From: Hydnum rufescens UP504
Lineage: Eukaryota > Basidiomycota > Agaricomycetes > Cantharellales > Hydnaceae
NCBI GenBank assembly: GCA_014904985.1
Contig: MU129056.1
Coordinates: 18,780 to 82,779 of the forward strand
Reading direction: 5' to 3'
DNA length: 64,000 bases
The notes beneath the pieces were generated by a model. That model searched no databases. It saw only the letters and a list, made by a program, of their open reading frames with translations, and was not told where the DNA came from. The number at the start of each line of letters is the position of its first letter. Position 1 is the first letter of the stretch. A program made the position numbers and the translations under genes. Below are positions 1 through 64,000 of the stretch, in pieces.

Positions 1-1038
1 TTGTGCTCTCCCTTCGTGGGCTCTACCAGTGTATTCTGGCCCAGGTATATCGACTTAATGTCTGAAGGATCTGTAAAGCCGACATGATCATGACTTTTAA
101 ATGTCAGAGAACTTGATGCGCTGATTCTTGCGGGCCAGGTACGGTGTGACCTGTGTCACATATTCTGATGATTATTCATCTAGTGTGGCCTTCCCAAATC
201 ATTTCCTTTGAGGAGGCTCAGGCTCAAGGGTGGATTTATTGGATATGGAAGGTGAGAGTCTATTCATATTACACATGCTTGGATGAATGGGATATTGCAC
301 TTGCGGACTGACTCCGTTAATGAGTGGAGTTACCAGCAAGGTGAGCAGGTAGATCAAGACCCCGAAACCTCATTGGCTGCCTAGATCCGATGATTTGTGG
401 CTGAAGTTCCCCCCCAGCTCTCTTGCAGCTCTTCTATATGTTGTGGGGTGTTTTGTCTTCAAACTATTTATGACCAAATGATATCTAATGCAACTGGTCA
501 ATTAACCCTAAATAAAGGCTTGCCTTGCTCTACTGCCACAGAGGCATAGGTAGCATTTGTTCAGCAGAACACATGAGAGATACTGTGTCCCTGTCTCGGA
601 AGCCAACCAAAGGGAATGGTTGTGATGGCATATCATCATCTGTGATTTGCCTGGAATACTGTTCATGAAGGTGTGGTTTGATTGTTTTCTAGGTGGGGTG
701 CCAATTTTCAATATGAGTATAAATCTTGGGGATGTTCTTGCCAATGGGTATATGGTCAAGGTTGGCTGTGCTCTGCTAATGAAACTTTGCCTGGTTGTGT
801 TTCTCTGAGTACACTAAGTGCACTAATAGCTTCTTGACTAGTGATCAGGCTGGAGAACAGGCCAGACAGGACAACATTCATTTGTACCCTAGAACACAGC
901 ACCTGCTATACTAACCTCCCAAAGGCAGCCAAACTGGTGATTTTGTCAGCTTGAGTTTGAGCCGGCTTATGAGATCTCTACACAAATGGAAGGTGAACTC
1001 AAAAGAGCATACATGTATTGTATTTTGTATTCACTCCC
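1..1038. other. Unassigned sequence, no gene recognised
   Basis: Only short open frames are present, none with a recognisable domain. Composition is AT-rich with few CpG. I see no tRNA, palindrome or tandem repeat here. It is probably decayed repeat or spacer. Confidence 0.5.
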
Positions 1039-1409
1039 TGTTACAAGTCGTACTCATAACCTCATCACATGATCACTTATCCTTGTGCCATGTATCTTGC
1101 CATGTATTCAGCTCCACTTTCTTTAGTAATCCCTCCTTGATCTTCTATATAAGTAGATACACCTGTATTCTCAATCCCTAAGAAGATCAAGAATATATTG
1201 TCCTGTGATTGTCTCTTCTCACCAATTCCTCCTCTTGTCTTGAGTCTCCCTGAGAATTCAGTTCCTTCACTCTGCTTCTCCACATTCTCATCTCCTGTGA
1301 CATTAATCCTTGATGTCACAAAGCTCCTTGTCAATCATATTAAGGGTCTCTCCCTCATACTTAGTCTGATTACATAATCACCTCCCCAAACTATGAATGA
1401 CCCTTAACA
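1039..1409 (+). repeat. LTR (TGTTAC...CTTAACA), same family as the one at 56146
   Basis: The segment begins TGTTACAAG and ends CCCTTAACA, the TG...CA form of an LTR. It shares its start, a CATGATC block, a TATA-like box (TATATAAGTAG near 1148), an AGAATATATTGTC segment and its end with the copy at 56146-56604. Flanking 5-mers (CTCCC and ATCCT) do not match, so no target duplication is visible. It could be a solo LTR or the end of an element otherwise lost. Orientation is taken from the TATA-like box. Confidence 0.6.
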
Positions 1410-1722
1410 ATCCTGGTCCACATGAAATACCTTCTCTTGGGTTACAACTTCAAAATCTGTACTGGTGGAGGGTGAAAGAGGGGGATGTTAACAAGGCAGA
1501 TGTGTGAATGCCCCAGCATCAGCATCCAATATCATGACCTGCCTTCTGGATTTGTCCACAGGATCCTTTTCCCTCAGTCCACTGTATTGCAACTGAGGTA
1601 AAGTGACCTATCCCTTGCTCCTGCCCCCTTGCTCACCAAACATGTAGCTTACATCTATTAAGTACATAATACATCCTCAGTCCACTGTATCATGACTGAG
1701 CTTACATCTATTAGGTTATGGG
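1410..1722. other. Spacer between the LTR and gypsy-1
   Basis: Non-coding, CpG-poor. It repeats the phrase 'cagtccactgtat' twice (near 1577 and 1679), which suggests a small internal duplication of about 100 bp. Nothing else is recognised. Confidence 0.4.
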
Positions 1723-2365
1723 TGTCAGGATCAAATTGACATTTGCTTCTGCTTGTGGACTTACCCATCAAAGTATCATTCCTCATCAACTCTATCATAT
1801 GGCACCTACTTCTTCAACTGCTCTCATCTCCTCTCTCCCTCCATTCAGTCAGGGGGTTATTGTCATCCTTGCCATTATTGGCATTTCTCTTATTGTTATT
1901 GCCCTCATACTATTGGGCCTTGACTGGCAGGCTGTGGGCTAGGTCATCAACCAGTGGCAGCATTGGGAGCCTTGTCAGCACCTCTTGTCCCCTCACTCCC
2001 CATGTGAGTCAATGCAGTTGCCAATCCAGACTCCTCCTCCTCCTCCTCCTACTCTGCCCCCATTCCCTGAATCCTCACCACCCCTCCCAATCCTGGCTCC
2101 CTCAGCATCACTACAGTCCTTCAACTCCATTGACACCTTTGGGGTACCCAGGAATACACTGCCTTGGAAGTATATGCACTAAGGGGGATGCATATGGAAG
2201 TTGGGGCATAGCCATGTGGAGGTGCACACAGGATTTGTAACATGGCTGTGTCAGCTTAGTGAGGCTTAATGGTGGCTGTGGAGGCTGATTGATGGGCTGC
2301 ATCTGTGATGGAGATGTATCATCTTGATGGGCTGTGGTGGCTGTGTGCAGGAAGTAGTACTTATA
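1723..2365 (+). repeat. Gypsy-1 5' LTR, left part
   Basis: It begins TGTCAGGATC and matches the 3' LTR from 23067 closely up to 'gtagtacttata', where the 9.6-kb insertion starts. TACTTATA at 2358-2365 is the left copy of the target duplication. Short open frames (for example 1743-2240) are not genes, because the same sequence sits in a non-coding LTR. Confidence 0.93.
2358..2365. repeat. Left 8-bp target site duplication of element 1 (TACTTATA)
   Basis: TACTTATA occurs here directly before the terminus CACCTTAGG and again at 11952-11959 directly after CCTAAGGTG. The uninterrupted 3' LTR carries it once in the same context. Confidence 0.93.
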
Positions 2366-2548
2366 CACCTTAGGCAGCCCTATTTGGTATCTAATTAGGT
2401 AGTCTTTTTTTGGTATGAAAGCAGGTCTAATAGGCCTATGCACACATGGCCCCACATGTACTCAGCTGCTGGCATGGGCCCATGGTCCCACCTGAAAAAT
2501 TAGGTCTCATGGGGCCATGCCAGGCAATTTTTTAGACCCTGGCCCCAT
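2366..2548 (+). repeat. Element 1 outer left terminal inverted repeat
   Basis: It starts CACCTTAGGCAGCCC and ends with GGCCCCAT. It matches the reverse complement of 11768-11951 with few differences. It includes TACC/GGTA-rich short palindromes (CTAATTAGGTAG) that also occur in the ends of element 2. Confidence 0.92.
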
Positions 2549-2862
2549 GAAAACATATCCTCAGCTTAGAGTCTTACTGGCAAGCCTCATCCCCAGCTAT
2601 AATTCCTTTTTTGTCCAACTGATGGTATCTGCATGCTTTATCTCTGCAATGGAGTTTTTTTTTTTACAAGTCCATCATTACCTTCTTTTCATTACTCTTC
2701 CAAGTCCATATGCAGCAATAGTTCCAATCAAAAGCATTATAATATTCCAAAACAAGGTAGTCTAAATGAGAAGTCATATTGACAGGAAATGGGAATGATG
2801 TGCAATGAGGAAATCACAATGACACCAGGCTGGTCAGTTATATACCCTACCTAAGTTAGGTA
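2549..2862. other. Left-only segment between outer and inner termini
   Basis: This segment has no counterpart in the right half, where the outer repeat meets the inner terminus directly. Its last part (from 2826) reads CAGGCTGGTCAGTTATATAC, close to the left terminus of element 2 (CAGGCTGGTCAGTCA at 14084), so it may be the remains of another family member. No coding potential is seen. Confidence 0.6.
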
Positions 2863-3139
2863 CACCTCAGTCAGCCACTTGGACTGATCTCAAAAGGCAT
2901 GTCGAACCACATCAAATTAATTGCCTATGAGGCATCAAAATCCTTTGATCTCAAATAATTTCAACAGGGTGACCTTAGGTCAATCTGTAAGTCTGCCCAT
3001 AGGCATTTTGATATCAAACTCATATTTGCCTGGGGGTATCAGGATAGGCCCTGGCAAGCCCAGGAATGCCCCCACGTGGGTCAATGGGCCATACAGGCTT
3101 ATCGGCAACTATGATTATTTACTTATTATTGTTTGTTCT

Positions 3140-5240
3140 CATGGATAATCATTAATTTATTATATACACATCTATCTATGGGCATGTGTTTCATTCACTG
3201 GGTTCTGGTTCAAGCAATGTCCTAGAGAAATCACTAAGATGTTAGTTAAAATTTATAACCAGCACAAAAAGAGCAGCATTTGCTGCTCTTTTTGTGCAGT
3301 TGCATACACTACTTATATATTACCACACACCTGCTGCAGTGGGTGTGTGGTTTGGGTGGTTTTGTTTGGTGGGTGGCCATTTGGCCAGTGTTTGTTCTGC
3401 AGATTGTTGTTTGGGGGGGTCTGTCTGTCTCTTTGGGCTGTGGGTTGTTGTTTCGCCGCTTCTGGTTCAGGCGATGTCCTAGAGTAACAGGTATGTTAGT
3501 TACAATTTGAAATTAGCACAAAGAGAGCAGCATGTGCTGCTCTCTTTGTGTGGTCACCTAGACAGGAGACTTACCTATATATAACCACACACACCCCACA
3601 GTGGGTGTGTGGGTTTTTGTATGGTGGACCTCTGTTTGCGGGTCTGCATTTGGCGGGTCTTGATTCGGCGAGTCTTGATTCAGCAGGTCTTGATTCGGTG
3701 GGCATTCGTATGTCAGGTTTTGGTGGTGGGCATTCGTTTGGCAGGTTTGCAGTCAGGGGTTTGTGGGGGTTTGAGTTCAAGATCTAGAAGAATAAATTAT
3801 GTTAGTTAAATCATTAAAAACATTGCAAGAAGAGCAGCTTATGCTGCTCTTCTTGCACCACAAAATAAATAAATAAAAACTCATCTTGTAGCACCACACA
3901 CCAGCCGTGTGGTGGGTGTGTGGTGCCCTGTTTTGCACTGTGGCCATGTTTTGATTTGGTAGGGCCTGGGGTTTCATTCACTGGGTTGTCACTCGAGGGG
4001 GGGGGGTTGTTTGCACAGTTTCGTTCACTGGGTCTTCATTTGGTGGGTTTGTGGTTGGGGGTTCATGTAGATTCGAGTCTAGGAACTACAAAAATTAATT
4101 TAAGATTAAAGCAGCACAAAAAGAGCAGCTTACGCTGCTCTTTTTGCATGGCTGTAGATATTGGGGGGGGAAACTGTCAGGGTTTGTCCCTTACTCTGGT
4201 CCACTCCAGATCACTCTGGTCCTTGTCCACCCACCTCCAGTCCAGTTCTCCGCTTAGTTCCTTCGCCCAAGTCCACTTTGCTTCTGGCTTGATTCCAGTT
4301 TGACTCCGATCCAACCCTATCTTGGTTTCATTTCCCTTTCATTTCCCATTGCTTCCGGTTTGTCCCCTGGCTGAGTTCCTGTTCCTGTTCCTGTCCCCCT
4401 TGTAACCACCCACAGTTTAGCAATCCCTCCCCCGTAGTATAGTCATCATGTATAAGTAGTCCAAGAGCGAAGTCCAGAGACCCCAGCTTTGGTCTCTCAG
4501 GATTTCCGCTGTTACTCTGGACTACAGGTCAGCCTTCATGTATTCTGTATTCATATTACATAATCTCAGGATTTCCGCTGTTACTCCGGACTACAGCTCC
4601 AAGTATTATCCAGTCAACTCCACGAGCTTAAGGACTGCCATGCTCATTTCCACCTAGTCCCTTCTGGGCTGCTGGACCGCTCCTCTGACATCCCTAACCT
4701 CCTTATCTCATTCTTGCCCAGATTCTTGCAGACTTAGCTGGACTTACACCAGACTTAGCCGGAATTATTTGTGTTTACATTTGTTTGGTGCCCTCGTCGC
4801 AGCGTGGCCATGACAGAAACCCACCATGTATTGTACCACACACCCGCTGCAGTGGGTGTGTGGTTCCTGGGGGGCACTTGTTGGGCATGTTGCCACTTGG
4901 CGGCTTTCATCATGCCTTGTTTTGTGTCCAGTGGGTGGGTTTTCATTTGGCAGGTCATTGATGGGCAGGTTTTCACTTTGCAGGCTGCTGGGCAGTGGGT
5001 TTTCATTTCGTGGGGCTTTGGCTGGTGGGTCTGTGTTTGGGGCTCATGTGGGTTGAGGTCATGACCTATAATATTAAAAGATTTGTTAGTCATGAACATT
5101 CAAAACCAGCACAAAAAGAGCAGCAAAAGCTGCTCTTTTTGCACTGTGATATCTACTAGGAGAAGAACTTACCTGATACAACCACACACCCGCCGCTGCA
5201 GGTGTGTGGTTGTTTGCTTGCCTTTCTAGGCAGTGGCGGT
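3140..5240 (-). other. Module array A (minus strand): five intron-like hairpin modules
   Basis: Read on the minus strand, each module shows a CTAAC branch site, a TTCTAG-type acceptor, a variable block of about 150-200 bp, a palindrome ACCACACACC...GGTGTGTGGT, and then a donor-like GTGAGT/GTAAGT. Intron hairpins of the type CAAAAAGAGCAGC...GCTGCTCTTTTTG lie near 3263, 3518, 3824, 4114 and 5108. Acceptors (read on the plus strand as CTAGAAAAAT-like strings) are at 3786 and 4079, among others. The variable blocks contain short tandem repeats, for example TTCGGCGAGTCTTGA-like units at 3660-3700. Open frames are short and encode hairpin-derived peptides in every frame. The array is mirrored at 10020-11450. 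Confidence 0.82.
4175..4815 (+). repeat. Solo LTR inserted in the left arm (TSD GAAAC)
   Basis: The 641-bp segment runs TGTCAGGG...GGCCATGACA and is flanked by GAAAC at 4170-4174 and 4816-4820. The mirrored site in the right arm (about 10414-10430) lacks it and has GTTTC once. It contains a TATA-like GTATAAGTAG near 4451 and two copies of a motif CTCAGGATTTCCGCTGTTAC (4496 and 4564). It keeps more CpG than its surroundings, which suggests a younger age. Orientation is taken from the TATA-like box. Confidence 0.93.
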
Positions 5241-5734
5241 CCAGTTGGGTAGCTGCAAAGAGAGAGTGCAACTCAATGCCGGCAATTGCTGGAACCCAAA
5301 AAGCATGCAAGTCCTGGCACCATGAGCACAATCTCAATTAATAGCAAATATCTAGACATGAAATAAATAATATATAATAGATATGAGTCCTAAAATGCAG
5401 AGAAGACAACAATAATAGGTCAGAGCTCAATAAGGCATGAGATGCCTAATTGAGCTCTGACCTATTATCATCATCTTCTTTTCATTTTTGGACTCATATT
5501 TATTATATATTATTTATTTCATGTCTAGATATTTGCTATGAATTGAGATTGTGCTCATGCCACCAGGACTTGAGTGCTTTTTGGGTTCCAGCAATTGCCA
5601 GCATTGAGTCACGTTCTTTCTTCGCAACTCCACACCCACTGAACACAACCACCCAGAAAGGGAAGCAGGGAAAACACCCAAGAATGGAAGCAGACAACCA
5701 CACACCCGCCGCTGCAGGTGTGTGGTCATCTAAA
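5240..5734. promoter_or_regulatory. Palindromic centre 1 (midpoint 5440), candidate bidirectional promoter
   Basis: About 200 bp on each side are inverted copies. The midpoint is AGGCAT-GAG-ATGCCT inside a longer arm ending GAGCTCTGACC. Each arm has an AT-rich TTATTATATATTATTTATT block, the best TATA-like candidate, followed by ATGTCTAGATATTTGCTAT. The two module arrays run away from this point on opposite strands, so if they are transcribed the start is expected here. That is inference from geometry only. Confidence 0.55.
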
Positions 5735-6960
5735 GTGAGTGTTTTTTTTAATCATAGTAGCTACAATGGTGCAAAAAGAGCAGTGAAAGCTGCTCTTTTT
5801 GTGCTACTTTGGATTTTTTTACTAACACATCTTTTATTATTCTAGATCATGACCTGGTCCATGGTGACAATTTGCCAAGCGATGAGGCCCCCAAATGGGA
5901 AGGCCCAACCAGGAATGCAACAGATGCCAATGTGCCAAATGACAATGTGCCAAACAACGACATGCAATGCACCAAATGGCAATGTGCCAAACAACAATGC
6001 GCCAAATGATAACACGACAGACACCAGTGTGACAGACGACAAGGGGCCCAAGGAACCACACACCCACTGCAGTGGGTGTGTGGTAGTATTCCTAAGGTGA
6101 GTCCCCCTGGTAGATACAGCCATGCAAAAAGAGCAGCTTTCGCTGCTCTTTTTGCGCTGCCTTCACTTAACTAACTTGTTTTTCTATTTAGGTCTTTGCC
6201 TTTCACCCGAGTGAATAATGACCCCCACGACCCCAGGTATCGAAACCTGAGCAGCAGTATGAACAGGCACCCAAGAGCCTGTTCGCCCCTCCACAGTGCA
6301 AAATAAAGTACCACACCCACAGCAGCAGGTGTGGTACTACAAGATGAGTATTTTTTTTTTGTGGTGCAAGAAGAGCAGTGCAAGCTGCTCTTCTTGTGAT
6401 GCTTTAATATTTAACTAACATCTTTATTTTTCTAGATCTGGGACTTGAACCCACACAAACTGCGACCCCAAACCCCGCGACTGCAACCCCGTGATCCCAA
6501 ACCCACCGAGTGAAGCCCCGTGATCCCAAAACTGCCAAACAAAGGCCTGCAAGCCAAACCCCTGGAACAAAACTGTGGAACAGGGTTCCCCCAAGTGGAA
6601 CCCTGGCCAACAATGGACATATGAACCACACCTGCTGGGGCAGGTGTGTTCATTTAAGGTATGTTTTTTGAGTTTCTATACATTACAGTGGTGTAAAAGG
6701 AGCAGCCATGGCTGCTCTTTTTGTGCTGCTTTGACTTGTAACTAATGTATTGTTTATCGTAGCCCACAAGCTGAGCCCAGCCCCCATCCCCAAACCTGGT
6801 GAGCGATGACCTGACAAATGGCAGGCGAGTAACACAGGAATGACACCCACTGTGGTGGGTGTGTTAGTGAAAGGTCTTTTTTATTGTATTAGATACAGTC
6901 ACACAGAAGGAGCTGCTCTGGCTGCTCTTTCTGTGGTACTGGTGAGCCATTGGCTCACCA
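5735..6960 (+). other. Module array B (plus strand): five intron-like modules
   Basis: Predicted introns are 5735-5845 (GTGAGT...TATTCTAG), 6097-6191 (GTGAGT...TATTTAG) and 6659-6762 (GTATGT...ATCGTAG). A further one has a damaged donor, ATGAGT, at 6344 and an acceptor ending at 6435. Each contains a hairpin (near 5769, 6123, 6364, 6691; a fifth at 6900 in a terminal partial module) and a CTAAC or CTAAT branch motif before the acceptor. The block at 5846-6096 is largely tandem repeats of an 'AATGTGCCAAAC'-like unit, is open for 83 codons and encodes an Asn/Pro/Met-rich peptide. The array is mirrored at 8277-9535. Confidence 0.82.
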
Positions 6961-8276
6961 GATGTATGTGTATAATAAATACATCAATAATAATAATAAT
7001 AATAATAGTATTTGAATATTAGTAATCATATGCTATCCCTGGGATAGCATGAATTATCACAGGAGCTTCATGGGTTTTTAGCCTATAATCTTATGGCCAG
7101 GGCTGCCAACTGGACTCCATTTAGGGAGTGCTCCACAGGCCTCCCCCCTAAACAACAATTTCCCCCCGGAGCTTTCCATCAATGCAATTCCCTTGAAAAT
7201 GCACACTTAGGTCATCCAAACACATCTATAACATCCCTCAAACTTTCAAATTCATGGCTCCAGTGCCAGAGTCTCTATAATATTTTCAAGTTTCACTGAA
7301 ATACACCCTCTAGTTGGGACACTTCCAAAGCTCCAATCACTCTGATTTTTTGTAGGCCACACCTGCTCACCATTTGAGCCTCAGCCCCCAAATTTCAGCC
7401 CATTCTGAGGACTTTTGATATCTGTCACATGACCAAGATCTTCCCCTCCCCCTGCTTCACTCAGTCCTCTAGTTCATATGGACTTTGTTGCCATCTGGAG
7501 TAGTAGCATGTGACAGTGTATGATTCAAATTTCAAGATATTCCATGCAATATTCATGGAGTTATTCAAGAAACATTCTAGATCAATTCAATTTGGGGGTC
7601 AGAACAGCAGTATTTCCACTAAATACTGCTGTTCTGACCCCCAAATTGAATTGATCTAGAATGTTTCTTGAATAACTCCATGAATATTGCATGGAATATC
7701 TTGAAATTTGAATCATACACTGTCACATGCTACTACTCCAGATGGCAACAAAGTCCATATGAACTAGAGGACTGAGTGAAGCAGGGGGAGGGGAAGATCT
7801 TGGTCATGTGACAGATATCAAAAGTCCTCAGAATGGGCTGAAATTTGGGGGCTGAGGCTCAAATGGTGAGCAGGTGTGGCCTACAAAAAATCAGAGTGAT
7901 TGGAGCTTTGGAAGTGTCCCAACTAGAGGGTGTATTTCAGTGAAACTTGAAAATATTATAGAGACTCTGGCACTGGAGCCATGAATTTGAAAGTTTGAGG
8001 GATGTTATAGATGTGTTTGGATGACCTAAGTGTGCATTTTCAAGGGAATTGCATTGATGGAAAGCTCCGGGGGGGAAATTGTTGTTTAGGGGGGAGGCCT
8101 GTGGAGCACTCCCTAAATGGAGTCCAGTTGGCAGCCCTGGCCATAAGATTATAGGCTAAAAACCCATGAAGCTCCTGTGATAATTCATGCTATCCCAGGG
8201 ATAGCATATGATTACTAATATTCAAATACTATTATTATTATTATTATTATTGATGTATTTATTATACACATACATC
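6961..8276. repeat. Central palindrome of element 1 (midpoint 7618)
   Basis: Both arms carry an (AAT)n tract, a TGCTATCCCTGGGATAGCA palindrome and about 500 bp of non-coding sequence from TGGCCAGGGCTGCC to the loop CCACT at 7616-7620. The innermost 500 bp of each arm are clearly homologous to the arms of the palindromes at 39148-39984 and 42880-43905. No open frame of note is present. Confidence 0.92.
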
Positions 8277-9535
8277 TGGTGAGCCAATGGCTCACCAGTA
8301 CCACAGAAAGAGCAGCCAGAGCAGCTCCTTCTGTGTGACTGTATCTAATACAATAAAAAAGACCTTTCACTAACACACCCACCACAGTGGGTGTCATTCC
8401 TGTGTTACTCGCCTGCCATTTGTCAGGTCATCGCTCACCAGGTTTGGGGATGGGGGCTGGGCTCAGCTTGTGGGCTACGATAAACAATACATTAGTTACA
8501 AGTCAAAGCAGCACAAAAAGAGCAGCCATGGCTGCTCCTTTTACACCACTGTAATGTATAGAAACTCAAAAAACATACCTTAAATGAACACACCTGCCCC
8601 AGCAGGTGTGGTTCATATGTCCATTGTTGGCCAGGGTTCCACTTGGGGGAACCCTGTTCCACAGTTTTGTTCCAGGGGTTTGGCTTGCAGGCCTTTGTTT
8701 GGCAGTTTTGGGATCACGGGGCTTCGCTCAGTGGGTTTGGGATCACAGGGTTGTGGTCGTGGGGTTTGGGGTTGCAGTTTGTGCAGGTTCAAGTCCCAGA
8801 TCTAGAAAAATAAAGATGGTAGTTAAATATTAAAGCATCACAAGAAGAGCAGCTTGCACTGCTCTTCTTGCACCACAAAAAAAAAATACTCATCTTGTAG
8901 TACCACACCTGCTGCTGTGGGTGTGGTACTTTATTTTGCACTGTGGAGGGGCGAACAGGCTCTTGGGTGCCTGTTCATACTGCTGCTCAGGTTTCGATAC
9001 CTGGGGTCGTGGGGGTCATTATTCACTCGGGTGAAAGGCAAAGACCTAAATAGACAAACAAGTTAGTTAAGTGAAGGCAGCGCAAAAAGAGCAGCGAAAG
9101 CTGCTCTTTTTGCATGGCTGTATCTACCAGGGGGGACTCACCTTAGGAATACTACCACACACCCACTGCAGTGGGTGTGTGGTTCCTTGGGCCCCTTGTC
9201 GTCTGTCACACTGGTGTCTGTCGTGTTATCATTTGGCGCATTGTTGTTTGGCACATTGCCATTTGGTGCATTGCATGTCGTTGTTTGGCACATTGTCATT
9301 TGGCACATTGGCATCTGTTGCATTCCTGGTTGGGCCTTCCCATTTGGGGGCCTCATCGCTTGGCAAATTGTCACCATGGACCAGGTCATGATCTAGAATA
9401 ATAAAAGATGTGTTAGTAAAAAAATCCAAAGTAGCACAAAAAGAGCAGCTTTCACTGCTCTTTTTGCACCATTGTAGCTACTATGATTAAAAAAAACACT
9501 CACTTTAGATGACCACACACCTGCAGCGGCGGGTG
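8277..9535 (-). other. Module array C (minus strand), mirror of array B
   Basis: This is the reverse complement of array B with scattered, mostly transitional, differences. Hairpins lie near 8303, 8512, 8839, 9081 and 9433. The damaged donor of the fourth module is also present here (ACTCAT at 8888-8893, ATGAGT on the minus strand), so the damage predates or was copied during formation of the arms. Confidence 0.82.
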
Positions 9536-10020
9536 TGTGGTTGTCTGCTTCCATTCTTGGGTGTTTTCCCTGCTTCCCTTTCTGGGTGGTTGTGTTCAGT
9601 GGGTGTGGAGTTGCGAAGAAAGAACGTGACTCAATGCTGGCAATTGCTGGAACCCAAAAAGCACTCAAGTCCTGGTGGCATGAGCACAATCTCAATTCAT
9701 AGCAAATATCTAGACATGAAATAAATAATATATAATAAATATGAGTCCAAAAATGAAAAGAAGATGATGATAATAGGTCAGAGCTCAATTAGGCATCTCA
9801 TGCCTTATTGAGCTCTGACCTATTATCGTTGTCTTCTTTGCATTTTAGGACTCATATTTATTATATATTATTTATTTCATGTCTAGATATTTGCTATTAA
9901 TTGAGATTGTGCTCATGGTGCCAGGACTTGCGTGCTTTTTGGGTTCCAGCAATTGCCGGCATTGAGTTGCACTCTCTCTTTGCAGCTACCCAACTGGACC
10001 GCCACTGCCTAGAAAGGCAA
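9536..10020. promoter_or_regulatory. Palindromic centre 2 (midpoint 9798), candidate bidirectional promoter
   Basis: This mirrors centre 1, with AGGCAT-CTC-ATGCCT at the midpoint and the same AT-rich blocks on both sides (near 9720 and 9860). The same function is inferred and equally unproven. Confidence 0.55.
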
Positions 10021-11450
10021 GCAAACAACCACACACCTGCAGCGGTGGGTGTGTGGTTGTATCAGGTAAGTTCTTCTCCTAGTAGATATCACAGTGCAAA
10101 AAGAGCAGCTTTCGTTGCTCTTTTTGCGCTGGTTTTGAATGTTCATGACTAACAAATCTTTTAATATTATAGGTCATGACCTCAACCCACACGAGCCCCA
10201 AACACAGACCCACCAGCCAAAGCCCCACAAAATGAAAACCCACTGCCCAGCAGCCTGCAAAGCAAAAACCTGCCCATCAATGACCCACCAAATGAAAACC
10301 CACCCACCAGACACAAAACAAGGCATGATGAAAGCCGCCAAGTGGCAACATGCCCAACAAGTGCCCCCCAGGAACCACACACCCGCTGCAGCGGGTGTGT
10401 GGTACAATACATGGTGGGTTTCCCCCCCCAATATCTACACCTGCACAAAAAAAGCAGCGTAAGCAGCTCTTTTGTGCTGCTTTAATCTTAAATTAATTTT
10501 TGTAGTTCCTAGACTTGAATCTATGTGAACCCCCGACCACAAACCCACCAAATGAAGACCCAGTGAACGAAACTGTGCAAACAACCCCCCCCCTCGAGTG
10601 ACAACCCAGTGAATGAAACCCCAGGCCCTACCAAATCAAAACGTGGCCACAGTGCAAAACAGGGCACCACACACCCACCACATGGCTGGTGTGTGGTGCT
10701 ACAAGATGAGTTTTTTATTTATTTATTTTGTGGTGCAAGAAGAGCAGTGTAAGCTCCTCTTCTTGCAATGTTTTAATGATTTAACTAACATAATTTATTC
10801 TTCTAGATCTTGAACTCGAACCCCCATGAACCCCCAACCCCAAACTCGCTGAACGAATGCCCACCACCAAAACCCGACATATGAATGCCCACCGAATGAA
10901 TGCCTGCCAAATGAAGACCTGCTGAATGAAGACCCGCTGAATGAAGACTCACTGAATGAAGACCCACCAAATGCAGACCTGCAAATGGAGGTCCGCTGTA
11001 CAAAAACCCACATACCCACTGTGGGGTGTGTGTGGTTATATATAGGTAGGTCTCCTGTCTAGGTGACTGCACAAAGAGAGCAGCAAATGCTGCTCTCTTT
11101 GTGCTGATTTCAAATTTTAACTAACATACCTAACATACCTGTTACTCTAGGACATCACCTGAACCAGAAGCGGCGAAACAACAACCCGCAGCCCAAAGAG
11201 ACAGACAGACCCCCCCCCAAATGACAATCTGCCAAACAAACACCAGCCAAATGGCCACCCACCAAACAAAACCACCCAAACCACACACCCACTGCAGCAG
11301 GTGTGTGGTAATATATAAGTAGTGTACACAACCATGCAAAAAGAGCAGCAAATGCTGCTCTTTTTGTGCTGGTTATAAATTTCAACTGACATCTTATTGA
11401 TTTTTCTAGGACATTGCCTGAACCAGAACCCAGTGAATGAAACACACGCC
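10021..11450 (+). other. Module array D (plus strand), mirror of array A
   Basis: Predicted introns are 10066-10172 (GTAAGT...ATTATAG) and 10414-10512 (GTGGGT...TTCCTAG). A module with damaged donor ATGAGT (10706) has its acceptor ending at 10806. Two further modules have acceptors ending at 11150 and 11409. Hairpins lie near 10094, 10441, 10733, 11070 and 11333. The block at 10173-10413 is open throughout one frame (within 10139-10462) and would encode a His/Pro/Lys/Thr-rich peptide ending in the hairpin-encoded HTPAAAGVW. The block at 10860-10970 is a short tandem array of GAATGAAGACCCGCT-like units. Confidence 0.82.
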
Positions 11451-11767
11451 CATAGATAGATGTGTATATAATAAATTAATGATTATCCATGAGAACAAAC
11501 AATAATAAGTAAATAATCATAGTTGCCGATAAGCCCATATGGCCTGTTGACCTGCTTGGGGCATTCCTGGGCTTGCTGGGGCCTATCCTGATACCCCCAG
11601 GCAAATATGAGTTTGATATCAAAATGCCTATGGGCAGACTTACAGATTGACCTAAGGTCACCCTGTTGAAATTATTTGAGATCAAAGGATTTTGATGCCT
11701 CATAGGCAATTAATTTGATGTGGTTCGACATGCCTTTTGAGATCAGTCCAAGTGGCTGACCGAGGTG

Positions 11768-11951
11768 ATGGGGCCAGGGTCTAAAAAATTACCTGGCATG
11801 GCCCCATGAGACCTAATTTTGCAGGTGGGACCATGGGCCCATGCCAGCAGCTGAGTACATGTGGGGCCATGTGTGCATAGGCCTATTAGACCCACTTTCA
11901 TACCACAAAAATACTACCTAATTAGATACTGAAATAGGGCTGCCTAAGGTG
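11768..11951 (-). repeat. Element 1 outer right terminal inverted repeat
   Basis: It ends CTGCCTAAGGTG at 11951, followed directly by TACTTATA (11952-11959). It pairs with 2366-2548. Confidence 0.92.
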
Positions 11952-12140
11952 TACTTATAGCCCTTCATAGTGGGAGGGATCACCAGTTTCAATCTCTCAG
12001 GATTCCCACTGCAATAGGTGTGAGACTTGTGTGTCCCTTGTTGTGTGGTGTATACTCAGGATTCCCACTGTGATAGCATGTGGTTAATTAATCTCTTTCC
12101 TCTTTCTGTTTGTGGCTTTGACAGCAGTGTTGCCCTGACA
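11952..12140 (+). repeat. Target duplication copy and gypsy-1 5' LTR, right part
   Basis: TACTTATA at 11952-11959 is the right target copy. The remainder continues the LTR exactly where the left part stopped and ends GCCCTGACA at 12140. It contains two copies of CTCAGGATTCCCACTG (from about 11996 and 12055). Internal gypsy sequence begins at 12141. Confidence 0.92.
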
Positions 12141-12205
12141 GAAGATTGAAACTCATCTCCTTGACCCCACAAACATCTTCTTTATCCCTTCTACCTCCTC
12201 TCCTC

Positions 12206-13590
12206 ATGGATGAAATACCCACTGATGCTTTCTCCATCTTTGGCAATGCTGGAGTAGGCCTTTGTCAAATGATGGAGGCACAACAATGATGGTGTAAGCA
12301 GTTGGAGCAACAGAACATTATACTCCAGACCTAGTGACTTGCCTTCAGACTAATGCCTCTTCTCATGAAACCCTGATGGCTGAAGTTGAGGTGATCACCA
12401 AGGCTGTTGTTGAGAACCTTCCTGCTCCTGTTGTTGAAGTTCCTCCTGCTCCTGCTACTACTCCTTCTATCTCTGTACATCCCCTGAAGGCAGCTGATCC
12501 AGAGGTCTTTGGTGGTGATTGAAAGAAGGCTGATCCCTTCCTCTGCACTCTGAAACTTAACATTGCTATTCAACCCAACTCCTTTCCCAATGATCAGACA
12601 AAGATCCTCTATGCCCTCTCTTACATGCAAGGAGGCAGTGCTGGTGACTGGGCTTCCAACTACACATGTGCTATCCTTGATGGCAATTCTCCCTTCCCTG
12701 ATTGGGAAACCTTTTGCACCCACTTTGAGGCAGCCTTCAGTGATGCAGACTGAGAGGCTCATGCCTGTCTGCAGTTTTGTACCTTGAAGATGACTCAAGG
12801 GATGACAGCTGAGGAGTATACAATGGCCTTTGAGGCCATATCTGGGAAGACAGGCTTTAATGATGGAGCCTTGATGGATGCTTATGAGCATGGACTGCTC
12901 TGTAGCCTGGTCAAGAAGATACACCCTGACACCCTCCCTATGTCCCTTCAAGAATGGAAGGACAAGGCCACTCATATTGATAATTTGTGGCATTGCTTTA
13001 ATGAACAGCACTCCTTCTCTCCAGCCAACCCTCACCAGGACAATCATCCAGGAACAATTTGACCCTTCAACCCTCCCACCACTACTTCTCAAGCTCCTCC
13101 AACCTCTTTCCATCCTGCTGCTGCTGTGCCCTCCTCCTCCACTTATGAACCTATGGACATAGACTCCAATTGTCATCAGAATAACCCTTGCTGAGTTGCT
13201 GGTCTGTGCTGGAATTGTGACAAACCTGGTCACATTGCCAGAGACTGTCCAGAGCCCCCATGCTCTCACTCAGTCTGAGGTGCTCTGTCATCTGAGCAGA
13301 TGGAGGAAGTGGTAGAGAAAGTCTGTGCTACTCTGGCACCCAAACCTGTTGAGGATGGAAATGAGGGTGTGGCAAAGAATTTTTAAAGATGTTGACAGTG
13401 AAGGACACACCCTGTTTGACAAACCGATTCTTGCTTCTTTCAACTTGTACAGTAGGAGCCACAATGGATATGTTGGATCACATTGACATTGATGGCCTAC
13501 ATGAAAGAGAAGACATGTCATTATCCACAAGCCCACCACTCTATATCTATTCCACACACCTTCACTGAGCTACTGAGCTAAAGGTCCATC
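12206..13590 (+). pseudogene. Gypsy-1 gag, broken, with zinc knuckle
   Basis: Gag forms the particle and binds element RNA. The likely start is ATG at 12206, 66 bp after the LTR. Recognisable gag-type sequence runs from about 12480 (AADPEVFGGD, then FPNDQTKILYALSYMQGGSAGDWA), and the CCHC knuckle CWNCDKPGHIARDC is at 13207-13248. The frame is interrupted by several stops, such as TGA near 12521, 12752 and 13061, and is unreadable after about 13380. Protease follows directly. Only fragments of 60-110 codons stay open, so it is a relic. Confidence 0.85.
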
Positions 13591-14075
13591 CACAGACCCT
13601 AGACAGTGGCCAGCCTATGGCAGTTGATGCCCTGCTTGATTCAGGAGCAACAGGGATGTTCATTGATCAGGAGTTTGTCAAGGCCAAAAATCTTACCACT
13701 CAGCAACTTCTGTGGCCAATTCTGCTTCACAACATTGATCCCACCCTTAATGATGCTGGCTCAGTTCAAGAAGAAGTTGACCTCCTGATGCACTTTGGTG
13801 ACCATTCAGAGAAAAGTACATTTGCTGTGACTAGCCTGGGGTGGATTCCCCCTATCATAGGGCACACCTGGCTTGTTCATCATAACCCTGAGATCAACTG
13901 GTCAATGGGTAAGGTAGCCATGATAAGGTGTCCCAATGGATGTGGGTTGTGATGCATCTGCATTGTCTTAGCAAAGGAACACTCTGAATGAAGCCTCAAC
14001 CTCTCTGCATCTGTATCTCCACCTGATCCGCTTCTGTCACACAGTCGCCAAGGAGACCCTATACTATCTTTGCCC
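13591..14075 (+). pseudogene. Gypsy-1 aspartic protease
   Basis: An open stretch at 13617-13952 contains the retroviral-type protease core: LLDSGATGMFID with the catalytic Asp at 13638-13640, and downstream the conserved block ending PIIGHTWLVHHNPEINW (the G-H/M-x-W-L pattern before a D/N-W motif). The protease would cut the Gag-Pol polyprotein. The frame ends with TGA at 13950. Element 2 enters 125 bp later, separating protease from RT. Confidence 0.87.
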
Positions 14076-14083
14076 AGTCTTTC
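14076..14083. repeat. Left target duplication of element 2 (AGTCTTTC)
   Basis: AGTCTTTC precedes the terminus CAGGCTGGTCAG. AGTCTGTC follows the other terminus at 18971-18978 (7 of 8 identical). Confidence 0.8.
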
Positions 14084-14299
14084 CAGGCTGGTCAGTCAAA
14101 TTGGGGACCTAATTAGGTACCATTTTCAGGGCAGAAAATGGTACCTAATAGGTCCCCAGACAGTATGGCTGAAATACAGCCAAAATTTGGCCATTCCAAT
14201 TCATTTCAGCCAATCCGTGGCTGTGCTAGATTATATATTTATTTACTATTATTTGTTTACTATTATTATTATATACATATTACACTATATACATATTAT

Positions 14300-15620
14300 C
14301 CCCCCCCCTGGGGTTTCCCACCACAGGGGGGGGCATGGTTCATGCAGACCATGCACCTGCATATACCCACCACACCCACTGCAGCAGGTGGGGTTCATAT
14401 GCCCCAGTCAGGGCCAGTTCCATTTGGGCACTCCCTTGAGAGAGCGGGTTTTCATGGGGCCTTGTTTGCAGTTTTCGTTTGTGGTGTGTTGTTCCACAGG
14501 TTTGTGGTTGACAGTTTACATGGGTTCTGGTTCAGGATCTAGAGAAATTAAAAATAGAATGTCAGTTGAACAGTAATGCAGCACAAAAAGAGCAGCTTAT
14601 GCTGCTCTTTTTGTGCCACAAGAATAAATAAAATAAAATAAAATAAAACTTACCTCACAGTAGGCCACACCTGTTGCAGCGGGTGTGGTGTACTGGAGCC
14701 ACATATTCTGGCTTGCATGCACAGTGGTTCATAGGGTCCTCCCTGCAGTTTTCATTTGTGGTGGTTTGTTCATGGTTTTCATTCATGGTGTGCCATTTGG
14801 TGGGTTTGTGCTCATGGGTTCATGAGGGGTCTGGCCAGGATCTAGAGATATCAATAATATGTTAGTAAGATATTAATGCAGTGCAAAAAGAGCAGCATAC
14901 ACTGCTCTTTTTGCACCACAAGAATAAAGTAAAAAAAAAAAAAATAAACTTACCTTGTAGTACCCCACACCCGCCACAGCAGGTGTGGGGTACTTGATTG
15001 TATACTGGGGTCATGCACTCCAGCTTGCATGCAGCCTTGCATGGTGGTTTGTACAGGCTTGTCCCTGTGCATGTCATTTGGGTGTCACAGGGTTCCAGTG
15101 GTTTTTGTGCATGTATACGTTCGGATGACCTAGAATATAATAATATGTTAGTTTAAAGTTAAAAACCATGCAAAAAGAGCAGCTTTTGCTGCTCTTTTGT
15201 GTGGGTGTAGGTACTTAGGGGGGACTCACCTTAAGTAGTACCACACACCCACTGTGGTGGGTGTGTGGTACTTGGGGTCCTCATTTGGCACATTGCTGTA
15301 CATGGCATAGGCATTTGGCACGTTAGCATGGTGTGTTGGCATGTGTTGCATTGGCATGTGCCACACTGGTGTGTTTTCATTGGCACATGTTGCATTGGTG
15401 TGTGTCATGTTCACGTGCATTGCATTGCCTTTCAGTCCCTTGTTGTTTCATGGGTTTCTGTCATGCCTTGGACAAGTCACCCTAGAATAAACAAATTGTT
15501 AGTATAAAAATTCTAAGCAATGCAAAAAGAGCAGCTTTTGCTGCTCTTTTTGCACCATTGCATCTACCAATAAAAAAACTCACCTTGTGACCACACACCC
15601 ACAGTAGTGGGCATGTGGTC
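14300..15620 (-). other. Module array E (minus strand): four modules
   Basis: Hairpins lie near 14581, 14881, 15170 and 15521. Paired exon-end palindromes (CCACACC...GGTGTGG type) are at 14368, 14664, 14964, 15240 and 15592. Acceptors appear on the plus strand as CTAGAGAAAT (14539), CTAGAGATAT (14842), CTAGAATATA (15130) and CTAGAATAAA (15482), followed by GTTAG (branch complement). The block at 15290-15420 is a degenerate tandem repeat of a GGCATGTGTTGCATT-like unit. Confidence 0.8.
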
Positions 15621-16400
15621 GTATGCTTGCCTTTCCAGGTGATTGCCTGTTGTGGTAGCAGAGATGTGGAGGAAGATAGAAACTCAATGCTGGCAATTGC
15701 CAGTACTTTAAAAAGCACCTGAGTGTTGGCGCTACAAGCACAGTACATATTAATAGCAAGCATGTAGATGTGGAATAAATACTATATAATAAATATTTGT
15801 GCAAAATAATGTGAAGAAGACAGTGATAGTAAGTCAGAACTCAATAAGGCATGATATGCATAATTGAAAAGTGGATTGGGCGACTTCTATGGGTCAGAAT
15901 TGGCCCAAATTAGAATATATTAATGGTACATATACACCTTATGTGGGAAACCAGTTATATCAGATGTTCTGAGCATTTCTGAATTTTTCATGCCTTCAAT
16001 TCCCTATTTAGGGAATTGAAGGCATGAAAAATTCAGAAATGCTCAGAACATCTGATATAACTGGTTTCCCACATAAGGTGTATATGTACCATTAATATAT
16101 TCTAATTTGGGCCAATTCTGACCCATAGAAGTCGCCCAATCCACTTTTCAATTATGCATATCATGCCTTATTGAGTTCTGACTTACTATCACTGTCTTCT
16201 TCACATTATTTTGTACAAATATTTATTATATAGTATTTATTCCACATCTACATGCCTGCTATTAATATGTACTGTGCTTGTGGTGCCAACACTTGGGCAC
16301 TTCTTGAGGATTGGCAATTGCCAGCATTGAATTGCGCAACTACACAGCCACACCCAAGCCAGAATGCCAGAAAGGTGACCACATGACCACACACCTGCTG
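15621..16400. promoter_or_regulatory. Palindromic centre 3 (midpoint about 16007), candidate bidirectional promoter
   Basis: An almost perfect inverted repeat of at least 200 bp per arm surrounds TTCAATTCCCTATTTAGGG. Outside it are the same GTCAGAACTCAATAAGGCAT and AT-rich TATTTATTATATAGTATTTATT blocks found in centres 1 and 2, so this is the homologous centre enlarged by about 320 bp of extra palindrome. Confidence 0.6.
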
Positions 16401-18660
16401 TGGCAGGTGTGTGGTATTTAAGGTGAGTTCTTTTTCCAGTAGATACAGGAGTGCAAAAAGAGCAGCAAAAGCTGCTCTTTTTGCATTGCTTTTAATTTCT
16501 TTACTAACCAGTTTTATTATTATAGGTTATGGCCTTGTCCCAGGTGCCCAATGAAGAGGTAGGGCCCACATGCCACCATGGCAACCAAAACACAGCAAAC
16601 AAAGCCACAGCAAACAAAGCTGCAGCAAATGAAGCCCTGCCAAATGATGGTGGGAGAGGTGGTGATGTGAACCACACACCTGCTGCAGTGGGTGTGTGGT
16701 TCAATACAATGTAAGTACATTGTACACCCCCAACAGCACAAAAAGAGCAGCCCTGGCTGCTCTTTTTGTGTTTATTTTAAGTGTTAACTAACACATAGTT
16801 TATTATTCTGAACCACCCACCAAAGGAACCCCCCCCTCCCTGGGAAATGACAATGCGCCCACCAAATGAGAGGCCCAAATGCAACATGCCAGATGAAACC
16901 CAGGAACAAGGACACATGATGCAAGGTCGCAGGGACCCCAGACAAACCACACACCTGCTTCAGTGGGTGTGTGGTAATTTTAAGGCACATTCAACCACAC
17001 AGAAGGAGCAGCATATGCTGCTCCTTTTGTGTGGCTCTTTTTCTTTTTTTACTAACATATTTACTATCCTAGGTTGTCAAGCAAGATGACAACCTGACAA
17101 ATGAACCCCCCCCCACAAAACAACACATGCCAAATGAAATCTGCCAATGATGACCAGCAGACAAACCCCCAGATGGAACCATGCACCCACCAAAGCAGGT
17201 GCATGGTAATTTTAAGGTAAGTATAACCGCCCAAAAGGAGCAGTGTACACTGCTCCTTTTGGGTGACTTTTCTTCTTTTTTTTTGGTCTTTTACTAATAT
17301 ATTGTTTATTCCTAGGATCTTGGCCTACAAACTCCACCAGCTCCCAAATCAAGACCTGCGACCCCACAAACCTGCAAAACCACACAGTCACAAACCCAAA
17401 GCCATGGCCATGAATGCAACACAGAAACCCCAAATGATGCCCTGCAACCACACAAATGGGGCCCACACAAAGGGGGGACTGAAGGCCCACCATACCCCCT
17501 GCAAATGCAAGGACCAGCAAATGATGCCCCATGCAAATGCATGACACCACACACCTGCTGCAGCAGGTGTGTGGTAATCTAAGGTGAGTCCCTATCCCCT
17601 GTAGATACAGGAGTGCAAAAGAGCAGCAAAAGCTGCTCTTTTGCATCACTTTTAACTATTCACTAACCTAAATTCTTTTATTCTAGATCTGGCTCCCCCC
17701 AAAACCCCCAACCCATGTAAGCCCTGTATGGAAAAACTGAGAGTGGAATGCATGTGGCCATGGCATGAACAAGCACCACACACCTGCTGAAGCGGGTGTG
17801 TGGTACTAGGAGATTTTTCTTTAAATTTCTATATGTACAGTGATGCAAAAGGAGCAGCTTGCGCTGCTCCTTTTGTGTCACTTTGAATTTTTTTTTACTA
17901 ATTTATCTCTTATTCTAGGGTCTGAATTGAAGCTTGTGAAGTGAACCACCCACCCACTACAAACCATGTACCTGCAGTGCAAAACAAGTACCATGCACCC
18001 ACCAAAGCAGGTGTGTGGTACTACAAGGTAATTTTTTAATCATGTATACATGCAGTGATGCAAAAGGAGCAGCTGGTGCTGCTCCCTTTGTGTCACTTTC
18101 AGTTTTTTTTTCCACTAATCTATGCTTTTACTTTACTCTAGAAACTGAACTGAACCTCAAACCACCCACCCAAATGATGACCAACCCCATACACCTACAG
18201 ACTATGCACCCATAGGGAGAAACAAGGACCACACCCACTTTGATGGGTGTGGTACTACAAGGTATTTTTTGTAAATTTCTATATCTACAGCAATGCAAAA
18301 GGAGCAGCACAAGCTGCTCCTTTGTGTCACTTCAAATTTTTTTTTTTTACTAATGTATGCTATTATTTTAGGATCCAAATTGAAGCCCCTGAAATGATAA
18401 CTCATGACATGTGACTTGGCCAAATGACCTGCCCAATGGTGAACTGTCAAGCCCAGCCCCCTGTACCACACACCCACCTAAGCAGGTGTGTGGTGCTACT
18501 AAATAGTGCTTTCTTTTTTCCTTTTTGATTTGTATAGACAGTACCACACACCCACCCAAGTGGGTGTGTAGTGCTACTAAGTAGTACTTCTTTTTTTCTT
18601 TTTGATTTGTATAGACAGTACCACACCTGCTTGGGTGGGTGGTATATTAATTGAATTTTT
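16401..18660 (+). other. Module array F (plus strand): eight modules
   Basis: Predicted introns are 16423-16525, 17217-17315, 17584-17686, 18028-18141 and 18262-18371, from 99 to 114 nt, each with a GTRAGT/GTAATT/GTATTT donor, an internal hairpin, a CTAAC/CTAAT motif and a TATAG/CCTAG/TCTAG/TTTAG acceptor. The intron starting at 16711 (GTAAGT) has a damaged acceptor (ATTCTG at 16810). Two others, with acceptors at 17072 and 17918, have unclear donors. The block at 16526-16710 is open throughout and encodes an Ala/Asn-rich peptide. After 18470 the hairpin CCACACACC...GGTGTGTGG and its TTTTTGATTTGTATAGACAG spacer are simply repeated about three times without intron hairpins. Confidence 0.83.
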
Positions 18661-18970
18661 GAATAAATCAATAAATAAACAAGTCAATAACAAGACCACT
18701 AAATGAAGCCCTGCTGATAGAGGGTATATGTATAATAGAAATAATTATAAATGGAACTATCCCCAATATGCCCTATGGCCTGCTGCAAGTCTGAGATTCT
18801 CTAAATCCCAGTTTCAGCCAATTTTTGGCCATTTTGGCCAATTCTGGGCCAGGAGGTGAAATCATAAAAATGGCCATTTCAGCTGAAATAGTGATGGGAC
18901 CTACTTAGGTACCATTATCTGCCCCAGAAGTGGTACCTAACTAGGTAGGCTTAGATGACTGACCAAGGTG
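18661..18970. other. Element 2 right subterminal region
   Basis: Non-coding. It contains GGACCTACTTAGGTACC and GGTACCTAACTAGG-type short palindromes that pair with 14100-14155 near the left end. It ends GACTGACCAAGGTG. Confidence 0.75.
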
Positions 18971-19045
18971 AGTCTGTCCCTCTGGGAAAAAGCAGGAGAT
19001 GGGCATCTCCAGGGCATTAGCCAGCCATGGTGGTCTGTATGGTTG

Positions 19046-19704
19046 CCACAGTCAGGTTTTGCCCAGGTTTTGCCCAATTTGGGCAAAACCTAAACCTGAC
19101 CAGGTTCCAAAATCACCCATGAGGGCAAAACCTGAACCTGACCTGAGGTTCAGTCTCATTCAGGTCAGGTTCTGGTTTAAACCTGGTTTAAACCTGAAAC
19201 CTGAGGTATGAGGGAAGCCAACATTTTCAGGGGGTACTACAGAATATCTACACCCTCTGCTCAAGTCTCTGCCTCTGCCACTCCCTTTACATCCTGCTTT
19301 AGATCCACATCTCCTTCCTAGCCCCCTTTCACTTCAATTTATTGCTCATACACCTTCCAGAGATGGTATTTAGTCACTACATTCTGTCATGTGACTTGTG
19401 ACCTGCACCAATTACCTCATTTGATGGCCAAGTCATGTGACTTCTGACTTCAGAACTATAGTCACATGTGAAAATTGCCAGATTTGGTGCCAGAATAGTG
19501 GTCAATTTACATGGAATGGAACCTACACCCTACCTTTCAGGTTCAGGTTTAAACCTGGTTTCAGACTGGTTTTTGGATTCAGGGCACGGCCAAAACCTGA
19601 ACCTGACCTGAAGAAAATGAAATGAAACCTGACCCCAATGGATCCTGACCTGGGTCAGGTTCAGGTTTAAACTCAGGTTCCACAGGTTTAAACCTGGACC
19701 ACAG
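19046..19704. mobile_element. Probable 647-bp insertion with AACCTGA/AAACCTG-rich ends (TSD CCACAG?)
   Basis: CCACAG at 19046-19051 and 19699-19704 flanks a segment starting TCAGGTTTTG and ending AAACCTGGA. Both ends are dense in direct and inverted copies of CAGGTTTAAACCTG and ACCTGAACCTGACCT. The middle (19215-19540) is non-coding and AT-richer. The element sits between gypsy-1 protease and RT, where a coding region is expected, which supports an insertion. The 6-bp repeat alone is weak evidence. Confidence 0.5.
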
Positions 19705-21100
19705 CATCCATAGTGGTCTGGAGGGGATCACAAGGGTGATAGAAATTTTCCACAACATCACTCTTCCCCATTGTCTTTGCCTGACCAGGCTACACCCTTG
19801 TCTCCCTCTTTAATAGAAAAGCCAAGTCCAGGTGCTCTATCAAAGAAAATGGGTGAGAGCCCACCTGGTGATAATTGGGAAGATGTATGTGGGGAAGATT
19901 GTGTCTTTGTAGTCTTCATCCACCCCAAAGAGAGTATCTCTGCAACTGAATCTATATCCACCCACCTCACCATTGAGCAGCATAAGAAGGCCTTTAAGAA
20001 GAGCCCCTTTGAAGAAATGGTGCCCAAACAGTACCACAACTTCCACAACATCTTTGCCAAGGAATCCTTTGATTGCCTTCCCCCATGTTGTCCCTGGGAC
20101 CATGCTATTGAGCTAAAAGAAGACATTGTGCATACTGGGGTGAAATTATACCCATATCCCCCAATGAGCAGCAAGAGATGGATGCCTTTTTGAAAGAGCA
20201 CCTTGAGACTGGACAAATCTGCCCATCCAAGTCACCCATAGCTGGCCCTGTCTTCTTTGTTAAGAAGAAGGATGGAGGCCTACACTTTGTCCAGGATTAT
20301 CAGAAGCTCAATGCTGCTACAGTGAAAAATGCTTATCCTCTCCCCCTGGTGACAGACATCCTAAATCAAGTCCCTCAGGCCAAGTTCTTCACAAAGTTGG
20401 ATGTGTAATGGGGCTACAACAATTTTTGGATGCACAAAGGAGATGAATGAAAGGCAGCATTCCACACCAACTGAGGACTCTTTGAACCACTCATCACATT
20501 CTTTGGACTGACCAATAGTCCTGCCACCTTTCAAACCATGATGAATCACCTCTTCAAAGATCTCATTGCAGAAGGAGTTATAGCTGTGTATATGGATGAT
20601 ATTCTGGTTTTTACTGAAACACTTGCACAACACTATGAGGTAGTCTGAAAAGTCCTCCAAATCCTGCAAGAAAATCCTCTGTTCCTCAAAGCTGAGAAGT
20701 GCACCTTTGGAGCTGCCACTGTGGAGTATCTTGGACTCATCCTGTCTCCAGGACAAGTTGGAATGGATCCAGTTAAGGTTGCTGGAGTTTGGGAATGGCC
20801 ATCTCCTACAACAGTCAAAGAGGTTCAATCCTTTCTTGGCTTTGTTAACTTTTACCAATGCTTCATCAAAAATTTCTCACATATTGCCCATCCCCTTCAC
20901 CAATTCACTTGGAAAGATGCACCATGGAAGTGGGCAGAGGATCAGCAGAGGGCTTTTGATCAGCTAAAGACCACCATCACCTCAATGCCCATTCTTGTAC
21001 ATCCTGACACTGATTGGCCCTACTGCCTGGAAGCAGACAGCTCTGATTTTGCTACAGGGGCTGTCCTCTCCCAGCTAAGGGATGATGACAAGTAGCACCC
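19705..21100 (+). pseudogene. Gypsy-1 reverse transcriptase and RNase H start, broken
   Basis: RT copies element RNA into DNA. The open part at 19771-20193 carries the RT lead-in (VPKQYHNFHNIFAKESFD, PWDHAIEL). Then come SKSPIAGPVFFVKKKDGG, the catalytic YMDD at 20589-20600, FLGFVNFYQCFIKNFS, and the RNase H start LEADSSDFATGAVLSQ (from about 21028). Stops interrupt the frame at about 20406, 20449, 20471, 20646 and 21093. Several fall where Arg or Trp is conserved and read TGA. Homology is unbroken across them, so the copy decayed by point mutation and not by rearrangement. Confidence 0.92.
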
Positions 21101-22760
21101 AGTGGCATTTATTTCTAAAAGCCTCAATGATGTGGAACACAATTATGAAATTCATGACAAAGGGCTATTGGCAATCATCTGTGGCTTACAAGAATTTTGA
21201 CACCTCAAGGGAGTGGCACATCCAGTAGAAATCTTGACTGATCACTGCAATCTTGTCTATCTCATGACAGCCCAATCTCTCAATAAGCAACAAGCATGCT
21301 GGTCCTTGTTCTTATCCTGTTTTGATTTCCACATCACCCACTGCCCTGGGAAGACTTATACTAAACCTGATGCCTTATCTCACCAAGCTGATCATCATCA
21401 TGGAGAGGGAGATAACCAGAATCAGACCCTCCTCCCACCCAAGCTCTTCCAGATTAAGGCAACAGAAAGCTTGCCCATACAGGGTCTTGGGGCTGATTTC
21501 CAGCAGAGGATCCATGACTCAAAGGATCTAGATGAGTAAGTGGCCAAGGCAATAAAGGATCTGGATGGATCTAAGGAGGATGGTTGGGTTGAATCTGATG
21601 GGCTTATCCTCCTCTGGGGAAAAGTCTATGTCCCATGCAATCCAAAGTTGTGTCATGATGTTGTCAAGGCTCATCATGACACTCCTGTTGCAGGACACCC
21701 TGGTTGATGGAAGACAGTTGAACTAGTCACTCACAATTACTGGTGGCCAGGGATCACACAATACATTGCCAACTATGTACAGGGGTGTGACAGATGTAAT
21801 CACACTAAGACATTCCCCACCATGCCATCGGGAAAACTCCAACCTAACCAGGTTCCAGACCATTGATGGCAAGTTGTCACCACAGATTTCATCACAGGCC
21901 TCCCACCCAGTCAGGGATATAATGTAATTTGGGTAGTGGTTGATTGCCTATCAAAACAAATGCATGCAATCCCAACTATGGATGAGGTTGACTCTGTGGG
22001 ACTTGCTTGACTCTATTGTGACCATGTTTGGAAGCATCATGGCCTACCTGAAGAGATTATCAGTGATTGGGGACCCCAGCTTGCACCCTCCTTTATGAAG
22101 GAATTCAATTGTCTCCTTGGCATTCACACTTCCCTGTCTACAGCATATCACCCTCAAACTGATGGTCAGACAGAGCAAGTTAACCAGGAAATCAAACAAT
22201 ATCTATGCCTCTTTGTCAATGAGAGGCAGGATGATTGGTTTGACTGGATGGCATTAGCAGAGTTCACCTACAATAATTGCATTCACTCTGCCACCCAATA
22301 CTCTCCTTTTGAACTCAATACTGGCCAACACCCACACCTGGGCACAGATCCTACTCAGGAAACCCACCTGGAGGCTGTTGATGAGTTTGTGAAGCACATG
22401 AAGCAAGCCACAGAGGAAGCCAAATCTGCCCTTCATCAAGCAGCAAATGACATGGCATGCTTCTATGATGCTCACCAACAAACTGCACCCAGTTATGAAA
22501 AAGGAGATAAAGTTTGGCTCAATGCAGAGAACATCACAACAATGTGCCCTACCAAGAAGTTTGATGACAAGTGGTTTGGTCCCTTTCCCATTGACAAAGT
22601 CATCTCACCATCAGCCTATTGGCTAAAACTCACCCAGAACTTCCAATGAGTCCACCCAGTTTTCCATGTCAGCAAGCTCCACCCATTCATACCTGATTGT
22701 ATCCCTGAGCAATGCCAACCCCCAGTACCCAAACCAGTCATTACAGCAAAGGGAGACACA
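21101..22760 (+). pseudogene. Gypsy-1 RNase H end and integrase, broken
   Basis: RNase H ends with FHITHCPGKTYTKPDALSHQ at about 21325-21380. The integrase zinc-binding region is about 21670-21800 (HHDTPVAGHPG...YWWPG...GCDRC). The catalytic core has [10 protein letters not shown] (first Asp), then SDWGPQLAPSF (second Asp, with Trp where Arg is the rule, a CGG-to-TGG change), and TAYHPQTDGQTEQVNQEI (Glu). The longest intact piece is 22095-22649 (184 codons). Stops near 21198, 21537, 21705, 21865 and 22008, and at 22647, break the frame; the last precedes VHPVFHVSKLHPF, where Arg is expected. Confidence 0.92.
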
Positions 22761-22925
22761 GAATATGAGGTCAAGACAATCTTGGACAGTTGTCTCTATC
22801 AGGAAAAACTGCAATACCTCATTAAATGGAAAGGCTATGGCCCTGAGGAAACAGTTGGGAACTGGAGTCCAACCTTGGTGACTCTAAATGGCTGCTTGAT
22901 GACTTCCACTGCCTCCATCTGAACT
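22761..22925 (+). pseudogene. Gypsy-1 chromodomain
   Basis: The sequence reads EYEVKTILDSC, then LQYLIKWKGYGPEE and NWSPT, the three-part signature of a chromodomain. In chromoviruses this domain tethers integrase to methylated histone H3 and steers insertion into heterochromatin. It lies C-terminal of the integrase, as expected. Confidence 0.85.
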
Positions 22926-23066
22926 CCCCACATTATATTGTGACTGCTATCTGGGATACCCTACCTTTCATGCACTTTGAAAATTTTACTGAGCTCCCTC
23001 AACATGCTTTATTTGACTGGACTCAAGGAAAACTTGTCATGATGCCAAGTCCTAAAAGGGGGGTAA

Positions 23067-23859
23067 TGTCAGGATCAAATTGACATTTGCTTCTGCTTGT
23101 GGACTTACCCATCAGAGTATCATTCCTCATTGACTCTATCATATGGTGCCTACTTCTTCAAATACTCTCATCTCCTCTCTCCCTCCATTCAGTCAGGGGG
23201 TTATTGTCATCCTTGCCATTATTGGCATTTCTCTTATTGTTATTGCCCTCATACTATTGGGCCTTGACCAGCAGGCTGTGGGCTGGGTCATCAACCAGTG
23301 GCAGCATTGGCAGCCTTGTCAGCACCTCTTGTCCCCTTGCTCCCTGCATGAGTCAATGCAAGTGCCAATCCAGACTCCTCCTCCTCCTACTCTGCCCCAT
23401 TCCCTGAATCCTCACCACCCCTCCCAATCCCAGCTCCCTCAGCATCACTATGGTCCTTTGACTCCTTTGACTCCTTTGGGGTACCCAGGTGTACACTGCC
23501 TTGGAAGTATATGTGCTAAGGGGGATGCATATGGCAGTTGGGGCATAGCCATGTGGAGGTGTGCACAGGATTTGTAACATGGCTGTGTCAGCTTAGTGAG
23601 GCTTAGTGATGGTGGCTGTGGAGGCTGATTGATGGGCTGTGGAGGTTGTGGTGGCTGTGTGCAGGAAGTAGTACTTATAGCCCTTTGTAGTGGGGGGATC
23701 ACCAGTTTTGATCTCTCAGGATTCCCACTGTGATAGGTGTGAGACTTGTGTATCCCTTGTTGTGGGGTGTATACTCAGGATTCCCACTGTGATAGTGTGT
23801 GGTTAATTAATCTCTTTCCTCTTTCTGTTTGTGGCTTCAATGGCAGTGTTTCCCTGACA
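23067..23859 (+). repeat. Gypsy-1 3' LTR (uninterrupted)
   Basis: It starts TGTCAGGATC after a purine tract (AAAAGGGGGG) and ends TCCCTGACA, 793 bp. It carries the empty target TACTTATA near 23673 that is occupied by element 1 in the other LTR, and the duplicated CTCAGGATTCCCACTG (near 23719 and 23775). Confidence 0.94.
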
Positions 23860-23869
23860 GGGTAGGCTC

Positions 23870-25521
23870 TTCATCAAGGTTGATCTCAGCATCAATAGCA
23901 ACAAGTTCACCTTCTCCTTCCAGTGGTGAGGTCCTATGAGATGGCAGTGGCACCACATGGCAAAGGGTGACTGATGAAGGACCAAGGAGATTAGCAAGTG
24001 TTGCAGCCATAGCAGTGTCCACTTTGTGAAGGCTGGTGCCAAACAAACCATTGAAGATGGACCATATAGACTGATTATTATTGGATATGAAGATTGGATA
24101 CTGGATGTACCAAGGTGATGGATGCTTGACCTCTGCTGCTCAAGACATCTTCCAAATTTCCACAAAATCCCCATGTGGCTCAGTACATGCAGTGACACAT
24201 TGAGCAGCCTACTGGGTCTCTGGGTCAGAAACAGAACTGAAGGAATCTAGAGGATGGACCTCCCTCTCCTCCAAAACCTGAATCCCATGCAAGGGAACAC
24301 TGTGGTGCTCCAACTTGGCCACTGGGACATCCACATTTTCCATAACAAAGAACAACCAATCAATGAGTGGTTGACTCCAAAATGAGGCAGCTCCAAACCA
24401 CAGACAAAGGCCATATGATTGAGGGTGTGATGCATGAGAAGTCATGCAGTTGCAAGCATCTCCACTTTGGTGTCCTCAATGGCCACAACCTCCTTATTAA
24501 TTGCATGCTTAGGGTAGGATACCTGGGTGGCTTCCAGTAGTTCTTGCTCCCTACTCTCAACCAGAAGCATCACCAAGTCAGAGTGGTGGTTGGGTCAGAA
24601 GAGTGGCACATTAATGAGGTCCAAAAGGAAAAACTGCACAGCCTCCAACCACCAGCAGTAACAGTCAAATGCAAAAATAAGCTTCCCTCACATTTCACTG
24701 ATCCAGCATTGATTGAGGTACCAATTGTGTCTGTGGTGAACTTTGCCAAATGGTAAGAACTGCATGGTTTGGTGCTGGTGGAGATAGGGACAATGTGGGG
24801 AATTGCAATTGTAAATGTGCCTCACACACAGCTTGTCAATGAATGACCAGGCTGAATGTGGTTGCTGCCAGGATTGAACATTGCAGGGAGACTTGGGCCA
24901 ATGTCTATCCAGGGTTTCTCCAGGTAGCATAGAGTTAAGGCCAGAAAACAACAAGTTGGAAGGGGGATGTGCTGGAATGGTGCTGAGGATCTGCAACAGT
25001 CCCAATAGTTCCTCAGACATATCCTTCTCCCAAAGGGTATTGGTGTACTCAAGCACCCAGCCTTGGATACTCACAAAATGGTCATCACAGATAGGCCATT
25101 CACTGATGGCATCTTTGAAGACCAAGTTAGTCTTTGGGAACTCCTGATACAAAATTTACATAAACACACCACATCACTTCTGTTTGAAGTGACAGAAGTA
25201 CCACTCACAGACCTCTCCATGTGACTCAAGAATTGAAATGACAATGGGCTTCATGGGGGCAAGAGGTTCACCCAACTGCCATTGCAACAGCCCAGAATTG
25301 TCCAAGGTGTCCACAGGTAAAGACTTCTTGGGTTCCACTGTAGAGCTGGTGGTAGAGGCAGGTGTTGAAGTGGTAAGTTTCTTTTGGAACTTGGGGAACA
25401 CCTTCTGTAAGCTGCCAGACAATGATGCTGCAGGGGTAGGAGGCACCAGCATTGAAGAATGCTCAGTTGTTTGACTCAGTTTATTGCTTGAAGTTGGTCT
25501 TTTTGATGTGGTTCTCACCAT
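23870..25521 (-). pseudogene. Decayed minus-strand coding sequence, unrecognised
   Basis: On the minus strand, 25521-25174 opens with a Ser/Thr/Pro-rich start (MVRTTSKRPTSSNKL) and continues through LPVDTLDNSG and GEVCEWYFCHF. After two stops, 25152-24688 stays open for 154 codons (LVFKDAISEWPICDDHFVSI). Further short open pieces follow on the same strand to about 23870, where the gypsy-1 LTR begins. No domain is recognised. The pattern fits an old protein-coding gene or element ORF truncated by the gypsy-1 insertion; its continuation is not found on the left side of gypsy-1 in this window. Confidence 0.5.
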
Positions 25522-27590
25522 CTCTCTAACAGACCCATATGACCCCAGAGCAGACTAACCACTCCAAAGCACAAAGATAAGTTTGGGGGATAACTGAGAG
25601 GTCAGGAGAGTTGAAGTTGAGAAGATTTGCATCTGCAGATTCAATTCATCTTCTTGAAGATGCTGAATATTTGTGCCAAATGTTATGGGACTTGAGACTA
25701 TTAGCCACATTAAAAAGGATATATTGTAATATTATTCCTAAGGCATTATTTATGAGTCTACAGCTGGAGTTGATTGAACTCACTTGAGCCACTTCTGAAA
25801 ACTAATGTGGCTATTTGGGCCCATATGGGAGAGATATAGTGTACTTATGGCAGACTAGATAATGTGTGTTTTCAGTATTCCATTTCAATCATATACATGT
25901 GCTGGTCCACACAAATCCATGATGTGATTTGAACTCTGTATCTAAAATGCAACAGTCCATTTCCATATATATTTATGTTCACATGACTCCATGGCACAAT
26001 TTGAATGCCATATCCAAAATTCCTTAAAATAACAAGTGAGCAGTGACTCAGGACATGGCATCATACTGATATAATGAGTTCCTGAGTTCTTGGTGAATAT
26101 CACTCCAGGATGAGGGCATCCTATTCATTTTGGAGTGTGTGAAGGATGACCAGTGTTGGAGGGATGAATCCCTACACCATAAAATCCTGATCCAAGGTCC
26201 AAATTCCTTTTGAATGAATCAATTACATGTCACCCTGCCCATTTAATACCATCATCATTCATTTATTCAAGAATCTATTGGATTCCTACCCCTTACCAAC
26301 TCATGATATCACCTCATTCATTTATCATGAACACCAGTCAATTTATTGACTGTCTGTCAGACCTCAACAGTCCTCAAAAAGGGGCAGTTTATGCCCTACC
26401 TCAAGTCCAATTTATTTAGACAAGGCAATTCAACTTGCCATCTTTCTTCAAGACTGTATGACTTGCCTGTTCTTCCAAGTCATCTTACTGCTTTAAGGGT
26501 GACAAATTGTGATTATGTAATGATGCAGACCAGGCCTAGTTCTGATTCTGGACTTGCAGATCCATCACATGATCCAGAAAGGGGCTACACTACTCTCAAG
26601 GAGTATTTTTAGAATTTCTCTGTCAGTTATGATCCGATTGACTCAGAACGACAGCTCCCAGAAAGGTACGAATCATACCTATCGAACAGTACCAAATATG
26701 TGACTAACAGATAAAGAATACAGTCCCTGCACCATTATCTTTCCATGATTCATACTCTGAAGGAGTATTTCTTGATTTTTGAAGCCAATTATTATCAGAT
26801 TCATTCACAATTACCATGCCCTGAAAGCTGTTGAAAATGTGCATCAAACAGTACCAAGGGAAAAATGAGCAGACATGAACTCCATTTTCACAAGACAACA
26901 CCCTCCCCATGACTCCCCCTTTGCTCCACCATCCAAAATAGCAAATTACTTCCAATCCTCTTATGTCTGATGGAGAAGACTCTCAGGGCAACCTATTCCA
27001 CTTTTCCTTAAGGGAACTTGTCCAGAATTGAAGGAGGAATAGCATGTAATGTGTCAATCTCCCCTTTGATCTTGAAATTGGAATATCTCCATCAGTTTTG
27101 AAGATTTTAACTTCATTTCCTTTTATCTATATGTCCCTTAAGTCCGACTTTTTCACTTTATATTGAGTCGAAATCTGGATTGTATATTAGGTGCAGCTAG
27201 CACACAAATTCAGTAGTTCTCCCCCTCCCTCCAGTTTGAAGCTTCTTGAACAGCTGCTGGTCCCTGGGTGATTTCTCACTACAAAAAGTGAATTTTGACT
27301 ACACTTTGACTAAGGTCTCAAGAAGGGATTCTTAGGGTGTGGTACTTTGACACAAACATGCATTCTCACTTAATTGCTTGGGCTTTGTTGGCTCACAGTA
27401 ATTTCCCCCTGTTCCAAAAAAACCTTTTTCACATAACAGGGCAACTACAAATACCCTTCAAGGCCCCATTTTAATGTATGAAACCCCCCCTTGAAGGGTA
27501 GTAGAATAGCAGGTTATCACCTACTACTGCTGAGTGCTTACAGGATGGACATTTCACCACCTGCTATGGGACCACAATAGTATCTAATAA
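25522..27590. other. Unassigned AT-rich sequence
   Basis: No coding region is recognised. Two diverged copies of a phrase around 'ctc(a/g)aaggagtattt' (26598 and 26757) are followed by similar text, suggesting an old direct duplication about 160 bp apart. The rest has the look of eroded repeats. Confidence 0.4.
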
Positions 27591-27596
27591 GATGAC

Positions 27597-28765
27597 CATG
27601 AGCACCTGCTATGATGTGCATATCACCTGCTATGCTGTGCATATCACCTACTATGGGAAGCATAGCATGTACTATGGATCAACAGATCACCCACTATGGG
27701 CACATATCACCTACTATGAAACATATATCACTTGCTATGAAGTACATATCACCTACTATGAACTACATATCACCTACTATAAAATACACATCACCTGCTA
27801 TAACCATATCACTTGCTATGAACCACCTATCAGCTGCTATAGAATGCATATCACCTGCTATATCAGGCATATCACCTACTAGGACATACATATCACCTGC
27901 TATAGAATCTATATCACCTGCTACAGAATGCATGTCACCTACTATGATACCATATCACTTGCTATGAACTACATATCTCCTACTATAAATCCCATATCAC
28001 CTGCTATGAATCCAATATCACCTGCTATAGAATGCATATCACCTAGTATGACATCCATATCACCTGCTATGACATTCATATCACCTGCTACAGAATGCAT
28101 ATCACCTACTATGACATCCATATCACCTGCTATGACATTCATATCACCTGCTACAGAATGCATATCACCTACTATGACATCCATATCACCTGCTATACCT
28201 CCCATATGATCTGCTATGAATCCTATATCACCTACTATAGAATGCATATCACCTACTATGACATCCATATCACCTGCTATAGCATGCATATCACCTGTTA
28301 TTACATTTATATCACCTGCTACAGGATGCATATCACCTACTATAACAGCCATATCACCTACTACAACATCCATATCACCTGCTATATCAGGCATATCACC
28401 TGCTATAGAATCCATATCACCTACTATAGAATCCCTATCACCTGCTATAGAATCTATATTACCTACTATAGAATCCCTATCACCTGCTATAGAATCCATA
28501 TCACCTACTATAGAATCCCTATCACCTGCTATAGAATCCATATCACCTACTATGACATCTATATCACCTGCTATGACATCTATATCACCTGCTATGACAT
28601 CTATATCACCTGCTATGACATCTATATCACCTGCTATGACATCCATATCACCTGCTATGACATCTATATCACCTGCTATGACATCCATATCACCTGCTAT
28701 GACATCCATATCACCTGCTGTGACACCCATATCACCTGCTATGACATCAATCACTGCTATACCAT
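27597..28765. repeat. 21-bp minisatellite (TATCACCTGCTATGACATC core)
   Basis: About 55 imperfect copies in tandem. The last third (28555-28740) is nearly homogeneous, while the first third shows variable units. The period is a multiple of three, so five or more frames on both strands stay open for 90-300 codons and read as heptapeptide repeats (ISPAMTS on plus, DMDVIAG on minus). These are not evidence of genes. Confidence 0.95.
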
Positions 28766-30000
28766 GCAATCACCTGCTAATACCATGCAGATCACCCTGT
28801 ATGATCCGATGCGTGAGGTGAGCGCTGGTGGGAGACCATGCATCATCGCGTTGCTGGGATGGGGCGTTATGCCGGTTGGTGGTGGGTCGGAGCGTGCGGT
28901 GGGGGGTACCATGCAGATCAGCCTGCGGGATACCGAGTCAGGGTCGACCGGGCTGGTGATGCAGTGCATAGTCACGCTGCTGAGGCATGCAGTCAGCTCT
29001 GCGTGATGACATCCGACGTCGAGGCCTCGCTATGGAATCGCATATCAGGCTGCTACTGATGAATGGGCTGGGCACCGCTGCTACAGCATGGCAGTCAGCG
29101 GCCGTGCTGATGAGATGTACAGACAGCGTATAAGTCTGCGATAGCCCTGAGACGTGGATGGGAACTGCGCGGAGTGCGACGACCACTGTCGGGGCGTGGG
29201 AGAGCCAGTTTCAGTTGCCACGGGCTCTGCGGACTCGACATATGAGTCGTGATCGATCGGCGCGTGCGTACTTGGGAGTGTGCGTGCAGGCGCGGGGTTG
29301 ACCTGATGAGGAGTAGAGGGGAGGTGGCGCGGCGTGCCCGGATGAGGATGGCGGGTGATATTGAGTCCATGTCCGATTGGAGGGGTGAGGGTGGGAGCGG
29401 GCGGTGGTGTGGGGGGGGGTGGTGGTGGTGTAGTGGTCATGAGGAGTGAGACTAGCTCATGCTGGCGTAGGTGAGTGATGGATGGACTGCTTCGGCACTC
29501 GCTCTAGAGAGCGCTGTGGTGGGGTTGGCCGGCGAGATGGAGAGTAAGGGTAGTGGTGTTAAAATGGAGATGCAAGTCCGGGGATCCTGGGAGATGTCTG
29601 CTAATCCAGCGCGCTGGTTGTGTGGTATCGAGCCCCGGGATTTCGGTGCGGGCTGCGGAGTCGGCCACAGTCGGGCTTCCTGTGGCCGGTCGTACAATGG
29701 GCGGGTGGACCTGTGTTCTCTTGTTCTTGGTCCTTATTATTTTTTTTTCTGTTTCTTTTACCCTTTTATTTGTTTGTTGTATCTACTTCCGTGTTGCCGC
29801 CTGAGTGTGTGTTCAGGGGTCCAGAAGGAATGTTTTTGTTCGGTGTCTCTGCTGCGCTGCCCGGACAAGCCTACAAAGTTCCTAATGGGTTGGAAGAGTC
29901 ATTATGGTGAGGAGTACCTTCTTGATGGTTAACAAGGATAGGTGCGATGCATTATGGCAGCTGAAGAACAGCCAGGTATATATGTCATATTGTGAACTCT
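28766..30000. other. CpG-rich block next to the minisatellite
   Basis: CpG density rises abruptly at about 28800 and stays high to about 29700. Parts (28780-28830, 28905-28930, 29030-29100) still resemble the minisatellite (ACCATGCAGATCA, GCATATCAGGCTGCTAC). Open frames exist on both strands (for example 29471-29932 plus, 29081-29440 minus, Pro/Thr-rich) but none has a recognisable domain. It could be an unmethylated or unique region. Confidence 0.5.
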
Positions 30001-31870
30001 CTGTTATTCATATATAGGTGAGGAGGGTATACAAAGCTTTACACCATAGCAGCGTGAGTTGCACATACATGGGCTTCATTGTTGTGTACGGTAGTGTGAT
30101 ATGAATTCTACAGCAGCGGGATAGGTGGGAGAACCTTCCGGAGGTAGTGAGGGGCTGCCTTACTGGGGGATCTTATTAAAACAACCCTGGCTGAATTATT
30201 TCTGTAATCTCAAACAGATAGTAGGTGATCGCATTCTGTAGCAGGGTGATCGAGCGAGGACGGGACGTACATAGCAGGTTGTCATATGGGGTATTGTGAC
30301 TCAGCATGTGGGGTGCAGGCACTCAAGACAGTCAGCCTGCATCACTATGGAACTACTCGCCGTGCTATTAGCCCACTTTCCAATAGCAGCTAGGTACTGA
30401 CTCTGTCAGAGGGAGGCAATAGAGGCGTTGATGTTTCCGTTTGGCTGGCTGATCTCCTCTTTTCCCTGGTCATACATCAGCATGGCCTTATTCCTTCCCT
30501 GGTCTTTTCATCTGCTAACATGCTGGGAGGTCTCTTCCCATTCCCCATCCAGGCCAGCATCATCCCAAATGGCATCATCTACCCAATGTCAAATAGGCCA
30601 TTGATGTCCACAGGTTTGGGGATCACAGCATTTGTTTAATGGGGGGACCAGGCTTTCATATCAGAAAGCTGAGCCAAAAAGCCATTTTAGTGCCTGGCCA
30701 AGGCTTTTATTTCCTGGGCAATCATCTTTTCAATGCCTCTGCAGTCTGTGCATGGGCTTTTATGATCTGAATAAACAGTGGGTGAGATTTTGGAATAGCT
30801 TCTTTGGCCAGCCATAGGGCATAACTTTTACTAGAGTGGACCGAATAAAGACATTCCAGTGCTCAACTCAAAATTATGCTCTCGGATCCTTGTTCTTATC
30901 TGTGCTTTACTGCACAGGCTCACAGGCACAGCCCCAGGACTTGTCTTTTCTGGCTCCTTTCCAAAGCACTACTATGTGGGTCAGTCCTTCTGTGCCAACT
31001 GTGACATGCCCTTCGGTTCTTGTGGCCAACCTGTTGCAGGTAATTCCCTGCTGGTTTTGTGATTGTAGAAGTGAGCGTCAAATTGTTCACCCCCCCCCCC
31101 CCCCGCCCACATAAGCACTTGTTCTGTCTTCCCTAGCTTTGATTCTCTCCTGAGTAGTATTCTTATGACCAGCCTCTTCATCTGCATGGGTAGCAAGCAT
31201 AGACACATTTGCTTCACAAAGGAACCTGCCAAATTTTTGGCCACCACTAAGCAGAAAAGTCCAGGTTTGCCCAATGGAGGGGGAAGGGAATGAGCGAGTC
31301 ATCCCCCCTGGCAGTGGTTTGGACTGGGTCTCCAATTTGATCCCTCCACCCAGCTTGAAGCGTTGATGACTAGACAGTCACACTCTCCCAATTCTTTCCC
31401 TAGCAGGCCTCCAGTCTGACCATGGTGTGGACATAATGCTTCTTAGCCAAGTAGCCTGTGATTGGGCAGGTGGCCTCATCCCAATGTATCATTGAGGTGC
31501 TCAGAACAAAATAATCTTTGATGTGCTAGAAATTGGGTCATTGAGTCTCCTTTGAAAGGCGTGTTCATAAGTCAAAGGCATACCCAGAGACTCGCAACAC
31601 AGATCCTGCTTTTTTATCCCCCGCCTTTTCCATTTCTCCTCGCCATGTCGAGAGCAAACCCTTTGCCTTTTTGAGGGATTGGTACATGCATGACAAAGGC
31701 CCATGGTGTCCAAAGCATGAAACTGAAACACACCATTCCCCCCCAATCAATCCTGGGGGATATTTGTGTTTTTTGATCGGCTAGTAATCGGCTAGGTGGG
31801 CATAGCAGAAGTTGCAGTCAATCGCCTCTCTTTGCATGGGTATCAGACACAGGTAAAGCCGGTGTCATCT
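30001..31870. other. Unassigned region with reversed minisatellite remnants
   Basis: Around 30215-30290 the phrases 'atagtaggtgatcgcattctgtagcag' (cut) and CATAGCAGGTTGTCATATGG are reverse-oriented, degenerate forms of the 21-bp repeat. The remainder has short open frames on both strands and a poly-C tract near 31090-31105. Some minus-strand text may belong to the broken transposase upstream, but I cannot align it. Confidence 0.35.
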
Positions 31871-32054
31871 GTCATGGAAGATGCCATAGCATGGGTGATC
31901 TGTTATGGTCAATTATGAGCAGGCGTCGCTCTCGCCAATTGAGCCAGTAGGCTGAGCATTCGTCGCTCAGATACAAGGCAAACATGTTTTTTGCCATATA
32001 AGGCAGTAGGTACGGATTCTGCATGGATGTCATAGCAGGTTGATTATGGGCTGT

Positions 32055-33802
32055 CACAGCATAGTACTGTTTCTCTCCTGCAGTGGTCATGTTGACCATC
32101 CATAGCACCCTATCATGATGGCAGATTGCCGCCATGAGGCCCATAGAGGCAAAGGCCGTAGTTGAAGCTTTTTCATGGTTCTCATTTGTGGCTTTAAAGG
32201 ATGTCTCACACCCGTTGACCACAGAGTTTGGAGGTACAGACCAGGCTCCACCCCTATCCTCTTCATTCAATTCATTCAATTCTGAGGGAGCTTCTTCCCT
32301 TACTGGGATGCAGGGACTCCACATAAAGTCTTGCCTTCTCGACTTCAGTGGGAGATAGGAACAGGTCCACAGTAGGTCCATGGCAATATCTTGCAATCTG
32401 GCACCTTTACATTGCTGCTGTTCAAACACGCATCTAGACACAGCACAGAGTGGAACCTAGCAAATGGGTACCACACTGTCAGAGTGGCACTGGAACTGAG
32501 GGTAGAAAAAGCTTACAGTTCCTTTCCTTCTTGCAGAAGCCATAAGCAATCCTCTGCCCAAGGGAAACACAAGGGACATCGCGAATGGAGATGGGCACTC
32601 GGGGCCATATCCTCCCTAAGAGGCAGATGGTCTTCCTCCTTTGAGAAATAACTGGTGGCTATGGGATCTTCCACACAGGCTGTTCACCAGTTCTGGGCTA
32701 TACAGTACAGAGGGCTGCTCCCTTCCTCGTGGGAAGCACAGATGATGTTCCAGGTTAATTCATTTGCATGCTGTTGCACCAGTTGAAATTGTTGCAAAGC
32801 CACAGAGAATGATTTGCGGAAACCATCCTGGAGCCCTTTCTTCAGTATTTTCCCCAGGTAATGAGTAGGGACATTAATTTGCCCACCATAGCAGATGGCG
32901 AAAATCCCCTTTCAACCAGGTTGGAACAGATCATGCTGCACCAGGCAGTAATGTTGGGAGATATATGATGAAGAGTTTACTGACGAACAAAAGGTGGCCC
33001 AGGGAGAAGGCAATTGAAGGGCAGATCAGCAAGGCAGGAAATAAACCAATGCCCAATAAAGTTAAAGCCAGAGGGCGGCATTCACAATAACTCAATAAGT
33101 GGTTCTCAAGCCCTGGTAGTAAATCATGAGTAAACACTAAGAAGGTAGCATGGCATTCTACTGCACTCACAGTCCATGTACACTGCAGTCACTTCAACAC
33201 AGTGAGAATTCTTCCTGCATTTGCAATTTATGGGCACAGGGCCGGGCCCTCATGCTGGCCATAGGAAGTCTCCTGGCACCAATGCATGAATGGCCAGACA
33301 AGGGTCGGCAATAGGCGCTTCCAGTGGTCGGCCGCAATTTCCTTTGACTTCTCCCACTGTGGCCAGGAAGCAGACATTGCATTTCCCAGAAGACTCGTAT
33401 AGCCATGTTGCAGCAGCATGGCGGGAGCACAACTGTCCTCTCCAACATCCTCCCATGCATCATCGCTGCCTCCAAAGCCTGTGCAGATGATGAGTCTGCG
33501 AGATCCCTTTGATGACCAGGAGATGGCTGGACAACGATCTGGCTTCGGTCTCTGACAGGAGTGGCAGGGGCATTTCCTGCACCTTCATAGACTATGGGAT
33601 GGATGATGCGGCCCTTGTATGAACTGCCCACGGGTGCCAATGGCAATGTTTCTTGGAAGGGGGGGGGGATGAAATGGTAGTAGTGAGTGACCCCATTCTC
33701 CTCAACACTGAAATCCTGGCGAGCTTCAAAGTTGCATTTGTGGGAGGACGCCATCACTAAGGGAGCCCGAAAGTGGGGGACGATCACACAAGCAGGGCAC
33801 AA
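32055..33802 (-). pseudogene. KDZ-type (Kyakuja-Dileera-Zisupton) transposase fragment
   Basis: KDZ transposases mobilise large DNA transposons in fungi. On the minus strand, from a likely start at 33754 (MASSHKCNFEARQDFSVEEN), separate open pieces carry family features: WPQWEKSKEIAADHW and a CPNCKCRK cysteine cluster (about 33300-33220); CECRPLALTLLGIGLFPALL followed by CPSIAFSLGHLLF (about 33090-32980), matching the C-x-C...GLFP...AF pattern of CxC-KDZ proteins; and from 32210 to 32061 a core block with C-x3-F-K-A-x-N, GLMAAICHHDRVLW and TTAGEKQYY. The following YDIGCQ-type block is missing: after 32060 the sequence turns into minisatellite-like text. Frameshifts and stops separate the pieces. 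Confidence 0.72.
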
Positions 33803-33949
33803 TCACACACGGGAGGGCAATCACATGTGACAGCAGAAGAACAGTCCCTGATAGAGAGGACTGTGCATATCTGGCAATCAATGCACAGGGGAGCAACAGT
33901 GGAGAAGTGTTGCCAGCCAGCAGTTTGAATGGAGATTTCCGTGGAGATT

Positions 33950-36200
33950 GCCATAGATTGGCCACAGGTCTTGTGGGTAGGAAAGAAGGGAACACATGAA
34001 AAAACTAAAAGATGATATGGGTGTATTGCACACCACAGGCTAACCTTGAAAAGGCCAAGATGTCAAAGAAAATAAAACCACTACTCCCACTGCCTCCTAA
34101 TCCCTTCATCGCACCCATCTGGCCGTCCCTACCCAGAAGGACTGGAAGAACCTCCTGCACAAGCCTTATGGCCTGCTCTGATTTACATAGGGGAAACAGG
34201 TTTCCAGGTCCTGTCCAACATCCAACCATTTGACACTGGTTCCCATGTGCTGGGCGCCTCGGCTGCGTCTATCAAGTCAAAGCCCCCAGTGTACAAGGGT
34301 GCAAACATCTGGCCAGGGGTGAAAAACATGATGCTCCCCCTGCCACTGTCCATTTTGTGCAGTGGCTGTTCATTTAAGCCATTGGGATGCTGTCCTTAAG
34401 GAGTCGTGATGAATTGCAGGGGGTATTCACTGGAATAGAACCCCTTTTTGTCCACATTCCAGTGCGTAATCAGTGCTGAGGGGAAAAGGAAGAATACCCA
34501 GTAGGGAGTTGGACCATGATGTTGGCTTCCAAATTCACCAGCCATGCATCTTCCGCATTGTTGAAAAAACCTGGAAACACTGAATTCAGTCCACTGCATT
34601 CATACATCTTCCTGCCTACTCACCAAATACGAACAGGGCACAAATTCCTACAGCAATGTTCTTCCTGTCATGGTGGGGCAACGTCTTCACATGTTCAGAC
34701 AGAGAGGCGTTGATGGACACAAGGAAGAAAAGTGATGAGATCACCTTGACCGCTCCATCAGTGTGATCTCGCCAATACTCATCACAACAGCGGTATTTCT
34801 TTGTGATGGCTGGAAAATATGTGTCCATCATGTTTGTCAGGATAGACCTAGGATGTAGAATGCCATCAGACTCTGGATTGCACTATACAAATCTATCTTA
34901 TGAACTCAATAAGCCCCATTCCTTCATACTTAATAATTTTTCCATGGGGCCTCAGTGACTTTCATAGAATTTGGTCCCAAAGGGCCTCTGTAGGGGGCAA
35001 CATGAATCCTTAGAGGCTGGATACATCTGTGGGAGATTATTAACTCACGGCATCATTGTTTCTGCTAGCGTGGTTAAATCCAAAGTTACAACTCAATAGC
35101 AGCCACAGGCATGGGGCCCTTCCTGAATGTTTGTTTGTGAAATAAAGCGGTCGATTATTTGTACAAGCCCCTCCATCCACTCCACACCCATGGCCATGCT
35201 TACAAAAGATCGAACAGTGAACAAGCAGCCCTGTTTGTCCACAATAAATGTTGGGAAGTGAAGAGAGGAGCTGAAGGGAGATGTATTAGATTCAAAGTAT
35301 TCCCTTGAATGCCACCAGACTTACTCATACTCTACCGGCTGTAGAGATGCCAAAGTGGCTGAGAATTTGGATGTTAAAAGTGCATCCTCCACACATTTAG
35401 TTGGCTTTGTAGACCCGGTGAGACCCAACTGTGACGGCCGTAAGTCCTGAACCCGTGAGGGCACAGGTACTACAATGGTGTTCCCTTTGACTTGCTGCCC
35501 TTGGCGTGCTTGTGATCATGCTTTATCCTTGGCCATGACTTCAGGTCTCTGTCAGTACTTTTTGGCAGCCCACTGGGACCTCAGCTTTTTGCACTCTGCG
35601 CAATCAGAGAGCATGGAAGGATCACCATGGTCGGCAGCCAGGATGGATGCATGGAATTCCTCCACCAGGCTGAGCAATGGGCTTTTATCACTGTGCGGTG
35701 GTGGAACAAACCACGAATCACTAAAGGGTGCCCATGAATGATATTAGCAAGAGATTCTTGGGGTGTAAGAGGGCATAGACATAGACTGGCCTTAACGACT
35801 CCAGTAAAGGGAAACAAGTGGCCTCCTCCACAAGCAAGGGACCATCATCCAGTGCGTTGGCTTCTAAACATAAGTCCTGATCATCCTCCAGGACGCCCGG
35901 TCCCAGGGATACCTGTGAGCTAGCATGTGATGGGTCCACCAGGGTAAACTCTGTAGTGTGTCCCCCAAAGTGCAGGATGAAGTACAAGCATCTGGTTTGG
36001 GGCTAACCCTAGGTGATTGGAACTGGAGACTTCCTCCTGTGGCCATAGACAGTAGGCCACTGCATCTTGCACCAACCAGTTGGTCGTCTGTACATTTGTG
36101 CTCTGAATTCTGAGTAAAAAACGTATGATATTGGCCCATTGTAAAATTAGACCAGGCAAAAAAGAACACACTTCTTGAGAAGCCCCTGGGTAAGTCTGGG
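33950..36200 (-). pseudogene. Broken minus-strand ORF series, mushroom-type hypothetical
   Basis: Several minus-strand pieces line up in order: 36171-35864 (ANIIRFLLR... region), 35987-35581, 34831-34616 (MMDTYFPAITKKYRCC), then 34599-34396 continuing past a stop into QHPNGLNEQPLHKMDSGRGS and GGFDLIDAAEAPSTWEPVS down to about 34200. The text resembles a long hypothetical protein I associate with agaricomycete repeats, of unknown function. All frames are interrupted, and no catalytic motif is identified. It lies just upstream of, and collinear with, the KDZ fragment, so the two may belong to one transposon. Confidence 0.45.
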
Positions 36201-36294
36201 CACTAAACTATTGGCAGGTTGCATGAAGACAATCCAAGGTCTTACAGCAGACAGACAGCAGTCAGATAATCCAATTGAAGCAGAGGCATGTTGA

Positions 36295-36740
36295 CTTCAC
36301 AGGCCCACCAGTTCGCAAGTAAGGAACAATCTGTCACCCGGTGAAGTTGGCAATCCTCTCAAAAGGAGATGCCCCCTTACCTTCAAATGTTCAAATGCGG
36401 GGGAAGAAATGGGGCGCTGCGCCACAAAAATTTGAGGAAAGATTAGTAATGACGAGACTGACGCTCACGACAACTTCACAGGCCCACCAATTTGCGAGGG
36501 AGTTGCAATTTGGTCGCCTGGTGAAGTTTGTGGGCATCTACAAGGGAGATCATCCACTTACCTTGAGAATCAAATCTCCAGGGGAAAGCAATGCTATGCC
36601 ATGAAACCGGCACGATAAGGTTGGTAATGATGAATAAACTGTGCCCACAACTTCACAGGCACACCGATTCACAAGCCATTGTGATTCGGTCACCTGGTAA
36701 AGCTGATGGGCGCAAAATAGTAGGGCGGACTCACCTGTGA
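36295..36740. repeat. Three tandem units of about 178 bp
   Basis: The phrase CTTCACAGGCMCACC recurs at about 36295, 36474 and 36650, each followed 35-40 bp later by CRCCYGGTRAAG and 45-70 bp further by an inverted splice-donor-like string (CCTTACC, ACTTACC, ACTCACC; on the minus strand GGTAAG or GGTGAGT). Units are about 75% identical by eye. Confidence 0.7.
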
Positions 36741-36904
36741 CCCAAGAGCCAAGAGGACTTGATGGGTCCCCAATTCTGGCAGTTCGTTGGGAGTTGGGAG
36801 TCACTTTCCAGGAGAATGAGTGTACGGGTGGGAGCAAATCGTCGGTCCCGGCAATAGCCGAGATGACCACTCTGGCCAAGGAGAGCTATGGGCCTGGCAT
36901 CAGA

Positions 36905-37085
36905 CGTGATTATGTGGTGACCCTGTAAGCAAAAAATGCCAGGCCGGGGCCCTCCTGAGCATGAGATTTCAAGAAGCATATAACAGCATCAAACCCCCCT
37001 AGGGCCACGGCAAGGCGCCAAATGTGATTACGTGGTGACCCTGTAAGTGTGAGGCACTAAGCCAGGCCCTGGGCCGCTCCAGACC
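36905..37085. repeat. Tandem duplication of about 115 bp
   Basis: TGTGATTAYGTGGTGACCCT followed by GTAAG and GCCAGGCC occurs at about 36908 and again at 37024. Confidence 0.65.
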
Positions 37086-37126
37086 AAGATAGGCCAAAGT
37101 CCCACCTAATGCACCCTCAAAATAGT

Positions 37127-37173
37127 ACCTCTTAGGTGGTTTGAGTTTGCATCTGCAAAACCACCTAAGAGGT
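37127..37173. repeat. Hairpin ACCTCTTAGGTGGTTT
   Basis: The 16-nt stem at 37127-37142 pairs with AAACCACCTAAGAGGT at 37158-37173 across a 15-nt loop. The stem itself contains CACCTAAGAGG-type dyads. It may be a small foldback or a terminator-like structure. Confidence 0.6.
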
Positions 37174-37199
37174 GTTCTGAGTATAGGCATGTCTAAGAA

Positions 37200-38640
37200 A
37201 AAAAAAGAGAGAAAGATCCCCCTCCTAATACACCCCCCCCTTGCTAATAACGACCCCCCTGGCTAAATACACCCCCCTGCTAATAATCAACCCCCCTTGC
37301 TAATAACCCCCCTGGTAATACAACCCCTCCTGCTAAACCACCCCCAAATTGCTAATACACCCCCCCTGCTAATTCACCCCCCTGCTAATACACCCCCCTG
37401 CTAAGCCCTCTAACACACATAACACCCCCCGCTAAACCCCGCTAATAACCCCCCCTGCTAATACACCCCCCGCTAATACACCCCCCTCTAATACACCCCC
37501 CCCTGTCGCTAATACCCCCCCTCTTGCAATACACCCCCCTGCTAATACACCCCCTGTAATACACCCCCCCCTTGTCTAATACACCCCCGCTGCTAATACA
37601 CCCCCTAATTCCCCTCGTCTAATACACCCCCTAACCCCCCTACCTCTAAAACCCCTGCTAATACACCCCCCGAAAATACACCCCCTCTAATACGACCCAA
37701 CACCCTGCTAATACACCCCCCCTGTTAATACACCCCTGCTAATACACCCCCCTCTAAATCACCCCCCCTGGTCTAATACACCCCCCTGCTGAAACACCCC
37801 CTGCTAATACACCCTGCTAATACACCCCCACACTCAAATCCACTGCTAATACCACCCCCTGCAATACACCCCGTGCTAATACACCCCCCTGCTAACACCC
37901 CCCCTGCTAATAACCCCCCTACCGCTAATACACCCGCCCAATTCACCGCTAACCTAATACACCCCCTGCTGAAATACACCCCCTGCTAATACACCCAAAC
38001 CCTGCTATACACCCCCCCCGCTAATACACCCCCCTGCTAATACAACCCCTGCTAATACCCCTGCTAACCCCCCTGCTAATACACCCCCTGCTAATACACC
38101 CCCTTATTGGTAACACTCCCCCTTCCCTTGCGTAATACCTCCCACCCTTACTGGTACCACCCCCTCCCTTATGGTACCATCCCCATTCCCTTATTCGTAC
38201 CACCCCCCTCACTTCCTGTAACACCCCCTCCTTCCTGGACCACCCCCCCTTCCTTCTGTAACACCCCCCTCCCTTCCATGGTAACACCCCCTCTCCTGTA
38301 ACCCCTCCCCCTCCTGGTAACACCCCCCTCCCTTCCTGGTAAACACCCTCCCTCCCTTCCTGGTAACACCCCCCTTCCTGTAACACCCCCCTTCCTTCCT
38401 GTAATACCCCCCCCCTATTGGCAACACTCCCCCTTCCCTTCCTGGTAATACCTCCCCCCCCTGCTGGCAACAACCCCCCCTTGTTGTAACACCCCCCTGT
38501 CCTTTATTGGTACCACCCCCCCTTCCCTTCCTGGTAACACCCCCCCTCCCTTCCTGGTAATACCCCCCCTTGTTGGTAACACCCCCCTCCCTTCCTGGTA
38601 ATACCCCCCTTCCTGGTAATACCCCCCCCTCTGGAGTTAC
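37200..38640. repeat. C-rich tandem array (CTAATACACCCCCCTG, then TTCCTGGTAACACCCCCC)
   Basis: The first half is made of irregular copies of a 15-17-bp CTAATACACCCCCCTG unit, the second half of about 22-bp units with TTCCTGGTAACACCCCCC. Copies vary in C-run length. Long open frames on the minus strand (for example 38021-38473, Gly-rich) simply translate the repeat. The minus strand has dense runs of four to eight G, so G-quadruplex formation is likely. Confidence 0.93.
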
Positions 38641-38754
38641 CAACCTCCCTAACAAACCCACTTGGAATTAGACCACCCCCCCAGGCAAGTGGATTGATTG
38701 TGCTCCCTCGGTACCACTTAGAAGTGCCAGTACATAGGATTCTAATTACCAAGT

Positions 38755-38850
38755 AAGTATGTAGTCTCCTTAGTCTTATTGTTAAGGTGGATTGCTGCTG
38801 TAATGGCATTGAGAGTCCCATGTTCAAACCTGAGTGAGAGTGTTTGTTTT
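38755..38850 (+). repeat. Possible tRNA-derived SINE fragment
   Basis: TTAGTCTTATTGTTAAGG resembles a degenerate A box with a D arm, and GTTCAAACCTGAGTGAG 45 bp later resembles a B box (GTTCAAATCC type). No full cloverleaf forms, so it is not a functional tRNA. The following text ('cccagttcaaactctgcagatgagct' cut) repeats a similar phrase. Confidence 0.3.
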
Positions 38851-39004
38851 TGGCACCTTGGCTCTCATCACATGGGCTCTGCTGGCTCACTGCCCAGTTC
38901 AAACTCTGCAGATGAGCTAAGCAAAATTGAAACTCTGAAGATGAGGTAATCCTTGACCTAACTCCTTCTGTTATAGATGTGGTCTAAGTCCCCATGTTGA
39001 TTTA

Positions 39005-39146
39005 TTTGAGATCAAAGACCATGTCTGTTGCCTGAGGTCATGGCATTGAAATTATTTGAGATCAAAGGATTTTGATGCCTCATAGGCAATTAATTTGATG
39101 CAGTTCAACATGTCTTTGAGATCAGTCCAAGTGGCTGACTGAGGTG
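39005..39146 (-). mobile_element. Terminal fragment of the inner-element family
   Basis: It closely matches the 11768-proximal end of element 1 (for example CAAAGGATTTTGATGCCTCA, GAGATCAGTCCAAGTGGCTG) and ends GACTGAGGTG at 39146, the family terminus. It is joined directly to the palindrome fragment at 39148. Confidence 0.75.
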
Positions 39147-39147
39147 A

Positions 39148-40577
39148 CTCCCCCCTAAATAATAATTCCTCCCAGAGCCTTCCATCCATGCAATGGCCTG
39201 AAAATTCACCCTTAGGTCATCCAAATACATTCATAACATTCCCCAAAATTTCAGATTCATGACTCCAGTGTGAGAGTTTCCATAATATTTTCAAGTTTCA
39301 CTGACATACCCCCTCCAATTGGGGCACTTCCAGAGCTCCAATCACTCCCATTTTTTGTAGGCCACACCAGCCACCATTTGAGGCTCAGGCCCAAATTTCA
39401 GCCCATTCTAAGCACTTTTGACATTGGTCACATGATCAAGATCCCCCCCTCCCCCTGCTTCACTCAGTGATCCAATCTGTATGAAAGCTGTTGCCATCTG
39501 AATTTCACTACATACCATACCTCTAACCCCCAAATTGAATGGGTCTAGAATATTTCTTGAATAACTCAATCAATATTGCATGAATGTTCTGAAATTTGAA
39601 TCATACACTGTTACAGACTACTACTACAGATGGCAACAGCTTTCATACAGATTGGATCACTGAGTGAAGCAGGGGAGGGGGGATCTTGATCATGTGACCA
39701 ATGTCAAAAGTGCTTAGAATGGGCTGAAAATTTGGCCTGAGCCTCAAATGGTGGCTGGGTGTGGCCTACAAAAATGGGAGTGATTGGAGCTCTGGAAGTG
39801 CCCCAATTGGAGGGGGTATGTCAGTGAAACTTGAAAATATTATGGAAACTCTCACACTGGAGTCATGAATCTGAAATTTTGGGGAATGTTATGAATGTAT
39901 TTGGATGACCTAAGGGTGAATTTTCAGGGCCATTGCATGGATGGAAGGCTCTGGGGAGAAATTATTATTTAGGGGGGAGTGCTGTGGAATAGTGCCTAGA
40001 TGGAGTCCAATCAGGCTGATATTTGGTATGTATACTCCCCATATATGTATTAAACTATTGGAATTATATTAGAGCAACCTCTGCTCTACATCTATATAAT
40101 TGACTTTTGATCTTCCTCCCCCTCCCCTGAATTTCAACCACTTCCACACATCCAATGTATTTCATTTTTGGATATAGTCAGTGTTATAATATTCTAAGCC
40201 TATTCCACTTAGTTTGGTCCTAATGTGGAGTGTTCTACATTTATGGTAGGCTTTTGTTCCCTTTTTGCCTGAAAAGGGAGTTCAATGCCTAGAAGTAAAC
40301 AAAATAAGCTGATTCTTGGCACATATTTATTTGATTACATGGTCATACTCCATGTAAAATTCAAGTCCATATCTTGTCTGTAGGGGAGTAAATCATTTTC
40401 AAGGTTGAAACCTATTTGCCTCATATCTCTGTACCTACTGCATGGATTTGGCTGAAAATTGAATATGTTCTTCACCTGAGCAGTGTCTAATCACATGCCA
40501 AGTTTCAGAATAGTCTGCTCATTGGGTATTTTTTTGAAATTTCACTGCCTCTGGTATCCATTGTCCAGTTCCCTAAA
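39148..40577. repeat. Truncated copy of the palindrome family, running into a gap
   Basis: Left arm 39148-39503 and right arm 39506-39984 are inverted copies, but about 125 bp near the centre of the left arm is deleted. From 39985 to 40577 the sequence matches 43890-44470 of the larger palindrome. The left arm of that outer part is missing, replaced by the terminal fragment ending at 39146. Confidence 0.88.
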
Positions 40578-40602
40578 NNNNNNNNNNNNNNNNNNNNNNN
40601 NN
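40578..40602. other. Assembly gap (25 N)
   Basis: Unknown bases. The gap falls inside palindromic repeat sequence, a common place for an assembly to break, so distances and joins across it should not be trusted. Confidence 1.
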
Positions 40603-40955
40603 ACACACCTGAGGGGATTTTTGGGGAATTTTTTTTCTAAGTTCACTATATAGACATGTCAAAATAGCCCGCCACAGGCACCACCCAGGAGGGTTTGTTC
40701 ACTGCTGGAGAGTGTTACAGGTCTAATTTAGGTATGTCTAATAAGATATTTTCTGGAGCCTTAGAGGTGTCTATCATCCTTACTGTGTGTCTACTGGTGT
40801 CTAAATCAACATTTTGAGCCCAAGACCTCTGGTGGCAGTACTAATAGGTGTCTAAATGTTGTCTAGATCCAATAATAATCCAATAATGGTGTTACTGTGG
40901 ATGCATGTCTACTAGTGTCTAAATTAGAACAAAGGCATCTGCTCAGGGGGAGATC
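40603..40955. other. TGTCTA-rich lead-in to the satellite
   Basis: Non-coding. TGTCTA and GGTGTCTAAAT occur every 20-50 bp with increasing regularity towards 40960, as if the satellite grew from this sequence. Confidence 0.6.
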
Positions 40956-41773
40956 ATTAGACATGTCTAGAGATGTCTAGGCATGTCTAGACATGTCTTG
41001 GCATGTCTAGACATGTCTTGGCATGTCTAGAGATGTCTCAGCATGTCTAGACATGTCTATAGTCATGTCTAGACACATCTAGACATGTCTATAGTCATGT
41101 CTAGACACATCTAGTCATGTCTATAGTCATGTCTAGACATGTCTATAGTCATGTCTAGACACATCTAGTCATGTCTATAGTCATGTCTAGACATGTCTAG
41201 TCATGTCTAGACATGTCTAGTCATGTCTAGACATGTCTAGTCATGTCTAGACATGTCTAGTCATGTCTAGACATGTCTAATCATGTCTAGACATGTCTAG
41301 TCATGTCTAGACATGTCTAGTCATGTCTAGACATGTCTAGAATCATGTCTAGACATGTCTAGATCATGTCTAGACATGTCTAGTCATGTCTAGACATGTC
41401 TAGACATGTCTAGACATGTCTAATCATGTCTAGACATGTCTAGTCATGTCTAGACATGTCTAGTCATGTCTAGACATGTCTAATCATGTCTAGACATGTC
41501 TAGTCATGTCTAGACATGTCTAATCATGTCTAGACATGTCTAGTCATGTCTAGACATGTCTAGTCATGTCTAGACATGTCTATCATGTTAGCATGTCTAG
41601 CATCTAGACATGTCTAATCATGTCTAGTCATGTCTAGGACATGTCTAGTCATGTCTAGACATGTCTAGTCATGTCTAGACATGTCTAAGTCATGTCTAGA
41701 CATGTCTAGATCATGTCTAGACATGTCTAGATCATGTCTAGACATGTCTATCATGTCTAGACATGTCTAGACA
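40956..41773. repeat. Satellite of TCATGTCTAGACATGTCTAG units
   Basis: About 40 units of 20 bp (with 10-bp subunits CATGTCTAGA and T/TC spacers), each containing the perfect palindrome CTAGACATGTCTAG. Several units are offset by indels (41341, 41581, 41689). Related copies with more CTATAGACATG variants continue at 44956-45066 on the far side of the palindrome element. Confidence 0.96.
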
Positions 41774-41822
41774 AGGAAAGGTGCATTAGGTAATATCCCA
41801 TAATAACTTTGGATATCCAGTT

Positions 41823-44800
41823 ACATAATAAAGTGTTTCTTATTTAAAAAAAGCCTAAATGCGGAAATTGGATGAAGTACATCCAAATAATATTTAGCCA
41901 TCCAGCCCAATGGAGGCCCAGGACCAGGGGGAGGTGCCTGGGATGGGTGGAGGGACCCCTAAGGACCCTGGCTGAGTGAAGAAACCAGGCCCAGAGCAAG
42001 TGGCTAGTGCCTGGAGAGATGGGGGCAGTAAAATGAATACCGGAAATTGCGGAACTTGCCGGATCTGAACCGCTGGGCGGTTCGTTCTGAAATTTGGCAC
42101 ATGATTGGGGACTATTAGGGCGAAGAACATATTAAAATTTCAGCCAATTCCGATCAGTAGGTATTGAGATATGAGGAAAACAAGTTTGGACACTGAAAAT
42201 TAATTTCCTCCCCTTACAGAATACCTGGGAACTTGAAAATTTGCACAGAGTATGATAATATAATGTACTAATTATGTGCCAAAAATTATCCCAATCCACC
42301 CACTTTAAGGTAGGGAACTGGACAATGGATACCAGAGGCAGTGAAAATTGCCAAAAAATACCCAATGAGCAGACTATTCTGAAACTTGGCATGTGATTAG
42401 ACACTGCTCAGGTGAAGAACATATTCAATTTTCAGCCAATCCATGCAGTAGGTACAGAGATATGAGGCAAATAGGTTTCAACCTTGAAAATTGATTTACT
42501 CCCCCTACAGACAAGATATGGACTTGAAATTTTACATGGAGTATGACCATGTAATCAAATAAATATGTGCCAAGAATCAGCTTATTTTGTTTACTTCTAG
42601 GCATTGAACTCCCTTTTCAGGCAAAAAGGGAACAAAAGCCTACCATAAATGTAGAACACTCCACATTAGGACCAAACTAAGTGGAATAGGCTTAGAATAT
42701 TATAACACTGACTATATCCAAAAATGAAATACATTGGATGTGTGGAAGTGGTTGAAATTCAGGGGGAGGGGGAGGAAGATCAAAAGTCAATTATATAAGA
42801 TGTAGAGCAGAGGTTGCTCTAATATAATGCCAATAGTTTCATACATATATGGGGAGTATACATACCAAATATCAGCCTGATTGGACTCCATCTAGGCACT
42901 ATTCCACAGCACTCCCCCCTAAATAATAATTTCCTCCCCAGAGCCTTCCATCCATGCAATGGCCCTGAAAATTCACCCTTAGGTCAGCCAAATACATTCA
43001 TAACATTCCCCAAAATTTCAGATTCATGACTCCAGTGTGAGAGTTTCCATAATATTTTCAAGTTTCACTGACATACCCCCTCCAATTGGGGCACTTCCAG
43101 AGCTCCAATCACTCCCATTTTTTGTAGGCCACACCCGGCCACCATTTGAGGCTCAGGCCCAAAATTTCAGCCCATTCTAAGCACTTTTGACATTGGTCAC
43201 ATGATCAAGATCCCCCCTCCCCCTGCTTCACTCAGTGATCCAATCTGTATGAAAGCTGTTGCCATCTGTAGTAGTAGTATGTAACAGTGTATGATTCAAA
43301 TTTCAGAACATTCCATGCAATATTGATTGAGTTATTCAAGAAATATTCTAGATCTATTCAATTTGGGGGTAGAGGTATGGTATGTAGTGAAATTTCACTA
43401 CATACCATACCTCTACCCCCAAATTGAATAGATCTAGAATATTTCTTGAATAACTCAATCAATATTGCATGGAATGTTCTGAAATTTGAATCATACACTG
43501 TTACATACTACTACTACAGATGGCAACAGCTTTCATACAGATTGGATCACTGAGTGAAGCAGGGGGAGGGGGGATCTTGATCATGTGACCAATGTCAAAA
43601 GTGCTTAGAATGGGCTGAAATTTTGGGCCTGAGCCTCAAATGGTGGCCGGTGTGGCCTACAAAAAATGGGAGTGATTGGAGCTCTGGAAGTGCCCCAATT
43701 GGAGGGGGTATGTCAGTGAAACTTGAAAATATTATGGAAACTCTCACACTGGAGTCATGAATCTGAAATTTTGGGGAATGTTATGAATGTATTTGGCTGA
43801 CCTAAGGGTGAATTTTCAGGGCCATTGCATGGATGGAAGGCTCTGGGGAGGAAATTATTATTTAGGGGGGAGTGCTGTGGAATAGTGCCTAGATGGAGTC
43901 CAATCAGGCTGATATTTGGTATGTATACTCCCCATATATGTATTAAACTATTGGCATTATATTAGAGCAACCTCTGCTCTACATCTTATATAATTGACTT
44001 TTGATCTTCCTCCCCCTCCCCCTGAATTTCAACCACTTCCACACATCCAATGTATTTCATTTTTGGATATAGTCAGTGTTATAATATTCTAAGCCTATTC
44101 CACTTAGTTTGGTCCTAATGTGGAGTGTTCTACATTTATGGTAGGCTTTTGTTCCCTTTTTTCCTGAAAAGGGAGTTCAATGCCTAGAAGTAAACAAAAT
44201 AAGCTGATTCTTGGCACATATTTATTTGATTACATGGTCATACTCCATGTAAAATTTCAAGTCCATATCTTGTCTGTAGGGGGAGTAAATCCATTTTCAA
44301 GGTTGAAACCTATTTGCCTCATATCTCTGTACCTACTGCATGGATTTGGCTGAAAATTGAATATGTTCTTCACCTGAGCAGTGTCTAATCACATGCCAAG
44401 TTCAGAATAGTCTGCTCATTGGGTATTTTTTGGCAATTTTCACTGCCTCTGGTCTCAGTTCCCTACCTTAAAGTGGGGTGGATTGGGATAATTTTTGGCA
44501 CATAATTAGTACATTATATTATCATACTCTGTGCACATTTTCAAGTTCCCAGGTATTCTGTAAGGGGAGGAAATTAATTTTCAGTGTCCAAACTTGTTTT
44601 CCTTATATCTCAATACCTACTGATCGGAATTGGCTGAAATTTTAATATGTTCTTCGCCCTAATAGTCCCCAGTCATGTGCCAAATTTCAGAACAAACTGC
44701 CCAGCGGTTCAGATCCGGCAAGTTCTGCAATTTCCGGTATTCATTTTACTGCCGTCATCTCTCCAGGCACTAGCCACTTGCTCTGGGCCTCGTTTATTCA

Positions 44801-44955
44801 CTCAGCCAGGGTCCTTAGGGGTCCCTCCACCCATCCCAGGCACCTCCCCTTGGTCCTGGGCCTCCATTGGGCTGGATGGCTAAATATTATTTGGATGTAC
44901 TTCATCCAATTTCCGCATTTAGGCTTTTTTTAAAATAAAAAACACTTTATTATGT
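41823..44955. mobile_element. 3.1-kb palindromic element inserted in the satellite
   Basis: A near-perfect inverted repeat (about 1565 bp per arm) is centred between 43392 and 43393 (GTAGTGAAA/TTTCACTAC). Arms begin and end with TAATAAAGTGTTT / AAACACTTTATTA-like sequence and are flanked on both sides by CATGTCTAGA satellite. The inner 500 bp of each arm are homologous to the centre of element 1. It encodes nothing recognisable: open frames such as 41894-42130 and 44647-44883 are mirror images of each other and have no domain. It appears to be a foldback-type non-autonomous element; target duplication cannot be defined inside a satellite. Confidence 0.88.
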
Positions 44956-45066
44956 CTAGACATGTCTATAGACATGTCTAGATGTGTCTAGACATGTCTA
45001 TAGACATGACTAGATGTGTCTAGACATGACTATAGACATGACTAGACATGTCTAGACATGACTAAG
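44956..45066. repeat. Right-hand remainder of the satellite
   Basis: Copies of TCTAGACATGACTATAGACA and TAGATGTGTC variants. Its units resemble those at 41050-41170 on the left side more than the homogeneous core. Confidence 0.9.
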
Positions 45067-45099
45067 TCACACACCATATCACTCAAGGCCATGCTTCCA

Positions 45100-45570
45100 G
45101 CCCAAAAGCAAAGCTGCAGATAGCATCAAGAAGACATATCCATAGCCCTGTGATAACACCATAGCTAGTCATCACAAACCTGGCCAGAAGTGTTTCACAT
45201 GTGGAAGTGAGAAGCATTGGGTCAGGGACTGTAAACACTTTGGAGTGTATTCCAACCAATTGGAAAGAAAGATGTTGAAGAAAGAGCATAGACAATATGA
45301 GACTCCTGATTATAAAGCCACATACTCAGCAATGATCAACACCATGCTGAATCTTTAGATGTGGGATGGGCAAAATTAGCTTCCCTGTCTAGCTCCCTTG
45401 TACCCCAGCTGAAGCCCTCATATATAGAGGCACATAACAAACTGTTGGATAATGTAAATGTAGTGACAAATAATATGCAACCTCCCCCCATAAAAACCCC
45501 CTGGGAGTGACCTAGAAAACCACCTGATGAGTCAGCAGGAGGCAAACAGAAGGAAGGAGTACAAAAACTT
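45100..45570 (+). pseudogene. Gypsy-2 gag C-terminus with zinc knuckle
   Basis: HKPGQKCFTCGSEKHWVRDC (knuckle residues at 45191-45232) is a CCHC nucleic-acid-binding motif. The frame runs on to 45357 and then stops. Upstream gag is missing. Confidence 0.82.
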
Positions 45571-45576
45571 GCTGCT

Positions 45577-46060
45577 GTGGCCACAAAGTTGTGGCCCACA
45601 GTCAAGGCTTTGCACCACCCTGAAATGATGCAGGATACCCCTCCAGTGAGGGTTATTTGTTGTTGTAAGGCCAGAGCCATGCCTGCTGGAAAGTCAGCAC
45701 TGGGGATTACAGTGCTAAGCATCCACAACAGCCATTTGGGGATGCTCTCAAGCTCCCCTGTACAGTTACACCTGGACTTGGGAGTGGACATCACCTTAAT
45801 ATCTGAGGACTGCTACAATGCCCTAGAGCATCAGCCAAAACTGCAAAAGGGTATGAAGCTTAGGCTCTTTGAGCTCACCAATCAGGTGAAGATCTTAGGA
45901 TTATAAATCTCCAAATCTTCATGCCCACAGCAGACAAGAGGGTGCTGGAATTCATTGAAGAAGCCTATGTGATCCCAGGAATGAATGTCCCAGTGCTGTT
46001 AGGGGAGGATTTCCAGGTTAACTATGAAATCTCTGTACTGAGATCAGCACAATGAACACA
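45577..46060 (+). pseudogene. Gypsy-2 aspartic protease, active site altered
   Basis: The open piece 45577-45906 contains VQLHLDLGVDITLIS, with the catalytic Asp at 45775-45777, where family members have Asp-Ser/Thr-Gly-Ala. Both altered codons (TTG for TCG, GTG for GCG) are explained by CpG decay. Downstream VPVLLGEDFQVNYE-type sequence appears in another frame near 45990, so there is at least one frameshift. Confidence 0.78.
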
Positions 46061-46589
46061 CCTGTTGATTAACCAGCCAGGGGAAAGGTTCAACATTCCA
46101 GCCCACTCGACACCCCCCTTGACCAAGGATTTCCAAGTTCAACCCTGTCACCCCCCAGAGATAAGAAATCATGCCATGTACTTGGCCACTTCCAGAAATC
46201 CTGGCTATGCACAGAAAAGTAGGACTCCCATGACACACTTACTGTGAGCAGCTGAGATGTGAAGATTCATGCAGGGTGGGTCACCAGGGTTCCTGTAGAA
46301 GGCCAACTATGGGTCATGATGAGTGGTTCATGGAGCAAGTCACACTCCCCATGAACAATGGTTGCTTCCTAGCAGCCCCTTCAGCACTAGTTAAGTCCAA
46401 GGAGCTTGTTGTAGCCATAGCCAATACATCCCCCTCCACAGAATGGATTTGCAAAGTGACATGCTAGGCATCCTACATGATCCAGACTGATATCTTGATG
46501 TGGCCACTGATAGCAGATGAACCCAGCACTTGAAGGCCTATGCCCAAGTAGTGCAGAAGATCCCCAAAGGATCACTAGGAGACTGAGAT

Positions 46590-47660
46590 CTGTCAGATCA
46601 GACATTAGTGAAGTCACAAGCATTAGAGATCCCCCCAGAACCAGACAGCCCTGATGAACCTTGGAGTCTGAAAACATCAGAACCTGGAGATCCAACAACT
46701 TATGACTCCAAAAAACTGGATGAGCTGATGGACATTGTGCCAGATGCCCCTCCAGAGATAAAAGTGAAGACCCTGGAGTTAATCAAAAAGCATGTTAAAG
46801 CCTTCAGATTTGATGACCAACTTGGAACAGTGGAGATGACCACCAAGATTCATATGAAAGAGGAAACTTTCCCAGTCTTGTTGCCTCTGTACAGAGCTTC
46901 ACCAGTGAAGAGACAAGTGATTGATGAGCAGATGGATAAATAGATCTGCCAAGAAGTCATAGAACCTTCAAAAGTCCCTGGGCTGCCCCCATAGTCATAG
47001 CATACTGAAATGGGAAGCCCAGATCCTGTGTTGATTACAGGGAACTCAATGCTATGACCATACCAGATGAGTTCCTGATTCTGTGACAAACAGAAATCCT
47101 GCAAGTCTTATCCAGATCACAAGTCCTATCCACCCTTGATGCACTGGCCAGGTTTCACCAGATGGAAATGGAGGATGAGGATAAAGAAAAAATGGCCTTT
47201 CACTCCCATAGAGGGCTTTGGGAGTTTAAATGGAGGCCTTTCAGCCTAAGAAACAGCCCCTCAACCTTCCAAAGGATGATGCAGTCAATTCTCACCCCCT
47301 TTCTGTGGATTTTCTCATTAGTGTACATTAATGATATTGTAGCATACTCAAAATCATATGAGGAACACCTAGGGCATTTTGATAAGGTTCTCCAAGTGTG
47401 TGTCAAAGCAGGATTGATGCTAGCACTGAAGAAGTGCCATTTCATGTGCACATCAATGTTCCTCCTGGGCCAGAAAGTCTCCAGGCTGGGACTTTCTATG
47501 CACAAGGAGAAGATAAGAGCTATCATAGATATAGCTCATCCTCCTAATAAGAAAATGCTCCAAACATTCTTAGGAATGGCAGTGTACTTCTTGCACTTCA
47601 TACTGCACTACTCTGAGAGCGCAGTGCCCCTATTCTATGTAACAATGTAAAATGGAACTG
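46590..47660 (+). pseudogene. Gypsy-2 reverse transcriptase, catalytic Asp lost
   Basis: The piece 46608-46943 is the RT lead-in (APPEIKVKTLELIKKHVKAF, PLYRASPVKRQVIDEQM). The piece 47162-47650 has the palm: GLWEFKWRPFSLRNSPSTFQ, then YIND at 47324-47335 in place of Y-x-D-D, then KKCHF and FLGMAVYF. The first catalytic Asp of the pair is Asn (GAT to AAT), so even an intact frame would be inactive. Stops lie between the pieces at 46941 and 46994-47100. Confidence 0.88.
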
Positions 47661-48393
47661 GGGGGTGGACCAAGAACTGGCCTTTGAAGATGTCAAGGAA
47701 GGCCTGGTTTCTGCCCCAGTGCTTGGCCATCCCATGCCCTCAAAACTGTATTGCATTTACTCTGATGCTTCCAATGTAGCATTGGGAGCTAGCCTCCAGC
47801 AAGTACAACCCATAATGGTAAAAGATTTAAGGGGTACAAAGTTACACAACAGGATTTTAGACAAGCACACCAAGGGTGAACCTGTACCAAGGCTAGTGTG
47901 CCAAGTTTTGAAAAATACAAATGATGTGCCTGACCCTGATTCTGGGGCCTCAGATGTGGAAGATACTACAGTGCATGTTGAATGAGTGATCACCTACTGG
48001 AGCAGATCCTTGAAATCCACAGAACAGAACTACTCTGAAATGGAAAGGGAAGCCCTAGGAGTGAAGGAAGTGCTAGTGCACTTCCAGCCCTTCGTCAAAG
48101 GTGAGAAAAATATTATGATCACTGATCATGCAGCTCTACAATGGGCAAGGACATATGAAAATGCCAACAGGCATCTTGCAGCATGGGGGGCAGTGTTTGC
48201 AGCATATCCAGGTCTGGATATAGTACATCAAGCAGGGATAGTGCACTTGAATGTAGACCCCCTCTCAAGACTGAGACAGACACTGCCACATCAATCACCT
48301 GTAGAAGATAAATCCCCACCCTTGCCCAGCCAGCTCCCATCCCAGCTGATATTTGCCTGGGAAGATGCAGTCAAGAGAAAACCCACAGAGTGA
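47661..48393 (+). pseudogene. Gypsy-2 RNase H
   Basis: Open pieces 47665-47985 and 47986-48393 carry YCIYSDASNVALGASLQQ (first catalytic Asp), NYSEMEREALGVKEVLVHF (catalytic Glu), MITDHAALQWA (second Asp) and AGIVHLNVDPLSRL. It degrades the RNA strand of the replication hybrid. One TGA at 47983 separates the halves. Confidence 0.88.
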
Positions 48394-48689
48394 GCCATGT
48401 TCCTATTGACACAGGTGCAGACTAAGAGATGGATGGCAGAGGCTACCCCAGCAGCTAGAAGAACAGTGGAAGCTGTACCACAGAGAAGCAGGACAGAAAA
48501 CCCACCCAATCGGGAATGAAGGCCATGGACAATCAACATCTCAGCCAGTCCCTCCCAAATAGAAGCCTTTGTCAAAGGATACCAAAGTGATCCCAGCTCC
48601 AAGCAGCCCTGGATGGAGGCTGTTGTTGACAAATCAGAACTCTGAGCAGCCCAACAATTCTATAAATGGAATGAAGGCCTCCTGATATT

Positions 48690-49540
48690 TTGCAATGCAG
48701 ACTGGGTTGCCAGACTCTGTGTGCCAAAGTCAGAAGTATGTAGAGTCCTCCTGGAGTCCCATGAGTCACCATGGGAGTCTGCACACACAGGATCCTCAAG
48801 GCTATTCCACAAACTGGTGGCTAGGTTCTACTGGCCAAGGCTGTGGTCAGATGTTGTGGAGTTTTCAAAAACCTGTGACATTTGCCAGAAGACCAAATCT
48901 GATAAGCATGGTCTGATAGGGAAGTTATTCCCACACACAATTCCCCTCCTTCCATTCAAAGTAGTGATGCTAGATCTGATCATGGGTCTCCTGAGGTCAG
49001 AGGGACATGACACAGTCCTAGTAATTGTGGATAAGCTCACCAAGTTCATCCAGTACATCCCAACCACCTCTCACCTGAAGCAAGATGGATTTTCCAAGTT
49101 ATGTGTGCAAAATGTCCTCTTAAAATACAGCATCCCTCACCAGATGATTGCAGATTGGGATGCTAGGTGGGCCAAATCCTTCTGGGCATCAGTAGCCAAG
49201 CACCTGGATTTATATTTGATGCTGTCCACCTTGCATCATCCCCAAACCAACAGACAGATGGAGAAAGTGAATGACTTGCTATAAGTAGCCCTACATGCCT
49301 ACACAGCTGGGAATTGCAGTTCTTGGGCCCAGTGGCTTGGAACACTAGCAATGGCTCACAATGCCATGCCCACTCATCTATGGGATACTCCCCCTTCTTC
49401 CTGTTGCATGGATACTCTCCTCAAACACAAGCTGCAGTGATAGACCCAGTACCCAGGGGAATTGAGCAGTTCAAGCTCAACAATGTATCCACATCGACCT
49501 TTGTGAATGAACTAGAAGTACATTGCTCTTGAGCATGAGA
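48690..49540 (+). pseudogene. Gypsy-2 integrase
   Basis: The piece 48721-49284 has the zinc-binding pattern (SHESPWESAHTG, then CDICQK), and the core residues: VMLDLIMGL (first Asp), IADWDARW (second Asp, Trp where Arg is usual), HPQTNRQMEKVNDLL (Glu). After TAA at 49282 homology continues in two frames to about 49530. Confidence 0.88.
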
Positions 49541-49589
49541 TGCTCTGGTTGAGGCTCAAGCCAGGCAAGCCAAAGCCTATGATAAAAAG

Positions 49590-50039
49590 AAGTGTGATGA
49601 TGAATTTGAGGAAGGAGACAAGGTTCTAGTGAACCCTCACTCTCTAGAGTTGATTGATGTGCAAGGAACAGGAAGGAAATTGGTCCAAAGGCATATTGGG
49701 CCTTTTACTATATTGGAGAAGATAAATCCCATAGTCTACCACTCGCATCTCCTGCCTGAATATAAAATGCATCCCATAATGAATATTCAGCACCTAACCA
49801 AATACTACTGGGATGTACAAGAGGAAGGAAGGGCTAAGCTCCCCAAGCTAACAGAGCTATCCACTGAGGAGTATGAAGTGGAGAAGCTGGTAGGCCATCA
49901 ATATAATCCACAGACAAGGAAGAGGGAATATCTAGTACATTGGAAAGGATATGGACCAGAGCATGACATGTTTGAGCTGGAACCCACATTATGGAATGCC
50001 TTTGTGCAGCTCAGGGAATACCAAAAGACCCTAGAGTGA
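49590..50039 (+). pseudogene. Gypsy-2 integrase tail and chromodomain
   Basis: Open for 136 codons from 49629. It starts with the GPFTI.../INIQHLTKYY tail of gypsy integrases and ends with the chromodomain EYEVEKLVGHQ, REYLVHWKGYGPEHD and FELEPTLWNA. The stop is at 50037. This is the best-preserved chromodomain in the window. Confidence 0.92.
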
Positions 50040-50271
50040 CATGCTTGTAACCCATGGGGTCCACAAGGCAGCTATGGAGATTCCCAGCTGCTTCCACACC
50101 TAGCTTCCCAGTACTGAGTTCCTTCCCCTTTCTATGACCTCCCTTGACAGCCCTCTTTCCCCTCCTCTTCTCTCTCTCCCCTTTGCTCTCCCTCAATCCA
50201 GACCCCAATCCAGTGCAGCATCCTGGTCCTCAGAGACACAAAGGAGTATGCTGCAGCCAGTGATACATGAT

Positions 50272-52810
50272 GCCTAGCAATAATGCTGATCCCCTCAACC
50301 CATACTATGCTCAATATGGTGATGAGGAGGATAATCCAGAATGATGCCCAGTGGAACCCTGGAGAGATCAGCATACTTCTATGTATACACACTAACCACA
50401 TTGAATCTAGCTGGTGCTTTCCCATGAGTCCAAGGATTTCCCCTGTTTTACAAGGACCCCTATGATTACTGCTGGGAGGATTTAGATGAATGGGGATGGC
50501 TCAGGAAGTTTGAGTGGACTTACCACACACAGTTACTCCCTATAAATCACCCGTTCCCTTTACACCAAGCATTCATCCTGTTTGATGTGAAGCAATTTGA
50601 TTTCGACCCCTGCCAGCATCTTCTGCAGGCTAGAGGTCCTAATCCCAGCCTCAGGCCTCTCTCAAATAGCTACCTGCAAGCTGTCCACAATGCAGGACAC
50701 TCAATGTTACACTGCATCAGAGGGATTGAGTACATGACCCAGTGCTACAACTTCATGCTCCCCTCCAATTGTGACCCAGACTGGCACTTTGGACAGTCCT
50801 GGATGTTCCTCCTCCAGCAAGGAACCACTCCAGCCACAGCTTGGAAAGCCATCCATGTTGCTCAGGTCCTCAGGAGGCAGGTCCTCAATGCAACAGGATA
50901 TGTCTCTATGGCTTTCCATGTTATCCTCCATCTCTTGTGCTTTAAAGAGAGGCTGTGCCCTCCCCAGTTTAGGACAACAGTCCAACTTTCTGGCCTTGTT
51001 ATTCTCAAGAGAGACAGGTGCTCCCAACTAATCGGAGAAGGGCTAGCACAACTGGGGGTTCCTGTATGGTCTGCCAAAGTAGACAATGAGACTCTGCCAC
51101 TCAACCTATACCCTTGAGGCACCACCCAGAATTCACCACTATGGGAAGAAGCAAAACAAATGATTAAGGACTGGCACCCACACTGGAATTTGAGGGATGG
51201 GATCTCTCTATGAGCCATACAGGAGCTATTTGAACAGAAGCTCAAGGCTCAACAACACAAGCATCTCATAGGCCCCCCAGAGATTCTTTAGATAATGAAG
51301 AAGGATCATCCCCATGAAACTAGGTGAACAGGGCCATACTACATCCACCATCCCACTTACTTTTGTAAACCCCAAGGTCCCCCAGGTGAAATTTACCTCA
51401 AGGGCCTCACATGATGGCTCACCCAAGTGAATGATGGGAACTACATGATAGTACTGACAGAAATACAAGCCTGTCTGGGAGAAGCCACTCTTTCTCTCAT
51501 GAAGCTAGAGCCCCAGGAACAATCCCCTCCTCTCCTGGCACTCCTCCATCAGAATTACCCCCAGTGCCATGAATGGATGAGGAGCCATGGAATTGAATGG
51601 CATGAGCCTGAGTCCTTCCCACAGCTAGTGGTACAGGAAGAGCTATCCACATGTTTGATAGACCCCTTGCTATGCACCTATGGGGCCCTGCCTGCACTGC
51701 TAGACTGACTAGGTGATCTGGATCCCCTCTACCCCTCAGTCCCACATGCCACTAGAAGGTTGAGATCCAAATTGTCTGAAGGAAGACAGGTCCATGCATG
51801 CCAGAATGCTCCTACATTCCCAGAAGAGGAGCTGGCCCCTTATGAGGATTATGACCCCACATCAGGCAACTTCATGTTGCCCAATGACCCTGAAGCCCCA
51901 CTGGTAGACCCCATTGCTGTGGGGCCACCAATCACCCCCATTCCACAAGACCCAAACAAAGTATGGGATTCCCCAGGAGCACAGTTGGCCAGGTTCCCAG
52001 TGGAACTGGCCCCCTTCATCTGCCTCAGCTCCAGGGAAAAACTTGAAGACAAACTAGTTGATCACTACACATCAGGCAGTATGGAATGGTTATATGAGGA
52101 ACCACACCTTATTCTCATGTTTGTAGACCAGGATTGAGCCCATTACACCTTGGAAAACCAGTGACAGGCTGCAAAATCCTATCCTTCTGAGCCCTCAGCC
52201 CAAGCACTCCCTTACATTGAAAACCAGTGCCATCCCTGGAGCTCAGGTTCCATAGCACAGCATGAAGAAGCAGTTGAGCTGAGGTACCTTGGCCACCTCA
52301 AGAAGTACCCCATCCCTGAGCCAACTTGAATCCAGGGAAGCATGACTTGCCCCCCAGAGACAGTCTTCAAGTCAGCACACCTCCTCAAACTCTTCTACCC
52401 CCAAGGCCTCCCTAGAACCCATAGAATGGGCTAATCTCTTATATTGTGCTATCTTGTTCAGCCAGTAGCATTCATGGGTCTCCTGGAACAGAAAACTGAC
52501 CTCCTTTGGGAAATGAGCATTTCCCTAGCCTCTCAGCTACTTCAAGCCATGGAGGGTCTATTGGCTATCTTAAAGAGGCATTTGTCTTATGAAGAACCAG
52601 TGCAATTCAACCTCCCCATCCCATTTGTTGGTTATCACTGCAATGCCCTGGTCTGGCTAGCCTACAAGACCCCTGAAGTCAATCCCACCTCCATGGGAGC
52701 CTGAGGTACTTATGTGGGCAAGAAATTCCATCAGAACAACACCCATGAATGCTATGAGATTACTCTTGATGACCTTGATCTTGACTTAGACAATTCTGAA
52801 GCTCACAGGC
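50272..52810 (+). pseudogene. Additional ORF relic of gypsy-2, function unknown
   Basis: After the chromodomain a second coding relic of about 840 codons runs to the purine tract before the 3' LTR. A start region DPLNPYYAQYGDEEDN is near 50284; from 50500 (DLDEWGWLRKFEWTYH) it reads almost continuously, with open pieces 50587-51117, 51427-51708, 51760-52137 and 52444-52704 linked through stops in the same frame. Features: AGHSMLHCIRGIEYM, many Trp and Pro, acidic C-terminus (DDLDLDLDN). No transmembrane pair, protease or polymerase motif is evident. Its place, between pol and the 3' LTR, is where envelope-like or captured genes sit in other gypsy elements, but I see no envelope features. I associate similar hypothetical proteins with agaricomycete repeats. 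Confidence 0.62.
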
Positions 52811-52839
52811 ATGAATCCTAGCATCTACACTGGGGGGCA

Positions 52840-53060
52840 CTGTAATATAGTGATCCAATATTATCATGCATGCTCTCATCCTTAACCTCTTTCCTAGTTT
52901 AGTCGCTGATGTAATTAGCATAGCCACAAGGATTGTAGCTGTGGGCCTAGCTGAGAATAAAGCATCTTTTGCCTGGACTTCTATGCAATGCATGAAACCA
53001 TGACCCTTGCCCTCTCTCCATCTAGCTTCACATCACAATGACACAGTCACAATACTAATG
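52840..53060 (+). repeat. Probable gypsy-2 3' LTR
   Basis: It starts TGTAATATAGTGATCC right after the purine-rich ACTGGGGGGCAC. It contains an AATAAAGC polyadenylation-like signal (52957). The end is uncertain (ACAGTCACA near 53050), because the 5' LTR is missing and cannot be compared. Confidence 0.55.
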
Positions 53061-53497
53061 TATGAATAGGTACAACTATGGCTGCTCCACAAGCCAGCTG
53101 TATAATGAAGGATCAGGAGTATGAGTTGCATATGAGTGTGACTCATGCAGTAGGTCAATCCCCTAGCCTCCAATCACTAATACTCCCTTTCCACCTTCTA
53201 GACAGCTGTTGTGCCCCTTGGCCAACAGCTGCCACATTCATCCTCCCATTCCCCTCTTCCCCTCCCTCACTTCTCCTGCATTCAAGGTGAAGCCAGTGCC
53301 TAGCCTCATATGCAGCCTCCCCATTTGAAGTGAGTGCTTAGAACAGTGGGATTTCCTTTCCCATTCTGTTCACAGACAAGTTGACTCCATCTCATCCAAC
53401 AACAACTCTCATGCATATTCAAAGTCAGATAGTGTGTTTTACAGATAATCATCACAATCCAATGGGAGACAAAACTACACAACATCCAAAAAATTGA
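53061..53497. other. Spacer, nothing recognised
   Basis: Pyrimidine-rich around 53180-53280. Short open frames only. Confidence 0.4.
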
Positions 53498-56145
53498 ATG
53501 TATGTTGACATACCTCCATGTGGCCAGACACATGCTAAAACTCCAGTTAATCAGCCAAAACCCTCAGAACCAAAACAAACAGCCCCCGAAAATCCTCTGC
53601 AGCCAAGTTATCCTCCAGGAATATTGCCCTCATCAGTAATAAAAGAACCTGCAACAGAAAAACCTACCCTAAAAAGGCTGGACCACTTCCAGAAGAAACA
53701 ATAGACATAGAAATGGCACTACCAGAGAAACAAATCCCAAAGAACCCTCCAACATTTCATTTTACTACAGAGTTTCAAGATGCCTGTGAAGATAAAGAAA
53801 TAGCAAAGAAAGTACTCAATCAAATAGTTGAAATAACTCTTGGAGACTTCCTTGGGTCAGCACATGGGGCAGCCAAAATATTTGCAGCTGGACTTGAAGG
53901 GAAATGTGACTATAATCCTAAACATTGAGAGCCACTTACAGTTAATCATGCCACCTTTAAACCATGTTTTCTGACAACTGAGGCCTCTGATTATGACTCT
54001 GATGATGAAGCAGAACACAATGAATACTATGACCATATATGAACCTTGATGGACAGAGACTTGGATGAAGATCTATCCCCACAAACACATCTACAAATGC
54101 AAGAAAGCTATCAAGCACAAGTAAATCTGGTTGGATCTCTTGGACCAAATCCTTTGTTTGCTATGGATACAGGAAAAATTGCAGCTAAAGCTACAGACCA
54201 GAATGGACCTAAGGATGTTGTGCTTATTATTGACACAGGATCTGAATTAAACCTTATCTCCCAGGAAGTTCAGAAAAGATTAAACATCCCAATAGACTAC
54301 AATGGACAATACTGGTCATTACAAGGAATCAACAGTGGACCAGAGCCCCTTATAGGATGCTGTTGAAATGCTCCAATTGAAATAGGAGGGATAAGATTCA
54401 ATCATCACTTCTTTGTTAAAAAGGGCCACTTTGAAGGCCATGACATACTACTTGGACAACCATGGCTGGTAGGAGTTGGTGCCCAAATCAAATATGAAGG
54501 AGCAACAGATGGAAACCATGGAATGGATATTCAAGTTTATGAAAAGGGAAACCCAACAGGATCATCAATTTCTCTTCATGCTCTTATGAATGAAGAATGA
54601 GAGCAAAATAAACTTGTTCTTCAAGCATCAGCAATACCTCCAGGAGAACAGCCACCTGAAGGAAGGAATCCAGGTCCACCACAGCTGCAATATCAATATA
54701 AATCAAATGGAGTATCATTAGTTCAAACAGCACCTAAAACTCCCTCACAAGACTACAAATATTATCACACAGAACCAACTAGGCTATTGCGTGGGGGTGG
54801 CACCCCCCTTCAGGGGGTTGGCCAAACCTGCCACTTTTTTTGAAGCTAGCTCTTCAAGGTTTGAGGAGGGGGTGGCAGGGAACCCCCCCTACCCCCATCT
54901 CAAGCCTTGAAGAGCTAGCTTCAAAAAAAGTGGCAGGTTTGGCCAGATTACTCCGTGGGGTTGGCATATTTGCCAACCCCATGGAGTAATCTGGCCAAAC
55001 CTGCCACTTTTTTTGAAGCTAGCTCTTCAAGGCTTGAGATGGGGGTAGGGGGGGTTCCCCACCACCCCCTCCTCAAACCTTGAAGAGCTAGCTTCAAAAA
55101 AAGTGGCAGGTTTGGCCAACCCCCTGAAGGGGGGTGCCACCCCCATGCAATAGCCTAGAACCAACTCCATCTGACCAATCATTAAAAGGGAATTCACCAT
55201 TTATACCAATATTTGGTAGGGAATTGTCAGAGGCCTTATGAGTCCCAGAAATGCATACAAAAGACTTCAATCCAAGCACAAACAAGTACCTCATGGATGC
55301 CATTATTAACAAGGAGAGCATGTCTGCACAATATTTCAATCAAACTTGGAAATCATCTTCAGCAGCATCTGGAAATAAACTTGAAGACAATCTTGTATGT
55401 GTTTATGACAAATTAAGGCCATATTTTGCACAAAAATCTCCAGAAAAAGTGGAGGACTTTAGCTATTGAATTGGCCAGACCATCAGAAATGCTAATAAGA
55501 TGAAATATAAAACTGTGGATAAAAAGAAAAACCTAATCCCCTTGGGAGTCATTTGAAACCCAGTCATTCATCTTCCCTATAAAGATCTTCCTCCAATCAC
55601 ACCTCTCTTACTTCCAACACACCCACCTAACTTCAAAGAGTTTCAATACACTAAGAAGCTTACCCCTGGATGCATTGAGAAAATAATTGACAACATTCCT
55701 AATGATTTTCTTTCAGAAGAAGAGCTTGATTTACTTCTATATGTGGTTGCTCAAAGAGAAAAACGTCTTGCATTTGATGAGTCAGAATGAGGGATATTCA
55801 AAACAGAATACTTTCCAGACTATGTCATGGAAACAGTTCCACACATTCCATGGGAATTACCACCAATTTGACCTCCAAAAGCAATTGTGGCAACACTTAT
55901 CAAGATGATTAAGGATCAATTAGTGGCTGGGAAATATAGGACATCTTGGTCCTCCTATCATTCACAAATGTTTGCAGTGGCCAAGCCTAAAGGAGGCATT
56001 TGCATTGTTCATGATTTACAGCCCCTAAATGCAGTTTCAGTAAAAGACCCAGGATTGCTGCCAAATATCAATGACTTTTCAGACAGCTTTGTGGGACACT
56101 CAGTCTATATTGTTGTGGATCTCTATGCAGGATATGATGGGCATC
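53498..56145 (+). pseudogene. Gypsy-3: gag-protease-RT relic, 3'-truncated
   Basis: A third gypsy lineage, distinct from gypsy-1 and -2. It starts with a Pro/Lys-rich segment (53498-53704), then KKVLNQIVEITLGDFLGSAH (about 53800), and a protease with VLIIDTGSELNLIS (Asp at 54232-54234) followed by GHDILLGQPWLVGVGA (54440). RT lead-in: EEELDLLLYVVAQREKRLAF, then MFAVAKPKGGICIVHDLQPLNAVS and SVYIVVDLYAGYDG, where homology stops at 56145 and an LTR begins. The polymerase catalytic motif, RNase H and integrase are therefore missing. Stops (mostly TGA) and one foldback insertion (54781) break the frame. AT-richer and Asn/Lys-richer than the others. Confidence 0.87.
54781..55156. mobile_element. 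376-bp quadruple-arm foldback element (TSD AGAACCAACT)
   Basis: The ends AGGCTATTGC / GCAATAGCCT are flanked by a perfect 10-bp repeat, AGAACCAACT (54771-54780 and 55157-55166). The whole element is a palindrome centred at about 54970 (GGCATATTTGCC). Each half is again a palindrome, so an arm of about 45 bp (GGCCAAACCTGCCAC...CTAGCTCTTCAAGG) occurs four times. The spacers are G/C-run rich. Removing it with one target copy restores the reading frame of gypsy-3. It carries no coding capacity. A 9-11-bp duplication is typical of Mutator-like elements, so a MULE-type MITE is one possibility. Confidence 0.93.
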
Positions 56146-56604
56146 TGTTACAAGTTGTACTCACAACCTCAATTACATATGCAGAATAACCAAGCCTATC
56201 ATGTCATCACATGATCTTCCCCCTCACCACCATTGTGCCTTCCTCTTTTAGCATTTCCTATTATATACATCCCTCCTTTATTCAACTTACCCCTTTATTC
56301 ATGAACTCTTTTGATCTCTAGAAGTATAAGTAGTTACTTGATGTACACTTGCTCTTTAGAAGATCCAGAATATATTGTCAACCAATTGAACTTTCTCTTG
56401 CGATCTCAGTTATCGCTCATGACTCTCATCTTAAGTCTTTGCATATTAACTCTCAAGAAGCCAGTCTTCCTTGTACATACTTGTCTCTTGTGACCTTACA
56501 TAATACTCACTTTGCAACTCACTCATTAATCACCTTAAGGGCTATTCCTTGTATTCAACTTGATTACATAATCATTCCTCTCATCTCAAGTACAACCCTT
56601 AACA
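56146..56604 (+). repeat. LTR (TGTTAC...CTTAACA), 459 bp
   Basis: Same family as 1039-1409. A TATA-like GTATAAGTAG is near 56324. It abuts the truncated gypsy-3 RT on the left and precedes a gag relic on the right, so it could be the 3' LTR of gypsy-3 after an internal deletion, the 5' LTR of gypsy-4, or a recombinant. Flanking 5-mers (GCATC, GTATT) do not match. Confidence 0.7.
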
Positions 56605-57410
56605 GTATTCTCAATCTAAATAACTGACTTCCTTGAAAGACTCAATATGCCCTCCACTTGATGAAACACACACCCACAACTGGTCACTAATGACTACTGT
56701 GACAACACAGCCACTGTCAAGACCCTTCTGCCCTCTCCTCCCCAATTATCCTCAATGCATTGATCACCCCCCAGACACTGTATCCCATGATACAAACACC
56801 ACCCAGCTCTACACAGGGTCCACACATGGGAAACCCTCCCAGTGTCACATCAACTTCAAGCACTGAGACAATGCTCCTGCACATGCTGCAACAAATGTAG
56901 GCAGACCTAGCACCCAGCATGCAGATACAAGCAGAAATGGTGCACACCAATGCCCAGATGAATGCTTGCCTTGAAGAACTTGCAAATGAAAAGTGATACC
57001 TGTGAAATGAAGTTGTGCACTGCAATTTGTGGTTGCCCACCCTCAATGCAAACACACAGCTGAGACAAGTAGTCTCACCCATGGCATGCAGCTTGCAATT
57101 CACAACTTGCACCCTCAACACTTCAAGCCCCCACTTCAAGCCCCAAACCTACCCCAAGGAAAACAATGAGTTTCCACCTCAAAACCTTGACAATATGCCA
57201 TGAGGCAATTCAGTCACATATGCACCACCTAGCAACATTGCACAACCAACCCCACAATGTGCAATGTTCAAGGATGTGCACTCCACCCCCCCATGCCTGG
57301 GCTCTGTGTTCAGAGCCCCAACCCCAGGCATGGATCATTGAGCAGCACACACAGGAGCCAGACTCAAACACCTCCCCACCACCCTGTGATACCATGAACC
57401 AGCAACAATC
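56605..57410 (+). pseudogene. Gypsy-4 gag, N-terminal part
   Basis: From about 56870 an open but interrupted frame reads like a gag N-terminus (Gln/Met/Ala-rich helix region, then a Pro/Asn-rich linker at 57130-57260). It is continued at 61968, on the other side of the copia insertion, by clear gag capsid sequence. Confidence 0.55.
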
Positions 57411-57415
57411 ACCCA
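57411..57415. repeat. Copia target duplication, left copy (ACCCA)
   Basis: ACCCA precedes the left LTR and recurs at 61963-61967 directly after the right LTR. Confidence 0.9.
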
Positions 57416-57629
57416 TGTTAAGAGTGGATGTCTCTTAGCTAGAAACACTTATTATTGTCGAGCGATATGCTCGGTATTTTATATACAAAATGTAATGCTA
57501 GAATGTTCATTTAAGTCCATACTCCACGGTCCGCTGACTATGCCGACTGCGCTGGCTAATTTAGCTGTGTTCCGATGTTTCCGGAATGTTTCCGATTTAT
57601 TTCCTTATCGGGATGTGCTCCATCCAATA
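57416..57629 (-). repeat. Copia 3' LTR
   Basis: In element orientation it starts TATTGGATGG directly after the polypurine tract TGAGGGGGAG and ends CTCTTAACA. Both LTRs begin TA and not TG. Confidence 0.93.
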
Positions 57630-57636
57630 CTCCCCC

Positions 57637-60075
57637 TCAGACCGATATCATCCCCAGATCTGCCCGGAAGCCTTCGAATTTCGGGTGCGGCAAAGATTTA
57701 GTAAATATATCCGCGGTCATTTCGTTGGTAGGGCACCAATAGACTGCCACGATTCCGCGTTGTATTGTTTCCCGAATAAAATGGAATTGGACGTCGATAT
57801 GTTTGGATTGTGCATGGAATTGCGGGTTTCCCGCGAGTGCGATCGCCGATTGATTATCGATATGTAATTCTGACGGTCCGGGTTGGCTAAATCTGAGAGC
57901 ATTGAGGAAGTTCCTCAGCCATACTATCTGTTTCGTAGCTAGAGTAGCGGCAATATATTCCACCTCCATTGATGATAGGGCTACGATCGATTGTTTCTTG
58001 GATGTCCATGAGATTGCTCCGCCACCGAGTAAGAACGTGTATCCGGAGATTGATTTCCGATCAATTTCATTTGAAGCCCAATCCGCATCCGAGAATCCGG
58101 ATATGGCTATGGTGGCGCTTCCTCCACATTGATCGTACATAATTCCCATATCCTTAGTCCCTTGGAGATACCTAAAAAGGTGTTTGACGGTGTGCCAATG
58201 CTCATTGGATGGATTATGAGAGAATTGCGATAGGGATTGTATTGTGTAAGCGATATCGGGACGTGTTCCGATAGCAGCATACATGAGCGAACCAATGGCT
58301 GCTCGGTATAATTCGGGTCGGTCAAATTTATTGGCATCGGTTGTGACATGGAATTGAATGGACACCGGTAGGGGTGTAGCAGCTGTGCCGCTTTGCGTCA
58401 TATTGAATCTTTCTAGGATTTTCCGGAGATATTGACCCTGGGAAATTGTAGTTGATTTCCTTTCTCGGTTCCTATTTATTTCGATTCCCAAGAGTAAACG
58501 CGGTATCCCCTGGTCCGTTGTCTTGAATTCCTGCTTTATTTCATTTTTAGCAGTGTCCAGTCGTGCTTTGGATGTCGATAGAAAGATGACATCGTCGACC
58601 CATATGGCAATAATGTCAAATTCTTTGCCATTGCGCCTTATGTAAACGCAGTGATCATTCGGTAACCGGGTATATTTCAAGGTACCTGTGATATAGGAAT
58701 TGAATTTCGTATTCCATTCCCATCCGGACTGTTTGAGTCCGTAGAGTGTATGGAGTAGTTGGGTGACTCTGTTGGTCCCGTCCTCATATCCTTCTGGCTG
58801 ATGCATGTATATGGTCTCCTGAAGATCTCCATTTAGATATGCACCTCGGATGTCCATTTGTCCCATTTCGAGATCAAGGACAGTGGCGATGGCGATTAGA
58901 TTACGTAATGAATCCATTCGCATTACGGGTGAGAATGTTTGGTCGAAATCTTGACCGGGAATCTGCGTGAATCCCTGAGCGACTAATCGGGCTTTGAATC
59001 GGGATAGATTCCCGTCGGCATCAAACTTCTTTTTGAATGTCCAGCAATTTCCGATAGCGTGGCGATTCGGAGGTAGGGGTTCGAGTGTCCAGGTGCCCTT
59101 TTCCTGGAGCATCTGTAATTCACTTTCGATAGCCTTTTCCCATTGTGGCCAGTCCAGCGACTTTTTGGCATCCTTCAGGGTATTAGGCTTGTCAAATATC
59201 GAGCTCTCCCCGGATATTAGTGATCTCAAATGCTGAGTCACTTCCTGAGTCGGATTTTCTAATTCGTCGGGTTTATGCTGTTGGGCCGGTATGATGTCTT
59301 GCCGCGATGCTGGATTATGTAATTTAGCGTAGTTTATTGTTTTACGCTCGTGCAAGCCTCGTCGAGTGGGCAGCGCTGTAGATTCCGGCGGGTTAGACGG
59401 TATTGAATCGCTTTGAATGGGATCTGGTGCCGGATGCGGAGAATTGATGTCATTGTCGGGTTCCTGTGGCTCCCCCTCAATTCGAGCATTTTCCAGGTTT
59501 AAATTTGTATTACCGGGAGCGAGTGGAATGTCGAGTTCCACTTGGCGAGGGGTGTCGGGGTTGTCATTGAATTTGAAGTTCCGCGAGATTAAGATCTTGC
59601 GTGTTTTCGGATTATAATACCGAATTGCCCTTGAGCCGTCTTCAATGCCGACAAAATTAAATTTGTTCACTTTTGGATCGAGTTTAGATCGGTTGCCCTC
59701 GTCCAATACCCATACGTCGGACCCAAATTCCCTGAGGTTCGATACGTCAGGTTTGTCTCCCGTCCATGCCTCCATCGGGGTCATATTATGTAATGCCCAT
59801 GTAGGGCTCCGCGCACGGATATATGCCGCATAGGATACGGCCTCGGCCCATAGACTTTGGGGCAGAGCCTTGGCAATTATCATTGCCCGCGCAAGTTCTA
59901 TTAATGTCCTATTAGGTCGCTCGGCCTTTCCATGTTGTTGAGGCGAGTGAGGGGCGGTAAATTTGACTTCAATTCCTTTTTCGGAAAGCCATTCATTTAG
60001 TTCGCGATCGATGAATTCGCCCCCATTATCAAATTTGAATGCTTTGGAAGTCGGTTCAATTGGGTCTGGATCCAT
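57637..60075 (-). CDS. Copia integrase C-part, reverse transcriptase and RNase H
   Basis: An 812-codon open frame, whose first Met is incidental: it is the continuation of the polyprotein after a frameshift. It begins in the integrase core (FKFDNGGEFIDRELNEW, second catalytic Asp; QQHGKAERPNRT, with the Glu), followed by a Pro/Asn-rich linker. The RT domain follows (WPQWEKAIESELQMLQEKGT, FKARLVAQGFTQIPGQDFDQ, MDIRGAYLNGDLQETIYMHQ, catalytic WVDD at 58591-58602), and then RNase H (GFSDADWASNEIDRKSISGY, SSMEVEYIA, HIDNQSAIALAGNP). It stops at 57637, seven bases before the LTR, with the stop overlapping the polypurine tract. All catalytic residues I can check are present. Confidence 0.95.
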   Translation of the reverse strand: MDPDPIEPTSKAFKFDNGGEFIDRELNEWLSEKGIEVKFTAPHSPQQHGKAERPNRTLIELARAMIIAKALPQSLWAEAVSYAAYIRARSPTWALHNMTPMEAWTGDKPDVSNLREFGSDVWVLDEGNRSKLDPKVNKFNFVGIEDGSRAIRYYNPKTRKILISRNFKFNDNPDTPRQVELDIPLAPGNTNLNLENARIEGEPQEPDNDINSPHPAPDPIQSDSIPSNPPESTALPTRRGLHERKTINYAKLHNPASRQDIIPAQQHKPDELENPTQEVTQHLRSLISGESSIFDKPNTLKDAKKSLDWPQWEKAIESELQMLQEKGTWTLEPLPPNRHAIGNCWTFKKKFDADGNLSRFKARLVAQGFTQIPGQDFDQTFSPVMRMDSLRNLIAIATVLDLEMGQMDIRGAYLNGDLQETIYMHQPEGYEDGTNRVTQLLHTLYGLKQSGWEWNTKFNSYITGTLKYTRLPNDHCVYIRRNGKEFDIIAIWVDDVIFLSTSKARLDTAKNEIKQEFKTTDQGIPRLLLGIEINRNRERKSTTISQGQYLRKILERFNMTQSGTAATPLPVSIQFHVTTDANKFDRPELYRAAIGSLMYAAIGTRPDIAYTIQSLSQFSHNPSNEHWHTVKHLFRYLQGTKDMGIMYDQCGGSATIAISGFSDADWASNEIDRKSISGYTFLLGGGAISWTSKKQSIVALSSMEVEYIAATLATKQIVWLRNFLNALRFSQPGPSELHIDNQSAIALAGNPQFHAQSKHIDVQFHFIRETIQRGIVAVYWCPTNEMTADIFTKSLPHPKFEGFRADLGMISV

Positions 60076-60173
60076 GTGACATAATTCTGGATTTGTCGTC
60101 GTGCCTCGGACTTCTCCTTTAGGAATTTAATGGTGATTCGCCTTGAATGGTCATCAATAAAAGAGATGTAATA

Positions 60174-61715
60174 TCACGATCCGCCAATAGAGGTGGTCCT
60201 GGCTGGTCCCCACAGATCTGAGTGTGTGAGATCACCCGGTTTCTCAGCTCGGTTTCCGCTCGATTTAGGAAAGGACTGATGATGTAATTTCGCTTGAATA
60301 CAAGCTTCGCACGATAGGATCTGACTTGAATTGGGATCAATAGAGATTCCTGCTACCATATCGGAATCAACTAGGGTTTTGAGCCCTGAAATTGATAAAT
60401 GGCCGAATCTTTTGTGGGCTTCGTCCCACGTGATTGCTGGGGATTTCGATGTAGTGTAATTTGTAATCTCCATCGTCCGTGCATGGCCTTCCAATACGTA
60501 TACTTGGCGATGTAGTCGTCCTTCTGCGATAGGTAGTCCCTGAGGACTAATTATAACCGCTTTTCCCCCTTTGTGCCTGACCTCTCCACCTGTTGAGTCT
60601 ATTTTTCCCGTGGACAACAGACAATTTGTTGCATCTGGTGAATAAATGACGTTACGTAAGGTGATCGCTGTCGTTTTGCTGTTGAATGGGGTTTCGATGA
60701 TGATGGTGCCTTGGCCTTTTCCTTTGAGTTGCATTTGCTCCCCAACTCCTGAAATGGATTTTGTGCCGGGTATAAATTGAGTGAACATTTCCTGTTGTGT
60801 GGCGATATGGGAAGTGGTTCCTGAATCGATTAACCAATCGTTTTTGGAGAATAAGGGGTCGAATGATTTCGTATTGAATGCGATTTCAGGGTCCATTGAG
60901 ATGCCCTGCTTCGTAGACTCAGGAGTTGAGCCTTTCGCCTCCTTTTCCTTCTTTTTCTGTCGCGGTCCCTGTCCCTCTTTTCCTCCTCCTTTGGCCCAAC
61001 ATTGTTCCTTCGTATGGCCGACTTTGTGGCAATTAGAGCATGTAGGCCCAGTAGCACGTTTGCCCTGATTTGGAATTTGTACCAAATTGGCAACTTCATT
61101 TGAATTGGATTTATCGCGACGGTGGCGGTCTTCATCGATGATTAACGTAATCAATTCTGATGATTTGACTTTTGGTTCGCCGGCTTTGGATCCGAAATAC
61201 GATGATGTAAATGTGTCCCATGACTCGGGGAGTGAGGTGACCAATAGCATTGCGAAATCGTCATCCGCAATTGGGTGTCCCATTATATCGAGATTTTCTT
61301 TTGCCCTTCGGAAGGCAGCAATATGGTCGATTATAGGGGTATTTTCAGTAGCGACTGTACGGAATAATTTGCACCGTGCGGCAAGCGCGCCAAGGATCCC
61401 TTTAGGTTCCTTTGTTTCCCGTAGTTGTGTCCACATTTCGGCAGCGGTCTTGGCACCACTTAGGTGCACGAGCTCGGAATCACCGACGGCTAATTGTAGT
61501 AAAGACCGGGTCTGTAGGTCCCTGGCATTCCATTCTTTCTTCAGGGACTCATCGTCGGGACACGGGTATGTGCCATCAATGAATTTGAATAGGTCCGCCA
61601 AAGTTAGTAATGCCGTGACCCTGGTCTTCCATGGAACCCAATTATCGCCTTTCAATTGATCGATCCAGGTGAAGCCATTTAGGGTGTTCTTATCGATTGT
61701 GCCGTGTTCGGACAT
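60174..61715 (-). CDS. Copia gag, protease and integrase N-part
   Basis: The likely start is ATG at 61715-61713 (MSEHGTIDKN), 45 nt inside the LTR boundary; the frame is open further upstream into the LTR. Domains: gag with LKGDNWVPWKTRV and a UBN2-type capsid, zinc knuckle CSNCHKVGHTKEQC (about 61040-61000), protease WLIDSGTTSHI (about 60825), GAG-pre-integrase and integrase zinc site (HKRFGHLSISGL and CEACIQAK), then the core THSDLWGPA (first Asp, about 60215). It ends at TGA 60174-60176, where the preceding GGS and following YYISFIDDHSRR show that an Arg codon is expected (CGA to TGA). The rest of the polyprotein follows after a further frameshift. Confidence 0.93.
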   Translation of the reverse strand: MSEHGTIDKNTLNGFTWIDQLKGDNWVPWKTRVTALLTLADLFKFIDGTYPCPDDESLKKEWNARDLQTRSLLQLAVGDSELVHLSGAKTAAEMWTQLRETKEPKGILGALAARCKLFRTVATENTPIIDHIAAFRRAKENLDIMGHPIADDDFAMLLVTSLPESWDTFTSSYFGSKAGEPKVKSSELITLIIDEDRHRRDKSNSNEVANLVQIPNQGKRATGPTCSNCHKVGHTKEQCWAKGGGKEGQGPRQKKKEKEAKGSTPESTKQGISMDPEIAFNTKSFDPLFSKNDWLIDSGTTSHIATQQEMFTQFIPGTKSISGVGEQMQLKGKGQGTIIIETPFNSKTTAITLRNVIYSPDATNCLLSTGKIDSTGGEVRHKGGKAVIISPQGLPIAEGRLHRQVYVLEGHARTMEITNYTTSKSPAITWDEAHKRFGHLSISGLKTLVDSDMVAGISIDPNSSQILSCEACIQAKLHHQSFPKSSGNRAEKPGDLTHSDLWGPARTTSIGGS

Positions 61716-61760
61716 AGGAAATCGGAATGAGTGTTTATTGAGCGAGTGGTGCTGATAACG

Positions 61761-61962
61761 TGTTAAGAGTGGATGTCTCTTAGCTAGAAACACTTATTAT
61801 TGTCGAGCGATATGCTCGGTATTTATATACAAAATGTAATGCTAGAATGTTCATTTATGTCCGTACTCCACGGTCCGCTGACTATGCCGACTGCGCTGGC
61901 TAATTTAGCTGTGTTCTGATGTTTCCGATTTATTTCCTTATCGGGATGTGCTCCATCCAATA
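61761..61962 (-). repeat. Copia 5' LTR
   Basis: 202 bp. The internal sequence right after it, in element orientation, reads CGTTATCAGCACCAC and is the probable primer-binding site; the complementary tRNA cannot be named from sequence alone. Confidence 0.92.
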
Positions 61963-62880
61963 ACCCACCCCTCTGTGCCCTCAGGACATGCACTTTGCAA
62001 ACCCAAAATCAAAGAGCCAGAGATGTTCTCAGGGCATGACCCTTCTAAACCTTATGGATTCCTGGCACACTGAAAAATGGTGTTCTGATCACAACTGTCA
62101 CAATTCATGCTAGAAAGTGCATGCATCATCTGGGCCAGATCATATCCCATGGATACAGCAAGGCAATGGTTCCAATGCCTCATCATGGAGACAAAGGAAT
62201 CCCCCACACTCTCCAGCTGGATGCTCTTCAAGGAAGAGCTCCACACATACTTCAGAGACCCAGACAAAGTTGTGACTCAAGACCAAAAACTATGTGTGCT
62301 CAAGATGAATGACAACCACCACATCCTTCACTACATCAACCAGTTCAAAGAAGTAGCAAGCCTCACCAGGTGGAATGATGATGCACTCCACTTGCAGTTC
62401 TACCAAGGCTTACCAAACCATCTCCAGGATGACATCTTGCAAGACAGCAAACCTGTGAAACTCCAAGCCATGTACCAAAGCCATGCTAAGATTTGATGGC
62501 CAGTATTGGGAATGCCAAGAGGAACTCAAAGCCATGAGAATCTCAGACCATGGCACACAACCTCGTGCCACAAACCCCTCATCCTTGAAATCCCCTTCAT
62601 CCTCGACAAACCCCCATGCAATATGAAAGTCCACAGGGCCAACAGCACACTCACCAAGGAGGAGAAAGAATGACAAAAGCATGAAAAACTCTGCACATAC
62701 TGTGAGAACAGTGACCATGCAGTAGATGTAGTTGCCCCAGTCATTGCAATGTACTGTGAACCTCCATGACACCCACTGCAATGCAGCCCAGGCATATAGA
62801 TTAGACACCCTTTGGGATGGCTTGTACTGCACAGGAGAGGACCCAAAGGGTCCCTGGACCTATCACAGACTCATGAGTGG
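61963..62880 (+). pseudogene. Gypsy-4 gag, capsid part and decayed zinc knuckle
   Basis: The open piece 62107-62496 is typical retrotransposon gag capsid: WARSYPMDTARQWFQCLI, YFRDPDKVVTQDQKLCVLKM, HYINQFKEVASLTRWNDDAL, FYQGLPNHLQDDI. Beyond it, CTYCENSDHA near 62696 is a damaged CCHC knuckle. The relic ends in minisatellite at about 62930; pol is not present in this window. Confidence 0.85.
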
Positions 62881-62929
62881 GACTATATCAACCCATGAGG
62901 GGACAGTGTGAAATCATGATCTGGGCATG

Positions 62930-64000
62930 GTTTTGACCCCTAGACTCATGATTATATTCATCAGACCCATGGGTTGGACCCATAGACCCATGAGTTGGAT
63001 CCTCAGACCCATGGAATTACCTTCCAGACTCATCAGTTGGGTCATCAGACCCATGGGTGTGGCCCCAGACTCATGAGGTGGGTCATCAGACCCATGGGTT
63101 GATCCCCTAGCCCCATGAGTTGTGTCATCAAACCCATGGGATAGACCCTAGACTCATGAGCTGGGCCATGACACCCATGGGTTGGAACCACAGGCCCATG
63201 AGTTGGGTGCTTAGACCCATGGGTTGGACTCCTAGACCCATGAGTTGGTCCTTAGACCCATGAGGTGGGTGCTTAGACCCATGGGTTTGCCCTCCAGACT
63301 CATGGGTTAGGTCATCAGACCCATGGTTTGGACTCTCCACTCATGAGTCAAGTCATCAGACCCATGGGTTTGACCTCAGACTCATGAGTTTGACCCCTGG
63401 GTTCATGAGTCAGGTCATCAAACCCATGAGTTTGCCCCTCAGGCTCATGAGTCAGGTCATTGAGTACCAGACTCATGAGGTTTAGACTCATGCATCAAGC
63501 CCACCCATGGTACTGACATGAGTGATGTTGACCCCACAGGACTCATGCATCAAGTCCCCCAGACCCATGGGTTTAACCTTTAGACTCATGAGTTTGATGC
63601 TTGGACTCATGAGTCAGGTCATTGGACCATGGGTTGACCCCAGACTCATGAGTCAGGTCATTGGACTCATGGGTTGACCCCAGACTCATGACAGTCATTC
63701 AGGTCATTGGACTCATGGGTTTGACCCCCAGACTCATGAGTCAGGTCATTGGACTCATGGGTTTGACCCCAAGACTCATGAGGCAGGTCATTGGACCCAT
63801 GAGTTTGACCTCCAGACTCATGAGTCGGGCCATTGGACTTATGAGTTTGACTCAAGACTCATGAGTCAGGTCATTGGACCCATGAGTTTGACTCAAGACT
63901 CGTGAGTCAGGTCATTGGACCCATGAGGTTGACTCAAGACTCATGAGTCAGGTCATTGGACCCATGAGGTTGATCCCCAGACTCATGAGTTAGGCTCCAA
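62930..64000. repeat. Minisatellite of about 36-bp units (GACTCATGAGTCAGGTCATT)
   Basis: Alternating ACCCATGGGTTGG and GACTCATGAGT blocks, each palindromic at its core (CCCATGGG, ACTCATGAGT). Units are irregular at first and become regular after 63600. It runs to the end of the window. Open frames at 63661-63864 and on the minus strand are products of the repeat. Confidence 0.95.

Follow-up and report, generated by a model that had tools for sequence, protein, structure and literature searches.

The window, as we call the whole 64-kb stretch of Hydnum rufescens DNA analysed here, carries two large elements built of a serially repeated, intron-like module. This locus raises the question of what such an array is: whether its introns resemble spliceosomal introns, whether its exons code for protein and by what kind of element it is carried.

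Anatomy and abundance of the module

The predicted exon of the module is poor in T, is about 160 nt long and ends in a hairpin, H1, which is most often situated 5-9 nt 5' of an AAG/GTRAGT donor. The predicted intron, of about 105 nt, has a second hairpin, H2, between the donor and a CTAAY branch site and terminates in TTCTAG. T accounts for 14% of the predicted exons and 38% of the introns.

A covariance model, R1, was built from 118 of the 124 introns listed for alignment, 18 of the 118 being introns of the window. It gives 61 matches in the 64-kb window, all of them within 3222-18371. Sense modules account for 32 (element 1, 20; element 2, 12), and the remaining 29 are antisense shadows cast by their hairpins. 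Of the sense modules, 18 were part of the model and match for that reason, which does not apply to the other 14. The number of sense modules equals the 32 second-type hairpins (20 and 12) counted in the original prediction, and the introns it had named at 5735-5845, 16423-16525 and 17584-17686 are matched at exactly these coordinates. No Rfam family reached its gathering score within the window. A single tRNA call at 41289 was set aside, as its surroundings are rich in self-matches and its anticodon is unassigned.

Genome-wide, the H2 14-mer GCAAAAAGAGCAGC has 2085 + 2058 exact matches (reversed control 0). The perfect H2 core GAGCAGCNNNNGCTGCTC occurs 4921 times in 63.2 Mb (reversed-pattern control 1; viral contigs 0) and the perfect H1 hairpin CCACACACC-N4..14-GGTGTGTGG 3883 times in the same 63.2 Mb (control 0). 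The predicted series of intron-like modules with two alternating hairpins is therefore borne out by the R1 matches and the perfect-hairpin counts, and the many genomic copies expected of such a family are seen as thousands of H1 and H2 matches against about none in the controls. For further comparisons 162 of 165 modules were kept from the window and 19 fetched loci, which were selected for holding the H2 14-mer and are hence no random sample. Among 101 introns found by H1 and splice signals alone, with H2 not required, 89 have a perfect stem of at least 10 bp; in the letter-shuffled control none of 101 does.

Organisation of the two elements

The elements are laid out around a central palindrome, from which the module arrays run outward, and are bounded by inverted repeats with CA..TG termini. 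The features of element 1 are given below; all the introns are predicted and are R1 matches.

2863..4174: outer left arm of the palindrome (90.8% to 10418-11767)
2870..2906, forward strand: left of element 1, resembles the end of a KDZ element, C31 (83.8% over 37 bp; 68.6% over 102 bp)
3222..5172, reverse strand: introns 3222-3330, 3479-3574, 3784-3884, 4079-4178, 5066-5172
4175..4815: insertion, in the left arm only
4816..10422: core, a 98.8% palindrome in which two array units face each other
5056..5855: palindrome at the centre of the left array unit (74.8% self-inverted)
5735..6978, forward strand: introns 5735-5845, 6097-6191, 6344-6435, 6659-6762, 6863-6978 (the last weak, 33.2 bits)
7111..8126: palindromic element nested at the axis (matches copies within 39147-43902 at about 83-84%)
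8259..9503, reverse strand: introns 8259-8374 (weak, 33.2 bits), 8475-8578, 8802-8893, 9046-9141, 9393-9503
9383..10182: palindrome at the centre of the right array unit (75.0% self-inverted)
10066..11409, forward strand: introns 10066-10172, 10414-10512, 10706-10806, 11046-11150, 11301-11409
10418..11767: outer right arm of the palindrome
11724..11761, reverse strand: right of element 1, resembles the C31 KDZ element end (84.2% over 38 bp; 68.1% over 113 bp)

The insertion at 4175..4815 has TG..CA ends with GAAAC on both sides and is absent from the right arm; it is probably a solo LTR. Element 2 has the following features, its introns again being predicted and matched by R1.

14076..14083, forward strand: left target site duplication, AGTCTTTC (7 of 8 bases as in the right copy)
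14084..18970: element 2, a module element with CA..TG ends CAGGCTGGTCAGTCA / CACCTTGGTCAGTCA
14539..15583, reverse strand: left-arm introns 15482-15583, 15130-15229, 14842-14953, 14539-14653
15466..16544: central palindrome (84.8% self-inverted), which takes in intron 1 of each arm
Within 16423..18371, forward strand: right-arm introns 16423-16525, 16711-16811, 16967-17072, 17206-17315
Within 16423..18371, forward strand: right-arm introns 17584-17686, 17810-17918, 18028-18141, 18271-18371
18971..18978, forward strand: right target site duplication, AGTCTGTC

Two large elements with terminal inverted repeats (TIRs) had been proposed for this locus. That the modules are carried by mobile elements with such repeats is retained; element 1, being a 98.8% palindrome, departs from a simple TIR element.

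Splice signals, coding potential and origin of the arrays

A donor together with branch site and acceptor was found in 102 of 142 modules in sense and in none of the 142 in antisense. With no motif prescribed, GTRWGT proved the most frequent hexamer class of its form in the interval from H1 to H2 (67%), and after H2 both ACTAA (73%) and TCTAG (55%) rank high. The donor, branch site and acceptor of a spliceosomal (U2) intron are thus present in sense order and spacing. The exon-exon junction pattern, which covers only some exon starts, has no match genome-wide and so reveals no intron-less copy. The word AATAAA occurs just outside the last H1 at 5.24 per kb in sense against 1.31 in antisense; it is present in 15 of 28 arms, with the antisense word in 9 of 28, and 13 arms are without it within the 300 nt examined. 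Depletion of AATAAA inside the arrays was dropped as a signal, its rarity being equal to the shuffled expectation.

The regular exon-intron layout and the short periodic repeats in some exons could be taken for what is left of a protein-coding gene in which tandem duplication had produced many exons, and a sense frame is open in 48 of 102 predicted exons, where shuffling gives 38 on average (SD 4.6). The antisense frame, however, is open more often (80 of 102), and exon lengths modulo 3 are spread over remainders 0, 1 and 2 as 32, 38 and 32. In nine arms spliced in silico, with introns of variant H2 cores left in, the longest open frames are longer in antisense (143-401 aa) than in sense (86-214 aa), and the open frame through the spliced exons expected of a repeat-exon gene was not found. 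A 147-aa antisense array frame used as protein query gave 11 candidates, none at E 0.01. The exons do not look coding, the element family seems to code for no protein, and we consider such gene remnants very improbable. Equally improbable in our view are true introners, in which each intron would have been inserted singly into older exonic sequence. Related hairpin-folding introns are indeed reported for fungal introner-like elements (PMC8469720), but here H1 and the start motifs are common to the exons, which indicates that exon and intron were copied together. The closest relative of a module lies in another element for 109 of 117 modules, 52 of these at the same array position (positions being compared for canonical-core modules only). 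Arrays hold 48 of the first 50 H2 cores listed, and the two single cores (L013 and L015) have an H1 adjoining. The modules might also be a hairpin satellite residing in transposons, with splice-like motifs that are accidental or fossil and were never used. The many copies with mismatches of the CpG-decay kind would suit a satellite; the strand asymmetry of 102 to 0, the well kept donor, branch and acceptor words and the contrast of T-poor exons with T-rich introns make it unlikely, though less so than the two preceding explanations.

Covariation of the stems and its cause

In the stems of these related copies 153 double-change cells were counted; shuffling gave 61.3 on average and as many in none of 500 shuffles, and slid controls gave at most 33. 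The claim of compensating variation, with pairing kept rather than sequence, is upheld by this excess, which does not tell pairing of RNA from pairing of DNA as its cause. The H2 search pattern fixed the stem core, and the invariance of that core is therefore by construction; in the search with H2 not required, compensated core variants occur in 10 of 101 introns. The H1 finder takes the hairpin with most Watson-Crick pairs, which biases its pairing percentage.

A DNA-level process could by itself keep the hairpins, as template switching or gene conversion in palindromes would re-match the arms and yield double changes with no selection on RNA. This explanation addresses only the cause of the covariation; the introns may be real all the same, and it is compatible with KDZ mobilisation and divergent transcription as proposed below. 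We regard it as a serious possibility, somewhat short of probable. The central palindromes evolve in concert: 25 of 36 halves are closest to their own mate, the half in L023, for example, being 97.7% identical to its mate and 71.8% to the best other. Such concerted evolution acts on DNA and can make stems covary, so that palindrome correction is a live rival cause. The 98.8% palindrome of element 1 and the H1 mismatches, with no excess of G-T over A-C (68 and 71, in related copies), point the same way. In H2, by contrast, mismatches show a modest excess of G-T (109 against 62; 29 against 11 outside CpG contexts, all in related copies); owing to CpG sites within the stem, the overall excess is partly mutational. 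H2 also sits in sense orientation between donor and branch site, and the arms are not homogenised away from the centre, the closest relative lying in the opposite arm for only 2 of 117 modules; these observations too speak against a purely DNA-level cause.

Element ends and relationship to KDZ transposons

Target duplications flank three elements, with 8 bp in L012, 7 bp in L020 and 7 of 8 bp in element 2 of the window; when the flanks of better-kept ends were compared all against all, the same test was passed by only 2 of 252 pairs. With both end kinds in view, L019 shows no duplication, and the search for a mate of the other ends tested found none. The end motif occurs 634 + 661 times genome-wide (reversed control 1 + 2).

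Two genes with PF18758 domains (C5:444428-445228 and C2:733138-733935), which were picked for a listed end motif nearby and are 2 among the 9 KDZ (Kyakuja-Dileera-Zisupton) matches listed in contigs 1-10, have ends 1.8 and 3.0 kb 3' of the domain, respectively, that match module-element ends, overall at 73-90% over 67-104 bp. The C5 end best matches L022 (84% over 102 bp), L021 (84% over 104 bp) and L023 (90% over 73 bp), and the C2 end L012 (78% over 73 bp) and L011 (74% over 93 bp). In a third KDZ gene, C31 (KDZ E = 3.4e-37), the end CAGCCTGGTCAGCCA follows the domain at a distance of about 1.6 kb on the 3' side. The C5 stretch between domain and end contains no Pfam family above cut-off and aligns with the corresponding C2 stretch (70% over 266 bp). 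One end was seen per KDZ element and no complete KDZ-coding element with both; the window holds none of the KDZ matches listed.

The module elements thus have ends related to those near KDZ transposase genes and CA..TG termini, with 7-8 bp duplications in three of them, and the array exons are without the coding signal for a transposase expected of an autonomous KDZ element. Related ends 3' of two KDZ transposase genes suggest, from sequence comparison, that the module elements are probably non-autonomous KDZ elements. The undescribed class of mobile element envisaged in the original prediction is accordingly not required, since related ends adjoin KDZ genes; its cargo does appear to be new. 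The hAT family, considered on account of the 8 bp duplications, was rejected as mobiliser: the end motif was found in 1 of 30 loci fetched from 90 listed hAT-domain matches, and that end (L057) is part of an element whose KDZ gene lies next to the hAT stretch.

Proposed organisation and its significance

The explanation we favour, and hold to be fairly probable on the sequence data, is that these palindromic elements are mobilised by KDZ transposase and carry two non-coding transcription units, which diverge and have multiple introns each. The mobile part would be a non-autonomous DNA transposon of the KDZ group and the interior a pair of divergent units, with transcription presumably starting in the central palindrome and proceeding outward through each arm, a chain of exon-intron modules. 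The introns would be removed by the spliceosome, H2 bringing donor and branch site together. A KDZ transposase would move the whole element in trans, and the order of the array would be inherited with it. Splicing may keep the element expressed or unsilenced. More tentatively, a transposon class could exist that carries as cargo two genes for spliced, structured, non-coding RNA, in which chained hairpin introns and exon-end hairpins serve the element, for example by keeping transcription productive and unsilenced or by making an RNA that helps transposition. If true, splicing would be part of the life cycle of a mobile element with neither protein coding nor intron insertion into genes being involved.

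The module family looks like a new transposon cargo and a natural test bed for intron multiplication and splicing. Thousands of introns of one design in ordered arrays would allow tests of the role of intron hairpins in splicing, and their position-matched relatives could show how exon-intron units duplicate. The arrays would also help to ask why a non-coding transposon keeps splicing signals, and the elements may show introns multiplying through DNA transposition without single landings in genes.

Comparison with known systems

Foldback elements and MITEs are non-autonomous, with inverted-repeat architecture and a palindromic interior, and the module elements resemble them in all these respects. 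We know of no foldback element or MITE with ordered exon-intron modules pointing outward from its centre.

With KDZ transposons the module elements share ends like those beside KDZ genes of the same genome, and their CA..TG termini and 7-8 bp duplications fit the published families: according to PMC12730594, Kyakuja families have CA..TG termini, 7 bp duplications and no TIRs, and Zisupton has 8 bp duplications. They differ from the Kyakuja described there in having TIRs, and from KDZ elements in that no transposase gene was seen in their arrays, the interior being a serial intron array.

Fungal introner-like elements and symmetrical stwintrons are likewise related multi-copy introns with inverted symmetry or hairpins; according to PMC8469720 they sit in genes, the stwintrons without flanking duplications, whereas the module introns are chained in a mobile element between non-coding-looking exons with a hairpin. 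The introners of Gozashti et al. 2022 (PMC9860276) similarly tie transposition to intron multiplication, but there the element itself is reported to turn into an intron of a gene, while a module element has several to about 12 introns of its own. Searches of an open library of papers turned up no description of such an element, and the novelty appears to lie in the cargo, not in the mobile element.

Modules and their copy number

The arrays are built of a recurring module which, from the centre of an element outward, comprises an exon with a median length of 163 nt that is poor in T (14%, compared with A 32, C 32 and G 21.5%), a hairpin at the exon end (H1, CCACACACC...GGTGTGTGG, its 3' edge mostly 5-9 nt upstream of the donor), a donor-like motif AAG/GTRAGT, a second hairpin inside the intron (H2), a branch-site motif CTAAY and an acceptor-like TTCTAG. 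The intron measures 90-119 nt in 143 of 162 cases. A covariance model trained on 118 introns, 18 of them taken from the window, recovers 32 sense modules (20 in element 1 and 12 in element 2), together with 29 antisense shadows, and has no match elsewhere in the window beyond these arrays. This is the number given in the original prediction, and the many genomic copies it looked for are also present. Hydnum rufescens, of the Cantharellales, is described as an ectomycorrhizal mushroom (PMC7550596). In its genome as searched here (63.2 Mb, 539 contigs), perfect H2 cores number 4921 (reversed-pattern control 1) and perfect H1 hairpins 3883 (control 0). Scaling up from the sampled loci gives about 5900 modules, a rough figure since those loci were picked by an H2 14-mer.

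Splice-like signals and coding potential

The strand of 142 unique H2 hairpins was assigned solely from whether H1 lies to their left or right. In this orientation the donor and branch/acceptor motifs occur together in 102 of 142 on the sense strand and in none on the antisense strand; the donor alone is found in 129 against 9 and the branch/acceptor alone in 113 against 9. GTRWGT is the top class of six-letter words between H1 and H2 (letter 3 taken as R/Y and letter 4 as W/S), occurring in 67% of 137 modules. The commonest five-letter words 3' of H2 are T-rich and derive from stem and tract (TTTTT 92%, CTTTT 85%, TTTTG 83%), followed by ACTAA (73%), with TCTAG at 55%. A perfect stem of at least 10 bp is present in 89 of 101 introns located by H1 and splice signals alone, and in none of 101 shuffled ones.

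The exons show no coding signal. The lengths of 102 exons, a few of which still contain an unrecognised module, divide as 32/38/32 modulo 3, and a sense open frame is seen in 48 of them, compared with 38 (SD 4.6) after shuffling and 80 in antisense. Nine arms spliced in silico, with variant-core introns left in, yield no long sense frame, and one antisense array frame has no relatives among known proteins. A search with one junction pattern gave 0 matches to intron-less copies, as is expected of DNA transposition.

Element architecture and spread

Arrays beside palindromic centres point outward in the sampled loci, as read off rather than tallied. The element ends bear CASSYTGGTCAGYCA, with 634 + 661 matches genome-wide against 1 + 2 for the reversed control. 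Target duplications flank two sampled loci, L012 (GGTTACCA twice) and L020 (GATGTTC twice), and element 2 of the window (AGTCTTTC/AGTCTGTC); when the flanks of the better-kept ends were compared all against all, 2 of 252 pairs passed the same test. No duplication was found at locus L019 or for element 1, nor mates for the remaining ends tested. Of 117 modules, 109 have their closest relative in another element (52 of these at the same position), 6 have it within their own arm and 2 in the opposite arm; the arrays have thus spread mainly as whole elements.

Element 1 stands apart as a 98.8% palindrome in which two array units face each other, and its axis is another palindromic element (7111-8126). 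An insertion is confined to its left arm:
4175-4815: probable solo LTR, 641 bp, with ends TG..CA and a GAAAC flank on either side
This LTR was probably inserted once the palindrome had formed.

Other repeats of the window are as follows.
39147-45064 and 7111-8126: a further family of long palindromic elements, without intron-module matches (none outside 3222-18371); the former is about 83-84% related to the element 1 axis
41697-45064: 96% self-inverted part of this family
57637-61793, minus strand: retrotransposon of the Copia type, with RVT_2, gag and integrase-related domains and two long open frames
27603-28804, 37218-38650, 40950-41773 and 62926-63990: numerous overlapping self-matches of about 67-89% identity, probably tandem repeats

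Probable relationship to KDZ transposons

The genome carries a very large load of KDZ (Kyakuja-Dileera-Zisupton) transposases, with at least 154 domain matches (150 of 584 candidates scored). Two genes on contigs C5 and C2, chosen for a nearby end motif out of the 9 listed KDZ matches of contigs 1-10, have module-type ends that lie 3' of the domain at distances of 1.8 and 3.0 kb. The C5 end matches those of module elements L022, L021 and L023 at 84, 84 and 90%, and the C2 end those of L012 and L011 at 78 and 74%, with weaker matches reaching down to 73%. The sequence that separates the domain from the end at C5 matches no Pfam family above the cut-off and aligns with its C2 counterpart at 70% over 266 bp. 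A third KDZ gene, on contig C31, has the end CAGCCTGGTCAGCCA, which resembles the outer ends of element 1. These similarities support membership of the module elements in the KDZ group as a whole. According to PMC12730594 (2025), duplications measure 7 bp in Kyakuja and 8 bp in Zisupton; the termini of Kyakuja are CA..TG, and it lacks TIRs.

Covariation of the stems

RNAalifold assigns the 118 aligned introns a 17-pair stem with 95.6% of the cells paired and double changes at 10 pairs; six core pairs are invariant because the search pattern had fixed them. Double-change cells number 153, compared with 61.3 in 500 shuffles that did not keep relatedness, none of which reached that figure, and no more than 33 in slid controls. 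Compensated H2 cores of three types (GAGTAGC/GCTACTC in seven, GACCAGC/GCTGGTC in two and GAGCACC/GGTGCTC in one) are found in 10 of the 101 introns located without use of H2. Several of them are common to L012 and L014, which are related elements, so that independent events are fewer than cells. One member of this pair has less CpG and more TG/CA; the two are of use in dating and in correcting for mutation bias.

The compensating variation that the original prediction noted is borne out by the double changes, but its attribution to pairing in RNA competes with correction at the level of DNA. The central palindromes evolve in concert, the own mate being the best match in 25 of 36 halves (of the other 11, four belong to the two copies inside element 1), and the covariation in the small hairpins may therefore result, in part or entirely, from palindromes being corrected at the DNA level. 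Selected sense RNA pairing should leave more G-T than A-C among the imperfect pairs. H2 has 109 against 62 (29 against 11 outside CpG contexts and 80 against 51 within), which lends modest support to selection for sense RNA pairing in this hairpin; imperfect pairs of H1 show no such excess (68 against 71) and lend it none.

Proposed working and comparison with known systems

On balance we favour, with some reserve, the view that these are non-autonomous KDZ elements carrying two divergent, spliced, non-coding units. The two units of an element would be transcribed divergently, the introns of both would be spliced out, and the element itself would move as a non-autonomous member of the KDZ group. 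AATAAA just outside the arrays is biased towards the sense strand (5.24 against 1.31 per kb; 15 against 9 of 28 arms), which weakly supports the end of a transcript at this place. Poorly spliced transcripts trigger silencing in Cryptococcus, and one idea is that splicing could have been retained to evade such silencing.

Searches of the PMC open library listed no account of a transposon that carries hairpin introns in a chain. The fungal introner-like elements and stwintrons, as presented in PMC8469720, share hairpins or inverted symmetry with the modules described here, but sit integrated in genes.
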